From contig NZ_JACHMH010000001.1 in NCBI RefSeq assembly GCF_014204915.1, positions 9,151,501 through 9,215,500 on the forward strand: 64,000 nucleotides of DNA. Direction: 5' to 3'. The position numbers were made by a program, and so were the translations under genes. Source of the stretch: Crossiella cryophila (lineage in GTDB: Bacteria; Actinomycetota; Actinomycetes; Mycobacteriales; Pseudonocardiaceae). The notes under the pieces were generated by a model. It was not told where the DNA came from. It saw only the letters and a list, made by a program, of their open reading frames with translations, and searched no databases. Shown piece by piece: positions 1 to 64,000 of the stretch (position 1 is the stretch's first letter; each line of letters starts with the position of its first letter).

Positions 1-456
1 GCGGGTCTTCATGACATCGCCCTGCACCGACCAGCCCGCCTTGGTGAGCTTGGCCAGGACCTTGACCAGTTCGCCGCCGCGCCGGTCCTCGGCCACCGCG
101 GTGCGGTAGCGGGCCACCTGGTCGGTCGCCAGCCGGTAGCAGCCACCGGCGAGCATCAGCCCGTTCGCGGAGATCTGCACGTAGTAGGTGGACTCCCCCA
201 GCTCACCCCCGGCCAGCGCGCCAGCCGCGGTCTTGTAGGGCGACTTGTCGTGGCTGAACCGGACATCCCGGTACGGCCGGAACAACTTGCCCGCGCCGAA
301 CTCCTCTTCCAGCTCGGCCAGCATCGCGAGCATCGGCGCCCGGACATCCTGGTCGTAGGTGTCCTTGTGATCGGTCCAGTAGGCCTTGGAGTTGTCAGCC
401 TCCAGACCGTCGTAGAAGTCAACGGCGTGCTCGCCGAACCCGGTGAATCCCATCAT
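1..456 (-). CDS. DUF2461 family protein, partial (3' end beyond the window)
   Basis: The minus-strand frame runs open from ATG at 456 to the window edge, about 151 codons. It reads MMGFTGFGEHAVDFYDGL and later FRPYRDVRFSHDKSPYK, matching the neighbouring copy almost motif for motif. This family (DUF2461, TIGR02453) has no firmly assigned function. ATG 456 overlaps the TGA of the upstream paralogue in an ATGA junction, which suggests translational coupling; ATG 453 is the alternative start. The C-terminal part lies outside the window, so completeness cannot be judged. A local duplication of the upstream gene is the simplest explanation for its origin. Confidence 0.85.
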   Translation of the reverse strand, partial: MMGFTGFGEHAVDFYDGLEADNSKAYWTDHKDTYDQDVRAPMLAMLAELEEEFGAGKLFRPYRDVRFSHDKSPYKTAAGALAGGELGESTYYVQISANGLMLAGGCYRLATDQVARYRTAVAEDRRGGELVKVLAKLTKAGWSVQGDVMKTR

Positions 457-1106
457 CGCCGCCACTGGTCGCTGAGGCCGACATGGTCGGCACACCATTC
501 GTTGATCGCGTTCAGTTCCCGCCAGCCCAGCCGGACGCGTTCCAGGCATTCCGGGCCGTGCAGGTCGTCGTCAGGGGGCCAGCGCCGGGCGACGTAGATG
601 GAGCGGTGCCGCAGGAGGTCCAGGCGCGGGTGCTCGGGGTCGGCGCCACGGGGTTTGGTCTTCATGACGTCGCCACACACCTCCCAGCCCTTCTTGACCA
701 ACTTGGCCAGGATGACCCGGAACTGCTCCCCGCGCCGCTCGTCGTCCACGGCGGTGCGATAGCGGGCGAGCTGGTCCGGGGCCATCGCGAAGGACCCGCC
801 GCCGATCATGAGCCCCTCGGCGCCGACCTCCACATACCAGGCCCCGCCGCCACGCCCCTGCTCGACGACGCCGCCGCAGTGGTCCTTGTAGGGGCGTTTG
901 TCCTTGCTGAAGCGGACGTCGCGGTAGGGGCGGAACACCTTGCCCGCGCCGAACTCGGGTTCGAGTTCGGTGAGCAGGCGTTCCATGGGGGCGCGGATGT
1001 CGCGGTCGTAGACGGGCTTGTTGTCGGTCCAGTAGGACTTGGAGTTGTCGGCCACCAGCCCGTCGAAGAAGTCGACCGCGTACTCCCCGAACCCCGAGAA
1101 CTCCAT
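453..1106 (-). CDS. DUF2461 family protein
   Basis: The predicted protein has 217 residues from ATG 1106 (MEFSGFGEYAVDFFDGL). An in-frame ATG 30 bases upstream would add a basic stretch absent from the paralogue, so the shorter start is preferred. The conserved family blocks are visible: YWTDNKPVYDRDIRAPM, FRPYRDVRFSKDKRPYKDH, and a C-terminal region with LDLLRHRSIYVARRW. Length fits the family (about 210-230 residues). It ends in an ATGA overlap with a second DUF2461 gene, so the two form a tandem pair and probably an operon. The biochemical role is unknown. No strong ribosome binding site is visible. Confidence 0.85.
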   Translation of the reverse strand: MEFSGFGEYAVDFFDGLVADNSKSYWTDNKPVYDRDIRAPMERLLTELEPEFGAGKVFRPYRDVRFSKDKRPYKDHCGGVVEQGRGGGAWYVEVGAEGLMIGGGSFAMAPDQLARYRTAVDDERRGEQFRVILAKLVKKGWEVCGDVMKTKPRGADPEHPRLDLLRHRSIYVARRWPPDDDLHGPECLERVRLGWRELNAINEWCADHVGLSDQWRR

Positions 1107-1274
1107 GCGGCGCAGCCTACGACCGCCCCCCGACACTCCCCGATCCGGCTAACCAGGGTTCACAAACCCGGACGGGGCGGGGGTTGGGGTTGGGGGTGAA
1201 AACCCCACGACGAGGGTTCTCGTGTGTTCTCCGTACGGCCTGGAGCTTGCTGACCGCGCCTCGCCGAGTGGCCC

Positions 1275-1364
1275 CTGCTCTTGATCTAAAACCCAAAGTC
1301 AAGATCAAGGGCGTCCTCGCCGGACGGGCAGAAATCAAAGGATGGGGGGGAAAGTCAAGAGCAG
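1275..1364. repeat. Nested short inverted and direct repeats in intergenic region
   Basis: Within the gene-free stretch 1107-1773, CTTGATCT (1280-1287) faces AGATCAAG (1302-1309), giving an 8-bp stem. The 10-mer CTGCTCTTGA (1275-1284) has its exact reverse complement at 1355-1364. AAAGTCAAGA occurs twice as a direct repeat near 1296 and 1352. No convincing coding frame is present. The pattern looks like remnants of a small non-coding repeat element, but no element family is recognised. Confidence 0.45.
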
Positions 1365-1380
1365 AGAACAGTGCTCGTAC

Positions 1381-1529
1381 GGTTCCCCCATCCCCGTCAG
1401 CCCTCCGATACCAAACCACATCCCGGGCAAGCGGCCCGTTGCGGTTGAGAGGCTAGGGCGGCGGCAGGTTGCAGGCCGCTTGCCCGGGATGCGGTGTGTC
1501 CTCTCCAGGCTGACGGGGATGGGGGAACC
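1381..1529. repeat. Large two-part inverted repeat (149 bp)
   Basis: A 22-bp outer arm at 1381-1402 (starts GGTTCCCCCATCCCCG) pairs perfectly with 1508-1529. An 18-bp inner arm at 1419-1436 (CATCCCGGGCAAGCGGCC) pairs perfectly with 1474-1491. The two spacers between outer and inner arms are each exactly 16 nt and only weakly complementary, so the folded form would be a long stem with a symmetric internal loop and a 37-nt apical loop. It lies about 245 bases downstream of the gltD stop and does not overlap any gene. It resembles a MITE or a REP-like palindrome; no target-site duplication was identified. Confidence 0.75.
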
Positions 1530-1598
1530 GCTCGGGGAGTGTTGAAAAGCCACCCCGGCCGCCTGTTCGGGCTTCGCCCGCACGCAATCGCCCAAGGC

Positions 1599-1760
1599 GT
1601 ACAAGAACGGCCAACACTGGGTACGACAACGGCCAACACGCGCGGAGGGGGTTCGAACTCGAACCCCTCGCCGGCGTGTTGGCCGTTGTCGTACGGTGTG
1701 TTGGCCGTTATGGGACGGCACGTTGGCCGTTCTGGTACGCCGTGTTGGCTGTTGTTGTGC
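1599..1760. repeat. 22-bp repeat array, copy 1: two inverted units, palindromic core, four direct units
   Basis: Two units (1599-1620 and 1621-1642) in one orientation are followed by a hairpin core (GGGGTTCGA at 1648-1656, TCGAACCCC at 1659-1667). Four contiguous units then follow in the opposite orientation: 1673-1694, 1695-1716, 1717-1738 and 1739-1760. Each is exactly 22 bp, with conserved centre TGTTGGCCGTT and usually a GTAC end. The array ends 13 bases before the gltD stop codon (minus strand), so it sits at the gltD 3' end. The core hairpin could act as a terminator. The same layout recurs at 19099-19249. Confidence 0.85.
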
Positions 1761-1773
1761 GGGGGGTTGGGTG

Positions 1774-3271
1774 TTAGCGGACTGCCAGGGGGACCAGGTT
1801 GGGGCGGACTGGGCTGGGGAGGGTGCTGGCGCCGGTTAGGTAGGTGTCTACGGCGTGGGCGGCTGAGCGGCCTTCGGCGATTGCCCAGACGACCAGGGAG
1901 GCTCCTCGGTGGGCGTCGCCGCAGACGAAGACGCCGGGGGCGTCTGTTTGCCAGTCGGAGCCGCAGGAGATGGAGCCTCGTTTGTTCAGGTCGATGCCCA
2001 GTTCCGGGAGCAGGGGCATGTGTTCCACACCCTCGAAGCCGATGGCGAGCAGGGCCAGGTCGCAGGGGAGTTCTTCTACCTCGTCGGAGACGGGGATCAC
2101 CGCGCGGCGGCCGTCGGCGTCCTTTTCCACCCGGACCTTGCGCAGGCGCACCGCGCGGACCTGGCCTTCGCCGTTGTCGACGAATTCCTCGACGGCTACC
2201 GCGAACTTGCGTTCGCCGCCCTCGTCGTGGGCTGGGTAGGTGTGCAGGACCACGGGCCAGACCGGCCACGGCGAGCGTTCCTCGTCGCGGGCGGTGGGGG
2301 GCATGGGGTACTGGTCGAGTTGCAGTACGCCCGCGGCGCCCTGGCGGTGTGCGGTGCCGAGGCAGTCGGCCGCGGTGTCGCCGCCGCCGATGATGACCAC
2401 GTGCTTGCCCGCGGCGTCGATGTGGGTGGGGCCGTCGCCTTCGCAGAACTTGTTGGCGGGCACCAGGTGTTCCATCGCCAGGTGGACGCCTGCCAGGTTG
2501 CGGCCGGGGATGTCCGGGGCGTCCCGGCCGCGCAGGGCGCCGACCGCGAGCACCACGGCGTCGAAGTCGGCGCGCAGCTGTTCGACGGTCAGGTCGACGC
2601 CGACCTCGCAGTTGGTGATGAACTTGGTGCCCTCGGCGCGCAGCTGGGACAGCCTGCGGTCCAGGATCCGCTTCTCCATCTTGAACTCGGGGATGCCGTA
2701 GCGGAGCAGGCCGCCGAGGCGGTCGTCGCGCTCGTACACGGTGACCTCGTGGCCGGCCCTGGTCAGTTGCTGGGCGGCGGCCAGGCCGGCGGGGCCGGAG
2801 CCGACCACGGCGACCTTCTTGCCGGAGTGCACCGACGGCGGGTTCGGGCCCACCGTGCCCATCTCCCACACCTGGTCCGCGATGGCCTGCTCAACCCGCT
2901 TGATCGCCACCGCGCCGCCGGAGAGCGGCGAGATCGCGAGCACGCAGGCGGACTCACACGGTGCGGGGCAGAGCCTGCCGGTGAACTCGGGGAAGTTGTT
3001 GGTGCCGTGCAACCGGTCCCCGGCGTGCGCCCAGTCACCGCGGCGGACCAGGTCGTTCCACTCCGGGATCAGGTTGCCCAGCGGGCAACCGGCGGAACCG
3101 CTGTGGCAGAAGGGGATCCCGCAGTCCATGCAGCGGGTCGCCTGGGTGCGCACCTGGTCCTCGCGGACCTTCGGCTCCACCTCGGCGTACACCTCGTGCC
3201 AGTCCGCGACCCGGTCGCCCGCGGGGCGCTTGGCCGGTTCGGTGCGGGCGTGCTTCAGGAATCCGTTCGGG

Positions 3272-3279
<8 letters not shown>
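1774..3279 (-). CDS. gltD: Glutamate synthase small subunit
   Basis: The protein (501 residues) is the beta subunit of NADPH-dependent glutamate synthase; it oxidises NADPH on FAD and passes electrons to GltB. GTG 3279 is chosen because it gives VADPNGFL, has GGAGG about 10 bases upstream and overlaps the gltB stop by 8 bases. N-terminal iron-sulfur cysteines are visible at Cys50, Cys53, Cys58 and Cys65 ([12 protein letters not shown]) and in CPAPCESAC near residue 110. The FAD-binding motif [14 protein letters not shown] lies near residue 160 and the NADPH-binding [13 protein letters not shown] near residue 300. Length is normal. It is co-transcribed with gltB and followed by the 22-bp repeat array. 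Confidence 0.96.
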
Positions 3280-7840
<4,561 letters not shown>

Positions 7841-8148
7841 GCTGAAGACCTCCCTCGTCGTGTTCCGTGCTCAGGTGGTGGAATGCTGGGCACGGGACGA
7901 CGGTGGCCCGCGAGGTCACACCGGCGTACGCGCCGGTAGCGACAGGTAATCCGGACTGTAACAGGCAGGAAACCTGGAAACACCCCTCCTAGGGTGATGT
8001 CCGTCATTGCGCCGTAACGATTTACCTGCTCCATGCGACATAGCCGCAGACCCAACAGTACGCGTGTCCTGGTACTTCCCCGGGTACGGAGCGGAACACA
8101 GCGGTAACGTCCCGGGCAGTTTTCACCCGAACGACCGCAGAGGACTCG
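7841..8148. other. Divergent intergenic region between gltB and the BtuF-like gene
   Basis: This 308-base gap must hold promoters for both gltB (minus) and the ABC transporter (plus). A 7-bp hairpin, ACCGGCG (7920-7926) with CGCCGGT (7931-7937) around a 4-base loop, lies in the presumed gltB leader. A GlnR-like box is at 7958-7973. No riboswitch could be recognised, and no small gene with a good ribosome binding site was seen. Confidence 0.5.
7958..7973 (+). promoter_or_regulatory. Candidate GlnR binding site (GTAAC-N6-GAAAC)
   Basis: GTAAC (7958-7962) and GAAAC (7969-7973) are separated by exactly 6 bases, which is the 5-6-5 pattern described for the actinobacterial nitrogen regulator GlnR. 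The site lies 118 bases upstream of the gltB start, in the divergent promoter region. Glutamate synthase is a plausible nitrogen-regulated target. This is a match to a known pattern by eye; a 16-base partial consensus can also arise by chance. Confidence 0.45.
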
Positions 8149-9099
8149 ATGCGACTTCCTCGTAGTTTCCGCGCAGCACTCATCGCCGTCAGCGCCATCG
8201 CCCTCGTTGGCGGGTGCGCGAGCAGGGTTCCCGATCCAGCCCCCAGCCAAACCTCGGGTGCGGCGGAAGCGCCGTTCCCGGTGGAAGTGGCCGCGCCGGG
8301 CGGCAAACCGCTCACCCTGGCCAAGCGGCCGGAGCGGATCGTCTCGCTGAACCCGACCAGCACCGAGAGCCTGTTCGCGATCGGGGCCGGCAAGCAGGTC
8401 GTGGCCGTGGACGACCAGTCCAACTTCCCGGCCGAGGCGCCCAAGACCACGCTGTCCGGGTTCAAGCCGAACGTGGAGGCCATCGCCGGGCACCAGCCGG
8501 ACCTGGTGATCGCCTCCAACGACGCCGAGGGCGTGGTGGCCGGGCTGGAGAAGCTGAAGATCCCGGTGCTGCTGCTGCCCGCGGCCAAGACCCTCGACGA
8601 GGCGTACGGGCAGATCAGCATCCTGGGTCAGGCCACCGGGCACGGCACGCCGGCCAACGAAGTGGTCAACAAGATGAAGGGCGAGATCAGCAAGCTGGTC
8701 CGGGAAACCCCGCGGCCCGCCGAGGGGCTGAAGTATTACCACGAGCTGGACCCGACCTTCTACACCGTGACCTCCAAGACCTTCATCGGTCAGATCTACG
8801 CCCAGTTCGGCCTGGTCAACGTGGCCGACGCGGCGGACAAGACGGGCAGCGGCTACCCGCAGCTCTCCGCCGAGCAGGTGGTCAACGCCGCGCCGCGGCT
8901 GATCTTCCTGGCCGATGTGCGCTGCTGCGGCCAGAACGCGGCCGCGGTGGGCGGGCGGCCGGGCTGGTCGACGGTGCCCGCGGTGCGCGAGGGCGGCGTG
9001 GTGGCCCTGGACGACGACATCGCCTCCCGCTGGGGACCGAGGGTGGTCGAGCTGGTGCGCACCGTGTCCCAGGCCGTGACCGCCGCCGGGAAGAAGTGA
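8149..9099 (+). CDS. ABC transporter substrate-binding lipoprotein, BtuF/FecB-like
   Basis: The product (316 residues) is a class-III periplasmic-binding-type protein for cobalamin or an iron complex. The signal peptide ends in a lipobox with Cys23 (LVGGC), so the mature protein is probably membrane-anchored. The family start PERIVSLNPTSTESLFAIGAG and the helix region near residue 200 are typical. A conserved CCGQ and DIASRWGPR stand near the C-terminus. It leads a three-gene operon with permease and ATPase, with a GTGA overlap to the permease. The ligand cannot be settled from sequence; no B12 riboswitch was seen and no siderophore genes are nearby. Confidence 0.85.
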   Translation: MRLPRSFRAALIAVSAIALVGGCASRVPDPAPSQTSGAAEAPFPVEVAAPGGKPLTLAKRPERIVSLNPTSTESLFAIGAGKQVVAVDDQSNFPAEAPKTTLSGFKPNVEAIAGHQPDLVIASNDAEGVVAGLEKLKIPVLLLPAAKTLDEAYGQISILGQATGHGTPANEVVNKMKGEISKLVRETPRPAEGLKYYHELDPTFYTVTSKTFIGQIYAQFGLVNVADAADKTGSGYPQLSAEQVVNAAPRLIFLADVRCCGQNAAAVGGRPGWSTVPAVREGGVVALDDDIASRWGPRVVELVRTVSQAVTAAGKK

Positions 9100-10124
9100 C
9101 CGCCGCCGCTGTCCCCACCCGGCTCCGGTTCACCCACCTGGCACTCACCCTGCTGCTGTTGCTGGCGGTGGTGACCCTCGCGGTGCTGCTCGGCGCGATC
9201 GACCTTGGCTGGCAACGGGTGCTGGGCGAGATCCTCGCCCAGCTCACCGGCGGGCTGTCCCCGTTGTCCGCACGCGAGGCCGCGATCCTGTGGGAGCTGC
9301 GGGTGCCGAGGGTGGTGCTGGCCTGCCTGGTCGGCGCCGCCCTCGCCTCCTCCGGCGCCGCCTTCCAGGGCGTCTTCCGCAACCCCCTGGCCGACCCGTA
9401 CCTGCTGGGCGCGGCGGCAGGCGCTGGCCTTGGCGCCACCCTGGCCGTGTTCGCGGTGCCCACCTTCAGCACCGGCCTTGGCGCGCTGCCCATCGCCGCC
9501 TTCGCCGGCGCGGTCCTCGGCGTCGGCCTCACCTGGGCCCTTGGCCGCTCAGCCGGTCCCGGCACCGCGACCCTGGTGCTGGCCGGGGTCGCGGTGGCCG
9601 CCTTCCTCACCGCCCTGCAGACCTTCGTGCAGACCCTGGACGTGGACAGCCTGCGCACCATCTACACCTGGATGCTCGGCGGCCTCGGCGGCGCGGGCTG
9701 GTCCCAGGTTCTGGTGGTGCTGCCCTACATCGCGCTGTCCAGCTTCGTGCTGTGCGCCAGCGGCAGGCTGCTGGACGTGCTGGGCGTGGGCGATGAGGAG
9801 GCCGCCGCGCTGGGCCTGCACCCCCGCCGGGTCCGGCTGATCGTGCTCGGCGCGGCGTCCCTGGCCACGGCGGCGGCGGTGTCGGTGAGCGGGCTGATCG
9901 GCTTCGTCGGCATCGTGGTGCCGCACGTGGTCCGCCTGCTGGTCGCGGGCAGTTACCGGGTGCTGGTGCCGCTGTCGTTGCTGGGCGGCGCGAGCTTCGT
10001 GGTGCTGGCCGACATGGTGGCCCGCACCGTGATCGCGCCGGGCGAGTTGCCCATCGGCGTCATCACGGCCTTCACCGGCGCCCCCTTCTTCGCGGTCGTG
10101 CTGCGCCGCTCCCGGAGGCTGTAG
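9096..10124 (+). CDS. ABC transporter permease, BtuC/FecCD family
   Basis: GTG 9096 overlaps the upstream stop (GTGA) and gives a 342-residue protein, the usual length of FecCD permeases. It is strongly hydrophobic with about ten membrane segments. Family motifs seen are LGAAAGAGLGATLAVF and RNPLADPYLLG in the first half, and the cytoplasmic coupling region with GLIGFVGIVVPHVVRLL near residue 265. It forms the membrane channel for the substrate delivered by the upstream lipoprotein and is powered by the next gene. The longer open frame upstream of this start is a shadow of the substrate-binding gene. Confidence 0.92.
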   Translation: MTAAAVPTRLRFTHLALTLLLLLAVVTLAVLLGAIDLGWQRVLGEILAQLTGGLSPLSAREAAILWELRVPRVVLACLVGAALASSGAAFQGVFRNPLADPYLLGAAAGAGLGATLAVFAVPTFSTGLGALPIAAFAGAVLGVGLTWALGRSAGPGTATLVLAGVAVAAFLTALQTFVQTLDVDSLRTIYTWMLGGLGGAGWSQVLVVLPYIALSSFVLCASGRLLDVLGVGDEEAAALGLHPRRVRLIVLGAASLATAAAVSVSGLIGFVGIVVPHVVRLLVAGSYRVLVPLSLLGGASFVVLADMVARTVIAPGELPIGVITAFTGAPFFAVVLRRSRRL

Positions 10125-10895
10125 ATGCTGGAGATCAACCAGGTGTCCGCCGGTTACCGCGGCCGGATCGCGGTAGCCGACGTCACGGTGACGGTCCCCC
10201 AGGGCAGCTGGCTGGCCGTGATCGGCCCCAACGGAGCAGGCAAGTCCACCCTGCTGAAAGCCGTGGCCAACGCCGTCCCCCACACCGGCACCATCACCCT
10301 GTCCGGCACCCCCGTAACCACCCTGACCAACCGGGCCCGAGCCCGCCAGATCGGCTACGCACCCCAAACCCCCACCCTGCCCGAAGGCCTCACCGTCACC
10401 GACTACGCCCTCCTCGGCCGAACCCCGCACCTGGGCTTCCTGGCCCGCGAAGGCACCTCGGACCTCACCCTGGTCGCCGATGTCCTGGCGCGCCTGGACC
10501 TGGCCCACCTGGCCGACCGTCCACTCCCGACACTGTCCGGCGGGGAGCGTCAGCGGGCGGTGCTGGCCAGGGTGCTGGCGCAGCAGGCGGGGTTGCTGTT
10601 GCTGGACGAGCCGACGACGGGGTTGGACATCGGGCACGCGCAGTCGCTGTTGGACCTGGTGGATCGGTTGCGGCTGGCGGATGGGACGACTGTGGTGAGC
10701 ACGTTGCACGATCTGACGCTGGCCGGGCAGTACGCGGATCAGTTGCTGATGCTGGACGGGGGGCGGGTGGTCGCGGCGGGGGCTCCGGCGGAAGTGCTTA
10801 CGGCGGAACGGGTTTCGCGGCATTACGGGGCTCGGGCCGAGGTGTTGACGGCGCCGGATGGGAGCCGGGTGGTGACGCCGGTGCGGGCGGGGTGA
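10125..10895 (+). CDS. ABC transporter ATP-binding protein, BtuD/FecE-like
   Basis: The ATG follows the permease stop directly. The 256-residue ATPase has Walker A GPNGAGKST (near residue 35), a Q-loop (YAPQTPTLPEGLTV), the signature LSGGERQR and Walker B LLLLDEPTTGLD followed by the switch histidine in STLHD. It energises uptake of the B12 or iron complex. Base use changes sharply inside the gene: up to about 10525 the third positions are mostly C, and afterwards mostly G or T. The frame is unbroken across this change and the key motifs are intact on both sides. Confidence 0.94.
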   Translation: MLEINQVSAGYRGRIAVADVTVTVPQGSWLAVIGPNGAGKSTLLKAVANAVPHTGTITLSGTPVTTLTNRARARQIGYAPQTPTLPEGLTVTDYALLGRTPHLGFLAREGTSDLTLVADVLARLDLAHLADRPLPTLSGGERQRAVLARVLAQQAGLLLLDEPTTGLDIGHAQSLLDLVDRLRLADGTTVVSTLHDLTLAGQYADQLLMLDGGRVVAAGAPAEVLTAERVSRHYGARAEVLTAPDGSRVVTPVRAG

Positions 10896-10896
10896 G

Positions 10897-11409
10897 TCAG
10901 AGGTTGGGGCGGGGGTACAGGCGGCGGCCGACGAAGAACGCCAGGCCCTGCAGGGCGATCGGCAGGTAGGCGACCACCACGAACACCCAGTCCCAGCCGT
11001 CGATGTGTCCACCCCGCCTGATCTCGGTCCGCATGACCCCGAGCAGGAAGAAGGTCAGACCCAGCGCGAAGAAGAAGAGGAAGCCCCAGATCCACCCCAG
11101 CATCTGGCGGCTCCGCTGCACCAGCAACAACTCGATCTGATCGCCCCGCAGGTGCCGCCACGGGTTCAGCACCAGAAACCCGGACATGGCCAGGAAAACG
11201 TCCATCGTCAGCGCGAAGATGTAGACGAACGAGATGATCACATCGGCTCTGCTGAGCAACTGCGCACCAAGCAGGACGACCAGCACCGCCAGCACCACCG
11301 CTGAGGATCCGATGAGCATGGCGAACCAGCCGCCGAGGGTGCGGAGTCGCCGCGCGTGTTCGGCGGGGATCGGCACCCAGACCGGCGGCTGTCCGAGGTA
11401 GATCGCCAT
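10897..11409 (-). CDS. Four-helix membrane protein of unknown function
   Basis: The 170-residue protein has four hydrophobic segments: around residues 28-50, 58-80, 106-128 and 143-162. The loop between the second and third has NPWRHLRGDQIELL. No family is recognised. Its ATG (11409) shares one base with the TAA of the upstream WXG-like gene, so it is the last gene of that operon. The context suggests a partner of the secretion-related proteins made upstream, but this is only an inference. Confidence 0.75.
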   Translation of the reverse strand: MAIYLGQPPVWVPIPAEHARRLRTLGGWFAMLIGSSAVVLAVLVVLLGAQLLSRADVIISFVYIFALTMDVFLAMSGFLVLNPWRHLRGDQIELLLVQRSRQMLGWIWGFLFFFALGLTFFLLGVMRTEIRRGGHIDGWDWVFVVVAYLPIALQGLAFFVGRRLYPRPNL

Positions 11410-12170
11410 TAGCGCGGCTTCCAGTCAGACCCATCGCCATCCTGGACGCTGGCGTCGCCCATCTGCCCGATCCGGCCCTGTGACCAGGTCTCGCCGACCA
11501 TCCGCAGCTTCTCCTGGAGCGCGGACTGCTCGGCCTGGCAGGTGTTGACGTGTGCCAGCAGGCCGGTGATGAAGCTGCCGATGAGACTCGCTACCGACGG
11601 CAGCGCGGCAACGAGGATGACCAGCGCCAGCGGGATGCCGACGACGGTGGTGACCAGCGCCACCGCGGAGGCGATGCTGATGATGGCGACCACCACAGCG
11701 ACCGTGATGCCCACCCAGAAGCTCTCGATGGAATTACCCAGGTTGACCAGCGAGCCGCGCATCTGTGTCGCCAGGTCCTTCAGCCCGTTCAGGCCGCTGA
11801 CCTGGGTCGGGATTGTCAGCCGATAGGCCTCCGCAGCCTTGCCATCCCATTCCAAGGTGGTGTCCATCTTGCTCGGGTCAAGCGCACCGGCCAGGTCGTT
11901 CAGCTTGCCCGCGACCTCCGTCGACCACTACTCAGCAGCTTCCCGGACCCGACTGGCGTCCCCCCGGTCACCGAGCAGATCCTCGATTTGGTGGCCCAGC
12001 TGCATGCTGTTCCGGGCCAGCGCCTCCACCAGGAGGTCGATCCGCGGAATGATCCAGCGCAGTGGCTCCGGCACGCTGTTGATCGCCTGGTTCACCTGGC
12101 CGAAGAACTTCTTCAGGCCCTCGTCCATCTCACGCAGGCGCTGGTTGGCCCGCTGCACAGCCTCACTCAC
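11409..12170 (-). pseudogene. WXG/PPE-like membrane protein gene interrupted by an in-frame TAG
   Basis: Read from GTG 12170 (GGGGGAG is just upstream), the frame gives 80 residues ending REAAE, then TAG at 11930-11928. The same frame continues immediately as WSTEVAGKLNDLAGALDPS and then 152 further residues from Met (11867) to 11409. The join reads as one 253-residue protein: an N-terminal helical domain, a WXG-like segment, two or three hydrophobic helices (AVVVAIISIASAVALVTTV) and a hydrophilic tail. A single CAG-to-TAG change would explain it. It could be a pseudogene, a sequencing error, readthrough, or two polypeptides with the second starting at 11867. Flanking genes are intact and overlapping. 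Confidence 0.7.
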
Positions 12171-12178
12171 TGCTCCCC

Positions 12179-12490
12179 CTACTTCGTGGTGTTCTTCAGC
12201 GTGTGCAGGTTGGCCTCTTCCTCGCGCTGATACGTGTCCGCTGCCTGCCGCAGCGTCTCGCTGATCAGCCGGAAGGTCTCCGATGCCTTGCCGATCATGT
12301 CGCCCATGGTCGTGCGGGCCTGGAGGTAGGTCTGGTCCAGTCCCGCCTTGACCGCCCACTTGGACAGTTCCGGCGGGCCGAGGTGCAGGCCGTCCAGCGC
12401 TCGGCGCGGCTCCTCCAGGGCGTCCGCCGCCTCGTCCCAGCGGACGGCGTCGGCGCGCAGGGCCTCATAGGCCGCGGAAAGATCGGTCAT
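12179..12490 (-). CDS. WXG100/EspC-like helical protein
   Basis: Start ATG 12490 overlaps the upstream TGA (ATGA) and gives 103 residues beginning MTDLSAAYEALRADAVRW. The sequence is almost entirely alpha-helical and polar with no signal peptide, and has the size and heptad pattern of type VII secretion substrates. Motifs such as WDEAADALEE and the C-terminal YQREEEANLHTLKN resemble EspC/WXG-type proteins. It lies between a YbaB-like gene and the interrupted WXG/PPE-like gene. Partner binding is likely but not shown. No secretion ATPase gene is present in the window. Confidence 0.75.
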   Translation of the reverse strand: MTDLSAAYEALRADAVRWDEAADALEEPRRALDGLHLGPPELSKWAVKAGLDQTYLQARTTMGDMIGKASETFRLISETLRQAADTYQREEEANLHTLKNTTK

Positions 12491-13185
12491 GACAGCCCCA
12501 ATCGGCGCAGCAGCAGGGACGGGTCGCTCACCAGTCCGGTCAGTTCGGTGATCGCCGGGCTGGTCGGCCACGTGGTGAGATCCGGGTCGGGTGTGCTCCG
12601 GCGGCGCAGTTCGCGCAGCACCTCGGTCAACTCGCCCTCGATCTCCGGGTTACGTGCCGAGTCGGCCCAGTACGGGTCCACCGTCAGTGTGCTGACCTGA
12701 CCGTTCATCGCGGTGCCGCGCACATGCCCGCCCGCGCTCTCCACCTCGGTCCGCTGGTTCTGGACCGCGGCCAGCCGATCGGTCAGGGTGGCCAGTTCGG
12801 CGTCCACCGCGTCCATCAGCCGGAAGGCCGCGTCCGCGGTGAGTGGCGTGGTCTCCGGCGGCCTGGTCGGCACGGGCCAGGGTGGGACATCAGCCTGCCG
12901 CACCTCGTCGACCTGCTTGGCCAGGGCCTGCATCGTCGCGTTGTTGGCCGCACTCAGCACACTGCCGGCCAACGCCCTGGGATCCACCGAGCGGCGCCAG
13001 TCCGCCGCCAGCCGGACCGACAACACCTCGCCCAGCTCCCCCACCGCCACCGTCACCACCCGGTCGGCGTCCTGCCCGGTGATCCCGTCCGGCTCCGCCG
13101 AGTCCGCCTCCGGGGCCGGCCGGGACTTGGGTGTCGGCTCCCAGTCGTCGGCGTCCTCAAAACCCCAGCGTTGATCGTCACTCAT
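12487..13185 (-). CDS. YbaB/EbfC-like protein with type VII-associated context
   Basis: ATG 13185 is chosen over 13191 because the GGGGGG stretch then has about 8 bases of spacing. The 232-residue protein has an acidic N-terminus and then a block VTVAVGELGEVLSVRLAADW followed by SVDPRALAGSVLSAANNA, typical of YbaB/EbfC-like proteins found beside WXG genes in Actinobacteria. The second half (about residues 110-232) has a helical stretch and no recognised domain. It is the first gene of a four-gene operon running to 10897. The biochemical role is unknown; DNA binding is possible by family but not evident. Confidence 0.7.
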   Translation of the reverse strand: MSDDQRWGFEDADDWEPTPKSRPAPEADSAEPDGITGQDADRVVTVAVGELGEVLSVRLAADWRRSVDPRALAGSVLSAANNATMQALAKQVDEVRQADVPPWPVPTRPPETTPLTADAAFRLMDAVDAELATLTDRLAAVQNQRTEVESAGGHVRGTAMNGQVSTLTVDPYWADSARNPEIEGELTEVLRELRRRSTPDPDLTTWPTSPAITELTGLVSDPSLLLRRLGLS

Positions 13186-13278
13186 CCGCATTCCCCCCTC
13201 TGGAATGAAGTCGGCAAGGCGAACGTACCCGATATACCGTCACCGCACCCGCACAACCAATCACGCTCCGACACAAAA

Positions 13279-13319
13279 GCCGTGGGCCGGACTCGCGAAA
13301 CGCGAACCCGGCCCACGGC
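13279..13319 (-). terminator. Hairpin terminator downstream of the dicarboxylate symporter gene
   Basis: GCCGTGGGCCGG (13279-13290) pairs perfectly with CCGGCCCACGGC (13308-13319). Inside the loop TCGCG and CGCGA can extend the structure around an AAA tip. It lies 37 bases after the stop of the symporter gene and before the YbaB-like gene. The tract after the stem on the minus strand is TTTTGTGTCGG, consistent with a Rho-independent terminator. Confidence 0.75.
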
Positions 13320-13356
13320 CTTCAGTGCGATGCCGGGAGATCCCGGCGACGGAGTG

Positions 13357-14733
13357 CTAGGAAGAACTCCCCGCCTTCTCCTTCTTGTCCTCGGCCGCGC
13401 CGTTCTCGGCCTTCATCAGCTCGTCCATGTCCACCAGGGACGGGTCGCGGAGCACCCGGTCCAGTTGTTCGCGGTCCAGCGCGTTCTGCCACCTGGCGAC
13501 CACCAGGGTGCCCACGCCGTTGCCGATCAGGTTGGTGAGGGCTCTCGCTTCGGACATGAAGCGGTCGATGCCTGCGATCAGGGCGATGCCGATGCTGGCC
13601 TCGGGGATGACGTTCTGGAAGGCGACCAGGGAGGCGGCCAGGGTGACCAGGCCGGCTCCGGTGACGCCTGCCGCGCCCTTGCTGGAGAGCAGCATGAACA
13701 GCAGCAGGCCGATCTGGGTCCACAGCGGCAGGTGCGCGCCGGTGGCCTGGGCGATGAACAGGGCGCCCATGGTCAGATAGATGCAGGTGCCGTCCAGGTT
13801 GAACGAGTAGCCGGTCGGGATGGTCAGGCCGACCACCGACTTCTGCGCGCCCGCGGCCTCCAGCTTGACCAGCATCCGCGGCAGCACCGCCTCACTGGAG
13901 GAGGTGCCCAGCACGATCAGCAGCTCGTCCTTGATGAAGCGGATGAACTTGAAGATGTTGAACCCGGCCAGCTTCGCCACGCCGCCGAGCACCAGGATGA
14001 TGAACAGCACGCAGGTCAGGTAGAAGGCGATCATGAGGAACGCCAGCGAGGTCAGCACCTTGGCGCCGTTGGTGCCGATCGTGTAGGCCATGCCGCCGAA
14101 GGCGCCGACCGGCGCCGCGTACATGACGATCTTGATGACGCCGAACATGATCTTGGCGACGGTGTCCAGCGCCTGCAGGGCCTTGGCGCCGCGTTCGCCC
14201 ATCATGCCGATCGCGACCGCGACCAGCACCGCCAGCACCAGCACCTGGATCAGCTGGCCGCTGGTGAAAGCGCCGACGAAGGACTCCGGGACCAGGTGCA
14301 GGATGAACCCGGTGAAACCCTCCGTGCCCGCCGCCTTCTTCTGCGCGTCCGCGCCCGCCTTGAGGTCGGCGGCGCTGGGCTGCATGTCCAGGCCGACACC
14401 CGGCTGCAGGATGTTCACCACGATCATGCCGATCACCAGCGCGATCAGCGTCATCACGATGAAGTACATGATGGTGCGCAGTGCCAGGCCGCCGGCCTTG
14501 GCGAGGTTGCCCAGCCCCGCGATGCCGACGACGATCGTGCAGAAGATCGTGGGCGCGATGACCATCTTCACCAGATTGATGAACAGGTCCGCGAGCCACT
14601 TCAGCCCGGCTGCCTGCACGGGGAAGAGGATCCCGACCAGGATCCCCGCCGCGATCGAGACCAGCACCCAGAAGTAGAGGTGCCGGTAGATCGGCTTCCG
14701 CGTTCGCCCCCCAGCAGCGGTCGTTGCCAACAT
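13357..14733 (-). CDS. Dicarboxylate/amino acid:cation symporter, DctA-like
   Basis: The 458-residue product is a sodium/proton-coupled carrier of the DAACS family that takes up C4-dicarboxylates or acidic amino acids. ATG 14733 has GAGGAGG 6 bases upstream; the longer frame upstream lacks such a signal. About eight membrane helices plus two re-entrant hairpins are seen, with the family motifs LGTSSSEAVLPRM, GYSFNLDGTCIYLT and MLLSSKGAAGVTGAG. The tail is charged (AEDKKEKAGSSS). The gene is divergent from the TAXI receptor and lies near a two-component system that may control it. Confidence 0.93.
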   Translation of the reverse strand: MLATTAAGGRTRKPIYRHLYFWVLVSIAAGILVGILFPVQAAGLKWLADLFINLVKMVIAPTIFCTIVVGIAGLGNLAKAGGLALRTIMYFIVMTLIALVIGMIVVNILQPGVGLDMQPSAADLKAGADAQKKAAGTEGFTGFILHLVPESFVGAFTSGQLIQVLVLAVLVAVAIGMMGERGAKALQALDTVAKIMFGVIKIVMYAAPVGAFGGMAYTIGTNGAKVLTSLAFLMIAFYLTCVLFIILVLGGVAKLAGFNIFKFIRFIKDELLIVLGTSSSEAVLPRMLVKLEAAGAQKSVVGLTIPTGYSFNLDGTCIYLTMGALFIAQATGAHLPLWTQIGLLLFMLLSSKGAAGVTGAGLVTLAASLVAFQNVIPEASIGIALIAGIDRFMSEARALTNLIGNGVGTLVVARWQNALDREQLDRVLRDPSLVDMDELMKAENGAAEDKKEKAGSSS

Positions 14734-14914
14734 GTCCTCCTCGACATTGGTCCTTGTCCGGGCCGAATGCTCGTGACCGGAGAAGTTCACCGGCAAGCGA
14801 CCTGGGCGAAACTTGAGACTGTCCTGACAAATTTCCGGGCTCGGTGATAAGGCCGTTACCAGAACACCGCCAGGCCGTAGCATGCGTGCCCGGTTCATCC
14901 TGACGGACTAGCCT

Positions 14915-15877
14915 GTGAGAATGCCGCATCCAGCGCTGACCCGCCGCGCGCTGTTGCTGGGCGGAGCCGGCGCGCTGGTGACCGCCACCGTGGGCAGTTG
15001 CACGCCCAGCACCCTGCCCGATCTGCCCGAGTTGATCCTGGCCACCGGGCCGCCCGGCGCGGTCTACCGGGAGATCGGCGGCGCGCTGGCCGACGAGCTG
15101 CAGAAGTACCTCCAGCGCACCGCGGTGCGCACCAGGCCCAGCGGCGCGTCGGTGGAGAACCTGACGCTGCTCAGCAGCAACCAGGCCCAGCTCGGGTTCG
15201 TCTCACTGGATGCCATGCTGGCCCGCCAGACCAGCCCGGTGCTCGGCGTGAGCGCGGTCGGGCGGCTCTACGACAGCTTCCTGCACCTGGTGGTGCTCAA
15301 CAACTCCAAGGTGCGCACCGCCAAGGACCTGCCGGGGCGGCGGGTGGCGATCGGCGCGGCGGGCTCGGGCACCGAGTACACGGTGGAGAAGTTGCGCCGG
15401 ATCGCCGGGCTGAACTTCAACGAGGTGCGGCTGACCCAGGCCGAGGCGGCCAAACAGCTGGAGGAGGGCGCGATCGACGCCTTCTTCACCCTCACCGGCA
15501 TCCCGACCCCGGCGATCAGCGAGATGATCCGGCGGCAGGTGGCGATCCGGCTGGTGCCGCTTGCCGAACAGGCGGAGGTGCTGGCCAGTGGCGACTCCTC
15601 GGCCTACGTGCCCGCGACCATCCCGAAGACCACCTACGGCACCTACGTCCAGCCCGCGCGCACGGTCTCGGTGCCCAACCTGCTGGTGGCCAGGGAGGAC
15701 CTGCCGGCCGAGGTGGTGAAGATCGTGGCCAACACGGTGTTCTCGCAGGCCGACTCGATCGCGATCAACCACCCGGAGGCGCGGCGGATCAACCGCAGCA
15801 CCGGGATCGCCACCGGGCCGGTGCCGCTGCACCCGGGCGCGGCGGCCTGGTTCCGGGAGTACAAGCGGCTGGTCTGA
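14915..15877 (+). CDS. TAXI-family TRAP solute-binding lipoprotein (orphan)
   Basis: This 320-residue protein begins with a twin-arginine-like TRRALLLGGAGAL and a cysteine at SCTPS, so it is exported and may be lipidated. The TAXI fold is recognised from LATGPPGAVYREIGGALAD, LLSSNQAQLGFV and VAIGAAGSGTEYTVEKLRR. GTG 14915 and ATG 14921 are both possible starts. TRAP membrane subunits (DctQ/DctM) are absent on both sides. The gene lies between a DctA-type symporter and a histidine kinase. An extracellular sensing role, presenting ligand to the kinase, is therefore more likely than TRAP transport; this is inference from context. Confidence 0.88.
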   Translation: MRMPHPALTRRALLLGGAGALVTATVGSCTPSTLPDLPELILATGPPGAVYREIGGALADELQKYLQRTAVRTRPSGASVENLTLLSSNQAQLGFVSLDAMLARQTSPVLGVSAVGRLYDSFLHLVVLNNSKVRTAKDLPGRRVAIGAAGSGTEYTVEKLRRIAGLNFNEVRLTQAEAAKQLEEGAIDAFFTLTGIPTPAISEMIRRQVAIRLVPLAEQAEVLASGDSSAYVPATIPKTTYGTYVQPARTVSVPNLLVAREDLPAEVVKIVANTVFSQADSIAINHPEARRINRSTGIATGPVPLHPGAAAWFREYKRLV

Positions 15878-15914
15878 GGCCGCGGACTAGATGCGGCGGG
15901 CTGGCCGCGGCGGG

Positions 15915-17447
15915 CTAGATGCCTGCGGGCAGGGTGCTCGGCGGTGGTGGCGGCGGGTCGTCGTCCTCGTCCTCGGGCGGGAGCACCGGCGGGCGGGAGA
16001 GGTGTTTGCGTTCGCCGTCCGGGCGGCCGTCGGCCGGGTCGGTGGGGTCGAAGAGCTGTTCGGCCGGGGCGACCGGCAGCCGGATGGCCACGTCCAGGCC
16101 GTGCGGATGTGCCTGGTGCAGCCGGAACTCGCCGCCCGCCGAGGTGACCAGTTCGCTGCAGATGGCCAGGCCGAGGCCGGTGCCGGAGATGTTCTGGTGC
16201 TTGGGCGAACGCCAGAACCGGTGCAGTGCGACGGAAAGCTCGGCCTCGTCCAGACCGACGCCGTCGTCGATGACGTGCAGTTCCACGTGGCCGTCCTCGG
16301 TGCTGTCGGCCGGATCCTCGTGCCGGGCCCAGACCCGGACCCTGGTGCCGCCGGAGAGCCGGATCGCGTTGCCGACCAGTTCGTCCAGCACGCTGCCCAG
16401 TCCGCCGGGTGGTTCGAGCACGCGCAGGCCCTCGGGGATGTCCAGGCGCAGCCGGATCGCGGCGCGTTGCGCGTTGGCCTGCCAGGCCGGTTCGTGCGCG
16501 GCGACGAGTTCGTCCAGCTCGACCGGTTCGGCCGCCGCGGCGCTGTCCAGCCGGGTGGCGGCGAGCAGGGCGTCCAGCACCCGGCCCATCTCCTCGGCCT
16601 CCTCCACCGCGAGCTGGTGGGCCTGGCGGGCGGGCTCGTCGGGTAGGTGCGGTTCCAGGTTCTCCACCGCGAGGCGCAGGCTCGCGAGTGGGTTGCGTAG
16701 CTGGTGGGAGGCGTCGGCGACGAAGTCCCGCTGCCTGCGCAGGGCCCGGCCGACCACGTCGACCATGGTGTTGAAGGAGCTGGCCAGGGTGCGCAGTTCG
16801 GGTGGTCCGTGCACGTCGGCGCGGGCGTCCAGGCGGCCGCTGGCGACCCTGGCGGTGACCTCGTCCAGGCGGCGGATGGGCCGCAGGATCCAGCGGGAGA
16901 CCGGCCAGGCGGCACCGATCAGGGCGAGCAGCGGGACCAGGCCGTTGAGCGCGAGCAACAGCCAGGTGTTGACGATCTGGTGGCGCAGGCTGTCCGAGGG
17001 GGACACGGTGACCACGGCGGCCACCACCTGGCTGTCCCGGCCGACCGGTTCGACCACGACCAGCGGGGTGGTCTGCCAGGGCCAGACCACGCCGGGCGGG
17101 TTGGGTCGGTAGCCGGCGAAGGCCACGCTCAGGCCCTCGCGCACGCCGGGGGTGTTGAGGTCGATGGGGGTGTCGGAGGGCAGCATCACGTTGCCGCCGG
17201 GGTCGACCAGCACGGCGGGGATGTTGTAGAGCCGGTGGTAGCGGGTCAGCTCGTCCTGCAGCGGGGCGGTGCGGTCCAGCGCGAGCACGTTCTCGGCGAG
17301 CGCGGCGAACCGGCTGGCGTCGCTGAGCCGGTCCAGGTAGACCGACTGGGTCTCCTGCTGGCCGATCGCGGCGGCCAGTGGCACCCCGAAGGCGGCGGCC
17401 ATCGCCACCAGCAACGGCACCAGCACCGCGAGCAGTCGGCGGAGCAC
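15915..17447 (-). CDS. Sensor histidine kinase
   Basis: The 510-residue membrane kinase has a first helix at about residues 5-28, an extracytoplasmic sensor region of about 130 residues, a second helix near 165-185, and a HAMP linker. The H-box VADASHQLRNPLASL carries the phosphorylated His near residue 249. An N-box (LVGNAIRLSGG, near 357), G1 (DDGVGLD) and G2 (GTGLGLAI) complete the ATP-binding domain. The N-box has Ala-Ile-Arg after Asn where many kinases have Ala-X-Lys-Tyr/Phe. The C-terminal tail is very rich in Asp and Pro. It is transcribed with the response regulator and converges on the TAXI receptor gene. Confidence 0.92.
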   Translation of the reverse strand: MLRRLLAVLVPLLVAMAAAFGVPLAAAIGQQETQSVYLDRLSDASRFAALAENVLALDRTAPLQDELTRYHRLYNIPAVLVDPGGNVMLPSDTPIDLNTPGVREGLSVAFAGYRPNPPGVVWPWQTTPLVVVEPVGRDSQVVAAVVTVSPSDSLRHQIVNTWLLLALNGLVPLLALIGAAWPVSRWILRPIRRLDEVTARVASGRLDARADVHGPPELRTLASSFNTMVDVVGRALRRQRDFVADASHQLRNPLASLRLAVENLEPHLPDEPARQAHQLAVEEAEEMGRVLDALLAATRLDSAAAAEPVELDELVAAHEPAWQANAQRAAIRLRLDIPEGLRVLEPPGGLGSVLDELVGNAIRLSGGTRVRVWARHEDPADSTEDGHVELHVIDDGVGLDEAELSVALHRFWRSPKHQNISGTGLGLAICSELVTSAGGEFRLHQAHPHGLDVAIRLPVAPAEQLFDPTDPADGRPDGERKHLSRPPVLPPEDEDDDPPPPPPSTLPAGI

Positions 17448-17456
17448 CCCGGCCCC

Positions 17457-18119
17457 CTACCGGGCCATGCGGTAGCCGACGCCGCGCACGGTCTCGATGC
17501 GCACGAACGGGCCGAGCTTGCCGCGCAGGGTGGCGATGTGGGTGTCCAGGCTGCGCGAGCGGGCCTCCCAGCTGGCGTGCCAGACCTGGTCCAGGATGCG
17601 GTCCCGGCTGACCACGCTGCCCGGCCGGGCGGCGAGCAGGGCGAGCACGTCGAACTCCTTGCGGGTGAGCGTGATCTGCTCGCCGGAGACGGTGGCGGTG
17701 CGCGAGCCGAGGTCCAGCCGCAGCGGGCCGACCTCCATCACCTCGTGCTCCTCGCTGTCCGCGCGGGCGGCCCTGGTGCGGCGCAGCACGGCCTCGATCC
17801 TGGCCAGCAGCTCGGCGGTGCCGAAGGGTTTGACCACGTAGTCGTCGGCGCCGCTGCGCAGGCCGAGCACGCGTTCGCGTTCCTCGCTGCGCGCGGTGAC
17901 GGCGATGACCGCGGTGCCCTCGCGTTGCCGGAGTTTGCGCAGCACGTCCAGACCGTCGGCGTCGGGCAGGCCGAGGTCGAGCAGCACCACATCGGCCGGG
18001 GCCGCCTGGAGCGCCGCGGCCGCGGTGGCGGCGCGGAGGACTTCGTAGCCGGCGTGCTGCAACGCGGTCACCAGCCCGCGTGCCACCCGGTCGTCGTCCT
18101 CCACTACGAGGATCCGCAT
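17457..18119 (-). CDS. OmpR-family response regulator
   Basis: ATG 18119 gives 220 residues starting MRILVVEDDD. The receiver domain has acidic residues 7-10, the phospho-acceptor Asp48 in LLDLGLPDADG and Lys near 98 (VVKPFG). The C-terminal winged helix contains LTRKEFDVLALLA and ends VRIETVRGVGYRM, typical of OmpR/PhoB regulators. Nine bases separate it from the downstream kinase. With the adjacent orphan TAXI receptor, it likely reports a small organic acid and may activate the symporter gene at 13357-14733. Confidence 0.94.
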   Translation of the reverse strand: MRILVVEDDDRVARGLVTALQHAGYEVLRAATAAAALQAAPADVVLLDLGLPDADGLDVLRKLRQREGTAVIAVTARSEERERVLGLRSGADDYVVKPFGTAELLARIEAVLRRTRAARADSEEHEVMEVGPLRLDLGSRTATVSGEQITLTRKEFDVLALLAARPGSVVSRDRILDQVWHASWEARSRSLDTHIATLRGKLGPFVRIETVRGVGYRMAR

Positions 18120-18255
18120 GAGGATCGATACTAGGCCGCGGCGGAGGGCACTGATGTCCACTACGCCGCCGAGATCGACTCGGACATGGCAGAATTCGAA
18201 CCACCGGCAGTGCACCAGGCCACCGGAGTGAGTGACCACACGCCTGGAGGCGGCC

Positions 18256-19068
18256 ATGGTGATCCGGAAAACGGATGCCGAGATCGAGCAGATGGCGACG
18301 GCGGGAGCGATCCTGGCCGAGGTGCACGAGGAACTACGCGCGGCCCTGCGCCCCGGCCTGACCACCGCTGATCTGGACAAGGTGGCGGCGCGCACGATCG
18401 AGAAGCGCGGCGCGAAACCCGGTTTCTTCGGCTACAACGGCTACCCCGCGGTGATCAACGCCTCGGTTGGTGACCAGATCGTGCACGGCATCCCCTCGCG
18501 GGAGACGAAGCTGCGCGCCGGCGACGTGCTCAGCCTGGACTGCGGGGTGGTCTGGAACGGGTTCCACTCGGATGCGGCCTGCACGTGGATCGTGGGTGGC
18601 GAGGAGGCCGCGCCGGAGCCGTTGCGGGTGCTGGTGGCGGAGACCTATCGCGCGCTGTGGGCCGGGATCGGGGCGTTGCGGGTGGGTAATCGGATCGGGG
18701 ATGTCTCGGCGGCGATCGGGGCGGTGGGGGCCGCCGGGGGGTACGGGGTGGTGTCGGACCACAACGGGCACGCGATCGGGGGGCATGGGATCGGGCGGTC
18801 GCTGCATGAGGATCCGTTCGTGCCTGGGCGGGGACGGCCAGGGCGGGGGTTGCGGCTGAAGCCTGGGTTGGTGCTGGCTATCGAGCCGATGTTCACGACG
18901 GGGCATCCTGGGTTCCGGACGCTGGGGGATGACTGGACCGTGGTGACGGTGGACGGGAGCACGGCGGCCCACTGGGAGCACACGGTGGCGATCACCGAGG
19001 GCGGACCCCGGGTACTGACCGCTCGCCCCGAGGAACTGGGACGGACTGAGCTGTCACACCTGGGCTGA
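18256..19068 (+). CDS. map: Type I methionyl aminopeptidase
   Basis: The 270-residue metalloenzyme removes the initiator methionine. ATG 18256 has GGAGG 8 bases upstream; a GTG at 18232 is possible but less likely. The metal ligands can be seen: Asp95 and Asp106 (SLDCGVVW, HSDAA), His in GHGIGRSLHE, Glu in LAIEPMF and Glu in WEHTVAI. The conserved His77 is in IVHGIP. From about 18640 the third positions shift to G and T, unlike the first third of the gene. It ends next to a 22-bp repeat array shared with lgt. A second map gene usually exists elsewhere in Actinobacteria. Confidence 0.95.
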   Translation: MVIRKTDAEIEQMATAGAILAEVHEELRAALRPGLTTADLDKVAARTIEKRGAKPGFFGYNGYPAVINASVGDQIVHGIPSRETKLRAGDVLSLDCGVVWNGFHSDAACTWIVGGEEAAPEPLRVLVAETYRALWAGIGALRVGNRIGDVSAAIGAVGAAGGYGVVSDHNGHAIGGHGIGRSLHEDPFVPGRGRPGRGLRLKPGLVLAIEPMFTTGHPGFRTLGDDWTVVTVDGSTAAHWEHTVAITEGGPRVLTARPEELGRTELSHLG

Positions 19069-19098
19069 TCGCCAAGACCGACCCAGGCGACTCCACCC

Positions 19099-19249
19099 GC
19101 CCACAACGGCCAACGACCCGTCCCACAACGGCCAACACGCCGACAGGGTTTCAACCCTGCCGGCGTGTTGGCCGTTCTCGTACCGCGTGTTGGCCGTTCT
19201 GGTACGGCGTGTTGGCCGTTCTTGTACGCCTTGTTGGCCGTTGTGGGCG
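19099..19249. repeat. 22-bp repeat array, copy 2: same two-core-four layout
   Basis: Two units (19099-19120 and 19121-19142) in one direction are followed by a core hairpin (CAGGGTT 19144-19150, AACCCTG 19153-19159). Four contiguous 22-bp units then follow in the other direction: 19162-19183, 19184-19205, 19206-19227 and 19228-19249. The shared centre is TGTTGGCCGTT, with GTAC ends in units 1-3 of the direct set. The core sequence differs from copy 1 although its shape is the same. The last unit ends 2 bases before the lgt stop codon, and the array begins 30 bases after the map stop, so it lies between converging 3' ends. Confidence 0.87.
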
Positions 19250-19251
19250 GG

Positions 19252-20325
19252 TCAGGCTTCGGGCTTGGGGTCTTCCTTGCGGGGTGCCGGGTCCTTGGGG
19301 GCCTGGTCCGCGGGGGTGTCGGCGGGGACCTTGGCCTCCTCGGGCTTGGGGCCCAGGCCGGCGGGGGGTTCTTCGCCTTCGGGGGTGGGCCTGGTGGGGT
19401 CGTCCTCGTCCGGGGCTGGGTCCTGGCGCCAGTCGGCCGGGTCCTCGCGCTTGCCGCGGACCAGGAGCAGGAAGGCGACGGCGCCCAGGAAGACCACGGC
19501 ACTGACGATGACGTTGATGCGGACGCCGAACACCAGGGTGGCGGTGTCGGTGCGCATGATCTCGATCCAGAAGCGGCCCGCGGTGTAGCCGGCCACGTAG
19601 AGGGCGAAGACGCGGCCGTGGCCCAGCCGGAACTTGCGGTCGGCCCAGACCAGCAGCAGGGCCACACCCAGGTTCCAGATCAGCTCGTACAGGAACGTGG
19701 GGTGGACCACCGCGATGGGGGTGTGGTCGGTGGCGACGCCGCCGAGGGCGTCGGGGAGGCCGGTGTCCGGGTTGATGCGGCGGTAGATCTCCAGGCCCCA
19801 TGGCAGGTCGGTGGGGCCGCCGAAGAGTTCCTGGTTGAACCAGTTGCCGAGGCGGCCGACCGCCTGGGCGACCACGATGCCGGGGGCGACCGCGTCGGCG
19901 AAGACGGCGAGCGGGACGCCCCGGCGGCGGCAGCCGATCAGGGCGCCGACCGCGCCAAGGGCGATGGCGCCCCAGATGCCAAGGCCGCCGTTCCAGATGT
20001 AGAGGGCCTCGATCGGGTTGCCGTCGGGGCCGAAGTACTTGGGCCAGTCCGTGGCCACGTGGTACAGCCTGCCGCCGATGAGCCCGAAGGGCACCGCGTA
20101 CACCGCGACGTCCACCACCGTGCCGGACTCGCCACCGCGGGCGATGAGGCGGCGTTCGCCCCACCAGATCGCGATGATGATGCCCGCGATGATGCACAGC
20201 GCGTAGGCACGCAACGGGAACGGCCCGAGCTGCCACACGCCGCGGTCAGGGCTGGGGATGGTCGCCAGGAAGGCCGAGGAATCGGCCATCAGTGCGGTCA
20301 GCGTCGCGCCAGTCACAGGCCACAC
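19252..20325 (-). CDS. lgt: Prolipoprotein diacylglyceryl transferase
   Basis: This membrane enzyme transfers diacylglycerol from phosphatidylglycerol to the lipobox cysteine of prolipoproteins. The family signature GRLGNWFNQELFG and the conserved HPTFLYELIWNL and GRFWIEIMR are present, with seven membrane segments. GTG 20325 has GGGGGG 5 bases upstream and is annotated; ATG 20289 (MADSSAFLA) is a good alternative. The last 75 residues form an acidic, proline-rich cytoplasmic tail (DPAPDEDDPTRPTPEGEEPP) seen in many actinobacterial Lgt proteins. The gene follows trpA, a common actinobacterial order. Its presumed translation start lies in two competing hairpins. Confidence 0.94.
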   Translation of the reverse strand: MWPVTGATLTALMADSSAFLATIPSPDRGVWQLGPFPLRAYALCIIAGIIIAIWWGERRLIARGGESGTVVDVAVYAVPFGLIGGRLYHVATDWPKYFGPDGNPIEALYIWNGGLGIWGAIALGAVGALIGCRRRGVPLAVFADAVAPGIVVAQAVGRLGNWFNQELFGGPTDLPWGLEIYRRINPDTGLPDALGGVATDHTPIAVVHPTFLYELIWNLGVALLLVWADRKFRLGHGRVFALYVAGYTAGRFWIEIMRTDTATLVFGVRINVIVSAVVFLGAVAFLLLVRGKREDPADWRQDPAPDEDDPTRPTPEGEEPPAGLGPKPEEAKVPADTPADQAPKDPAPRKEDPKPEA

Positions 20326-20365
20326 CGTAGCCCCCCGGCGTCAGCTCACGGTGTGCCGGGAGGGG
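20321..20365 (-). promoter_or_regulatory. Overlapping hairpins covering the lgt ribosome binding site and start
   Basis: On the minus strand, CACACCGT (20355-20348) can pair with ACGGTGTG (20328-20321), which includes the GTG start. Alternatively CCCCTCCCGGC (20365-20355) can pair with GCCGGGGGG (20339-20331), which includes the GGGGGG binding site. Both cannot form at once as simple hairpins. This may limit lgt translation, or simply reflect high GC content. Confidence 0.35.
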
Positions 20366-20374
20366 AACTGCCGA

Positions 20375-21169
20375 TCACGCGCCGGTCACGACCGCCGACC
20401 GCACGCCCGCCGCGAGTTCCCCGGCCAGCTCACGCACGCCCTGTTCGCCACGCGCCGTGGCCGAGACGAAGGCCGAGCCGACGATGACCGCGTCCGCGAA
20501 CGCGGCCACCTCGGCCGCCTGCGCGCCGGAGCGGACGCCGAGGCCGACGCCGACCGGGATGTCGGTGTGCTGGCGGAGGCGGCCGACCAGGGTCGGGGCC
20601 ATGCTGCTGACGGTGTCCCTGGCGCCGGTGACGCCCATGGTGGAGGCGGCGTAGAGGAAGCCGCGGCTGGCCTTGGCCGCGCGGACCAGGCGTTCGTCGG
20701 TGGAGGCCGGGGCGACCAGGAAGATGCGGTCCAGGTCGTGCGTCTCGGCGGCGGCCAGCCAGTCCTCGGCCTCGTCCGGGATGAGGTCCGGGGTGATCAC
20801 GCCGAGGCCACCGGCGGCGGCCAGGTCGCGGGCGAAGGCGTCCACGCCGTAGCGGTGCACCGGGTTCCAGTAGGTCATGACCACCGCGCGGCCGCCCTTG
20901 GCGGCGAGGGCCTCGACGGTGGGGAACAGGTCCCGCACCCGGAAGCCGTTGCGCAGCGCCTGGTGCGCGGCGGCCTCGACCGTGGGGCCGTCCATCACCG
21001 GGTCGGAGTGCGGCAGGCCGACCTCGACCAGGTCGCAGCCGCCGTCGATCATCGCCGAGAGCAGCGCGGTGCCCTCGGGGACCGTGGGGTAGCCCGCGGG
21101 CAGGTAGCCGACCAGTGCCGCGCGGTTCTCGGCGCGGCAGGTCTCGAACAGCGGGGCGAGCCGCGACAT
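20375..21169 (-). CDS. trpA: Tryptophan synthase alpha chain
   Basis: The 264-residue alpha subunit cleaves indole-3-glycerol phosphate to indole and glyceraldehyde 3-phosphate. The catalytic acids Glu49 and Asp60 are in LVEVGLPHSDPVMDGPT. The phosphate-binding loop region GVGLGVRSGAQ and the loop YAASTMGVTGAR are present. ATG 21169 overlaps the trpB TGA (ATGA), so the subunits are co-translated. It is the last trp gene of the operon and is followed by lgt after about 50 bases. Confidence 0.96.
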   Translation of the reverse strand: MSRLAPLFETCRAENRAALVGYLPAGYPTVPEGTALLSAMIDGGCDLVEVGLPHSDPVMDGPTVEAAAHQALRNGFRVRDLFPTVEALAAKGGRAVVMTYWNPVHRYGVDAFARDLAAAGGLGVITPDLIPDEAEDWLAAAETHDLDRIFLVAPASTDERLVRAAKASRGFLYAASTMGVTGARDTVSSMAPTLVGRLRQHTDIPVGVGLGVRSGAQAAEVAAFADAVIVGSAFVSATARGEQGVRELAGELAAGVRSAVVTGA

Positions 21170-22398
21170 CAGGCGTCCTCTCCGACCAGGCCGAACCACT
21201 TCGACGCCGTGTGCACGTCCTTGTCCCCGCGCCCGGACAGGCACACCAGGATGGTGCCGTCGGGACCGAGTTCCCGGCCGAGTTCGAGCGCGCCGGCCAG
21301 CGCGTGCGCGGACTCGATGGCCGGGATGATGCCCTCGGTGCGGCAGAGCAGCTGGAAGGCGGCCATCGCCTCGGCGTCGGTGACCGGCCGGTACTCGGCC
21401 CGCCCGATGTCCTTGAGCCAGGAGTGCTCCGGCCCGACCCCCGGGTAGTCCAGCCCCGCGGAGATCGAGTGCGCCTCGGTGATCTGCCCGTCCTCGTCCT
21501 GCAGCAGGTAGGACCGGGTGCCGTGCAGCACGCCGGGGCTGCCGGCGGACAGCGTCGCGCCGTGCCTGCCGCTGTCCAGGCCCTCGCCGCCGGGCTCCAG
21601 GCCGACCAGCCGCACGGCCGGGTCGTCGATGAAGCCGTGGAAGATGCCGATCGCGTTGGACCCGCCGCCCACACAGGCCGCCACCACGTCGGGCAGCTTC
21701 CCGGTGCGCGCCAGCACCTGTTCCCGCGACTCCTGCCCGATGACCTTGTGCAGGTTGCGCACGATCACCGGGAACGGGTGCGGACCGGCCGCGGTGCCCA
21801 GCAGGTAGTGCGTGCGGTCGACGTTGGCCACCCAGTCCCGCAGCGCCTCGTTGATCGCGTCCTTGAGCGTGCGCGACCCGGTCTTGACCGGGATGACCTC
21901 GGCGCCCAGCAGCCGCATCCGGGCCACGTTGAGCGCCTGCCGCTCGGTGTCGACCTCGCCCATGTAGACCAGGCACTCCAGCCCGAGCAGCGCGCAGGCG
22001 GTGGCCGTGGCCACGCCGTGCTGCCCGGCCCCGGTCTCCGCGATCACCCGGGTCTTGCCCATCCGCTTGGTCAGCAACGCCTGGCCCAGCACATTGTTGA
22101 TCTTGTGCGAGCCGGTGTGGTTGAGGTCCTCGCGCTTGAGCAGGATCCGCGCGCCGCCCGCGTGCTCACCGAAGCGCGGGGCGTCGGTGAGCGGGGACGG
22201 GCGGCCCGCGTAGTCCTTGAGCAACCGGTCCAGCTCGCCGGTGAACTCCGGGTCCACCCTGGCCGACTCATAGGCCGCTGACAGCTCGTCCAGCGCGGCG
22301 ACCAGGGCCTCCGGCATGAACCGGCCGCCGTAGGGGCCGAAGTGGCCACGGTCGTCCGGGCCGTGCTCGAGGAGCTGTTCGGACTGGTTGACGCTCAT
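21169..22398 (-). CDS. trpB: Tryptophan synthase beta chain
   Basis: This PLP enzyme (409 residues) joins indole and serine to make tryptophan. Lys99 in [13 protein letters not shown] binds [11 protein letters not shown] binds its phosphate. The catalytic Glu is in AETGAGQHG. The N-terminus [14 protein letters not shown] is standard for TrpB1. AGGAGA-like sequence lies ahead of ATG 22398, and 26 bases separate it from trpC. Many actinobacterial operons carry a small trpM or other gene here; none fits in this gap. Confidence 0.97.
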
Positions 22399-22424
22399 GT
22401 TGTGCTTGCTCTCCTAGAGCGAGT

Positions 22425-23234
22425 TCAGCGACTGGGTCGCGGGCACGCGGGGTGCGATCCGGCGGTCACCAACTGGGTCACCGCTGCCCTGGGGTCACCA
22501 CTGGTCACCAGGCCCTCGCCGACCAGCACCGCGTCCGCGCCGACCCCGGCGAAGGCCATCAGGTCGCCGGGACCGCGCACACCGGACTCGGCGATCTTGA
22601 TGGTCTCCCAGGGCAGGCCGGGCGCGATCCGCCCGAACACGTCCCGGTCGACCTCCAGCGTGTGCAGGTTGCGGGCGTTGATCCCGATCACCTTGGCACC
22701 GGCCTCCAGCGCGCGGTCGGCCTCCTCCGCGGTGTGCACCTCGACCAGCGCGGTCATCCCGAGCGACTCGACCCGGTCCAGCAGCGACTCCAGCGCGAAC
22801 TGCTCCAGCGCCGCCACGATCAGCAGCACCATGTCCGCGCCGTGTGCCCGCGCCTCGTGCACCTGGTACGGGGTGACGATGAAGTCCTTGCGCAGCAACG
22901 GAACATCGACCACCGCGCGCACCGCGTCAAGATCGGCCAGCGAGCCGCCGAAGCGACGGCCCTCGGTCAGCACGCTGATCACCCTGGCGCCACCGGCCGC
23001 GTAATCCTTGGCCAGCTCGGCCGGTTCCGGGATGTCGGCCAGCGTGCCCTTGGACGGGCTGCGCCGCTTGACCTCCGCGATCACGCCGACACCCGGCGCA
23101 CGCAACGCCGCCAGCACGTCCTTGGCCGCCGGGGCCAACTGGGCGCGTTCCTTGATCAACTCGAAGGGGACCTCCGCCTCACGGACGGCCAGATCCGCGC
23201 GCGCACCCTCGACAATCTCCTCCAGGATGCTCAC
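22425..23234 (-). CDS. trpC: Indole-3-glycerol phosphate synthase
   Basis: The TIM-barrel enzyme (269 residues) closes the ring of 1-(2-carboxyphenylamino)-1-deoxyribulose 5-phosphate. GTG 23234 is preferred to GTG 23240 because GGGGAG then has 5 bases of spacing. Typical motifs: [12 protein letters not shown] with catalytic Glu and Lys, [31 protein letters not shown] and ESGVRGPGD. It is not fused to TrpF. No trpF gene is seen in the window; PriA at 30173 probably supplies that step. The protein ends with a short Pro/Arg-rich tail. Confidence 0.95.
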
Positions 23235-23318
23235 GCGCACTCCCCGTTTTGCCTCAGCTCGCTCGCAAGCTCCCGCACTTGAAACCCCTTCCCGCCGCGC
23301 CGAAGCGCCGAAAGGATG

Positions 23319-23894
23319 CTAACCCCGCCGCCGGTCGGCTTCTGGCATCGGGTCGGCAGATCCGCCCTGGGTAGCAAGGTCGTTCGTCGTTTCGGCGGTG
23401 TCGCGCAGGGTGGGATCGGCCCCGGAGTCGAGGCTGTCCCACAGGCGACGATCAGCGTCAACCGATCGGCGGACCTGGCTTGACGCGGCATATTTTCCAC
23501 CCATCCGCGGCATTCGGTGCCCCTTGACCAGCACCAGGATCCCACTGCCGAACAGGGTAAGCAGGCCAACCACCGCGAGTGCTGAACCAGCCACGGAGTG
23601 CGAGGAGAACCCGTCCCACAGCAACACCGCGCCGCCACAGGCGACCACCGCGACGATCCCGCCGAGCACCCGCCGGAACCAACCGCCCGCGGCCAGCACG
23701 CCCGCGACGGCGGCCACCGCGAAGGCGGCCAATCCGGCCGCCGGGGCCAGTCCGGCGGCCAGTCCACTGGCGCCCCAGAGCAGACCGGCGGTGACCGCGA
23801 GCAGCAGCAGGACAGTCCACAGTGGACCGCTGCCGGGCCGCCGTGGCGCCGGTGCGGACGCCGGCTCGCCGACGGGCTCTGGTTCAGCGCTCAC
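23319..23894 (-). CDS. Trp biosynthesis-associated membrane protein
   Basis: The 191-residue protein has four hydrophobic segments (about residues 26-42, 46-67, 77-95 and 100-122) and a long hydrophilic tail. Its place between trpE and trpC, and the short conserved core with GKYAASS after the last helix, match the actinobacterial Trp_oprn_chp family (TIGR02234). ATG 23894 lies inside the end of trpE, an overlap of 11 bases. Function is unknown; a role in tryptophan or precursor transport has been suggested only by context. Confidence 0.82.
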
Positions 23895-25449
23895 TGGCCA
23901 GCTCCAGGGTCTCCGCGGTGGCGATCGCGGCCAGCACCGCGCGCGCCTTGTTGAGGCATTCGGTGTCCTCTGCGACCGGATCGGAGTCGGCCACCACGCC
24001 CGCGCCCGCCTGCACGTAGGCCCGGCCCTGCTTCATCAGCGCGGTGCGGATGGCGATCGCGGTGTCGGCGTCCCCGGCGAAGTCGAGGTAGCCGACCACG
24101 CCGCCGTAGAGGGCGCGGCGACTGGGCTCCAGCTCCTCGATCAGCTCCATCGCGCGCGGTTTGGGCGCGCCGGAGAGGGTGCCTGCCGGGAAGCAGGCGG
24201 TGACCGCGTCGAAGGCGGTGCGGCCGGGGGCCAGCTCACCGGTGACCGCGGAGACGATGTGCATGACGTGGCTGTACCGCTCCACGCTGAAGAAATCGAC
24301 CACGTGCACCGAGCCGGGCGTGCAGACCCGGCCGAGGTCGTTGCGGGCCAGGTCGACCAGCATCAGGTGCTCGGCGCGTTCCTTCTCATCCGAGAGCAGG
24401 TCCTTGGCCAGCAGCGCGTCCTCCTCGTCGTCGGCGCCGCGCCAGCGGGTGCCCGCGATGGGGTGGGTGGTCACCTTGCCGTCCCGGACTGTGACCAACG
24501 CCTCGGGGCTGGATCCCACGATGTCGAACCCGTCCAGCCGCAGCAGGTACATGTACGGGCTGGGGTTGGTGGTGCGCAGCACCCGGTAGACGTCCAGCGC
24601 GTCCGCGTCGGTGTCCACTTCGAACCGTTGCGAGATGACGATCTGGAACGCCTCGCCGGCCCGGATGGCCTCCTTGGCGGTCTCCACCGCGGCCCGGTAG
24701 TCGGTGCTGGTGCGCTGCCGGTCGAAGCGCGGCTGCGGACGCTGGAAGACCGCGGCGGTGGGTGCGGCCGCGGTGCACAGGTTCGCGGTCATCCGCTCCA
24801 GCCTGGCCACCGCGTCGTCGTAGGCGGCGTCGACCCGTTCGTCGGTGTCGTCCCAGTTCACCGCGTTGGCGATGAGGGTGATGACGCCCTCGTGGTGGTC
24901 CAGCGCGGCCAGGTCGGTGGCCAGCAGCATGACCAGCTCGGGGATGTCCAGGTCGGCCGTTGCCAGGCTGGGCAGCCGTTCCAGGCGGCGCACGGTGTCG
25001 TAGCCGAGGTAGCCGACCATGCCGCCGGTCAGCGGCGGCAGACCGGGCAGCGGATCGGTGTGCAGTGCCTCGACGGTCTGTCGCAGCGCGACCAGCGGGT
25101 CGCCACCACTGGGCATGCCCACCGGCGGCGTGCCGGTCCACACGGCCTCGCCGTCGGCCACGGTGAGCGCGGCCGGGCTGTGCACGCCGACGAAGGACCA
25201 GCGGGACCAGGAACGCCCGTTCTCGGCGGACTCGAACAGGAAGGTGCCGGGCCGGCTGGCGGCGAGTTTGCGGTACACCCCGAGCGGGGTCTCGCCGTCG
25301 GCGAGCAGTCGGCGCACCACCGGGATCACCCGGCGACCGCGGGCGAGTTCGCGGAACTCCTCCCGGCTCGGGCTGACCTCGCCCATCGGCGTGCCGCCGG
25401 GGCGGGTGCTGGTGACTGTGGGGCTGACCGCGCTGACCATGCGGGACAT
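23884..25449 (-). CDS. trpE: Anthranilate synthase component I
   Basis: The enzyme converts chorismate to anthranilate using ammonia from a glutaminase partner. Chorismate-binding motifs are clear: [51 protein letters not shown] and [12 protein letters not shown]. The feedback site region [10 protein letters not shown]-like sequence appears as [19 protein letters not shown] 25449 gives 521 residues; ATG 25440 and ATG 25386 ([11 protein letters not shown]) are alternatives, and the last fits better with characterised N-termini. The glutaminase gene trpG and trpD are not in the window. Only 24 bases separate this start from the divergent TetR gene. Confidence 0.95.
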
Positions 25450-25473
25450 TGTGCCGGGTCGGTGGTAGATGAT

Positions 25474-26088
25474 GTGCCGGTGGCCGAGAGCACTGCACCC
25501 AGACGACGCGGGCGACGTCCCGCGGGCGAGGACACCAAGGGGGCGCTGCTGAGCGCCGCGCGGGCGGTGTTCACCGAACAGGGTTACGACGGCGCCACCG
25601 TCCGGATGATCGCGGCCAGGGCCCAGGTCGACCCGGCGATGGTCAACCACTGGTTCGGCGGCAAGGAAAGCCTCTTCGCCGCCGCCGTGCAGATGCCGAT
25701 CACCCCGGAACAGATCCTGGAAACGGTCATCCCCGGCCCCAAGGATGAACTCGGCGCCCGCATCGTCCGCCGTTTCGTCTCGGTCTGGGACGAGACCGGC
25801 GGCGGCCCGTTCGTGGCCCTGATGCGCAGCGCCTCCAGCCACGACGACGCCGCGGCCATGCTGCGCGAGTTCATCACGCACGCCCTGTTCGGGCGGATCG
25901 CGCGGGCGATCGAGGCGGACCGGCCGGAGTTCCGGGCGGCGCTGGTGGGGTCGCAGGTGGCCGGGCTGGGGATGATGCGGTACGTGATCAAGGTGGAGCC
26001 GTTGGCTTCGGCGGATCATGACACGGTGGTGGCTGCGGTGGCGCCGACGTTGCAGCGGTATCTGACGGGGGATCTGGGGGCGGGTTAG
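25474..26088 (+). CDS. TetR-family transcriptional regulator
   Basis: The 204-residue protein starts at GTG 25474 ([15 protein letters not shown]) or GTG 25480. The N-terminal helix-turn-helix has [25 protein letters not shown] in its usual form followed by [13 protein letters not shown]. The C-terminal ligand domain includes [21 protein letters not shown], typical of the TetR_C_17-like group. It is divergent from trpE. Its stop overlaps the stop of the converging gene at 26085. Target and ligand are unknown. Base use turns G-rich from about 25880. Confidence 0.88.
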
Positions 26089-26618
26089 GCGGGCGGGGTG
26101 CCGTTGGGCCACAGGCACGGCGTGACGCCGCCGAGGTAGAGCTTGCCGAGGTCGTTGCCTTCGAGGCTGAACCGGAATTCATCAGGTTCCCGCTGCACCC
26201 ACAGGTACCAGTCCTTCGGGCGGGAGTCGGTCAGCACGGTGTAGCCATTGCCGCTCCAGAATGCCCTGAGCGCGTCGAAGTACTCGGTGAACTTCGCCGG
26301 GTCCAGGTCGTGGATCTGGTAGCTGACCGACACCTGGACCCGCCCCTGTGGTCCATGGTCGGACGGCTGGTCGCAGGGGGCGGTGCTGAACAACTCGGTG
26401 CCACCCGAGTTCACCAGACGGGCGTGGGCGGGCAGGCGCGCAGCGGCCTGCCGCGTGTACTCCTCGACCCGGCGGGCGCCTTCCGCGGCGGTGATGGTCG
26501 GCTGCATCCCTCTCCTGCTCCATTGGTAGACGTACACGGCCACCCCGGCCACCAGCACCGCCACCACGGCGATGGCCACGCCGAGGAACCAGCGCCTAGT
26601 CCGTCGGCTTCCCGGCAA
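26085..26618 (-). CDS. Membrane-anchored protein of unknown function
   Basis: The 177-residue protein has a basic N-terminus ([10 protein letters not shown]), one membrane helix at about residues 12-33 and an extracytoplasmic domain with two cysteines ([15 protein letters not shown]) that may form a disulfide. Its domain contains a [16 protein letters not shown] segment typical of small secreted proteins found downstream of DUF1023 hydrolases in actinomycetes. It starts 23 bases before the stop of the hydrolase gene, so it belongs to the same operon. No enzymatic motif is seen. Confidence 0.78.
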
Positions 26619-28269
26619 TGATCCTCCCCATGTTCCGCAACGAGCTGCTGCGCTCTTCCCAATACTCGCTGTGGGCCTTTTCGCTCAGCCCGCCCAGCAA
26701 AGCCGGACCGCGAGTGCCGGGATCGGAGGTGAACACCTTGCCCCCGAATCCGGGACTGGCCGGGTCGGGGCCATGCGGATCGATCTCCAGCCGCGGCCCA
26801 GGCTGCCCCGGCCCCGGCACCATCGGGTCCGGCGCGCTGGGCGGCAGCCCCGCAGCCGGGATCGGGATGTTGGTGCCCTTGATGATGTCGTGCTGGGCGA
26901 CGCTGGCGTGCACGCGATCCGGCGGCATGTTGAGCTGATCGGCCCGCTCGACACCGACTCCCGGGCTGCCGATGAAGACCAGTTCGTCAGCCTTGATCCC
27001 CATGTCCCTGGCGGTGTGCCCGACCACGGTGGAGCCGTAGCTGTGCCCGACCACGGTGTTGTGCGACGGCGCGCCCTCATGGGTGACGCGCAGGCCGTCC
27101 TGGAACCGGGCCAGGTCAGCCCTGGCGTTGTCGGCGTAGCTGTCCTGGGCCGCACCGGGGACGATGCTCTGCGGGGCGTCGTAGCCAACCCAGCTGATCA
27201 CCGAGGTCGATGGCGACCCCGCCCGCGCCGCCGCGTAGGCCATGGCGTCGGCGTGATTGAGGTAGCTCCCGCCCTCTGCGAGTCCGGACTTGGTGCCCGG
27301 CACCAGCGTGGCCACGTTCGCCGACCGGTCCGGATCGCCCATCGCCACCACCGCCCGTCCCTGGCCGTCGGCGCTGACCCGGAGCAGGAACGGCTGCTGC
27401 TGGCGTTCGCTGGGCGGGGCGGCCAGCCGCTGGGCGATCGCGTCCAGACCCTTGAGCTTCCCCCGCAACTCGTCCAACCGCTTCTCGTCGTCCGGCGTCC
27501 GGTACGCCTTGGCCTCCAGCCGCGTGCGCTCCTCCCCCAGGCTCGCCCGCAACCCCGCCAGCACCACCCGATTGGCCCGGTCCCGCACCACCGCCGGAAT
27601 GCCGTCCAGAGCGCCGATCCGGGCGCCGTCGGTGGCCAGCAGCGACTCGCGGTCGGCGATGCTCAGCCCGTCCCACCACTTCTTCACCTCGGCGGGCGAG
27701 GTGCCAGCAGCCGGGACGGTGGCGCTCGCCGGGGTGCACACCTGGATGCCGCCCGGCGCCATGCCGGTCGCCTCCTGGGTGATCCGGCGGATCGCCGCGG
27801 CGGCCTCAGCGTCCACGGTGGCGGCCTGCCGGAGGGCGTCGCGCAGGGTGGTGGTCAGTTCGGCGCACAGTTGTGCCCGGTTCGGGTGACCTGCCTGGGA
27901 CGGAGTGGCCACGACCACCGCGTCATCGGCGACGTAGCCGTCGCTGGAGACCCGCAGGCGGTGCAGGTGCGCCGTGTGCAGCGCGGTGCGCAGGATCTCC
28001 TGCGCACGGGTCAGGCGCTCCCCCGCGTCGCGCAGCACCGGCGGGATGCCGGTGAGGCCGCGCGCGAGGTCACCCAATCGGGTGCGCTGGCCGCTGATCT
28101 GCTGCTTGGCCTGTTCGGCCGCTGCCCCGCGCCACTGCGCCAGCGCGCCCAGCGCCCTGGTGGCCTCCTCGGCGCGGGTGGTCATCGACTTGGCCAGGTC
28201 CTGCCAGCGCTGCGCGGCGCGGGTGAACACCGTGGGTTCGGCCTCGCGCAGTTCGTCGACCGTGGTCAT
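26596..28269 (-). CDS. DUF1023 alpha/beta-hydrolase with N-terminal WXG-like domain
   Basis: ATG 28269 overlaps the upstream stop (ATGA) and yields 557 residues. The first 110 residues are helical and WXG-like (AQRWQDLAKSM, WRGAAAEQAKQQI). The hydrolase domain follows, with the nucleophile serine in VVGHSYGSTVVG (about residue 410) and FIGSPGVGVERADQL. DUF1023 proteins often sit beside EspC/WXG genes and are thought to be type VII-linked. There is no signal peptide; export through a type VII system would need the EspC-like partner encoded just upstream. Substrate unknown. Confidence 0.88.
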   Translation of the reverse strand: MTTVDELREAEPTVFTRAAQRWQDLAKSMTTRAEEATRALGALAQWRGAAAEQAKQQISGQRTRLGDLARGLTGIPPVLRDAGERLTRAQEILRTALHTAHLHRLRVSSDGYVADDAVVVATPSQAGHPNRAQLCAELTTTLRDALRQAATVDAEAAAAIRRITQEATGMAPGGIQVCTPASATVPAAGTSPAEVKKWWDGLSIADRESLLATDGARIGALDGIPAVVRDRANRVVLAGLRASLGEERTRLEAKAYRTPDDEKRLDELRGKLKGLDAIAQRLAAPPSERQQQPFLLRVSADGQGRAVVAMGDPDRSANVATLVPGTKSGLAEGGSYLNHADAMAYAAARAGSPSTSVISWVGYDAPQSIVPGAAQDSYADNARADLARFQDGLRVTHEGAPSHNTVVGHSYGSTVVGHTARDMGIKADELVFIGSPGVGVERADQLNMPPDRVHASVAQHDIIKGTNIPIPAAGLPPSAPDPMVPGPGQPGPRLEIDPHGPDPASPGFGGKVFTSDPGTRGPALLGGLSEKAHSEYWEERSSSLRNMGRIIAGKPTD

Positions 28270-28565
28270 TTCGGCGTCAGCCCGCCACGTGCGGTGTCCT
28301 CCGCCTCGGCGTAGGTCCGCGCGTTCAGCTCCAGGGTGTCGCCTGCCACCGCGATCTTGGTCGCGATGCCGGTGAGGGCGAGCGACCAGGTGTCCTCGCA
28401 CTGGGCCAGGGCCTGGGCCAGTGCGAATGACGTGTTGGCCGCCGCGTCGCCGTCCTGCGCGCCGCTGTTGGCGCGGATGTCCCGGTGTGTCTGGTCGGCC
28501 ATCGCCAGCAGGTCCCGGCCGGCTCTGGTGAGTTGGTCGGCGCTGACCGCGAGCTTCCCCGTCAA
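28266..28565 (-). CDS. EspC/ESX-type secretion-associated small protein
   Basis: The 99-residue helical protein begins MTGKLAVSADQLTRAGRDL and has a central turn (SGAQDGDAAAN), consistent with a helical hairpin of the EspC family. The C-terminal half ends in LELNARTYAEAEDTARGGL, which fits the YxxxD/E type VII secretion signal (YAEAED). It is the first gene of the operon with the DUF1023 hydrolase and the small membrane-anchored protein. It probably pairs with the WXG-like N-terminal domain of the hydrolase. Confidence 0.85.
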   Translation of the reverse strand: MTGKLAVSADQLTRAGRDLLAMADQTHRDIRANSGAQDGDAAANTSFALAQALAQCEDTWSLALTGIATKIAVAGDTLELNARTYAEAEDTARGGLTPK

Positions 28566-28627
28566 GGTTCCCCCCTTGATCGTCCTCCCCGCCGACCGTA
28601 GCAGCGCCTACCCCGGCCGGTCGCTAC

Positions 28628-28981
28628 TCAGTCCTCCATTCGGAGCAGCACGTCCGCGTCGAAACAGGTCCGCTCCCCCGTGTGACAGGCCGCCCCCACC
28701 TGATCCACCACCAGCAGCAACGTGTCCCCGTCACAATCCAGCCGGACCTCGTGCACGTGCTGCGTGTGCCCCGAGGTCTCCCCCTTCACCCAGTACGACT
28801 GCCTGCTCCGCGAGAAGTACGTCGCCTTCCGCGTGGTCAGCGTGCGGTGCAACGCCTCGTCGTCCATCCAGGCGACCATGAGCACCTCACCGGTGCCGCG
28901 TTGCTGGGCGACGGCGCAGACCAGGCCGTCGGGGTTGCGCTTGAGGCGGGCGGCCAGGGCCGGGTCAAGGGGGCTGGTCAT
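28628..28981 (-). CDS. hisI: Phosphoribosyl-AMP cyclohydrolase
   Basis: The 117-residue enzyme opens the adenine ring of phosphoribosyl-AMP in histidine synthesis. The metal-binding region shows [10 protein letters not shown] and zinc-binding cysteines in [13 protein letters not shown], as in stand-alone HisI. The N-terminal motif [16 protein letters not shown] and [18 protein letters not shown] are conserved. It is not fused to HisE. The ATG overlaps hisF (ATGA). Confidence 0.96.
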
Positions 28982-29751
28982 CGGACGGTCACCCCGGCTG
29001 CGCGCAGGGCGTCCTTGACCTCGCTGATGCGCAGCTGGCCGAAGTGGAAGACGCTGGCGGCGAGCACCGCGTCGGCGCCGGCGGCCACCGCGGGTGGGAA
29101 GTGCTCGACCGCGCCCGCGCCGCCGCTGGCGATCAGCGGCACGTCGATGACCTTGCGGACCGCGCGGATCAGTTCCAGGTCGAAGCCGGCCTTGGTGCCG
29201 TCGGCGTCCATGGAGTTGAGCAGGACCTCGCCGACGCCGAGTTCCTGGCCGCGGGCGGACCACTCGACGGCGTCGATGCCGGTGCCGGTGCGGCCGCCGT
29301 GCGTGGTGACCTCGAAGCCGGACGGGGTGGGCTTGCCGCCCTCGGGGACCCGGCGGGCGTCCACGGACAGCACCACGCACTGGGCGCCGAAGCGAACGGA
29401 TGCCTCGCGCAGCAGTTCGGGGCGGGCGATGGCGGCGGTGTTGAAGCTGACCTTGTCCGCGCCCGCGCGCAGCAGCTTGTCCACGTCCTCCACGCTGCGC
29501 ACACCGCCGCCGACGGTGAGCGGGATGAAGACCTGCTCGGCGGTGCGCCGGACCACGTCGTAGGTGGTCTCGCGGTTGCCGGAGGAGGCGGTGACGTCCA
29601 GGAAGGTCAGTTCGTCGGCATGTTCGGCGTCGTAGGCGGTGGCCAGCGCCACCGGGTCGCCGGCGTCGACCAGGTTGGTGAAGTTGACGCCCTTGACGAC
29701 CCGGCCCCGATCAACGTCCAGGCAGGGGATGACACGAACAGCGACGGACAT
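28978..29751 (-). CDS. hisF: Imidazole glycerol phosphate synthase cyclase subunit
   Basis: This TIM-barrel (257 residues) uses ammonia from HisH to form imidazole glycerol phosphate and AICAR. Catalytic Asp12 ([13 protein letters not shown]) and a second Asp near residue 132 (LSVDARRV) are in place, as are the phosphate sites GGGVRS and SGGAG. It is separated from priA by a gene on the opposite strand (29766-30176), so it may have its own promoter in or beyond that gene. It overlaps hisI by ATGA. Confidence 0.97.
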
Positions 29752-29765
29752 GGGAACAGCCTAAG

Positions 29766-30176
29766 GTGACCCCTGTGACCAGCGATCTGAGGTCGGCCAA
29801 GTACCTGCTGTTGACCACCTTCCGCCGGGACGGCACCGCGGTGGACACCCCGGTCTGGGTGGTCGCCGAGGGCGAGCTGCTCTACGCCTGGTCCAACGCC
29901 TCGGCCGGCAAGATCAAGCGGCTCCGGCGGGACGGCGCGGTGCGGGTGGCGCCGTGCACGGTGCGCGGCAGCCAGACCGGGCCCGCGGTGCCCGCGACGG
30001 CGACGCTGGTCGACGCCGAGCACACCGCGAAGGTGGTGCGGATGATCAACAAGAAGTACGGGCTGATCGGCCGACTGACCACGCTGCGGGCCAATCCGGC
30101 GGCCGGGCGGACCATCGGGATCCGGATCGAGCTGGACCCGCGGACCGAACCGGCCCGGCCGGACGAGCTGGGCTAG
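29766..30176 (+). CDS. PPOX-class F420-dependent oxidoreductase-like protein
   Basis: The 136-residue flavin/F420-binding split barrel starts at GTG 29766 or GTG 29775. The family pattern is visible: [32 protein letters not shown] and [16 protein letters not shown], similar to the Rv2061c type (TIGR03666). It lies antisense within the his operon between hisF and priA, with its stop overlapping the priA stop by 4 bases. It likely uses F420, but the substrate is unknown. Its promoter must lie within or at the start of hisF. Confidence 0.87.
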
Positions 30177-30904
30177 CCGACCGCGGCGAGGGCCTCGGGC
30201 AGGGTGAACGCGCCGGCGTAGAGCGCCTTGCCGATGATCGAGCCCTCCAGGCCCAGCGGGGCCAGCTCGGCCAGGGCGACCAGGTCGGCGACGCTGGAGA
30301 TGCCGCCGGAGGCGATCACCGGGGCGTCGGTGCGGGCGCAGACCTCGCGCAGCAGGTCCACGTTGGGGCCCTGCAGGGTGCCGTCCTTGCTGACGTCGGT
30401 GACCACGTAGCGCGGGCAGCCGTCGCGGTCCAGCCGGGCCAGCACCTCCCACAGGTCGCCGCCGTCGGTGGTCCAGCCGCGGCCGGCCACCCGGTGCCCG
30501 GCGGCGGTGATCCGCACGTCCAGGCCGACCGCGATCTGCTCGCCGTACTCGGCGATGGCCTTGGCGCACCAGACCGGGTCCTCCAGCGCGGCGGTGCCCA
30601 GGTTGACCCTGGCGCAGCCGGTGGCCAGCGCGGCCCTGAGCGAGGCGTCGTCGCGGATGCCGCCGGAGAGTTCGACCTTGACGTCCAGCCGCCCGACCAC
30701 GTCCGCGACCAGTTCGCGGTTGCTGCCCCGCCCGAAGGCGGCGTCCAGGTCGACCAGATGGATCCACTCGGCGCCGCCGTCCTGCCAGGCCAGCGCGGCC
30801 TGCCACGGCTCGCCGTAGGAGGTCTCGGTGCCTGCCTCGCCCTGGACCAGGCGGACAGCCTTGCCTTCGGCCACATCAACGGCCGGGAGCAGCGTAAACG
30901 TCAC
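30173..30904 (-). CDS. priA: Bifunctional HisA/TrpF-type isomerase (PriA)
   Basis: The 243-residue TIM-barrel isomerises ProFAR in histidine synthesis. Catalytic Asp10 ([18 protein letters not shown]) and Asp in [11 protein letters not shown] near residue 173 are present, with phosphate motifs SGGIRD and ASGGISS. In Actinobacteria this enzyme (PriA) is known also to do the TrpF reaction. The trp operon at 20375-25449 lacks trpF, which supports the dual role here. It follows hisH after 9 bases. The exact specificity cannot be read with certainty from sequence. Confidence 0.93.
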
Positions 30905-30913
30905 CCGGCAACC

Positions 30914-31552
30914 TTAAACGACGGACTTGAGCCAGTTCTCCAGCAGGTGCGCCCCGGCGTCCCCGGACTTCTCCGGGTGGAACTGGGTGGCGCACAGCGG
31001 CCCGTTCTCCACCGCGGCCACGAAGTCCTCGCCGTGGTGCGCCCAGGTGACCAGCGGCTTCGGCAGCGGCGGTTCGGGGTCCAGGGTCCACTCGCGCACG
31101 CCGTAGGAGTGCACGAAGTAGAACCGGGTCTCTTCGTCCAGCCCGGCGAACAGGGTGGACTCGGCCGGTGCGCGCACGGTGTTCCAGCCCATGTGCGGCA
31201 GCACCGGCGCGGTGAGCCGCTCGACCGTGCCCGGCCACTCCCCGCAGCCCTCGGCCTCGGTGCCGTGCTCGACGCCCTTCTCGAACAGGATCTGCAGTCC
31301 CACGCAGATCCCCAGCACCGGCCTGCCACCGGCCAGCCGCTGCCCGATGACCTTCTCGCCATGGACCTTGCGGAGTCCGGCCATGCAGGCCCCGAACGCG
31401 CCGACGCCGGGCACCACGAGCCCGTCGGCGGCCTGGGCCACCCTGGGGTCGGCGGTCACCTCGACCTGGGCGCCGACCCGGCGCAGGGCGCGTTCGGCGG
31501 AGCGGATGTTGCCGAATCCGTAGTCCAGTACAACGACGCTGGTCACCGGCAC
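30914..31552 (-). CDS. hisH: Imidazole glycerol phosphate synthase glutaminase subunit
   Basis: The class-I glutaminase (212 residues) feeds ammonia to HisF. Catalytic Cys near residue 82 ([11 protein letters not shown]) and the His-Glu pair in [11 protein letters not shown] are present. [11 protein letters not shown] at the N-terminus is typical. GTG 31552 is used, 3 bases after the stop of the transketolase subunit gene; GTG 31546 is possible. This close spacing means hisH and priA are probably co-transcribed with the transketolase pair. Confidence 0.96.
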
Positions 31553-31555
31553 AGC

Positions 31556-32467
31556 CTAGCCAAGGAACTCGCGGACGGCCTTGGCGATACCGCCTGCGTC
31601 CAGTCCGTGCACCACGTCGTGCTGCTCGGGTGTCCCGTACGCCCTGACCTCGCTGTCCCGGCTGACTCCCAGCGACAGCAACCGGTGCGGCTGGCGGCGC
31701 AGCGCGTCGGCGACCGGCAGCGCCGAGGTGCCGCGCAGGTACGGCTCGACCAGCACCACATCGGGCCGGTCGAGCTGCTCGACCGCGGCGCGCAGGCCCG
31801 CGCCGTCGAAGGGGCGGACGGTGGCCGCGTAGAGCACGGTCACGTCCTGGCCCTCGGTGGCGGCCAGCACGGCGTCCGCGGTGGTGCCCACGGCGAGGAC
31901 GACGCCCCGGCGTCCCCGGCGCAGCGTGGTGAATCCCGGTCCCTCGGCGTAGGGCCGGGCGTTGGCGCGGGTGGACAGGCGCAGGTAGACCAGGTCGTCC
32001 CCGGCCAGCGCGGGTTCGAGCAGGGCGGGCAGCTCGGCGGGGTGGCCGGGGCTGTGCACGGTCCAGCCGGGCAGGGTGTCGAACAGCGCCACGTCGCCGG
32101 GCACCTGGTGGGTGCGGCCCCACACCGGGTCGTCGTAGGAGCCGCCGATGCTGACCAGCAGCGCGCCCACGTCCTGGTGCCCGAGGTCCAGTTTGATCTG
32201 CTCGAACGGCCGCTCGACCAGGAACGGGCCGTAGGTGTGCACCACCGGCCGCATCCCGGCCAGCGCGAGGCCGCCGCCGACGCTGACCATGAGCTGCTCC
32301 CGGATGCCCACGTTGATCACCCGGTCCGGGTGCCGCCGCGCGGCGGGGGCGAAGGCGTCCCTGGAGATCTCGGCCAGCACGACCGCGATCCGCGGATCGG
32401 TGTCCATGGCGGCGGTGACGGTGTTCGCGAACACCTCACGCATCGGGGCAACCGCGATGTCGGTCAT
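31556..32467 (-). CDS. Transketolase C-terminal subunit (pyrimidine-binding and C domains)
   Basis: This 303-residue protein matches the Pyr domain and C-terminal domain of transketolase. The conserved Glu that activates thiamine diphosphate is in VINVGIREQLMVSVGGGLA, and the HTYGPFLVERPFEQIKLD stretch is typical. It pairs with the N-terminal subunit gene by ATGA overlap. Such split enzymes occur in many bacteria and may act on pentose phosphates or on C-5/C-6 specialised substrates. Being joined to hisH suggests a role in ribose-phosphate supply, which is an inference. Confidence 0.9.
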   Translation of the reverse strand: MTDIAVAPMREVFANTVTAAMDTDPRIAVVLAEISRDAFAPAARRHPDRVINVGIREQLMVSVGGGLALAGMRPVVHTYGPFLVERPFEQIKLDLGHQDVGALLVSIGGSYDDPVWGRTHQVPGDVALFDTLPGWTVHSPGHPAELPALLEPALAGDDLVYLRLSTRANARPYAEGPGFTTLRRGRRGVVLAVGTTADAVLAATEGQDVTVLYAATVRPFDGAGLRAAVEQLDRPDVVLVEPYLRGTSALPVADALRRQPHRLLSLGVSRDSEVRAYGTPEQHDVVHGLDAGGIAKAVREFLG

Positions 32468-33171
32468 TCCGAACCCTCCAGTCCGATCAGGGCCTCGACC
32501 ACGAGCGGACGCCCGGGGTGCGGAGTGGTGAACGCGGCGTACAGGTCCTCGTGGTCCCGGCCGTCCACCGTGCGACCGGCCCAGCCCTCCACGGTGAAAC
32601 GGTCGGCGATGCCGCCGGGCCAGCCGTGCGTGCCGGAGAAGTTGTTGACCGCCACCACGGTGAGCTGGTCAAGGCCGAGCCGTCCGGCCAGTGCGACGGC
32701 CTCGTGGTTGCTGCCCTCGTCCAGTTCGGCGTCGCCGACCAGCACGACCACCCGCACGCCGGTGCGGCCCTGGGCGCGCAGGCCGAGCACGGTGCCCACC
32801 GCCAGGGGCAGGCCGTGGCCGAGGGAGCCGCTGCTGATCTCCGCGCCGGGCACCAGGACCCGGTCCGGGTGCTGGCCCAGCGGGGAGTCGAACGCGGTCC
32901 AGTCGTCCACAACGGACTCGTCCAGGAAGCCCTTGGCGGCCAGCACCGCGTAGAAGGCCATCGGGCCGTGGCCCTTGGACAGGTAGAAGCGGTCCCGGTC
33001 CGGGTCGTCCAGCCGGTCCGGGGAAACGTCGAGGACGCGGTCGTAGAGCACCCAGAGCACGTCCATGGTCGAGTTGGCGGCGGCGCTGTGCTTCTCGTCG
33101 CCGGTCATCCTGGCGATCAGCGCGGGCAGCTCGGCGAAGGCCCGCGGTGTGGTCATTTCCTTCGCTGTCAT
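32464..33171 (-). CDS. Transketolase N-terminal subunit (thiamine diphosphate-binding)
   Basis: ATG 33171 gives 235 residues. The diphosphate-binding pattern VLVGDAELDEGSNHEA (GDGX-type, here GDA) and VVAVNNFSGTHG are present, with FYLSKGHGPMAFYAVLA and GSLGHGLPLAVG. Usual transketolases have GDGxxxEG; the Gly-to-Ala change at GDA is notable. It starts the transketolase-hisH-priA transcript. A SoxR-type box lies 16-35 bases upstream, in what would be its promoter. The longer start at 33183 would lie close to or inside that promoter. Confidence 0.9.
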   Translation of the reverse strand: MTAKEMTTPRAFAELPALIARMTGDEKHSAAANSTMDVLWVLYDRVLDVSPDRLDDPDRDRFYLSKGHGPMAFYAVLAAKGFLDESVVDDWTAFDSPLGQHPDRVLVPGAEISSGSLGHGLPLAVGTVLGLRAQGRTGVRVVVLVGDAELDEGSNHEAVALAGRLGLDQLTVVAVNNFSGTHGWPGGIADRFTVEGWAGRTVDGRDHEDLYAAFTTPHPGRPLVVEALIGLEGSE

Positions 33172-33186
33172 GGCTCCGAGCATGTA

Positions 33187-33206
33187 ACCTCGACCAAACT
33201 GGAGGT
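33187..33206. promoter_or_regulatory. SoxR box between split transketolase and soxR
   Basis: The dyad ACCTC-N10-GAGGT at 33187-33206 has the length and arms of known SoxR sites (ACCTC...GAGGT). On the minus strand TTGACC (33209-33204) is a good -35 overlapping it. A 19-bp spacer, usual for SoxR-controlled promoters, puts CATGCT (33184-33179) at -10 and transcription start at about 33172, next to ATG 33171. This suggests SoxR activates the transketolase operon on a leaderless transcript and may also control its own gene. Confidence 0.8.
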
Positions 33207-33215
33207 CAAGCGTTC

Positions 33216-33677
33216 ATGGAAGCCCTGCCCCAATGGCTGACGATCGGCGAGGTCGCCGAGCGCAGCGGAGTGCCCCACACCGCGCTGCGGTTCTACGAGG
33301 AGAAGCAGCTCGTCTTCTCCGAGCGGAGCGCGGGCAACCAGCGGCGATACCACCGGTCGGTACTGCGGCGACTGGCCTTCATCCGGGCCGCGCAACGGGT
33401 CGGCCTGACCCTGGAGGACATCCAGAGCGCGCTGGCCACCCTGCCGGAGGGCCGCAACCCGACCAAGGCGGACTGGGCCAGGCTGTCCAGCACCTGGCGG
33501 GAGGAGCTGAACGCCCGGATCGAGGCGCTGCAACTGCTCCGGGACCGGCTCACCGGCTGCATCGGCTGCGGCTGCCTGTCCCTGCGCTCCTGTTTCCTGC
33601 ACAACGCCGACGACGCGATGGCCGCCTACGGCCCTGGTTCGCCCCGGCTGAAGCCGCAGGTGGAGGGCGGGCGTTGA
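33216..33677 (+). CDS. soxR: Redox-sensitive transcriptional activator SoxR
   Basis: The 153-residue MerR-family protein has an N-terminal helix-turn-helix (LTIGEVAERSGVPHTALRFY) and a C-terminal [2Fe-2S] motif with Cys115, Cys118, Cys120 and Cys126 (CIGCGCLSLRSC), the same spacing as in E. coli SoxR. It senses redox-active compounds. ATG 33216 lies 10 bases after a SoxR box. The neighbouring divergent target is a transketolase rather than the usual oxidoreductase, flavin reductase or exporter. Its stop codon overlaps the -35 of the next gene's promoter. Confidence 0.96.
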   Translation: MEALPQWLTIGEVAERSGVPHTALRFYEEKQLVFSERSAGNQRRYHRSVLRRLAFIRAAQRVGLTLEDIQSALATLPEGRNPTKADWARLSSTWREELNARIEALQLLRDRLTGCIGCGCLSLRSCFLHNADDAMAAYGPGSPRLKPQVEGGR

Positions 33678-33704
33678 CTCTGACACGGTGTCAGGTCCTA
33701 CAAC
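33674..33704 (+). promoter_or_regulatory. MerR-type promoter with 19-bp spacer
   Basis: TTGACT (33674-33679) and TACAAC (33699-33704) are separated by exactly 19 bases, which is the overlong spacing used by MerR regulators. A perfect 15-bp dyad, CTGACAC-G-GTGTCAG (33680-33694), fills the spacer. Transcription should begin near 33711, just before ATG 33715. The -35 overlaps the soxR stop codon. The promoter most likely drives the merR gene itself under autoregulation. Confidence 0.88.
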
Positions 33705-33714
33705 GGCACTCGTC

Positions 33715-34545
33715 ATGTTGAGTATCGGAGACTTCGCCAGGCACGGACACGTGTCCGTCCGCATGCTGCGGCACTACGACCAGCTCGGCCTGCTCACCCC
33801 GGACCGGGTGGACCAGGTCACCGGCTACCGCTACTACCGGGTCGATCAGCTGTCCCGGTTGAACCGGGTGATCGCGTTGAAGGACCTGGGTTTCACCCTG
33901 GACCAGGTGCGCTCGATCCTGGACGAGCAGGTGGACGCGGCCGAGTTGCGCGGGATGCTGCGGTTGCGCCGGACCGAGCTGGCCGCGGACATCGCGGCGG
34001 CCCGGCAGCGGCTGAACCAGGTCGAGGCGAGGCTCCGCATCATCGAGAGCGAGGGGCGCATGCCCAGCACCGACGTCGTCGTCAAGAACCTGCCCGCGGT
34101 CCGCATCGCCGAGCTGACCGGCACCGCCGCGGACTTCGCGCCGGGCAGCATCAGCCCGGTGATCGGCCCGCTGTACGACCGGCTGTTCGCGGCCCTTGGC
34201 AAGGCCGGGCTGCAGCCGGTGGGCCCGACCATCGCCTACTACGAGCTGCCCGAGGGCGAGGACGGCCCGATCCTCATCCACGCCGGGGTCCCGGTGAACA
34301 CCGAGGCCGCACCCGGCCAGGAGTTCGCCATCGTGGACCTGCCCGAGGTGCGCCAGGCCGCCACCCTGGTGCACCACGGCTCGATGATGGAGATCGGCGG
34401 CCCGTTCCAGGCCCTGGCCAAGTGGGTGGAGACCAACGGCTACCGCCCGGCCGGACCGTCCAGGGAGTTCTACCTGGTGGCCGGGCCCGAGCACGACCAG
34501 GCCGACTGGGTCACCGAACTGCAGCAGCCGCTCGTCCCGGCCTGA
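33715..34545 (+). CDS. MerR-family regulator with GyrI-like effector domain
   Basis: The 276-residue regulator starts at ATG 33715, just after its MerR-type promoter; an upstream start at 33688 would lie inside the promoter. Residues 1-70 form the helix-turn-helix (SIGDFARHGHVSVRMLRHYD, TGYRYYRVDQLSRL). A coiled coil follows (about 75-115). The C-terminal effector domain (about 125-276) has VVVKNLPAVRIAELTG and ends with EFYLVAGPEHDQADW, as in BmrR-type drug sensors. It probably responds to small cationic or lipophilic compounds. No efflux gene is adjacent on the same strand. Confidence 0.92.
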   Translation: MLSIGDFARHGHVSVRMLRHYDQLGLLTPDRVDQVTGYRYYRVDQLSRLNRVIALKDLGFTLDQVRSILDEQVDAAELRGMLRLRRTELAADIAAARQRLNQVEARLRIIESEGRMPSTDVVVKNLPAVRIAELTGTAADFAPGSISPVIGPLYDRLFAALGKAGLQPVGPTIAYYELPEGEDGPILIHAGVPVNTEAAPGQEFAIVDLPEVRQAATLVHHGSMMEIGGPFQALAKWVETNGYRPAGPSREFYLVAGPEHDQADWVTELQQPLVPA

Positions 34546-34914
34546 TCAGCCGCGGAAGTACTGGTACCCGCCGTTGTCGCGGACCCGCTCGGCCGAGTCG
34601 AAGCCGATCCGCAGCCCGTCGGGGTCCGGCCAGTGGTCGCGGAAGCAGTCCACCACCGCGGCGCGCATCGCGTCCACGGTGTCCAGCAGTTCCGCGGGCA
34701 GTCCGGCCGGGCGGGACTGCCGGTGCGGCTGGTACCACTCGGGCAGGCCGTCCGCCTGCCCCTTGAGCAGCACCCACACCGTCAGATGGGCCGGGTCGAC
34801 CTCAACGGCGCCGTAGCTGAACACGGCCTCGACGAGGTCGCCCCAACGCTCCAGCAGCACCGTCCTGGCCTGGCCGAGCAGGACTCCGGCTGATTCCGGA
34901 TCGGGCGCGGTCAC
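34546..34914 (-). CDS. Protein of unknown function, 122 residues
   Basis: GTG 34914 gives a soluble protein starting VTAPDPESAGVLLGQARTVL, 2 bases after the TGA of the small membrane gene upstream. It ends in RVRDNGGYQYFRG. The pattern TVWVLLKGQADGLPEWY and GLRIGFDSAERV suggests a small alpha/beta domain. No family is recognised. Its stop lies directly against the stop of the converging merR gene with no space between them. Probably one transcript with the small membrane gene. Confidence 0.65.
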   Translation of the reverse strand: MTAPDPESAGVLLGQARTVLLERWGDLVEAVFSYGAVEVDPAHLTVWVLLKGQADGLPEWYQPHRQSRPAGLPAELLDTVDAMRAAVVDCFRDHWPDPDGLRIGFDSAERVRDNGGYQYFRG

Positions 34915-34916
34915 CG

Positions 34917-35075
34917 TCAGATCATCCAGGTGACCGCGCCCACCGCGGCCAGGATCGCGCCCGCGAGCAGCACGAACGCGAACATCCTCGAGGTCTTCCA
35001 GGTCACGTACACCCCGCCCAGCAGGAAGCCAGCCAGGCCGAGCAGGATCAGCCACACCCAGTCCTTGAAGACCAC
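34917..35075 (-). CDS. Small two-helix membrane protein
   Basis: GTG 35075, with GGAAGG at suitable distance, gives 52 residues starting VVFKDWVWLILLGLAGFLLG. Two hydrophobic helices (about 5-24 and 30-50) fill almost the whole protein, with YVTWKTSRM between them. No family is recognised. It lies between hisB and a small unknown gene and may be co-transcribed with hisB; 61 bases separate them. Confidence 0.6.
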   Translation of the reverse strand: MVFKDWVWLILLGLAGFLLGGVYVTWKTSRMFAFVLLAGAILAAVGAVTWMI

Positions 35076-35136
35076 GACACACCTTCCGGTTCCCAGCCCC
35101 CGCAGGGGCAAACGACCAGCAGGGTAGCGGAGTGGC

Positions 35137-38170
<3,034 letters not shown>

Positions 38171-38474
38171 CGTGGTTCCTCGTGGTAGACGGTTTACGCA
38201 GGTACCCAGCCTAATCGGTCCCCGCGTCGACCCGGTCCGGTGGTGCGCGTTATCACGGCTGGCCCGGCCCGCGCTGAATCCATTCCGGCCAGGCGGCCGT
38301 CCCGGCGGAAATCATCCCGCCGCCCGCGGAGTGCCCGGAGGCCCGACGCAGACCGGCCGCAGCCCGTCAACGGGGAAAACTGGTGAACAATCCCGCCGAG
38401 GGGCGGGTTGTCCGTGGACCCACGGCTACCTGACGCTGAAGTCTCATCACGCTCCGTCAAAGATCGGAGGCACG
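38171..38474. other. Divergent promoter region between hisD and the first carboxypeptidase
   Basis: This 304-base gap separates the diverging hisD and secreted carboxypeptidase genes. A short palindrome, CCGTGG-AC-CCACGG, lies at 38412-38425, about 60 bases upstream of the carboxypeptidase start. No leader peptide rich in histidine, T-box or other attenuator was recognised in front of hisD. GGAGG at 38466-38470 is the carboxypeptidase ribosome binding site. Confidence 0.4.
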
Positions 38475-39788
38475 ATGTTGACCAGACGTCGCACCCTGCT
38501 GGCGACGGCAACCGCGGCCTGCGCGGCGCTCCTGCTGGCGACCCCGATGACGACCAGCGCCACCACCCCCAGCCCCGCCGAGACCAGCGCGGCGGCCGAG
38601 GCCGCGCACGCGGACAAGGCGATCTACCTCGTGCACAAGGTCGGCACCCCGGAACTCCGCAGCGCGGTGGCCCGGACCGGCATCGACGTCATGGGCGCCG
38701 ACGGGGACGTGATGAGCGTCCGGGCGAGTGAGGCCGAGGTGCGGGTGCTGCGCGCCAAGGGCTTCGAGGTGGAGTTCCGGGCCGCCGGCGAGCACGGGGA
38801 CCACAGCCACGGCGATCTCGGGATCGCCGACTTCCCACCGGCCGACGCGGCGTATCACAACTTCGCCGAGGTCACCGCGGAGCTGCGCAAGGCCGAGGCG
38901 GACCACCCCGGCATCGCGCAACTGCGCAGCATCGGGAAGTCGCACGAGAACCGCGACCTGTGGATGATCAAGATCAGCGACAACGTGGCCACCGACGAGA
39001 ACGAGCCCGAGGTCCTGTTCAACTGCAACCAGCACGCCCGCGAGCACCTCACCGTGGAGATGTGCCTGCGGATCGTGAACCGGTTCACCGACGGCTACAC
39101 CACCGATCCGGCGATCAAGTCCTTTGTGGACAGCCGGGAGATCTGGGTGATCCCCAGCGTCAACCCGGACGGCTCCGAGTACGACGTGGCCACCGGCTCC
39201 TACCGGTCCTGGCGGAAGAACCGGCAGGCCCCCGGCGGCACCGACCTCAACCGGAACTGGGACTACAACTGGGGCTGCTGCGGCGGTTCCAGCGGCAGCA
39301 CCTCCAGTGACACCTACCGCGGGCCGTCGGCCTTCTCCGCGCCGGAGACCGCGCGGCTGCGGGACTTCGTGAACTCCCGGGTGGTCGGCGGCAAGCAGCA
39401 GATCACCGCCAACATCGACTTCCACACCTTCTCCGAGCTGGTGCTCTGGCCCTACGGCTACACCACCGCGGACACCGGTCCCGGTCTGACCGCCGACGAC
39501 GCCCGCACCTTCCAGACCCTGGGCAGGCAGATGGCGGCCACCAACAACTACAAGCCGCAGCAGTCCAGCGACCTCTACATCACCGACGGCAGCAGCATCG
39601 ACTGGATGTGGGGACGGCACAAGATCTGGTCCTACACCTTCGAGATGTTCCCGAGTTCGATCTGGGGCGGCGGCTTCTACCCACCCGATGAGGTGATCAA
39701 CCGGGAGACCAGCCGCAACGACCGGGCGGTCGACCTCATGCTGACCTACGCCGACTGCGTGCCGCGCGTGATCGGCAAGACCTGCTGA
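38475..39788 (+). CDS. Secreted M14 zinc carboxypeptidase with prodomain (copy 1)
   Basis: The 437-residue exoprotease has a signal peptide (MLTRRRTLLATATAACAALL, cut near residue 29) and a prodomain to about residue 120, and then the catalytic domain. Zinc ligands are His and Glu in CNQHAREHL (near 186-189) and His in IDFHTFSEL (near 316). The substrate-binding Asn-Arg is in TDLNRNWD, and the general base Glu in YTFEMF near residue 389. [10 protein letters not shown] is shared with its two paralogues. ATG 38475 has GGAGG 4 bases upstream. It probably degrades peptides outside the cell. A hairpin terminator follows. Confidence 0.95.
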   Translation: MLTRRRTLLATATAACAALLLATPMTTSATTPSPAETSAAAEAAHADKAIYLVHKVGTPELRSAVARTGIDVMGADGDVMSVRASEAEVRVLRAKGFEVEFRAAGEHGDHSHGDLGIADFPPADAAYHNFAEVTAELRKAEADHPGIAQLRSIGKSHENRDLWMIKISDNVATDENEPEVLFNCNQHAREHLTVEMCLRIVNRFTDGYTTDPAIKSFVDSREIWVIPSVNPDGSEYDVATGSYRSWRKNRQAPGGTDLNRNWDYNWGCCGGSSGSTSSDTYRGPSAFSAPETARLRDFVNSRVVGGKQQITANIDFHTFSELVLWPYGYTTADTGPGLTADDARTFQTLGRQMAATNNYKPQQSSDLYITDGSSIDWMWGRHKIWSYTFEMFPSSIWGGGFYPPDEVINRETSRNDRAVDLMLTYADCVPRVIGKTC

Positions 39789-39805
39789 CCCGTTGACCAC
39801 GTCCG

Positions 39806-39840
39806 ATCCGGCCGCCCCACAACGTCGTGGGCGGCCGGAT
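39806..39840 (+). terminator. Hairpin terminator after carboxypeptidase copy 1
   Basis: ATCCGGCCGCCCCAC (39806-39820) pairs with GTGGGCGGCCGGAT (39827-39840) with one bulged C and a 6-base loop. It lies 18 bases after the stop and is followed by TCGGCA, not a strong T run. This means copy 2 most likely has its own promoter. Confidence 0.75.
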
Positions 39841-39890
39841 TCGGCATACCCGCAACACATTTTCCCTGCCACCGCAACGAAGAAGGACAC

Positions 39891-40970
39891 ATGTCGCGCA
39901 GACGTCTCACCAGAGGACTCGCCGTCGCACTGGGCGCCGCCCTCGCCCTGGGCACGATGATCCCGTTGTCCGCCACCGCGAAGCCCGCCGCCCCGGCCGG
40001 GGTGATGGACTTCCCGCCGGCCGACGCCGGCTACCACAACTTCGCCGAGCTGGGCGCCGAGCTGCGCAAGGTCGGCACGAACCACCCTGGGCTGGCCCGC
40101 ACCACCAGCATCGGCAAGTCGCACGAGAACCGCGACCTGTGGCTGACCAAGATCAGCGACAACGTGGCAACCGACGAGAACGAGCCCGAGGTGCTGTTCA
40201 CCTGCAGCCAGCACGCGCGGGAGCACCTGACCGTGGAGATGTGCCTGCGCATCATCAACCGGTTCACCGAGGGCTACGCCACCGACCCGGCGATCAAGAA
40301 GTTCGTCGACTCCAGGGAGATCTGGGTCGTCTCCAACGTGAACCCGGACGGTTCCGAGTACGACATCGCCACCGGCTCCTACCGGTCCTGGCGGAAGAAC
40401 CGCCAGCCCAACGCCGGCGGCACCTTCGGCACCGACCTCAACCGCAACTGGGGCCACAAGTGGGGCTGCTGCGGCGGTTCCAGCGGTTCGCCGGGCAGCG
40501 ACACCTACCGCGGCGCCGCGGCCTTCTCCTCCCCGGAGACCAGGGCGGTCAGCAACTTCGTCAACTCCAGGGTGGTCGGCGGCAAGCAGCAGATCACCAC
40601 GCACATCGACTGGCACACCTACGGCGAGCTGATCATGTGGCCGTTCGGCTGGACCAAGGACGACATCGCGCCCGGCCTCAACGCGGCCGAGCACAAGGCG
40701 TTCAAGGAACTCGGCACCCAGATGGCGGCCACCAACGGGTACAAGCCGCAGCAGGCCAGCGATCTCTACATCACCGACGGCGGGGTCCGGGACTGGATGT
40801 GGGGCCAGCACAAGATCTGGAGCTTCACCTTCGAGATGTTCGGCGGCCAGTACGGCTTCTACCCGCCGGATGAGCTGATCGGCCGGGAGACCACCCGCAA
40901 CGACAAGGCCGTCGACCTGATCCTGACCTACGCCGACTGCGTGCCGCGCATCGTCGGCGGCACCTGCTGA
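39891..40970 (+). CDS. Secreted M14 zinc carboxypeptidase lacking the prodomain (copy 2)
   Basis: The 359-residue paralogue has a signal peptide ([20 protein letters not shown]) and passes almost at once into the catalytic domain ([14 protein letters not shown]). About 80 residues of prodomain present in copies 1 and 3 are missing. All active-site residues are kept: CSQHAREHL (zinc His/Glu), [17 protein letters not shown] (zinc His) and FTFEMFGG (Glu). ATG 39891 has AGAAGGA upstream. It could fold without the prodomain, rely on that of a paralogue, or be active as soon as exported. Confidence 0.93.
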
Positions 40971-41098
40971 CCGTCGCCGACCGGGCGGGGCGAGGACGAT
41001 CGGACAACTCGGACACCGACTTCCGAGGGGTTGCCGATCCCTTGCCCCGCAACCACTCTCGACTCACCCCTGCGTACGTTGTCAGAAACGGAGCCCCC

Positions 41099-42394
41099 AT
41101 GTTGCGGATCCGCCGTAGCGTCGTGACCGCGGTCGCGGCCGCCGGTCTCGCCCTGCTCCTCCCACTCGGCCTCCTCAGCGCGCCACCCGCGCAGGCAGCC
41201 GCCCCTGGTGATGTGGTCTACGAGGTCGGTGGCGCGCACACCACCGACGCGCGCACCGAAGTCGCGAACACCGGCGTGGACGTCATCTCCGCGCAGCACG
41301 GCAAGATGACCGTGGCCGCCAACGCCGAACAGGCGAGGATCCTGCGCGCCAAGGGCTTCAGCCTCACCTCGCAGGGCACGGTCGAGGAGCAGCTGAAGGC
41401 CCTGTCCCCCGGCCGCGAAGGCGACCTCGGGGTCGCCGACTTCCCGGCAGGCTATGCCGGGTACCACAACTTCGCGGAGATGACCGCGAACATCCGCAAG
41501 GCGCAGACGGATCACCCGGCGATCGCGCAGGTGCGCAGCATCGGCAAGTCGCACGAGAACCGCGACCTGTGGATGGTCAAGATCAGCGACAACGTGGCCA
41601 CCGACGAGAACGAGCCCGAGGTCCTGTTCAACTGCAACATCCACGCGCGTGAGCACCTGACCGTGGAGATGTGCCTGCAGATCATCAACCGGTTCACCGA
41701 CAACTACGCGAGCAACCCGACGATCAAGAACTTCGTGGACACCAGGGAGATCTGGGTGATCCCCAGCGTCAACCCGGACGGCTCGGAGTACGACATCGCC
41801 TCCGGCAGCTTCCGCAGCTGGCGCAAGAACCGGCAGGGCCAGGGCACCGACCCCAACCGCAACTGGGGCTACAAGTGGGGCTGCTGCGGCGGTTCCAGCG
41901 GTTCGCCGAGCAGTGAGACCTACCGGGGGCCGTCGGCGTTCTCCGCGCCGGAGACCCGCGCGCTGAGCAACTTCGTCAACTCCCGGGTGGTCGGCGGCAA
42001 GCAGCAGATCACCGCCAACATCGACTTCCACACCTACGGCGAACTGGTGCTGTGGCCCTTCGGCTGGACCAAGGCCGACACCGCACCCGGGCTCAACGCC
42101 GACGAGGCCAGGACCTTCCAGACCCTGGGCAGGCAGATGGCGGCGACCAACAACTACAAGCCGGAGCAGGGCAGCGACCTCTACGTCACCGACGGCGACA
42201 TCACCGACTGGATGTGGGGGCAGCACAAGATCTGGTCCTACACCTTCGAGATGTACGGCGGCGGCCCCGGCATCGGCGGCTTCTACCCCAATGACACCGT
42301 GATCAATCGTGAGACTGCTCGCAACGACCGCGCGGTGGATCTCATGCTGTCCTATGCGGACTGTGTGCCGCGGGTGATCGGCAAGACCTGCTGA
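41099..42394 (+). CDS. Secreted M14 zinc carboxypeptidase with prodomain (copy 3)
   Basis: ATG 41099 gives a 431-residue paralogue with a signal peptide ending near QAAA (residue 36), a prodomain (about 37-115) and a catalytic domain from LGVADFPAGYAGYHNF. Active-site motifs are CNIHAREHL, IDFHTYGEL and YTFEMYGG. The substrate-binding motif reads TDPNRNWG instead of TDLNRNW in the other two. GGAG stands 7 bases before the start. A strong terminator follows at 42420. Copies 1 and 3 share more of their C-terminal ends (CVPRVIGKTC) than either does with copy 2. Confidence 0.94.
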   Translation: MLRIRRSVVTAVAAAGLALLLPLGLLSAPPAQAAAPGDVVYEVGGAHTTDARTEVANTGVDVISAQHGKMTVAANAEQARILRAKGFSLTSQGTVEEQLKALSPGREGDLGVADFPAGYAGYHNFAEMTANIRKAQTDHPAIAQVRSIGKSHENRDLWMVKISDNVATDENEPEVLFNCNIHAREHLTVEMCLQIINRFTDNYASNPTIKNFVDTREIWVIPSVNPDGSEYDIASGSFRSWRKNRQGQGTDPNRNWGYKWGCCGGSSGSPSSETYRGPSAFSAPETRALSNFVNSRVVGGKQQITANIDFHTYGELVLWPFGWTKADTAPGLNADEARTFQTLGRQMAATNNYKPEQGSDLYVTDGDITDWMWGQHKIWSYTFEMYGGGPGIGGFYPNDTVINRETARNDRAVDLMLSYADCVPRVIGKTC

Positions 42395-42419
42395 CCTCCT
42401 GACCCGCATAACCCCAAGC

Positions 42420-42461
42420 AGAACCCCTGGTCGCCACCGTCCTCCGGCGACCGGGGGTTCT
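42420..42461 (+). terminator. Rho-independent terminator after carboxypeptidase copy 3
   Basis: AGAACCCCTGGTCGCC (42420-42435) pairs with GGCGACCGGGGGTTCT (42446-42461) with a single G-T wobble. A T-rich stretch (TTCCTTTG) follows. It separates the carboxypeptidase triplet from the S1 protease gene, which starts about 200 bases later and needs its own promoter. Confidence 0.9.
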
Positions 42462-42657
42462 TTCCTTTGTGGACGCTCTGACCGAAAGTTCTCCTTTAAA
42501 CAGAATGTCCGCCTTCAATACTGCTGTGGCACCAATACGATCGGAGGTGCCAACGTTTGCGGCAGGTTCCCTAGCGTTCATCTCACGGACAACGAACAAG
42601 GTCTCCGCCGGTTGTCCAGCGTGGTCCCCCTGTAACCACTGCACTGGAGAAATCTTG

Positions 42658-43767
42658 ATGATGAACGCACGCACGAAAATCGTGACCTCCGCACTCGCGC
42701 TCGCGGTCGGTGCGACCGTGGCGGCCACCCTGCCGGCCGCCGCCGAGTCCTCCCCCCTGCTGAACCAGGGGATGCTGGAGGCCATGCAGCACGACCTCGG
42801 CCTCACCGCTGACCAGGCGGTGCAGCGGGTCGCCGCCGAAACCAAGGCTGGCACGGTCGAGCAGAGCCTGCGCGCCGCGCTGGCCGATTCCTTCGGTGGC
42901 GCGCACTTCGCCGCGGGCCAGGCGAAACTCGTGGTCGGCGTGACGGACGCGGCCAAGGCCGCCGAGGTCCGCGCGGCGGGCGCCGAGCCGAGGTTCGTGG
43001 CGCACAGCGCGAACAAGCTGGACTCGGTGGTCTCCCGGCTCAACCAGGACCAGGCGCCTGCCGACGTCTCCGGCTGGTACGTGGACGTGGCCAACAACCG
43101 CGTCGTGGTCAACGTGCAGCCGGGTCAGGCCGCCAAGGCCGCGGACTTCGTGGCCAAGACCGGCGTGGACCGCGGTGCGGTCTCCGTGGTCGAGGCGGCG
43201 GCGAAGAACGAGCCGCTCTACGACGTCCGCGGTGGCGACGCCTACTACATGGGTGGCCGTTGCTCGGTCGGTTTCTCGGTGCAGGGCGGGTTCGTCACCG
43301 CCGGGCACTGTGGCCGGACCGGCACCGCGACCCAGGGCTTCAACCAGGTCGCGCAGGGCACCTTCCGCGGTTCTTCCTTCCCTGGCAACGACTACGCCTG
43401 GGTCGCGGTGAACGCGAACTGGACCCCGCGCGGTGTGGTGAACAACTACAGCGGCGGCACCGTCCGGGTGGCTGGCTCCTCGGAGGCCGCGGTGGGCGCC
43501 TCGATCTGCAAGTCGGGTTCGACCACCAGCTGGACCTGCGGTTCGGTGCAGGCCAAGAACCAGACGGTGAACTACGCCCAGGGCGCGGTCACCGGCCTGA
43601 CCCGCACCAACGCCCGCGCCGACCGCGGTGACTCCGGTGGGTCGTTCATCTCCGGCAACCAGGCCCAGGGTGTCACCTCCGGTGGCGACCTGGCCGCGGG
43701 CATCATCTACTTCCAGCCGGTGAACGAGATCCTGGGCGCCTACGGCCTGCGCCTGGTGACCAGCTGA
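42658..43767 (+). CDS. Secreted S1-family serine protease (streptogrisin/alpha-lytic type)
   Basis: The 369-residue preproprotein has a signal peptide (to about residue 31), an alpha-lytic-type prodomain (about 32-185) and a chymotrypsin-like protease. The triad is His in TAGHCGR (near 217), Asp in GNDYAWVAV (near 244) and Ser in RGDSGGSF (near 326). Two disulfides are likely (RCSVGF with GHCG; ICKSG with WTCGS). ATG 42658 or 42661 follows CTGGAGA. It ends with NEILGAYGLRLVTS. Together with the three carboxypeptidases it makes a secreted protein-degrading set. Confidence 0.95.
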   Translation: MMNARTKIVTSALALAVGATVAATLPAAAESSPLLNQGMLEAMQHDLGLTADQAVQRVAAETKAGTVEQSLRAALADSFGGAHFAAGQAKLVVGVTDAAKAAEVRAAGAEPRFVAHSANKLDSVVSRLNQDQAPADVSGWYVDVANNRVVVNVQPGQAAKAADFVAKTGVDRGAVSVVEAAAKNEPLYDVRGGDAYYMGGRCSVGFSVQGGFVTAGHCGRTGTATQGFNQVAQGTFRGSSFPGNDYAWVAVNANWTPRGVVNNYSGGTVRVAGSSEAAVGASICKSGSTTSWTCGSVQAKNQTVNYAQGAVTGLTRTNARADRGDSGGSFISGNQAQGVTSGGDLAAGIIYFQPVNEILGAYGLRLVTS

Positions 43768-43784
43768 GGTAGTAAAGCCTGAAC

Positions 43785-43821
43785 CGCGGGGCCACCGTCC
43801 ACTTCGGACGGTGGCCCCGCG
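43785..43821. terminator. Strong bidirectional terminator between converging genes
   Basis: CGCGGGGCCACCGTCC (43785-43800) and GGACGGTGGCCCCGCG (43806-43821) form a perfect 16-bp stem with a 5-base loop. It lies between the stop of the S1 protease gene (plus) and the stop of the PLP enzyme gene (minus), and can serve both. Confidence 0.9.
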
Positions 43822-43826
43822 TTCGT

Positions 43827-45002
43827 TCAGGCCGCGATCGCCGCGACGGCGGCCACGAACCGGGTGAGCTGGGCGTGGCTGACGAAGTAGTGCGGCGAGG
43901 CCCGGACGACCTGGCTGAGCCCACGCGCGGCCATGTCCAGCAGCGCCCCGGTGGGTCCGCCGACGGACAGGGTGATGTTCTTGGCCAGCAAGGCTTTCTT
44001 GACGTCCGTGCCGTCGATCCCGGCCAGGCTGAAGCTGACGATGCCGCCGCGTTCGGTGCCCAGGTCGTGCACGGTGACCCCGGGCAGCGCGGCCAGTTCG
44101 GCACGCAGCAGTTCGGCGCGTTCGACCACGGCGGCCTGGATGTGGTCGATGCCCAGCTCGTCGGCGTAGCGCAGGGCGGCGATCAGGCCGAGCCGGTCGG
44201 CCACCGAGTACTCCCACAGCTCGTGCACGCGGGCGTCCGGGCGCAGCGTCCACTGGCCGAGCCCGGTCCAGTCGGCCGAGTGCTGGTCGATCAGCGGCGG
44301 CCGGAGCCGGTGCGCGGCAACGGGGTTGACCACGAGCAGGCCGGTGCCGCGCGGTCCGCGCAGCCATTTGCGGCCGGTGACCGAGATCAGGTCCGCACCC
44401 AGTTCGTCCAGCCGCACCCGTCGCTGCCCTGCGGTCTGGCAGGCGTCGAGGAGGGTGAGCGCGCCGACCTCGTGCGCGGCGTCGATGATCTCCTTGGCCG
44501 GGTTGACCAGTCCGCCGTTGGTGGGCATGTGCACCACCGAGACCAGTTTGACCCGCTCGTCCAGGAGTTCCTTGAGCGCGGGCACCGAGATCGAGCCGTC
44601 CTCGGCGCTGGGCACCAGTTCGACGGTGGCGCCGACCTCCTGGGCCCGCTGCATCAGGGCGATCGCGTTGCTGCCGTACTCGACCTGGCTGACCAGGATC
44701 CGGTCGCCCGCGCCCAGCGGCACCGCGGACATGCCGAGCAGCCAGGACCGGGTGGCGCTGTCGGTGAAGGCGATATCGGTTGGCGCGCAACCGAAGAAGT
44801 CCGCGGCGACCTGGTAGCCGGCGTCCAGGTCGGCGCCGCGTTCGGCCGCCGCCCGGTAGCCGCCGACCTCGGCCTCCCGCCTGAGATGACCGAGCACCTC
44901 GGCCAGCACGGGTTCGGGTGGCAGCGAACTTCCCGCGCTGTCCAGGAAAACCTGCTCCAGGCAGCCCGGCGTGTCCGCACGGACCCGGTCGAGATCGATC
45001 AT
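43827..45002 (-). CDS. Class-V aminotransferase/cysteine desulfurase-like PLP enzyme
   Basis: The 391-residue PLP enzyme starts at ATG 45002, overlapping the ABC ATPase stop (ATGA). Seen motifs: DSAGSSLPPEPVLAE, TDSATRSWLLG, LLDACQTAGQRRVRLDEL and the PLP lysine in SVTGRKWLRGPRGTGLLV near residue 210. The active-site cysteine loop of true cysteine desulfurases is not evident. It closes an operon for a peptide/nickel-type importer, so it may act on an imported amino-acid derivative. It shares general features with EgtE-like lyases, but no other ergothioneine genes are here. Confidence 0.85.
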   Translation of the reverse strand: MIDLDRVRADTPGCLEQVFLDSAGSSLPPEPVLAEVLGHLRREAEVGGYRAAAERGADLDAGYQVAADFFGCAPTDIAFTDSATRSWLLGMSAVPLGAGDRILVSQVEYGSNAIALMQRAQEVGATVELVPSAEDGSISVPALKELLDERVKLVSVVHMPTNGGLVNPAKEIIDAAHEVGALTLLDACQTAGQRRVRLDELGADLISVTGRKWLRGPRGTGLLVVNPVAAHRLRPPLIDQHSADWTGLGQWTLRPDARVHELWEYSVADRLGLIAALRYADELGIDHIQAAVVERAELLRAELAALPGVTVHDLGTERGGIVSFSLAGIDGTDVKKALLAKNITLSVGGPTGALLDMAARGLSQVVRASPHYFVSHAQLTRFVAAVAAIAA

Positions 45003-45658
45003 TGTTCCTCCCCTGTCGGCTGCCACCGCACCACCCGGTCCGCCCACACCGACAGCAGCGGTTCGTCGTGGCTGATCGCCAGCACGCCGGTGCCGGTGGA
45101 GTTGCTGTGGTCGGCCACCACGCCGACCAGTGCGGCGGTGGTGGAGGCGTCCAGCATCGCGGTCATCTCGTCGCAGACCAGATAGCGCGGTTCCAGCGCG
45201 AGCGCCCTGGCCAGGCAGGCCCGTTGCAGTTGCCCGTCGCTGACCTCGTGCGGTCGTCTGCGCAGCAGTTCCGCGGTGAGTCCGACCTGGTCGGTCAGCT
45301 CGGCCACCCGCTCGTCCACCGGGTGTTTCCGGTTGGCGCGCAGGGGTTCGGCCACGATCTGGTGCAGGGTGAAGCGCGGGTCCACGCTGAGCCGGGGCTG
45401 CTGGAAGACCACCCCGATCGCGGTCCGCTGGGCCCGTGGCGCGGCGTGCCGGAACCCGCGTACCGGCTCGCCGTCCACGCTGACCTGCCCGGCCCACGGC
45501 GCCATCAGCAGGGTCAGCACCCTGGCCAGGGTGGACTTGCCACACCCGCTTGGCCCGGCGAGTCCGACGACTTCACCGCGCGCGATCTGGATGTCCACTT
45601 CGGACAGTACGGGCACGCCGCTGCGGTATCCGGCGACCAGGCCGGTCCCGCTCAGCAC
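44999..45658 (-). CDS. ABC importer ATP-binding protein (OppF/NikE-like)
   Basis: GTG 45658 gives 219 residues, overlapping the previous gene by 7 bases. Walker A is GPSGCGKST, and Walker B is LVCDEMTAMLD. The signature reads VSDGQLQRA where LSGGQ is usual, as seen in some OppF-type subunits. The Q-loop FQQPRLSVDPRFTL is normal. It partners the ATPase encoded upstream to drive the importer. The short C-terminus lacks the usual oligopeptide-binding extension, making it shorter than a full OppF (about 320). Confidence 0.88.
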   Translation of the reverse strand: MLSGTGLVAGYRSGVPVLSEVDIQIARGEVVGLAGPSGCGKSTLARVLTLLMAPWAGQVSVDGEPVRGFRHAAPRAQRTAIGVVFQQPRLSVDPRFTLHQIVAEPLRANRKHPVDERVAELTDQVGLTAELLRRRPHEVSDGQLQRACLARALALEPRYLVCDEMTAMLDASTTAALVGVVADHSNSTGTGVLAISHDEPLLSVWADRVVRWQPTGEEQ

Positions 45659-46599
45659 GGTGGCCCGCAGGCGAGGTAGCGATCCCCGTGCCGCACCAGC
45701 TCTGGACTCCCACCGCAATCATCGGCCACCGGGCAGCGCGGCCGGAACGCGCAGCCCGCTGGCAGCGCGGTCAGTTCCGGCGGATGTCCTGGAATAGCCC
45801 GGAAACCACCGCCCGGCAACGCGCCGAGCAGCCCCTCGGTGTAGGGATGCCAAGGGGTTTCGAAGAGTTCGGCCGCCGGTCCGCGTTCGACCAGCCTGCT
45901 CGCGTACATCACCGCGAGGTCGGTGGCCACCCGGCTGGCCGCGGACAGGTCGTGCGTGATCAGCAAAACCGCCCGGCCCTCCTCGGCCAGTCCGGCCAGC
46001 AAATCCACGGTCCGCTCGACCAGCGGCCGGTCCAGTCCGGCGGTCGGCTCGTCGGCCAGCACCACCGGCGGATCCCCGGCCAGCGCGAGCGCGACCGCGA
46101 CGCGTTGTGCGGTGCCGCCGGACAGCTCATGCGGATACCGTTTCAGGAACACCGGATCCAGTCCGACCCGCTCGGCCAGCCCCTCGGCGATCCAGTGCGG
46201 GTCGGGTTCCTCGGGCCGCAAGACCCGGACCGCCTCGACCAGTTGCGCCCCGGCGGTCCGTACCGGGGTCAGGTGCGCGGCCGCCGACTGCGGCACCAGC
46301 CCGACCAGTCGCCCGCGGACCCGTTGCGACAGCACGCTTTCCGGTGCGCTCACCAGTTCGACCGGTTCCTGGTCCGGGGTCGCCAGCACCGCCTCACCGC
46401 GCAGGATCGCGTTGCCCGGCAACAGTCCCAGCAAGGCCGAGGCCAGCACCGACTTGCCGCAGCCGCTCTCCCCCACCAGCGCCAGCAACTCGCCGGGGGC
46501 CAGCGCGAAGGAGACGTCGGTGACCGCGTGCACTTCGGGCCGTCCGCGGCCGAGCCGGAACCGCACGGACAGCTCACGCACGTCCAGCAGGGGGCTCAC
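45652..46599 (-). CDS. ABC importer ATP-binding protein (OppD/NikD-like)
   Basis: GTG 46599 overlaps the permease stop (GTGA). The 315-residue ATPase has Walker A GESGCGKS, Q-loop LVPQSAAAHLTPV, signature LSGGTAQR and Walker B VVLADEPTAGLD. The C-terminal extension with CAFRPRCPVADDC is the oligopeptide/dipeptide type that in related proteins can hold an iron-sulfur cluster; here four cysteines are visible in the tail. It works with the two permeases and the second ATPase. Confidence 0.9.
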   Translation of the reverse strand: MSPLLDVRELSVRFRLGRGRPEVHAVTDVSFALAPGELLALVGESGCGKSVLASALLGLLPGNAILRGEAVLATPDQEPVELVSAPESVLSQRVRGRLVGLVPQSAAAHLTPVRTAGAQLVEAVRVLRPEEPDPHWIAEGLAERVGLDPVFLKRYPHELSGGTAQRVAVALALAGDPPVVLADEPTAGLDRPLVERTVDLLAGLAEEGRAVLLITHDLSAASRVATDLAVMYASRLVERGPAAELFETPWHPYTEGLLGALPGGGFRAIPGHPPELTALPAGCAFRPRCPVADDCGGSPELVRHGDRYLACGPPC

Positions 46600-47504
46600 A
46601 GCGCCAGCTCCGATCGTCGACGCGGCACCAGTCGGTCCCGCCACACCGCGGCCACCCCGGAGACGGCCAGGGTGGCCACCACCAGCACCACCGACGGCAG
46701 GGCCACGATCCACCAGGCGCCCAGCAGCACGGCCTGACGGCCCTCGGTGAGGATGTTGCCGATGCTGGCCAGGTGCGGCGGCAGGCCGAGGCCGAGGAAG
46801 CTCAGCGCGGTCTCGTGCCACACCGCGTGCGGCAGCAACAGCACCGCGGACACCGCGGCCTGCGGCACCACCGCGGGCAGCAGGTGCCGTCGCAGCACCC
46901 GCCGGCGCGAGGAGCCGCCGGAGATGGCCGCGTCCACGAAGGGCCGCTGCCGCAACGAGAGCACCTCGGCGCGCACGATCCGGGCCACCGTGGTCCAGTG
47001 GGTGAGCGCGATCGAGGCGACCACCGCGGTCAGGCTGCCCCGGTAGAGCGCGACGATCACGATGCCCAGCAACAGGTGCGGCACCGCGTTGACGGTGTCG
47101 ACCAGGCGCATCAGCAACCGGTCCGGCCAGCCGCCGACCAATCCGGACAGTCCGCCGATGAGCACGCCGAGCACGGTGGACAGCACCGCGCACAGCACCG
47201 CCACGAGCAGGGAGACGCGCAGTCCGGCGAAGGTCCGCAGCAGCAGGTCCCGCCCGCCGCCGTCGGTGCCGAACAGGTGCTCGGCGCTGGGCGCCAGCCG
47301 GATCGACTGATAGTCCACAAGGGACTCGTCCAGGCCGCCCAGCCAGGGCAACAGGATCGCGCCCAGCACCAGCGCGAGCATGGTGCCAAGACCCAGCCAC
47401 AACCGCAGCCTCGCCCGCCCCGCCGCACCTCTGCCCCGCGGTGTACCTGCCCGCTTACGCGCGGCCGATCGCCATTCCCGTTGCAGCACTTGACGTTCAG
47501 CCAT
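46596..47504 (-). CDS. ABC importer permease (OppC/NikC-like)
   Basis: ATG 47504 gives a 302-residue permease that overlaps the previous gene by 8 bases. After a basic N-terminus there are six membrane helices. The family motif HLFGTDGGGRDLLLRTFAGLRVSL and the coupling (EAA) region with LRQRPFVDAAISGGSSRRRV are present. It forms a heterodimer with the permease at 47497-48492. The pattern fits peptide or nickel importers. Confidence 0.9.
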   Translation of the reverse strand: MAERQVLQREWRSAARKRAGTPRGRGAAGRARLRLWLGLGTMLALVLGAILLPWLGGLDESLVDYQSIRLAPSAEHLFGTDGGGRDLLLRTFAGLRVSLLVAVLCAVLSTVLGVLIGGLSGLVGGWPDRLLMRLVDTVNAVPHLLLGIVIVALYRGSLTAVVASIALTHWTTVARIVRAEVLSLRQRPFVDAAISGGSSRRRVLRRHLLPAVVPQAAVSAVLLLPHAVWHETALSFLGLGLPPHLASIGNILTEGRQAVLLGAWWIVALPSVVLVVATLAVSGVAAVWRDRLVPRRRSELAL

Positions 47505-48492
47505 CGGTGGCCACCCTCGGATCCAGCAGTGCGGCGGCCACATCGGCCAGCAGCGAGCCGATCAGCACCGCCGCGGTCGCCAGCAGGGACAACGCGACCA
47601 GCAGCGGGAAGTCCACCGCCAGCGCCGATTTCACCACCGCACCGGCCACTCCCGGCCAGGAGAAGACCTCCTCGACCAGGACGGCACCGGTCACCAGTTC
47701 CGGCACCCGCGCCCCGAGCAGGGTGACGAACGGCAGCAGCGCGGTCGGCAACGCGTGCCGCAGCACCACCATCGGCTCACCCAGCCCACGCGCCCGCGCG
47801 CCGGTCACGTGATCCTCGGCCAGCACGGTCAGCAGGGACTGCCGGATGTGCAGGATCAGCCACGGCGACTGGGACACCCCGAGCACCACCGCGGGAAGCA
47901 CCAGGTGGGTGGCCACCTGACCGACGGTGGCCTCCGCACCGGCGTCGGTGAGCCCACCGCCGGGCAGCCAGCCCAGGCCGAGGGTGAACACCGCCACCGC
48001 GACCAGTCCGAGCACGAACGGCGGAATCCCTTCCAGCGCATGGCCGGTCGCGGTCACCACGCGGTCCAGCCAGCCGCCCTGCCGCCAGGCCGCGAACACG
48101 CCGAGCACCAGCGCGATCAGCACCGCCAGCAGCAGGCCGGTGGTGACCAGCAGCAGGGTCCAGGGCAGGCGTTCGGCGATCACCTCGGCCACCGGCTGCC
48201 GGAAGGACCGGCTGGCACCGAGATCCCCGCTCAGCAGGGTGCCAGCCCACCGTCCGAATTGGACGAACACCGAGTCGTCGAGCCCGAGCTGGGCCCGCGC
48301 CCTGGCCACGTCCTCCGCGCCGGCGCCGAAGATCTGCACGCCGTAGTACTGGTACACCGGGTCGAACGGCGAGGCCGCGCCCAGCAGGAACACCGCGACC
48401 GCGACCACCAGCAGCACCGGGATCGCGAACGCCAGGCGGCGCAGGGCGAGCAGCCCGATGGACCGGGCCCGGCTGGGCGCGCCGGCGCTCAC
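47497..48492 (-). CDS. ABC importer permease (OppB/NikB-like)
   Basis: GTG 48492 overlaps the stop of the substrate-binding gene (GTGA). The 331-residue protein has six membrane helices. OppB-type features are the N-terminal helix LRRLAFAIPVLLVVAVAVF, the LGLDDSVFVQFGRW segment, and the coupling motif VTGARARGLGEPMVVLRHAL. VEEVFSWPGVAGAVVKSAL is typical near the end. It partners the downstream permease. Confidence 0.91.
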   Translation of the reverse strand: MSAGAPSRARSIGLLALRRLAFAIPVLLVVAVAVFLLGAASPFDPVYQYYGVQIFGAGAEDVARARAQLGLDDSVFVQFGRWAGTLLSGDLGASRSFRQPVAEVIAERLPWTLLLVTTGLLLAVLIALVLGVFAAWRQGGWLDRVVTATGHALEGIPPFVLGLVAVAVFTLGLGWLPGGGLTDAGAEATVGQVATHLVLPAVVLGVSQSPWLILHIRQSLLTVLAEDHVTGARARGLGEPMVVLRHALPTALLPFVTLLGARVPELVTGAVLVEEVFSWPGVAGAVVKSALAVDFPLLVALSLLATAAVLIGSLLADVAAALLDPRVATDG

Positions 48493-50087
48493 CCCTGTGG
48501 GGTCCAGTCCTGGAGGTTCCACCACGGGCCCCAGGTGAGGCCGTGCGTGTGCGGGTCCACCACTTCCTGGTAGCCGGTCCAGCCCTCGCGCACCACGTAG
48601 GTGTGGTCCAGGAAGGCCAGGAACACCATGCCGGGGTCGGCGGCGTAGGCACGCTGGAACTCCCGGTACTGCGCCACCCGCTGCGCCGGGTCGGCCTCGC
48701 GGCGACCGGCTTCCAGCGCGCGGTCCACGGCCGGGTTCGAGTAGCGGCCGGGGTTGTTGAAGCCGTCGCCGCCGAAGCTGCTGTGCAGCAACGGATATGC
48801 CTTCAGGTCGGGGTCGAACGGGTTGCCGCCGCCCAGCACCAGGGCGTCCCGGCCCATCCGCGGCTCGATCGCCTCCCAGCCAAGGCCCTCCAGCTTGACC
48901 TCGATGCCGACCGCCTTGGCGTCGGAGGCGAAGGCCTGCGCGAGGTCCTTGCGCACCGCGTCGCCCACCGGGTACATCAGCGTGAAGCTGGCCGCGAGGT
49001 CGCCGCGGGCGCGCATTCCGTTGCCGCCCTTGACCCAGCCGGTCTGGTCCAGGATCCGCTCGGCCTCCGGCCGGTCGAACCGGAACTGCGCGGCGGGTTC
49101 GACGAACTCGGGCAGCGCCTGCGGGATCGGGGTGGAGGCGGGCGCGCCCTTGCCTGCCAGGAAGGCGTTGATCATGCCCTGCCGGTCCACCGCGTGGTTG
49201 AGCGCCAGCCGCAGGCTCTTGTCCGCGGTGACCGGGTTGGCCATCGGCATGGTGACCGTGCGGTAGTCCGCGCTGCGGTGGGTGATCTGCCGGTAGCCGT
49301 TGCCCTCGAAGGTCTTGGCCAGCGCGGGCGGCAACGCGGTGCCGTCGAACTCGCCCGCCTTCATCCGCTGGGCGCGCGCGTTGTCGTCGGTGGCGAAGAC
49401 CACGGTGACCTTGCGGACCTTGGGCACCCGCTCGAAGTAGGCGTCGTTGGCGGCCAGCACCATCTTCTCGCCCTTGCGCCACTCCTCCAGCCGGTACGGG
49501 CCGGTGCCGACCGGCTTGGCGCCGAAGGGGTTCTTGTCCAGCGGGCCGGGCTGGGCGAGGGCCTCGCTGGGCACGATGCCGAGCACCAGCTTGTGCGCGA
49601 ACGGGGTGTAGGGGTAGGCGAGGTCGAACCGCACGGTCTCCTGGTCGAGCTGCACCACACCGGTGAGCATGCCGAAGGAGGACTTCACGGTCGAGGCGTA
49701 GGCCGGGTCGAGCACCGCGCGGTAGGTGGCCACCACGTCCTCGGCGGTGAACGGGGTGCCGTCGTGGAACTTGATCCCGGTGCGCAGCTTCACCGTCCAG
49801 GACCTGCCGTCCGGGCCGGGCTTGGGCAGGTCGGCGGCCAGCACCGGGCGCACCGAGCGGTCGGCCTGGTGCTCGACCAGGCCGTCGAAGAGCTTGGACA
49901 CGCCTTCCTCGCCGTAGCCGAGCAGCGGGTTGAGGCTTTCCGGCTCGTAGCCGTCGGCGAGGGTCATCGCGGTGCGGTCCGTGCCCGCCTTGCGGTCGGG
50001 CGCCGCCGTCGGCGTGGTGCAGGCGGCGGCGACCGCGACGGATGCGATCATGGTGGGCAGCAGGAGGGCAACCTGTCGGCGCTTCAC
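48489..50087 (-). CDS. ABC importer substrate-binding lipoprotein (SBP_bac_5 family)
   Basis: GTG 50087 (VKRRQVALLLPTMI) gives 532 residues with a lipobox cysteine in VAAACTTP; GTG 50108 is an alternative. SBP_bac_5 motifs: LADGYEPESLNPLLGYG, WTVKLRTGIKFHDGTPFTAEDVVATY and FNNPGRYSNPAVDRAL. The family binds peptides, nickel or other organic ligands, and the ligand cannot be chosen from sequence. It starts the five-gene operon to 43827. The nearby exoproteases make peptides a reasonable guess. Confidence 0.9.
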   Translation of the reverse strand: MKRRQVALLLPTMIASVAVAAACTTPTAAPDRKAGTDRTAMTLADGYEPESLNPLLGYGEEGVSKLFDGLVEHQADRSVRPVLAADLPKPGPDGRSWTVKLRTGIKFHDGTPFTAEDVVATYRAVLDPAYASTVKSSFGMLTGVVQLDQETVRFDLAYPYTPFAHKLVLGIVPSEALAQPGPLDKNPFGAKPVGTGPYRLEEWRKGEKMVLAANDAYFERVPKVRKVTVVFATDDNARAQRMKAGEFDGTALPPALAKTFEGNGYRQITHRSADYRTVTMPMANPVTADKSLRLALNHAVDRQGMINAFLAGKGAPASTPIPQALPEFVEPAAQFRFDRPEAERILDQTGWVKGGNGMRARGDLAASFTLMYPVGDAVRKDLAQAFASDAKAVGIEVKLEGLGWEAIEPRMGRDALVLGGGNPFDPDLKAYPLLHSSFGGDGFNNPGRYSNPAVDRALEAGRREADPAQRVAQYREFQRAYAADPGMVFLAFLDHTYVVREGWTGYQEVVDPHTHGLTWGPWWNLQDWTPQG

Positions 50088-50131
50088 GCCGCAGACCCTA
50101 GCTGCCACTCTCTTGCATTAGCACCCCCGGT

Positions 50132-50818
50132 TCAGCCGACCGGTGCGGGCAGCCTCCGCACCGTGTACGCACAGGAAATACGCGCGCCGGTATCCGGATC
50201 GCCCAGCTCGACCCGCCAGGCGTCGGCGAACTGGTCCACGCCGGGCTTCATCGGGATGGTGCCGGAGAGCAGTACGGTGCCCGGTTCGGCCAGCCCGTCC
50301 GCGCGCAGCCGCTCCAGCCAGTAGGCCGGGGTCAGCAGGTCGCCCATGGTGCCCTGCTGGATGAGCTGCTCGACGCCGTCGACGCCGATGACCCAGGCGG
50401 TCAGGGTGAGCCGGTCCACCCGGTCGGCCACCTCGTCCAGGCGCCAGGCCTGCCTGCCCAGCACGTCCGGCCCGGCCTGCTTGCTCCAGGCCACCCCGTG
50501 CACCTCCAGGGCGCGGTCGGTGTGGTCGCAGGCCACCGTGAGCAGCACCCCGGCCTCGGTGATGACCAGTGCCCACTCGGCCTCACCGGAGGTCCGCTCG
50601 TGCTGCACCGGCACCTCGCCGGTCTGCAACGCCAGGTAGGGCGCGACCGGATAGAGGCAGGGGGTGACGGTCGGGGCGGGCACGCCGAGTTGTGCCAGCT
50701 CGGCCACGTGCGCGGCCACCTCGGCCTGGCTGCGCCCGGCGTACCCGGCGTTGAGCAGCGTGTTCACCGTGGTCCGGACGGTCTCGCCACCGGGCAGTTC
50801 GAAGCTGAGTTGGGTCAT
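50132..50818 (-). CDS. DUF2848 family protein
   Basis: The 228-residue protein shows the DUF2848 pattern: NAGYAGRSQAEVAAHVAELA, LGVPAPTVTPCLYPV, LLTVACDHTDRALEVHGVAW and IQQGTMGDLLTPAYWLERL. The family resembles fumarylacetoacetate hydrolase-like C-C hydrolases only loosely, and its reaction is unknown. The gene is divergent from an MHS transporter; the shared intergenic region holds a GntR-type operator. The same operator stands before the gntR and amidase genes, so all four genes probably serve one catabolic route. Confidence 0.8.
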   Translation of the reverse strand: MTQLSFELPGGETVRTTVNTLLNAGYAGRSQAEVAAHVAELAQLGVPAPTVTPCLYPVAPYLALQTGEVPVQHERTSGEAEWALVITEAGVLLTVACDHTDRALEVHGVAWSKQAGPDVLGRQAWRLDEVADRVDRLTLTAWVIGVDGVEQLIQQGTMGDLLTPAYWLERLRADGLAEPGTVLLSGTIPMKPGVDQFADAWRVELGDPDTGARISCAYTVRRLPAPVG

Positions 50819-50845
50819 CGTGCCTCTCCGCTCTTGCGCATACGT

Positions 50846-50863
50846 CTTGTATACAGCAAGTAT
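50846..50863 (+). promoter_or_regulatory. GntR-type operator A (CTTGTATAC-N4-AGTAT)
   Basis: CTTGTATAC (50846-50854), 4 bases, then AGTAT (50859-50863), just before ATG 50869 of the MHS transporter and 28 bases from the DUF2848 start. The core TTGTATACA fits the FadR/GntR pattern. The same 18-base motif occurs in reverse at 52784-52801 beside gntR. Binding here would be expected to repress both divergent genes. Confidence 0.78.
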
Positions 50864-50868
50864 TAGGC

Positions 50869-52188
50869 ATGCATAACCAGCGATCCCTGATCAGGGCCTT
50901 CACCGCGAGCCTGAGCGGCACCGCGCTGGAGTGGTACGACTTCGCGATCTACTCCTCCAGCGCGGCCCTGGTCTTCGGCGCGCTGTTCTTCCCCAGCCAC
51001 GACCCGCTCTCCGGCACCCTGCTGGCCTTCTCCACCTACGCGGTCGGCTACCTGTCCCGGCCACTCGGCGGCTTCGTCTTCGGCCGCCTGGGTGATGTGA
51101 TCGGCCGGAAGAAAGTACTGGTCATCACGCTGATGATCACCGGCGTGGCCACCTTCGCGATCGGCCTGCTGCCCACCCACGACGACATCGGCGTGACCGC
51201 CGCGGTGCTGCTGGTCGTGCTGCGCTTCGCCCAGGGCGTCGGCCTTGGCGGTGAGTGGGGCGGCGCGGTGCTGCTCTCCAGCGAGTTCGGCGATCCGGCC
51301 CGCCGCGGCTTCTGGGCCTCCGCGGCCCAGGTCGGCCCGCCGCTGGGCACCCTGCTGGCCAACGGCGTGATCGCGCTGCTCGGGGTGTCCATGAGTGCCG
51401 AGGACTTCCTGGCCTGGGGCTGGCGGGTGGCCTTCCTGCTCTCCGCGGTGCTGGTGCTCTTCGGCCTGTGGATCCGCGCCCGGCTGGAGGAGACCCCGGT
51501 CTTCCAGGCCATCGCCGACAGCGGCGACCGCCCCACCGCACCCATCACCGAGGTCTTCACCACCCAGCGCCGCGCCCTGCTCGCCGCGGTGCTCTGCCGG
51601 GTCTGCCCCGACGTGCTCTACGCGCTGTTCGCGGTGTTCGTGCTGACCTACGCCACCCAGGAACTGGGCGTGCCGCGCGGCTGGGCACTGGCCGCGGTGC
51701 TGATCGGCTCCGCGGTCCAGGTCTTCCTGATCCCACTGGCCGGCGCGCTCTCGGACCGCTGGGGCAGGCGCCGGATGTACGCCATCGCCACCGTCGCCGC
51801 GATGGCCTGGCCGTTCGTCTTCTTCCCGCTGGCCGAGACCCGCTCGCTGCCCGCGCTCATCCTCGGCGTGCTGGGCGGCCTGGTGATCCACTCGGCCCTG
51901 TTCGGCCCGCAGGCCGCCTTCATCTCCGAGCAGTTCACCCCGCGGCTGCGCTACACCGGCAGCTCACTGGCCTACACCCTGGCCGGGGTGATCGGCGGCG
52001 CCATCGCCCCGCTGCTGTTCACCTACCTGCTCGCCGAGTACCACGACTGGCTGGCGCTGGCCGCCTACCTCGGCCTGACCGGCGTGATCACCCTCATCGG
52101 CGTGGCACTGGGCCGCGACCCCGACCCGACCGAGGAGCGGCTCAGCCCGCCAGCAGCACCTTCAGCGTCGCCTGCAGATGCGTCGTGA
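50869..52188 (+). CDS. MFS transporter, metabolite:H+ symporter (MHS) family
   Basis: The 439-residue protein has twelve membrane helices and the MHS signatures: SGTALEWYDFAIYSSSAALV at the start, GFVFGRLGDVIGRKK after helix 2 and RFAQGVGLGGEWGGAVLLSSE in helix 4-5. LSDRWGRRRMY follows helix 8. Members carry citrate, shikimate, proline betaine and other organic acids. Its end overlaps the converging gntR gene by 47 bases. Together with DUF2848 and the amidase it probably takes up and breaks down one compound. Confidence 0.93.
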   Translation: MHNQRSLIRAFTASLSGTALEWYDFAIYSSSAALVFGALFFPSHDPLSGTLLAFSTYAVGYLSRPLGGFVFGRLGDVIGRKKVLVITLMITGVATFAIGLLPTHDDIGVTAAVLLVVLRFAQGVGLGGEWGGAVLLSSEFGDPARRGFWASAAQVGPPLGTLLANGVIALLGVSMSAEDFLAWGWRVAFLLSAVLVLFGLWIRARLEETPVFQAIADSGDRPTAPITEVFTTQRRALLAAVLCRVCPDVLYALFAVFVLTYATQELGVPRGWALAAVLIGSAVQVFLIPLAGALSDRWGRRRMYAIATVAAMAWPFVFFPLAETRSLPALILGVLGGLVIHSALFGPQAAFISEQFTPRLRYTGSSLAYTLAGVIGGAIAPLLFTYLLAEYHDWLALAAYLGLTGVITLIGVALGRDPDPTEERLSPPAAPSASPADAS

Positions 52189-52768
52189 TGGCCAGCGACG
52201 CGGCCAGCCCGTCCCCCTCGCTCAGCGCGTTGAGGATCAGCTCGTGCTCGGCCAGCACGTCCTCCCGCCGCCCGGCCGCCCGGCCGAGCGCGGCCACCCC
52301 CACGGTGACCTGCCGGGCCCGCAACCCGTCGTAGACCCGCACCAGCAGCTGATTCCCCGAGGCCGCCACCAGCGCCGCGTGGAAGCGCCGATCCCACTCG
52401 ATGAACTCGCGCGGGTCCTCGGCGAGGAGCAGCCCGCGCTGGGTCTCCAGCGCCACCGCCATCTCCTTCAGCGCGCTCCGGTCCCCCTCCAGGATGCGCG
52501 CGGCGGCGTGCCGTTCGAGCATCTCCCGGAGTTCCATCAGCTCCTTGATCTCCCGCATGGTCATGATCGGGATGTAGGCGCCCTTCTTCGGCACCAGGCG
52601 GATGAGATCCTCGGCCGCGAGCATCAGCAACGCCTCGCGGATGGGAGTACGCGACACACCGATACGGTCAGCGAGTTCCTGCTCGTTGATGAACTGCCCC
52701 TGCATGGCCGGATCACCCAGCACCGTGTCCTTGAGGAACTCATAGGCACGGTCACGGCCACTGGCCAT
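52142..52768 (-). CDS. GntR-family transcriptional regulator, FadR/FCD subgroup
   Basis: The 208-residue regulator has an N-terminal winged helix (QELADRIGVSRTPIREALLML) and a C-terminal FCD ligand domain (about 75-208) with RRFHAALVAASGNQLL and EHELILNALSEGD, where histidines and aspartate bind metal and ligand. It starts 16 bases from its own operator and is divergent from the amidase. It likely represses all four genes of the cluster until its organic-acid ligand is present. Confidence 0.93.
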   Translation of the reverse strand: MASGRDRAYEFLKDTVLGDPAMQGQFINEQELADRIGVSRTPIREALLMLAAEDLIRLVPKKGAYIPIMTMREIKELMELREMLERHAAARILEGDRSALKEMAVALETQRGLLLAEDPREFIEWDRRFHAALVAASGNQLLVRVYDGLRARQVTVGVAALGRAAGRREDVLAEHELILNALSEGDGLAASLAITTHLQATLKVLLAG

Positions 52769-52783
52769 CAGACACCCCCTTGC

Positions 52784-52801
52784 ATACTGGAAGTATACAA
52801 G
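52784..52801 (-). promoter_or_regulatory. GntR-type operator B (same motif as operator A)
   Basis: On the minus strand CTTGTATAC, 4 bases, AGTAT reads from 52801 to 52784. All 14 specified bases match operator A at 50846-50863; only the 4-base centre differs. It lies between the divergent gntR and amidase starts. This exact repetition beside a GntR gene supports autoregulation and a local regulon. Confidence 0.82.
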
Positions 52802-52852
52802 TAGGTCACACTGTGTGTGCCAGCTTGCCGCGGAGTTCTAGGAGGACCCAGA

Positions 52853-53647
52853 GTGCGAATCGGCCTGTGTCAGATCGTGTCAGGCGCCGACCCCGCCAAG
52901 AACCTGGAGCTGGTTCGGGAGGGCATCCGCCTGGCCGCCGACCAGGGCGCCGAGCTGGTGGTCTTCCCCGAGGCCACGATGGCCTGCTTCGGCGGCCCGA
53001 AGCTGGCCGAGATCGCCGAACCGGTGGACGGTCCCTGGGGCACCGCGGTCGGCACGCTGGCCAAGGAGGCCGGTGTGCTGGTCGTCGCGGGCATGTTCAC
53101 TCCCGCCCCGGACGGCCGGGTCTACAACACCCTGCTGGTCACCGGCGGCGACGACCCGGTGGGCTACAACAAGATCCACCTCTTCGACGCCTTCGGCTTC
53201 ACCGAGTCCAAGACGGTGGCCCCCGGCGACGACCTGGTCGCGATCGAGATCGGCGGCGTCACCGTCGGCATGACCACCTGCTACGACGTCCGCTTCCCCG
53301 AGCTGTACCGGGCCCTGGCCGACAACGGCGCCAGCGTCATCATCACGGCTGCCTCCTGGGGCGCGGGCGAGGGCAAGCGCGAGCAGTGGGAGCTGCTGAC
53401 CAGGGCCCGCGCCCTGGACTCCACCACCTGGCTGGTGGCCTGCGGCCAGGCTGACCCGGCCACCACCGGCGTCGAGACCACCGGCAACGCCCCGACCGGC
53501 GTCGGCTACAGCGCGGTCATCGACCCCTTCGGCAACGTGCACGCCGGCCTGGGCGCCGAACCGGAGGTCCTGGTCGTGAGCATCGACCCGTTCATGGTCG
53601 AACAGGCCCGCGAGGCCATCCCGGTCCTGGAGAACCGCAGGCTCTGA
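52853..53647 (+). CDS. Nitrilase-superfamily carbon-nitrogen hydrolase (amidase)
   Basis: GTG 52853 with AGGAGGA 7 bases upstream gives 264 residues. The Glu-Lys-Cys triad is in VVFPEATM (Glu40), GYNKIHLF (near 107) and MTTCYDVRFPELYR (near 143). It resembles omega-amidase and N-carbamoyl-type hydrolases, so the substrate is an amide or carbamoyl compound. The GntR operator lies 50 bases upstream. With the MHS transporter and DUF2848 protein it is a candidate catabolic unit. A hairpin terminator follows. Confidence 0.92.
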   Translation: MRIGLCQIVSGADPAKNLELVREGIRLAADQGAELVVFPEATMACFGGPKLAEIAEPVDGPWGTAVGTLAKEAGVLVVAGMFTPAPDGRVYNTLLVTGGDDPVGYNKIHLFDAFGFTESKTVAPGDDLVAIEIGGVTVGMTTCYDVRFPELYRALADNGASVIITAASWGAGEGKREQWELLTRARALDSTTWLVACGQADPATTGVETTGNAPTGVGYSAVIDPFGNVHAGLGAEPEVLVVSIDPFMVEQAREAIPVLENRRL

Positions 53648-53678
53648 CCCAAGCCCTGCCCACCCCCGGAGAAAGCGA

Positions 53679-53709
53679 AGGGGCGCCTTCCCCCCGGACA
53701 GGCGCCCCT
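53679..53709. terminator. Terminator between amidase and nadC
   Basis: AGGGGCGCC (53679-53687) and GGCGCCCCT (53701-53709) form a perfect 9-bp stem around 13 bases, followed on the plus strand by CCTCTTCCTCC. It lies between two converging genes and can serve both. Confidence 0.8.
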
Positions 53710-53730
53710 CCTCTTCCTCCCCCAAGGCCC

Positions 53731-54645
53731 TCAGCGCAGATCGAGCCCGAGGTCCAATGCCGGCGAGGAGTGCGTCAACCCACCCACCGCCAGGTAGTCC
53801 ACCCCGGTCTCCGCGTACTCCCGCGCCACATCCAGCGTCAGCCCGCCGGATGCCTCCAGCTTCGTCCCGGTCCCGGCCGCCCGGCGCACCGCCTCGGCGC
53901 ACTGCTCCGGCGTGAAGTTGTCCAGCAGCACCAGCGAGGCCTGCTCGCCGAGCACCAGGTCCAGCTCCTCCAGCGAGGTCACCTCGACCTCGCAGGGCAG
54001 GTGCGGCGCGTGCTGGCGGGCCAGTTTCAGCGCCTGCACCACCCCGCCCGCGGCGACCACGTGGTTGTCCTTGATCAGCACCGCGTCGCCGAGGCCCAGC
54101 CGGTGGTTCTCCCCGCCGCCGCAGCGCACCGCGTACTTCTGCAGCAACCGCACCCCCGGCATGGTCTTGCGGCTGTCCCGCACCACGCACCCGGTCCCGT
54201 TGACCGCGTCCACCCAGGCGGCGGTCGCGGTGGCCACCCCGGAGAGGTGGCAGACCAGGTTCAGCGCGGTCCGCTCGGCGGTGAGCAGGCCGCGCACCGG
54301 GCCGCGCAACCGCAGCGCGCTCTCCCCCGGCGACAGCTTCTCCCCGTCCTTGCGCAGTTCGAGGACCTCGTAGTTCTCCGCGCCGATCACCGTGTCGAAC
54401 ACGGCCAGCGCGACCACCACCCCGGCCAGCACCCCGCCCTTGCGCGGGTTGAGGTCGGCCTCGGCGACCGCCTCCCGTGGCACGGTCGCGTCCGTGGTCG
54501 CGTCCGGGCCGTACCGTAGGTCCTCGCCGAGGGCCAGGCTGATCACCCGCTGCACGTCATCGACGTCCAGCCCGGCCCGGCCCAGCTTCGCCGAGACCCG
54601 GTGTGAACAGCTCCGCCAGTACTCGACCCCGCCAACGGCTCTCAC
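53731..54645 (-). CDS. nadC: Nicotinate-nucleotide pyrophosphorylase (quinolinate phosphoribosyltransferase)
   Basis: The 304-residue enzyme makes nicotinate mononucleotide from quinolinate and PRPP. GTG 54645 overlaps the nadB stop (GTGA). Motifs: ERTALNLVCHLSGVATAT, DSRKTMPGVRLLQKYAVRCGGG with the Arg-Lys pair, HRLGLGDAVLIKDNHV, EVEVTSLEEL and LEASGGLTLDVAREYAETGVD. It is the last gene of the nadABC operon. Confidence 0.96.
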   Translation of the reverse strand: MRAVGGVEYWRSCSHRVSAKLGRAGLDVDDVQRVISLALGEDLRYGPDATTDATVPREAVAEADLNPRKGGVLAGVVVALAVFDTVIGAENYEVLELRKDGEKLSPGESALRLRGPVRGLLTAERTALNLVCHLSGVATATAAWVDAVNGTGCVVRDSRKTMPGVRLLQKYAVRCGGGENHRLGLGDAVLIKDNHVVAAGGVVQALKLARQHAPHLPCEVEVTSLEELDLVLGEQASLVLLDNFTPEQCAEAVRRAAGTGTKLEASGGLTLDVAREYAETGVDYLAVGGLTHSSPALDLGLDLR

Positions 54646-56291
54646 GCCGCACCTCCCATCGCGGTCCACCGCATCAACTCCGGCCTGCCGTCGGCGCCGA
54701 GCCGGACGGCGATGCTGCGCCGCCAGGCGAGGTCGTCGGTGGCCGGATGGTCGTACCGGACGTGGCAGCCCCTGGTCTCGGTCCGCGCGGCGGCGCTGTC
54801 CAGCAGCACCGCGGCGGCCAGGGTCAGTGCCGCGTCCTCCACATCCGCACGCGTCCGCAGCAGCGAGTCCACGCTGACCGCGCCGATCGTCTCGACGGCC
54901 GCGGCGAGTCCGGCCGCGGTGCGGCCGATCCCGCCGTGCCTGCTCATGGTCAGTTGCAGGGTGTCCCGGTCGGCGATCCGGGCCACCGGGTTGCCGATCC
55001 GCACCGGCCCGCGGTGCCCGTCGGCCAGGCCGGTGCCCAGGTCCAGCGCGACCGCCTCGGCCACCCGCTCACCGCCCACCAGCCCTTCCAGCAGGCTGTT
55101 GGAGGCGAGCCGGTTGGCCCCGTGCAGCCCGGTCCTGGCCACCTCGCCGACCGCGTACAGCCCGGTCACCCCGGTGCGTCCGTCCACTGTGGACATGACA
55201 CCTCCGCAGGCGTAGTGACAGGCCGGCGCGACCGGGATGGGATCGACGGCGGGGTCGATCCCGGCCGCCACGCAGGCCGCGTGCACGCTCGGGAACCGTT
55301 GCGCGAACGGCATGCCGAGGGTGTCCGGGCCCAGCCTGGTGGCATCGAGGTAGACGTTGCCGGTGCCGGTGGCGTTCATCCGCCGGGTGATCGCGGCGGC
55401 CACCACGTCCCGCGGCGCGAGGTCGGCCAGCGGGTGCACACCGGTCATCACCCGCTCGCCCGCGCCGTCCACCAGCACCGCGCCCTCGCCGCGCACCGCC
55501 TCGGTGACCAGCGGGCGGCGCCCGCGGGCCTGCGGTCCGGTGTAGAGCACGGTCGGGTGGAACTGGGTGAACTCCAGGTCGGCCGCGATGGCCCCGGCCC
55601 GCAGGGCCAGCGCGAGCCCGTCCGCGGTGGCCACCTCCGGATTGCTGGTGGCCGCGTAGAGCTGGCCGAGCCCGCCGGTGGCCAGCAGCACGGCCGGCGC
55701 GGCGAGCACACCGAGGTTGCCGGCGTCGTCCAGCACGAGCAGTCCGCTGACCGCGCTGCCCGGCCGCGGCCCGACCTGCACCGGCTCGGCCCGCAGCACG
55801 TCCACGGCGGTGTGCCGCTCCAGGATGGTCAGCCGCCCGTCGCGGGCACTGGCCAGCAGCGCGCGCTCGACCTCGGCGCCGGTGGCGTCCCCGCCGGCGT
55901 GCACCACCCGGAACGCGGAGTGCCCGCCCTCCCTGGTGCGCGCGAGGGTGCCGTCCGGCCGGGCGTCGAAGATCGCGCCACGCCGCCGCAGCCGCCGCAC
56001 CGCGGCCGGTCCACCGGCCAGGATGGTGCGCGCGGCGACCTCCTCGCACAGCCCGGCGCCCGCGGTGAGCGTGTCGCCCAGGTGTCCGGCGACGCTGTCA
56101 CCTGGTTCGTGCTCGCCGTCGAGCACCACCGCGATACCGCCCTGGGCCCACCGGGTGTTGCCCTGTTCGGCACCGGCCTTGGTGACCACCAGCACGCGCA
56201 GCCCGAGTTCGGTGGCGCGCAACGCGGCGGTCAGCCCGGCTACCCCGGTGCCGACCACCACCAGGTCCGCGCCGGCTTCCCAGCGCGGCAC
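54642..56291 (-). CDS. nadB: L-aspartate oxidase
   Basis: This FAD enzyme (549 residues) oxidises aspartate to iminoaspartate, the NadA substrate. VVVGTGVAGLTAALRA binds FAD; GNTRWAQGGIAVV, LEFTQFHPTVLY, CHYACGGVMSTVDGRTGV and GANRLASNSLLEGLVGG are signature stretches. GTG 56291 starts 1 base after the nadA stop. The final 100 residues form the usual helical C-terminal domain. Confidence 0.96.
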   Translation of the reverse strand: MPRWEAGADLVVVGTGVAGLTAALRATELGLRVLVVTKAGAEQGNTRWAQGGIAVVLDGEHEPGDSVAGHLGDTLTAGAGLCEEVAARTILAGGPAAVRRLRRRGAIFDARPDGTLARTREGGHSAFRVVHAGGDATGAEVERALLASARDGRLTILERHTAVDVLRAEPVQVGPRPGSAVSGLLVLDDAGNLGVLAAPAVLLATGGLGQLYAATSNPEVATADGLALALRAGAIAADLEFTQFHPTVLYTGPQARGRRPLVTEAVRGEGAVLVDGAGERVMTGVHPLADLAPRDVVAAAITRRMNATGTGNVYLDATRLGPDTLGMPFAQRFPSVHAACVAAGIDPAVDPIPVAPACHYACGGVMSTVDGRTGVTGLYAVGEVARTGLHGANRLASNSLLEGLVGGERVAEAVALDLGTGLADGHRGPVRIGNPVARIADRDTLQLTMSRHGGIGRTAAGLAAAVETIGAVSVDSLLRTRADVEDAALTLAAAVLLDSAAARTETRGCHVRYDHPATDDLAWRRSIAVRLGADGRPELMRWTAMGGAA

Positions 56292-56292
56292 C

Positions 56293-57312
56293 TCACTCGC
56301 CCCCGCCCGGCTGCCCGATCTCGATCATCCGCTGCACCGAGGCGCGCCCGCGGGCGGCGATCTCGGGGTCCACGTGCACCTCGTCCTTGCCCTCGCGCAG
56401 CGCGCGCAGCAGGGCGGCCGGGGTGATCATCTTCATGTAGCGGCAGGAGGCCCGGTCGTTCACCGCGCGGAAGTCGATCTCCGGCGCGGCCAGCTTGAGC
56501 TGGTGGATCATGCCGATCTCGGTGGCCACCAGCACCGTGCTCGACTTGGTCTGCCGAGCGGCCTTGACCATGTCGCCGGTGGAGAGGATGTGCACCCGCT
56601 CGGCGGGCACGGTGCCCTCGCCCGCCAGGTAGAGCGCGGAGGTGGCGCAACCGCACTCGGGGTGGATGAACAGGTCGGCATCCGGGTTGGCCGCGGCCTT
56701 CTCGGCGAGTTCGGGACCGTTGATCCCGGCGTGCACGTGGCACTCGCCCGCCCAGATGTGCAGGTTGTCCCGGCCGGTCACCCGGCGGACGTGCGCGCCG
56801 AGGAACTGGTCCGGCAGGAACAGCACCTCCCGATCCTCCGGGATCGAGCGGACCACGTCCACCGCGTTGGAGGAGGTGCAGCAGATGTCGGTCTCCGCCT
56901 TCACCTCGGCGGTGGTGTTGACGTAGGAGACCACCACCGCGCCGGGGTGCTCGGCCTTCCAGGCCCGCAGCTGGTCGGCGTCGATCGAGTCGGCCAGCGA
57001 GCAGCCCGCCCGCGCGTCCGGGATCAGCACCGTCTTCTCCGGGCTGAGGATCTTGGCGGTCTCGGCCATGAAGTGCACACCGCAGAACACGATGGTCGAG
57101 GCCTCGCTCTCGGCCGCGATGCGGCTGAGCGCGAGCGAGTCACCGGTGTGGTGAGCGATGTCCTGGATCTCGGGGAGCTGGTAGTTGTGCGCCAGCAGCA
57201 CCGCATCGCGCTCCTCGGCCAGCCTGCGCACCTCGGCGGCCCACTCCGCGTTCGGCTCGACGCCGCCGTACGGAGTCAGGTCGGTCCGCTCCAACCACGC
57301 AGTAGCGGCCAT
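56293..57312 (-). CDS. nadA: Quinolinate synthase
   Basis: The 339-residue 4Fe-4S enzyme condenses iminoaspartate with dihydroxyacetone phosphate. Cluster cysteines are Cys77 (VFCGVHFM), Cys in HPECGCATS (near 221) and Cys in RASCRYM (near 295). [13 protein letters not shown] and [10 protein letters not shown] are conserved. It is the first gene of nadABC. The promoter lies in the 71-base gap shared with nrtR, where a dyad operator is found. Confidence 0.96.
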
Positions 57313-57359
57313 GTCGTCCTCCTTGCTCCACCCGAGCGTGCCGAGTGGCCGTCAACCAG

Positions 57360-57382
57360 GTTTTCGCCTTAGAATCGAAAAC
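57360..57382. promoter_or_regulatory. Dyad operator, probable NrtR site
   Basis: GTTTTCG (57360-57366) and CGAAAAC (57376-57382) form a perfect 7-bp dyad with 9 bases between, ending one base before ATG 57384 of nrtR and 48 bases upstream of nadA. TTAGAAT in the centre could be a -10. Its place between nadA and an NrtR-type gene makes it the best candidate operator. The exact NrtR consensus of this lineage was not checked. Confidence 0.72.
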
Positions 57383-57383
57383 T

Positions 57384-58109
57384 ATGGGTGATGGTATCAG
57401 CCAAAAGGGTCATGCGGCACATGAGGTTCTGGCCGCGGTACTCCAGGTGCGAGCAGGATCACTCCAGGCGCTGCTCTGGGAACGGGCCCGCGAACCCCAT
57501 GCCGGCCGGTGGTCCCTGCCCGGCGGCAGGCTCGGGACCAGCGAGGACGTCGAGGCATCGGTCCGGCGGCAACTGGGCGAGAAGGTCGATGTGCGCGGAG
57601 TGCCGCACGTCGAGCAGCTCGCGGTGTTCTCAGCCCCTGAGAGGGTGCCGGGCGAACGGGTGGTCGCCACGGCCTTCCTCGGCCTGGTCCCCTACGACGT
57701 GGACCCGGCCATCCCGGCCGACACCGCCTGGCACCCGGTGGACGCGCTGCCGCCGACCGCCTTCGACCACGAGGCCATCGTGCACCGCGCCCGCAACCGG
57801 CTGCGCGCCAAGCTGTCCTACACCAACATCGGCTTCGCCCTGGCCCCGCCGGAGTTCACCGTCTCGGCGCTGCGTTCGCTCTATTCAGCGGCGCTCGGCT
57901 ACCGGGTGTCAGCGACCAACCTGCAACGCGTGCTGTCCCGCCGCGGCCTGCTGGAACCCACCGGCCACACCGCCCCGCCGGGCCCGTCCGGAGGCCGCCC
58001 AGCTGCGTTGTTCCGGTTCCCGGGCAAGGGCTTGGAGGTGACTGATCCGTTCGCGGTGTTGCGTCCGCCAGGGGGAAATCGGCCAGCGGGCTCGACCGGC
58101 TCGTCGTAA
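57384..58109 (+). CDS. nrtR: NrtR-family regulator of NAD synthesis (Nudix plus winged helix)
   Basis: The 241-residue protein joins a Nudix-like domain (about 15-145) to a C-terminal winged helix (about 155-225, FTVSALRSLYSAALGYRVSATNLQRVLSRRGLL). The Nudix box (GGRLGTSEDVEASVRRQ) has lost the catalytic REXXEE acids, so it should bind, rather than hydrolyse, ADP-ribose-type ligands. It is divergent from nadABC with a dyad operator between. It should repress NAD synthesis when pools are full. ATG 57384 is used; an upstream start at 57345 would overlap the operator. Confidence 0.9.
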   Translation: MGDGISQKGHAAHEVLAAVLQVRAGSLQALLWERAREPHAGRWSLPGGRLGTSEDVEASVRRQLGEKVDVRGVPHVEQLAVFSAPERVPGERVVATAFLGLVPYDVDPAIPADTAWHPVDALPPTAFDHEAIVHRARNRLRAKLSYTNIGFALAPPEFTVSALRSLYSAALGYRVSATNLQRVLSRRGLLEPTGHTAPPGPSGGRPAALFRFPGKGLEVTDPFAVLRPPGGNRPAGSTGSS

Positions 58110-58118
58110 CGTGAACGG

Positions 58119-58793
58119 GTGACCGACACACTGCCGCTGTTCCCGTTGGGCACGGTGCTGCTGCCGGGCGCCTCGCTGCCACTGCACATCTTCGAACCGC
58201 GCTACCGGCAGCTGATGGTGGACCTGGTGACCGGCGCCGTGCCCGGTCGCAGCTTCGGCGTGGTCGCGGTCAAACAGGGCTGGGAGGTCGGCGAGGACAA
58301 CCTGGAGGCCGTGCACGACATCGGCTGCACCGCGTTGCTGCGCGACGTGCGCAGACTCGACGGCGGCCAGTACGACGTGGTCGTCCGAGGTCAACGCCGC
58401 TTCCGGCTGCTGGAGGTGGACCGCACCAGCGCCCCCTACCTGATCGGCCAGGTCGAGTGGATGCCCGACGCGGAACCGGCCCTTGGCCCCAAACCCACGG
58501 TGCTCGCCGACGCCGCCCGCGCCGCCCACCGCCGCTACTGCACCACCGCGTGGCGGCAGGAGGACTGGAAGGAACCCAGCAACACAGCCGACGTCGCCTC
58601 CCTGTCCCACGAACTGGCCGCCGACTGCATGCTCACCCTGGAGGACCAGCAGCGGTTGCTGGAGGAGACCTGCCCGATCCGGCGGCTGCGGCTGGTCCGC
58701 CGGATGCTGACCAGGGAGGCGGAGATCCTGCGCACGCTGCGTGCGGTCCCGGTGCCGCTGACCGAGTTCGCGCAGAAGCACAGCGAGAACTAG
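58119..58793 (+). CDS. Lon N-terminal (LonS/PUA-like) domain protein
   Basis: The 224-residue protein consists of the Lon substrate-binding domain alone: LPLFPLGTVLLPGASLPLHI, FEPRYRQLMVDLV, GCTALLRDVRRLDGGQYDVVV and GQRRFRLLEV are characteristic. The AAA and protease domains are missing, as in many small actinobacterial proteins of this type. GTG 58119 starts 9 bases after the nrtR stop, so the two are probably co-transcribed. The function is unknown; a substrate-handling role is assumed from the domain only. Confidence 0.9.
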   Translation: MTDTLPLFPLGTVLLPGASLPLHIFEPRYRQLMVDLVTGAVPGRSFGVVAVKQGWEVGEDNLEAVHDIGCTALLRDVRRLDGGQYDVVVRGQRRFRLLEVDRTSAPYLIGQVEWMPDAEPALGPKPTVLADAARAAHRRYCTTAWRQEDWKEPSNTADVASLSHELAADCMLTLEDQQRLLEETCPIRRLRLVRRMLTREAEILRTLRAVPVPLTEFAQKHSEN

Positions 58794-58907
58794 CCGCCGG
58801 CCGGCCCACCGTTTCCCGCTCCAGACCTGTCTGCCCCGCTCCCCGTCCTCGCAGTCCCCTCGCGCCGGACCGCCTGCCCCGCTCCCCGCGGCTCTCTCCC
58901 GTTCCCC

Positions 58908-59759
58908 TCAGCCCTTGGCGCGCAGATGTGCCACCACGGCACTGAAGTCCCGCCCACCAAGCCCGGCCTCCGCCGCCGCACCCAGCTCCCGCCGAGCCGC
59001 CGCGATCACCCCAGCCTCGGCCGCCCCCGCTTCCAGCGCCAGCCGCAGGTCCTTCGCGGCCAGTTCCAGCGAGAACGTGATCGGCAGCCCCGCGGTCTCG
59101 TTCTGCTCCCGCAACCGCTTCGCCATCCCACCGACCGCCGACCCGGCCAGCGCGTCCCAGGCCGTGCCCTGCTCCACCCCCAGCTCGTCGGCCAGCGCCA
59201 TCGCCTCGCCGACCAGCACCGGCACGGTCGCGGTGATCGCGTTGACCACCAGCTTCAACGCGGCCCCCGCCCCGGCCTCGCCCACCCGAACCGGGTTGCC
59301 CAGCACCGAGAGCACGTCCACGACCGCGGCGAACTCGGCCTCGGTGCCCCCCACGTAGATGTCCAGGGTGCCGCCCTCGGCCTGCGGCAACGTGCCCTTG
59401 ACCGGCGCGTCGACCAGCGTGGTCCCCTCGGGCATCCGCGCGCGCAACTCGCGCACCGCCCCGGGCCCGCTGGTGGACATCTCCACCACGGTCGCCCCGG
59501 TGGCCAGCTTCCCGGCCGCGCCCCCGGTGCCGAAGATGACCTCGTTCACCGCGTCGCCGTCGGCGAGCATGGTGATGACGTGCTCAGCCCCGTCCACCGC
59601 CGCGGCGGGACTGTCCGCGACCCGCGCCCCACGCTGGACGAGCGGGTCGGCCTTGGCCGCGGTCCGGTTCCACACGGTCAGCTCGTGCCCGGCGGCCAGC
59701 AACCGGCCCGCCATCAGCACACCCATGCGACCGAGGCCGAGAAAAGCGATACGTGACAT
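58908..59759 (-). CDS. NAD(P)-dependent 3-hydroxyisobutyrate dehydrogenase-family oxidoreductase
   Basis: The 283-residue enzyme has a Rossmann motif (IAFLGLGRMGVLMAGRLLAAG), the substrate site VDAPVKGTLPQAEGGTLDIYVGG in normal position, and the catalytic lysine region AALKLVVNAITAT (Lys near 169). AAKDLRLALE closes the C-terminal helical domain. Members act on 3-hydroxyisobutyrate, tartronate semialdehyde and similar beta-hydroxyacids, or reduce imines; the usual DAPVSGG has Lys in place of Ser here, so the substrate may differ. It has no clear operon partner. Confidence 0.9.
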   Translation of the reverse strand: MSRIAFLGLGRMGVLMAGRLLAAGHELTVWNRTAAKADPLVQRGARVADSPAAAVDGAEHVITMLADGDAVNEVIFGTGGAAGKLATGATVVEMSTSGPGAVRELRARMPEGTTLVDAPVKGTLPQAEGGTLDIYVGGTEAEFAAVVDVLSVLGNPVRVGEAGAGAALKLVVNAITATVPVLVGEAMALADELGVEQGTAWDALAGSAVGGMAKRLREQNETAGLPITFSLELAAKDLRLALEAGAAEAGVIAAARRELGAAAEAGLGGRDFSAVVAHLRAKG

Positions 59760-59807
59760 GACAACGAACGCTAGGACCAGCCCAGCGACCGCGCCACCGC
59801 GAATTTC

Positions 59808-60239
59808 TCAGCCCTGGGCGATATAGGCCTGAAGGTGCTCGTGGTCCTCTTCGAGCTGGCTGATCCGCGACTTCACCACGTCCCCGATGGAGACGATCCC
59901 GGCCAGCCTGCCATCGACGAGCACCGGCACATGCCGGATCCGCCGCTCGGTCATCAGGACGGTCAGGTTGTCCACGGTGTCCTGCGGTGTGCAGGTCACC
60001 ACGGCGGCGGTCATGATCTCCGCGACCGTGCCGCTGAGCAGTTCGGCCCCGCGTTCCCGCAGCCGCCGCACCACATCCCGCTCGGACACGATGCCCACCA
60101 CGGTCCCATCCGGCCCCACCACGACCAGCGCGCCCACGTTGTGCTCGGCGAGCACCGTGAGCAACTCGGTGACCGTATTGCCCGGTTCGACCGTGGCAAC
60201 AGTGGAACCCTTGGTGCGCAGGACATCCGCGATCCGCAT
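59808..60239 (-). CDS. CBS-domain pair protein
   Basis: ATG 60239 gives 143 residues made of two CBS repeats: repeat 1 covers about 8-60 (VTELLTVLAEHNVGALVVV) and repeat 2 about 73-128 (TVDNLTVLMTERRIRHVPV). Such stand-alone pairs bind adenosine nucleotides and act as energy or redox sensors. The short tail (LEEDHEHLQAYIAQG) is charged. No partner enzyme is adjacent. The region upstream holds a 34-bp tandem repeat. Confidence 0.92.
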   Translation of the reverse strand: MRIADVLRTKGSTVATVEPGNTVTELLTVLAEHNVGALVVVGPDGTVVGIVSERDVVRRLRERGAELLSGTVAEIMTAAVVTCTPQDTVDNLTVLMTERRIRHVPVLVDGRLAGIVSIGDVVKSRISQLEEDHEHLQAYIAQG

Positions 60240-60596
60240 GGCAACACCCTTCGATCGACACCGGCCGACCCGCTTCAGGCTAACGGGGGACAGCCGAACG
60301 CGCAGCGCCCCCAACGGTGGTTCTTCCGGCCCAACCCAGCCCCCTCACCAGCTCAGCCCACGACCCGATCCCGCCCCTCAGCGGCCCACCCCACGACCCG
60401 ATCCCGGCCCCTCAGCAGCTCAGCCCACGACCCGATCCCGGCCCCTCAGCGGCCCAGTCCACGACCCGATCCCGGCCCTCACCAGCACCGGCGCACGGCC
60501 GCTCGCCGACCCGATCCCGACCCAAACCCAACCCGGCCATCGGCCCCGCATCCGCGATCCCCACAACCGGCCCCGCCCAGGTCAGCCCACCCGAGG
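60240..60596. other. C-rich intergenic region with tandem repeats
   Basis: This 357-base stretch between the CBS gene start and the GlxA-type gene end has no credible gene: frames through it are low-complexity Pro/Arg/Ser sequence. It is strongly C-rich on the plus strand and holds the 34-bp tandem array at 60346-60523. The CBS gene promoter is expected at the left end, but no clear -10/-35 was recognised. Confidence 0.6.
60346..60523. repeat. 34-bp tandem repeat, four regular units and one degenerate
   Basis: Units run 60346-60378, 60379-60412, 60413-60446, 60447-60479 and a longer, degenerate 60480-60523. All share CACGACCCGATCCCGGCCC or a close form. The variable first part alternates: CAGCTCAGC in units 1 and 3, GCGGCCCA in units 2 and 4, so the array also has a 67-68-bp higher period. 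This points to duplication of a two-unit block. Confidence 0.82.
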
Positions 60597-61577
60597 TCAG
60601 CCCGCCGCCGCCCGTCTGCGGTGCACCATCCGGTAGACCGAGGGCGAGGTCTGGAAGTGGTCGAGGAAGGCCTGCCGCAGGGTCTCGGTCGAGCTGAACC
60701 CGCAGCGCGCCGCCACCCCGGTCAACGGCAACCGGGTCGACTCCAGCAGCCGCGCCGCGGCCCTGGTCCGCGCGCCGCGCACGTACCGGCTCGGCGTGCT
60801 GCCCAGCTGCTGCTCGAACAACCGGGCCAGGTGCCGGGTGCTCAGTCCCGCCCGGCAGGCCAGGGTGCTGGTCCGCAGGTCAGCGGCCAGATCGGCCTCG
60901 ATCAGGTTCACCAGCTCGCGCACCACCGCGTGTTCCGGCGGTGGCGCGGCGACGTAGACGCTCACCTGCGCCTGGTTGCCCGGCCGCTGCAGGTAGGTGA
61001 CCAGGTTCCGAGCCACCGCCCGCGCCAGTACGGCCCCGTGGTCCTCCTCGACCAGGGCCAGGGTCAGGTCCAGCCCGCTGGTCACCCCGGCCGAGGTGTA
61101 GACCGACCCGTCCTTGATGAACAGCGGCGCCGGGTCGACGGTCACCGCCGGGTAGTGCTCGGCCATCTTGTCCGCGTAGAACCAGTGCGTGGTCGCCCGC
61201 CGCCCGTCCAGCAATCCCGCCGCGGCCAGCAGCGTCGACCCCACGCACACCGACGCGACCCGCCTGCTCATCCGGGCCACCCGCCGCACCTGGTCCAGAA
61301 ACCGCTGGTCCTCGGCCTGTTCCAGATAGGTCCAGCCCCCGGCCACGATCATCGTGTCCACCGGCCCGGCCACCTGCTCCAACTTGACCTGCGCGGCCAG
61401 CGTCAGCCCCGAGGCGCATCGGACCGCCCGCCCACCCATGCTGGCCAGCCGGATCTCGTACCGCGGCGTCACCCCGAGCCGATTGGCCGCGTCCAGCACA
61501 TCGCTCGGACACGCGATGTCCAGCAGTTCCGCCTGGTCATAGCCAATGATCACCACCCGCCGGTCCCCGGTCGCCAT
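60597..61577 (-). CDS. GlxA-type transcriptional regulator (DJ-1/PfpI plus AraC)
   Basis: The 326-residue protein has an N-terminal DJ-1/PfpI domain (about 8-185; nucleophile-elbow Cys in ASVCVGSTLLAAAG) and a C-terminal AraC DNA-binding domain (about 220-315; RAGLSTRHLARLFEQQLG and CGFSSTETLRQAFLDHF). It is divergent from a stand-alone DJ-1/PfpI gene with 95 bases between the starts, so that gene is a likely target. The ligand is unknown. MATGDRRVVIIGYDQAELLD is the start. Confidence 0.92.
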   Translation of the reverse strand: MATGDRRVVIIGYDQAELLDIACPSDVLDAANRLGVTPRYEIRLASMGGRAVRCASGLTLAAQVKLEQVAGPVDTMIVAGGWTYLEQAEDQRFLDQVRRVARMSRRVASVCVGSTLLAAAGLLDGRRATTHWFYADKMAEHYPAVTVDPAPLFIKDGSVYTSAGVTSGLDLTLALVEEDHGAVLARAVARNLVTYLQRPGNQAQVSVYVAAPPPEHAVVRELVNLIEADLAADLRTSTLACRAGLSTRHLARLFEQQLGSTPSRYVRGARTRAAARLLESTRLPLTGVAARCGFSSTETLRQAFLDHFQTSPSVYRMVHRRRAAAG

Positions 61578-61672
61578 ACCGCCAACCTAACGCCCCATGT
61601 CCGTCAGACAAGGACCGCAGGTTTCCGGACATCGCCCGCCGCCGCCTCCACACCACCCGCCAGGCTGGACCC

Positions 61673-62371
61673 ATGACCACCGAAGTCCGCACCATCGCCT
61701 TCGTCCTCTACCCCGGCCTGACCCCGCTCGACCTGGTCGGTCCCCTCCAGGTGCTCGCCTCCCTGACCCAACTCGGCCTGCCCTACCGCACGATCACGGT
61801 CTCCGCCACCACGAACCCCCTCCCCACCGACCTGCCCCTGAACCTGTCCGCCACCCACACCTACGCCGAGGCCCCCGCCCCCTACGCGCTGCTGGTCCCG
61901 GGTGGCGGCGGCCCGACCTTCCGCGCCATGGCCGACGAAGAGCTGTTGGACTACCTCCGCACCACCAGCCCCCAGACCGAACTGACCCTGTCGGTGTGCA
62001 CCGGTTCCCTGCTGCTGGCCGCCGCCGGCCTGCTCGAAGGACGCAACGCCACCACCCACTGGGCCTGCCGCCACCTGCTGCCCAGGTTCGGCGCGACCCC
62101 CGTGGCCGAACGCTGGGTCACCGACGGCAGGTTCATCACCGCGGCCGGCGTCGCCGCGGGCATCGACGCCGCCCTGCACGTGGTGCAGCTGCTGGCCGGC
62201 CCGGAAGTCGCCCGGGGCGTGCAGACCGGCATCGAGTACGACCCCCAGCCCCCGCTCGGCGGCATCGACTGGTCCACTGTGGACTTCGAGCAGGGCGAAC
62301 AGTGGAGCAAGGCCATGATCCAGGAGGGTTTGTCCAACCACCCGGCCCTGCTCGCCAAACTGCTCGACTGA
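61673..62371 (+). CDS. DJ-1/PfpI family protein
   Basis: The 232-residue single-domain protein has the DJ-1/PfpI fold: FVLYPGLTPLDLVGPLQVLA, LLVPGGGGPTF and the nucleophile Cys in LTLSVCTGSLLLAAAGLLEG, followed by NATTHWACRHLLPRFG. It resembles isocyanide-hydratase-like and ThiJ-like enzymes. It is divergent from the GlxA-type regulator, which has the same N-terminal domain, suggesting that both bind similar small molecules. ATG 61673 is used. Confidence 0.9.
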   Translation: MTTEVRTIAFVLYPGLTPLDLVGPLQVLASLTQLGLPYRTITVSATTNPLPTDLPLNLSATHTYAEAPAPYALLVPGGGGPTFRAMADEELLDYLRTTSPQTELTLSVCTGSLLLAAAGLLEGRNATTHWACRHLLPRFGATPVAERWVTDGRFITAAGVAAGIDAALHVVQLLAGPEVARGVQTGIEYDPQPPLGGIDWSTVDFEQGEQWSKAMIQEGLSNHPALLAKLLD

Positions 62372-62788
62372 TCCACCACCCCACCCCTCAGCCAACCCAG
62401 GCACCCCACTTTGTTGTTCGCTGGAGAAGAACTCTCTTGCGGAGGGCGCGGAACATCCGGGATGATTCGGTCATGCTGCTGAAGCGAAAGGGCGAGTCCC
62501 GCCCAGGCCGGTGACCGGCCCCTCGTGGGTTCCCGGTCACCATTCCGGAGAAATACCCACGATTCCAGCGCTCCCCGCCATCGGATCCACGGCGTACAAG
62601 GCTGCGCGAAATTCCGCCGCCCCACTGTCCGCTGTGGACCGATGTCTTCTCCCGCCCGGCGTTCGTGTCCCACGCGACCGTCCCCGCGGGCCCAATCCAC
62701 GTGGTCGCACCCCGTACCTGTCGTCAACAGAAAGGAGTCGAAACACCTTGCTGCGCCAAGGCTGGGACACAGCCGCCGCACGTTGAGA
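62372..62788. other. Intergenic region with a hairpin and a 13-codon frame
   Basis: This 417-base gap lies between two converging genes. TCGTGGGT (62523-62530) can pair with ACCCACGA (62555-62562), with a CCGG on each side inside the loop. Just before it a tiny frame at 62474-62515 would encode MLLKRKGESRPGR, but no well-placed ribosome binding site was seen. A longer frame at 62511-62786 has atypical composition and is not supported. A small RNA is possible; nothing firmer can be said. Confidence 0.3.
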
Positions 62789-63772
62789 TCACCTGAGGTA
62801 CGCCGCCGCCAGCGTACGCACGGACTCCGTCAGCAGGGTCCGTAGCTCCTGCGGCGCAAGCACTTCCACCTCCGCACCGAGCTTGAGCAGGTCGTCATGC
62901 GCTACGGCGACCTGCTCTATCGGCATGTCCGCGACCACCCACCCACGCTCATCCGGCTCCCCCGCGCTGCCCACCACCGCCGCGGCCACCGTGTCCCCGT
63001 ACACATACGCCAGCCGGGACATCCCCTTGGGTGACAACCGAACCACCGCCGTCCCCACCAGCATCTCCCGCTCGTACCGCCGAGCCCACTCACTCCAGTA
63101 CACGGCCAGGTCAAAATCCCCCGGCCGCACAAACCCCTCTCCCAATCGCGTCAGCTCCAACACCTCCGCGACCCGATAGGTCCGCACCCGCCCAGGCTGC
63201 TCCACCCCCTGCGCCACCAGATACCAAAGCCCCGCCTTCACCACCAGCCCCAGCGGCTCCAGCACCCGCTCGACCTCCCGAGGCTCCCGCCACCGCCGGT
63301 ACCGCACGGCGATCCGCTCGCCCTCCCACACCGCCGCCGCGATCCCACCCAGCATCGGCACCCGGTCCACCGGCCGAAACCACCCGGCCGCGTCCAGATG
63401 GAACCGCCCCCGCAACGCCTCCGCCCGAACCCGCAACTCCCCAGGCAACGCCGCCAGCAACTTCAACTCCGCCGCCGCCAGCACACCTCCGAGCCCAAGC
63501 TCCGCCGCAGGCCCCGGAATCCCGGTGAGGAACAAGGACTCCGCCTCCGCGGCGGTCAACCCCGTCAACCGGGTCCGGTACCCATCCACCAACTGGTACC
63601 CGCCAGACCGCCCGGCGTCGCCGTACACCGGCACCCCAGCCGAGGACAACGCCTCCATGTCCCGGTACACGGTCCGCACCGAGACCTCCAGCTCAGCAGC
63701 CAACTCGCTGGCCGACATCCGCCCACGCGTCTGCAGCAACAGCAAAGCCGACAACAACCGACTGGCACGCAT
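62789..63772 (-). CDS. WYL-domain transcriptional regulator (YafY-like)
   Basis: The 327-residue protein starts with a DeoR-like helix-turn-helix (MSASELAAELEVSVRTVYRD) and carries a central WYL domain (about 140-215; IAVRYRRWREPREVERVLEP, LVVKAGLWYLVAQG) and a C-terminal WCX extension. WYL domains bind nucleic-acid or nucleotide ligands, and such regulators often control stress or defence genes. No target is adjacent inside the window. The coding strand is G-rich, the plus strand strongly C-rich. Confidence 0.92.
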   Translation of the reverse strand: MRASRLLSALLLLQTRGRMSASELAAELEVSVRTVYRDMEALSSAGVPVYGDAGRSGGYQLVDGYRTRLTGLTAAEAESLFLTGIPGPAAELGLGGVLAAAELKLLAALPGELRVRAEALRGRFHLDAAGWFRPVDRVPMLGGIAAAVWEGERIAVRYRRWREPREVERVLEPLGLVVKAGLWYLVAQGVEQPGRVRTYRVAEVLELTRLGEGFVRPGDFDLAVYWSEWARRYEREMLVGTAVVRLSPKGMSRLAYVYGDTVAAAVVGSAGEPDERGWVVADMPIEQVAVAHDDLLKLGAEVEVLAPQELRTLLTESVRTLAAAYLR

Positions 63773-64000
63773 CCCCGCAACCTACCCCGCCACGCACCCA
63801 GCACCGCCACACCACGACGGCACCAGCCACCGCGTCACGGCAGCCCGTGGCGGGTGCTCACGCAGTAAGCCTCACCTCCAAGAGTCTCCTTTCCCAACAC
63901 GGTCTCCGGCACTGGGGCACCCGCGCCGAGGCCCAGTCCTATTGGGTGCCAACGCTTTCCCAGACAACCCAAGCTCCGCCCCAGTGATCTCGCCGACCAC
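63773..64000. other. Gene-free right end with a possible hairpin
   Basis: No gene is supported in the last 228 bases. GGCACCC (63916-63922) can pair with GGGTGCC (63944-63950) around a 21-base loop. It may be a terminator or leader element of a gene beyond the window. The WYL regulator promoter should lie near 63773-63850, but no clear motif was recognised. Confidence 0.3.

Follow-up and report, generated by a model that had tools for sequence, protein, structure and literature searches.

Several described systems come close to the arrays that concern us. BIME and REP elements combine short units of alternating orientation into mosaics that are scattered through intergenic DNA, frequently at gene 3′ ends (PMC3733652). 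In Streptomyces, BldC coats head-to-tail direct repeats that vary in unit number, the repeat being 9 bp, AATTXXXX(C), and lying at promoters (PMC5859096). Prokaryotic satellites are non-coding tandem arrays scattered genome-wide, of which Amycolatopsis mediterranei is credited with 23 (PMC6749651). For arrays in Crossiella or elsewhere in the Pseudonocardiaceae, a literature search found nothing by title or abstract, most subscription journals lying outside its coverage.

The array beside gltD in Crossiella cryophila is one of hundreds in that genome, and these arrays almost certainly constitute a dispersed, gene-end-linked mosaic family. Like the BIME and REP elements of enterobacteria and pseudomonads, they are mosaics of alternating orientation in intergenic 3′ positions. 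Unlike the REP unit, which is a palindrome of 20-40 bp with a GTAG or CGTC end, the Crossiella unit reads GTGTTGGCCGTT-n-T-n-G-k-A-C, an arm running in one direction does not fold, and the units follow one another head to tail with strict 22-bp phasing. Moreover, a search of the same genome for the Y1 transposase (PF01797) gave a single IS200/RAYT-like Y1_Tnp match (L208, G000:C1:6800204-6800452), which is partial (40-121 of 121) and interrupted by one in-frame TGA, and a RAYT origin was rejected on that ground. The arrays fail the REP/RAYT features that were tested, namely the palindromic GTAG/CGTC unit and an intact Y1 transposase. With BldC sites they share the character of actinobacterial head-to-tail direct repeats, but the unit is 22 bp, G+C-rich and at gene ends, and its binder is only postulated. 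They differ from satellites in having few units (2-7 per run), in their phasing and in being tied to stop codons. The block of ~700 bp associated with many of them is like a MITE in being multi-copy, in either orientation and flanked by inverted repeats, whereas the arrays also occur without it. Finally, in contrast to CRISPR arrays (repeats of ~24-48 bp with unique spacers), the 11-nt gaps keep T.G.AC fixed, there are 97 distinct spacers among 256 units, and the sites are dispersed and number in the hundreds.

The window, meaning the whole 64,000-nt stretch of DNA analysed, carries two such arrays. The first occupies 1595-1764 and adjoins the 3′ end of gltD, a gene whose closest named match is in Crossiella sp. 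S99.2, at 97%. Its parts and neighbours are as follows.

453..1106, minus strand: DUF2461-family gene on the opposite side of the array-bearing space (PF09365, 155.3 bits)
1595..1638, minus strand: left arm, two 22-bp units (AACGGCCAACA at 1606-1616 and 1628-1638)
1639..1676, no strand: central core, the 38 nt separating the innermost 11-mers, an imperfect hairpin (z -3.9, 200 shuffles)
1677..1764, plus strand: right arm, four 22-bp units (11-mers at 1677, 1699, 1721 and 1743, the last two with one mismatch)
1765..1775, plus strand: degraded extra (seventh) unit with three mismatches, in phase with the array and running into the gltD stop codon (1774-1776), as read from the sequence
1774..3225, minus strand: gltD, glutamate synthase small subunit, start codon provisional (TIGR01317, 609.7 bits against a cut-off of 447.7)

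The preliminary description had presented this locus as exact 22-bp units, two inverted, then a palindromic core, then four direct. The layout is as it said, in 22-bp steps throughout; the exactness is not, since four of the six centres are exact TGTTGGCCGTT while 1721 reads CGTTGGCCGTT and 1743 reads TGTTGGCTGTT, each with one mismatch, and the 11 bases separating the centres vary. Exact 11-mers number 9 in the window, against 0.00 expected from 100 shuffles. The second array repeats this <<>>>> layout and takes up the space separating two convergent genes.

18232..19068, plus strand: map, type I methionyl aminopeptidase, convergent with lgt (TIGR00500, 238.5 bits, cut-off 171.35)
19105..19242, no strand: second array, with a 28-nt core at 19138-19165
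19252..20316, minus strand: lgt, prolipoprotein diacylglyceryl transferase (TIGR00544, 150.9 bits, cut-off 118.9)

The window also holds, at 60341-60486, a tandem repeat with 34/67-bp units and matches of 87-92%.

The structure of the unit was taken from a sample of 94 stretches (1,915,700 bases, 40 of the stretches chosen for holding arrays) containing 468 units at one mismatch or fewer; L067 and L068, which overlap other stretches, were excluded from the unit, covariation and placement counts. Among same-strand neighbours no more than 100 bp apart, 256 of 278 are spaced by 22 bp, 10 by 21 bp and 12 by 43-44 bp. The profile of 256 units has at least 95% one base at positions 0-11, 13, 15, 17 and 18, with 12, 14, 16, 19, 20 and 21 variable, although positions 1-11 are part of the search string and conservation there comes partly by selection. 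When 276 units were chosen instead by TTGGCC at both ends, fixed bases were seen at G7 (0.99), T11 (0.99), G13, A15 and C16 (1.00 each) and G22 (0.97), and positions 10, 12 and 17-19 were free or nearly so. The 42 units from Crossiella sp. S99.2 (G108) give G13 at 1.00, T11 at 0.93, A15 at 0.86 and C16 at 0.88, while the three bases 3′ of TTGGCC are GTT in 18, CAA in 11, AAA in 5, GAA in 4, and others. The constrained bases come to GTGTTGGCCGTT..T.G.AC in the window's own genome and to TTGGCC-N6-GTAC across unit types. Spacers next to each other show no greater likeness than shuffled ones; identical neighbouring pairs number 13, against a mean of 4.4 and a maximum of 14 in 500 shuffles, and some of the spacer identity points to copying, because neighbouring-spacer pairs recur above chance.

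At up to two mismatches, the dimer TGTTGGCCGTT-N11-TGTTGGCCGTT has 667 matches in the 10.06-Mb genome of the window (G000) and 0 in the control. The preliminary description had named as grounds for refutation the case of only two copies, lying at non-orthologous places in relatives; that case does not apply, for the copies run to hundreds, and all ten sampled sites are common to G108. Of 200 family genomes, ten have dimer matches, the five Crossiella genomes with 667, 187, 140, 53 and 2 and five genomes outside the genus with 1-2 apiece. The exact scaffold TTGGCC-N6-GTAC-N6-TTGGCC occurs 575, 355, 228, 140 and 0 times in the five Crossiella genomes and once, in one genome, among the 292 other family genomes. 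Allowing it two mismatches gives (controls in brackets) 822 (10) in G000, 825 (16) in G108 and, in the other Crossiella, 325 (9) in G055, 299 (9) in G016 and 26 (11) in G086. The last is nearly array-free where its relatives have hundreds, and because G086 lives almost without them, the arrays are dispensable. A wider search for GTGTTNGCC repeats at 21/22 bp in 348 genomes of the order found 64 in G009, 56 in G092 and 24 in G145, from two other genera, with a spacing of 21 bp in all of the matches listed (33 of 144); no order genome beyond these three and G000 had more than 2. A replichore polarity, suggested by + arrays only at 2.5-4.9 Mb among the matches listed, was rejected when random 20-kb samples showed mixed orientations. 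Carriage by phage or plasmid was likewise rejected on the viral stretches and plasmids searched: the scaffold occurs once each in 8 viral stretches, with no array in their surroundings, and a plasmid search with block and array gave no match.

Mapping against gene 3′ ends, which the preliminary description had proposed, bore out the linkage seen at gltD. Genes were called with a custom codon-usage caller, and the 800 spaces measuring 40 bp or more served as background. Array-bearing spaces (n = 64) divide into 38 convergent, 22 tandem and 4 divergent, against 150, 449 and 201 in the background, a convergent excess with p 7.6e-13. From a stop codon to the nearest array edge the median distance is 19 bp, with 70 of the 98 lying no more than 40 bp away; from a start codon it is 160 bp (6 of 30 within 40 bp). 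Even in tandem spaces, the array is closer to the 3′ end in 17 of 22. Of 99 array clusters, 7 fall within predicted genes, and another 3 lie at edges or in other places. The first unit 3′ of a stop codon may have either orientation, and arrays running in one direction (">>", ">>>") also follow stops.

The genes of G108 and G000 are 95.2% identical, and 326 syntenic spaces (220 + 106) could be compared. Arrays are present in both genomes at 10 of 10 G000 sites, in G108 only at 1, and in neither at 314, with none confined to G000 (Fisher p 3.5e-18); one divergent space, pair 316, was flagged in both genomes and set aside as a chance match, outside the ten sites and the Fisher table. Such sharing is not proof of function, since it is expected by descent at 95% gene identity. 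The notable point is rather that unit type and flanks have changed at sites that were kept. The unit type is wholly different at 4 of the 10 shared sites (pairs 24 and 42, gltD and L182-6), mixed at 3 (L182-14, L184-5 and L185-16) and the same at 3 (212, L183-9 and L185-4). Moreover, array-bearing spaces diverge faster than array-free ones: the median matched fraction is 0.34 in convergent (n = 7) and 0.63 in tandem (n = 3) array spaces, compared with 0.84 (convergent, n = 22), 0.93 (n = 86) and 0.97 (divergent, n = 36) where arrays are lacking, and the array spaces are too diverged for placing clean element ends or a target-site duplication. In the other Crossiella, G055 keeps arrays at both of its comparable sites (77 spaces), and in G016 the array is absent at the sole comparable site, gltD (55 spaces), where G086 has none either. 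At map-lgt, G000, G108 and G055 all have arrays and G086 has a degraded one, whereas G016 showed none.

Arrays have two layouts, "<<< short hairpin >>>" and ">>> ~700-bp hairpin-rich block <<<". Short cores flanked by inverted units number 53 and measure 16-50 nt, and their sequences vary with the pairing ends retained. Units facing inward across other sequence enclose 49 gaps, 17 of them longer than 600 bp; gaps of 80-1300 bp running from "<" to ">" were not seen in the sampled stretches. Of the 16 other long gaps, 15 are 84-88% matches to the first, whichever way round they lie, and the one without a match to this query copy (L198_11462) was excluded from the alignment, which brings together 16 copies at 79-92% identity (mean 85.5%). 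TGTTGG...CCAACA stands outermost around the block. The consensus folds, in a prediction made without a shuffle control, into three large hairpins, and contains a reading frame open for as many as 231 codons. In one of the hairpins the tip stem varies from copy to copy, its two sides changing in step. One copy reaches into the window, and another illustrates the full arrangement.

1180..1597, no strand: partial copy of the ~700-bp block, outer limit approximate, with a 92% match elsewhere in G000 (arms 1412-1436 and 1474-1498)
L041, 12116-12792: example block copy flanked by inward-facing arrays

The block stands without arrays in G086 and G055 (L212 and L210). A 32-bp motif of it (window 1301-1332) is found in 31 of 297 genomes, 26 of them outside the genus, in six other genera. 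The copies outside the genus (L213-L218) adjoin other large hairpins; L214 has a 22-bp array of other sequence and L216 a 21-bp GTGTTGGCC array.

From this we infer, tentatively, that the arrays are a BIME-like mosaic of putative protein-binding sites with a boundary role at the ends of transcription units. A protein-binding array was one of three guesses made at the outset, beside a mobile repeat and a terminator or structured 3′ RNA, and it is the one we prefer. The constrained bases of the 22-bp unit would be a putative sequence-specific site for a postulated DNA-binding protein, and the head-to-tail arrays would let several copies of that protein bind about two helical turns apart. The original notion that every unit presents the same face of the helix is only approximate, 22 bp being 2.1 turns at 10.5 bp/turn, and the arrays of other genera step by 21 bp. 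The inverted arms would flank a small hairpin, with many arrays facing each other across the ~700-bp block; the arrays would stand where transcription units end, chiefly between converging genes; and with protein bound to it, an array could halt or insulate RNA polymerases or restrain supercoiling. A site in duplex DNA is favoured because the phasing is strict, the bases of outer units are fixed, arrays stand in either orientation after a stop codon, and the RNA-fold results, given below, point the same way.

A bolder form of this reading is possible, although we regard it as doubtful. It holds that the arrays are a gene-end boundary system whose phased sites are fixed across species while the unit sequence is replaced genome-wide together with its reader protein. 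A cis code would then be evolving in concert, with the system in its fullest form in Crossiella and as 21-bp variants in other Pseudonocardiaceae.

The arrays might instead act as RNA, the core hairpin and innermost units serving as a bidirectional terminator or 3′-end stabiliser without a U tract, with the outer units as by-products. The core with its innermost units folds at -80 kcal/mol (z -8.5), and predicted pairing in the 53 cores reaches at least 8 bp in 44 and a z below -2 in 27; the varied cores retain their pairing ends, and the elements are sited just 3′ of stops. Yet arms running in one direction do not fold (z -0.50 and -0.45), although one-direction arrays follow stop codons as well, and facing arms agree less than chance would have it, matching at 0.379 of variable positions in 59 pairs against 0.446 when shuffled; 1983 of 2000 shuffles equalled or exceeded the observed value. 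Pairing of whole arms into a long hairpin was rejected on the latter result as the source of the unit's constraint, and arm pairing in general is disfavoured because facing arms lack covariation and one-direction arms lack a fold. U-tract terminators in 1-20000 are not above chance (5 against 5.7 expected); neither array has one at its core, and the nearest candidate, 19252-19268, is inside the end of lgt; no Rfam family reached its gathering score in the window. Moreover, the fixed bases of the outer units are left unexplained. The guess of a terminator or structured 3′ RNA agrees with the fold of the core and its inner units but not with that of the arms; we rate it a serious rival, though an unlikely one.

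The preferred reading, of protein-binding sites, has also to be set against a selfish or neutral repeat that was spread or homogenised, by slippage, gene conversion or a transposase acting in trans, and is tolerated at gene 3′ ends. The genus-restricted bursts with their very uneven counts agree with such a repeat, as do the multi-copy block in its 16 copies of either orientation, the near loss in G086, the neighbouring spacers held in common and the avoidance of promoter-bearing spaces. However, the 326 syntenic spaces, with no G000-only site and one G108-only site, gave no sign of sites newly acquired by recent insertion; plain amplification does not give saturated variation next to fixed positions; and in tandem spaces the arrays hug the stop codon. 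The early idea of a mobile repeat suits the arrays less well than it does the ~700-bp block, because two comparisons gave no G000-only array site. For the arrays we likewise rate a selfish or neutral origin a serious rival, though an unlikely one.

Tn7-like ends contain repeated ~22-bp transposase sites. That the arrays are the ends of a DNA transposon family, with TGT...ACA termini, several 22-bp transposase sites and ">>> block <<<" as a non-autonomous element, is very improbable, for while inward-facing arrays do flank the block with TGTTGG...CCAACA outermost, many "<<< core >>>" arrays have no block, the block is found without arrays in two genomes, no target-site duplication was noticed in the G000/G108 pairs inspected (a non-systematic inspection), and the search for PF01797, the one family sought, found no array-linked transposase gene.

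If the arrays are selfish, their repeats still turn over unusually fast while staying anchored to their sites, as the matched fractions of convergent spaces (0.34 against 0.84) would then indicate. If instead they serve as boundaries, converging bacterial genes would be separated by an abundant insulator defined by its sequence, and Crossiella would offer a natural series of species that keep the sites and change the sequence, with G086 nearly without arrays. Both the search for a reader protein and the concerted change of hundreds of dispersed non-coding sites would then be directly testable.
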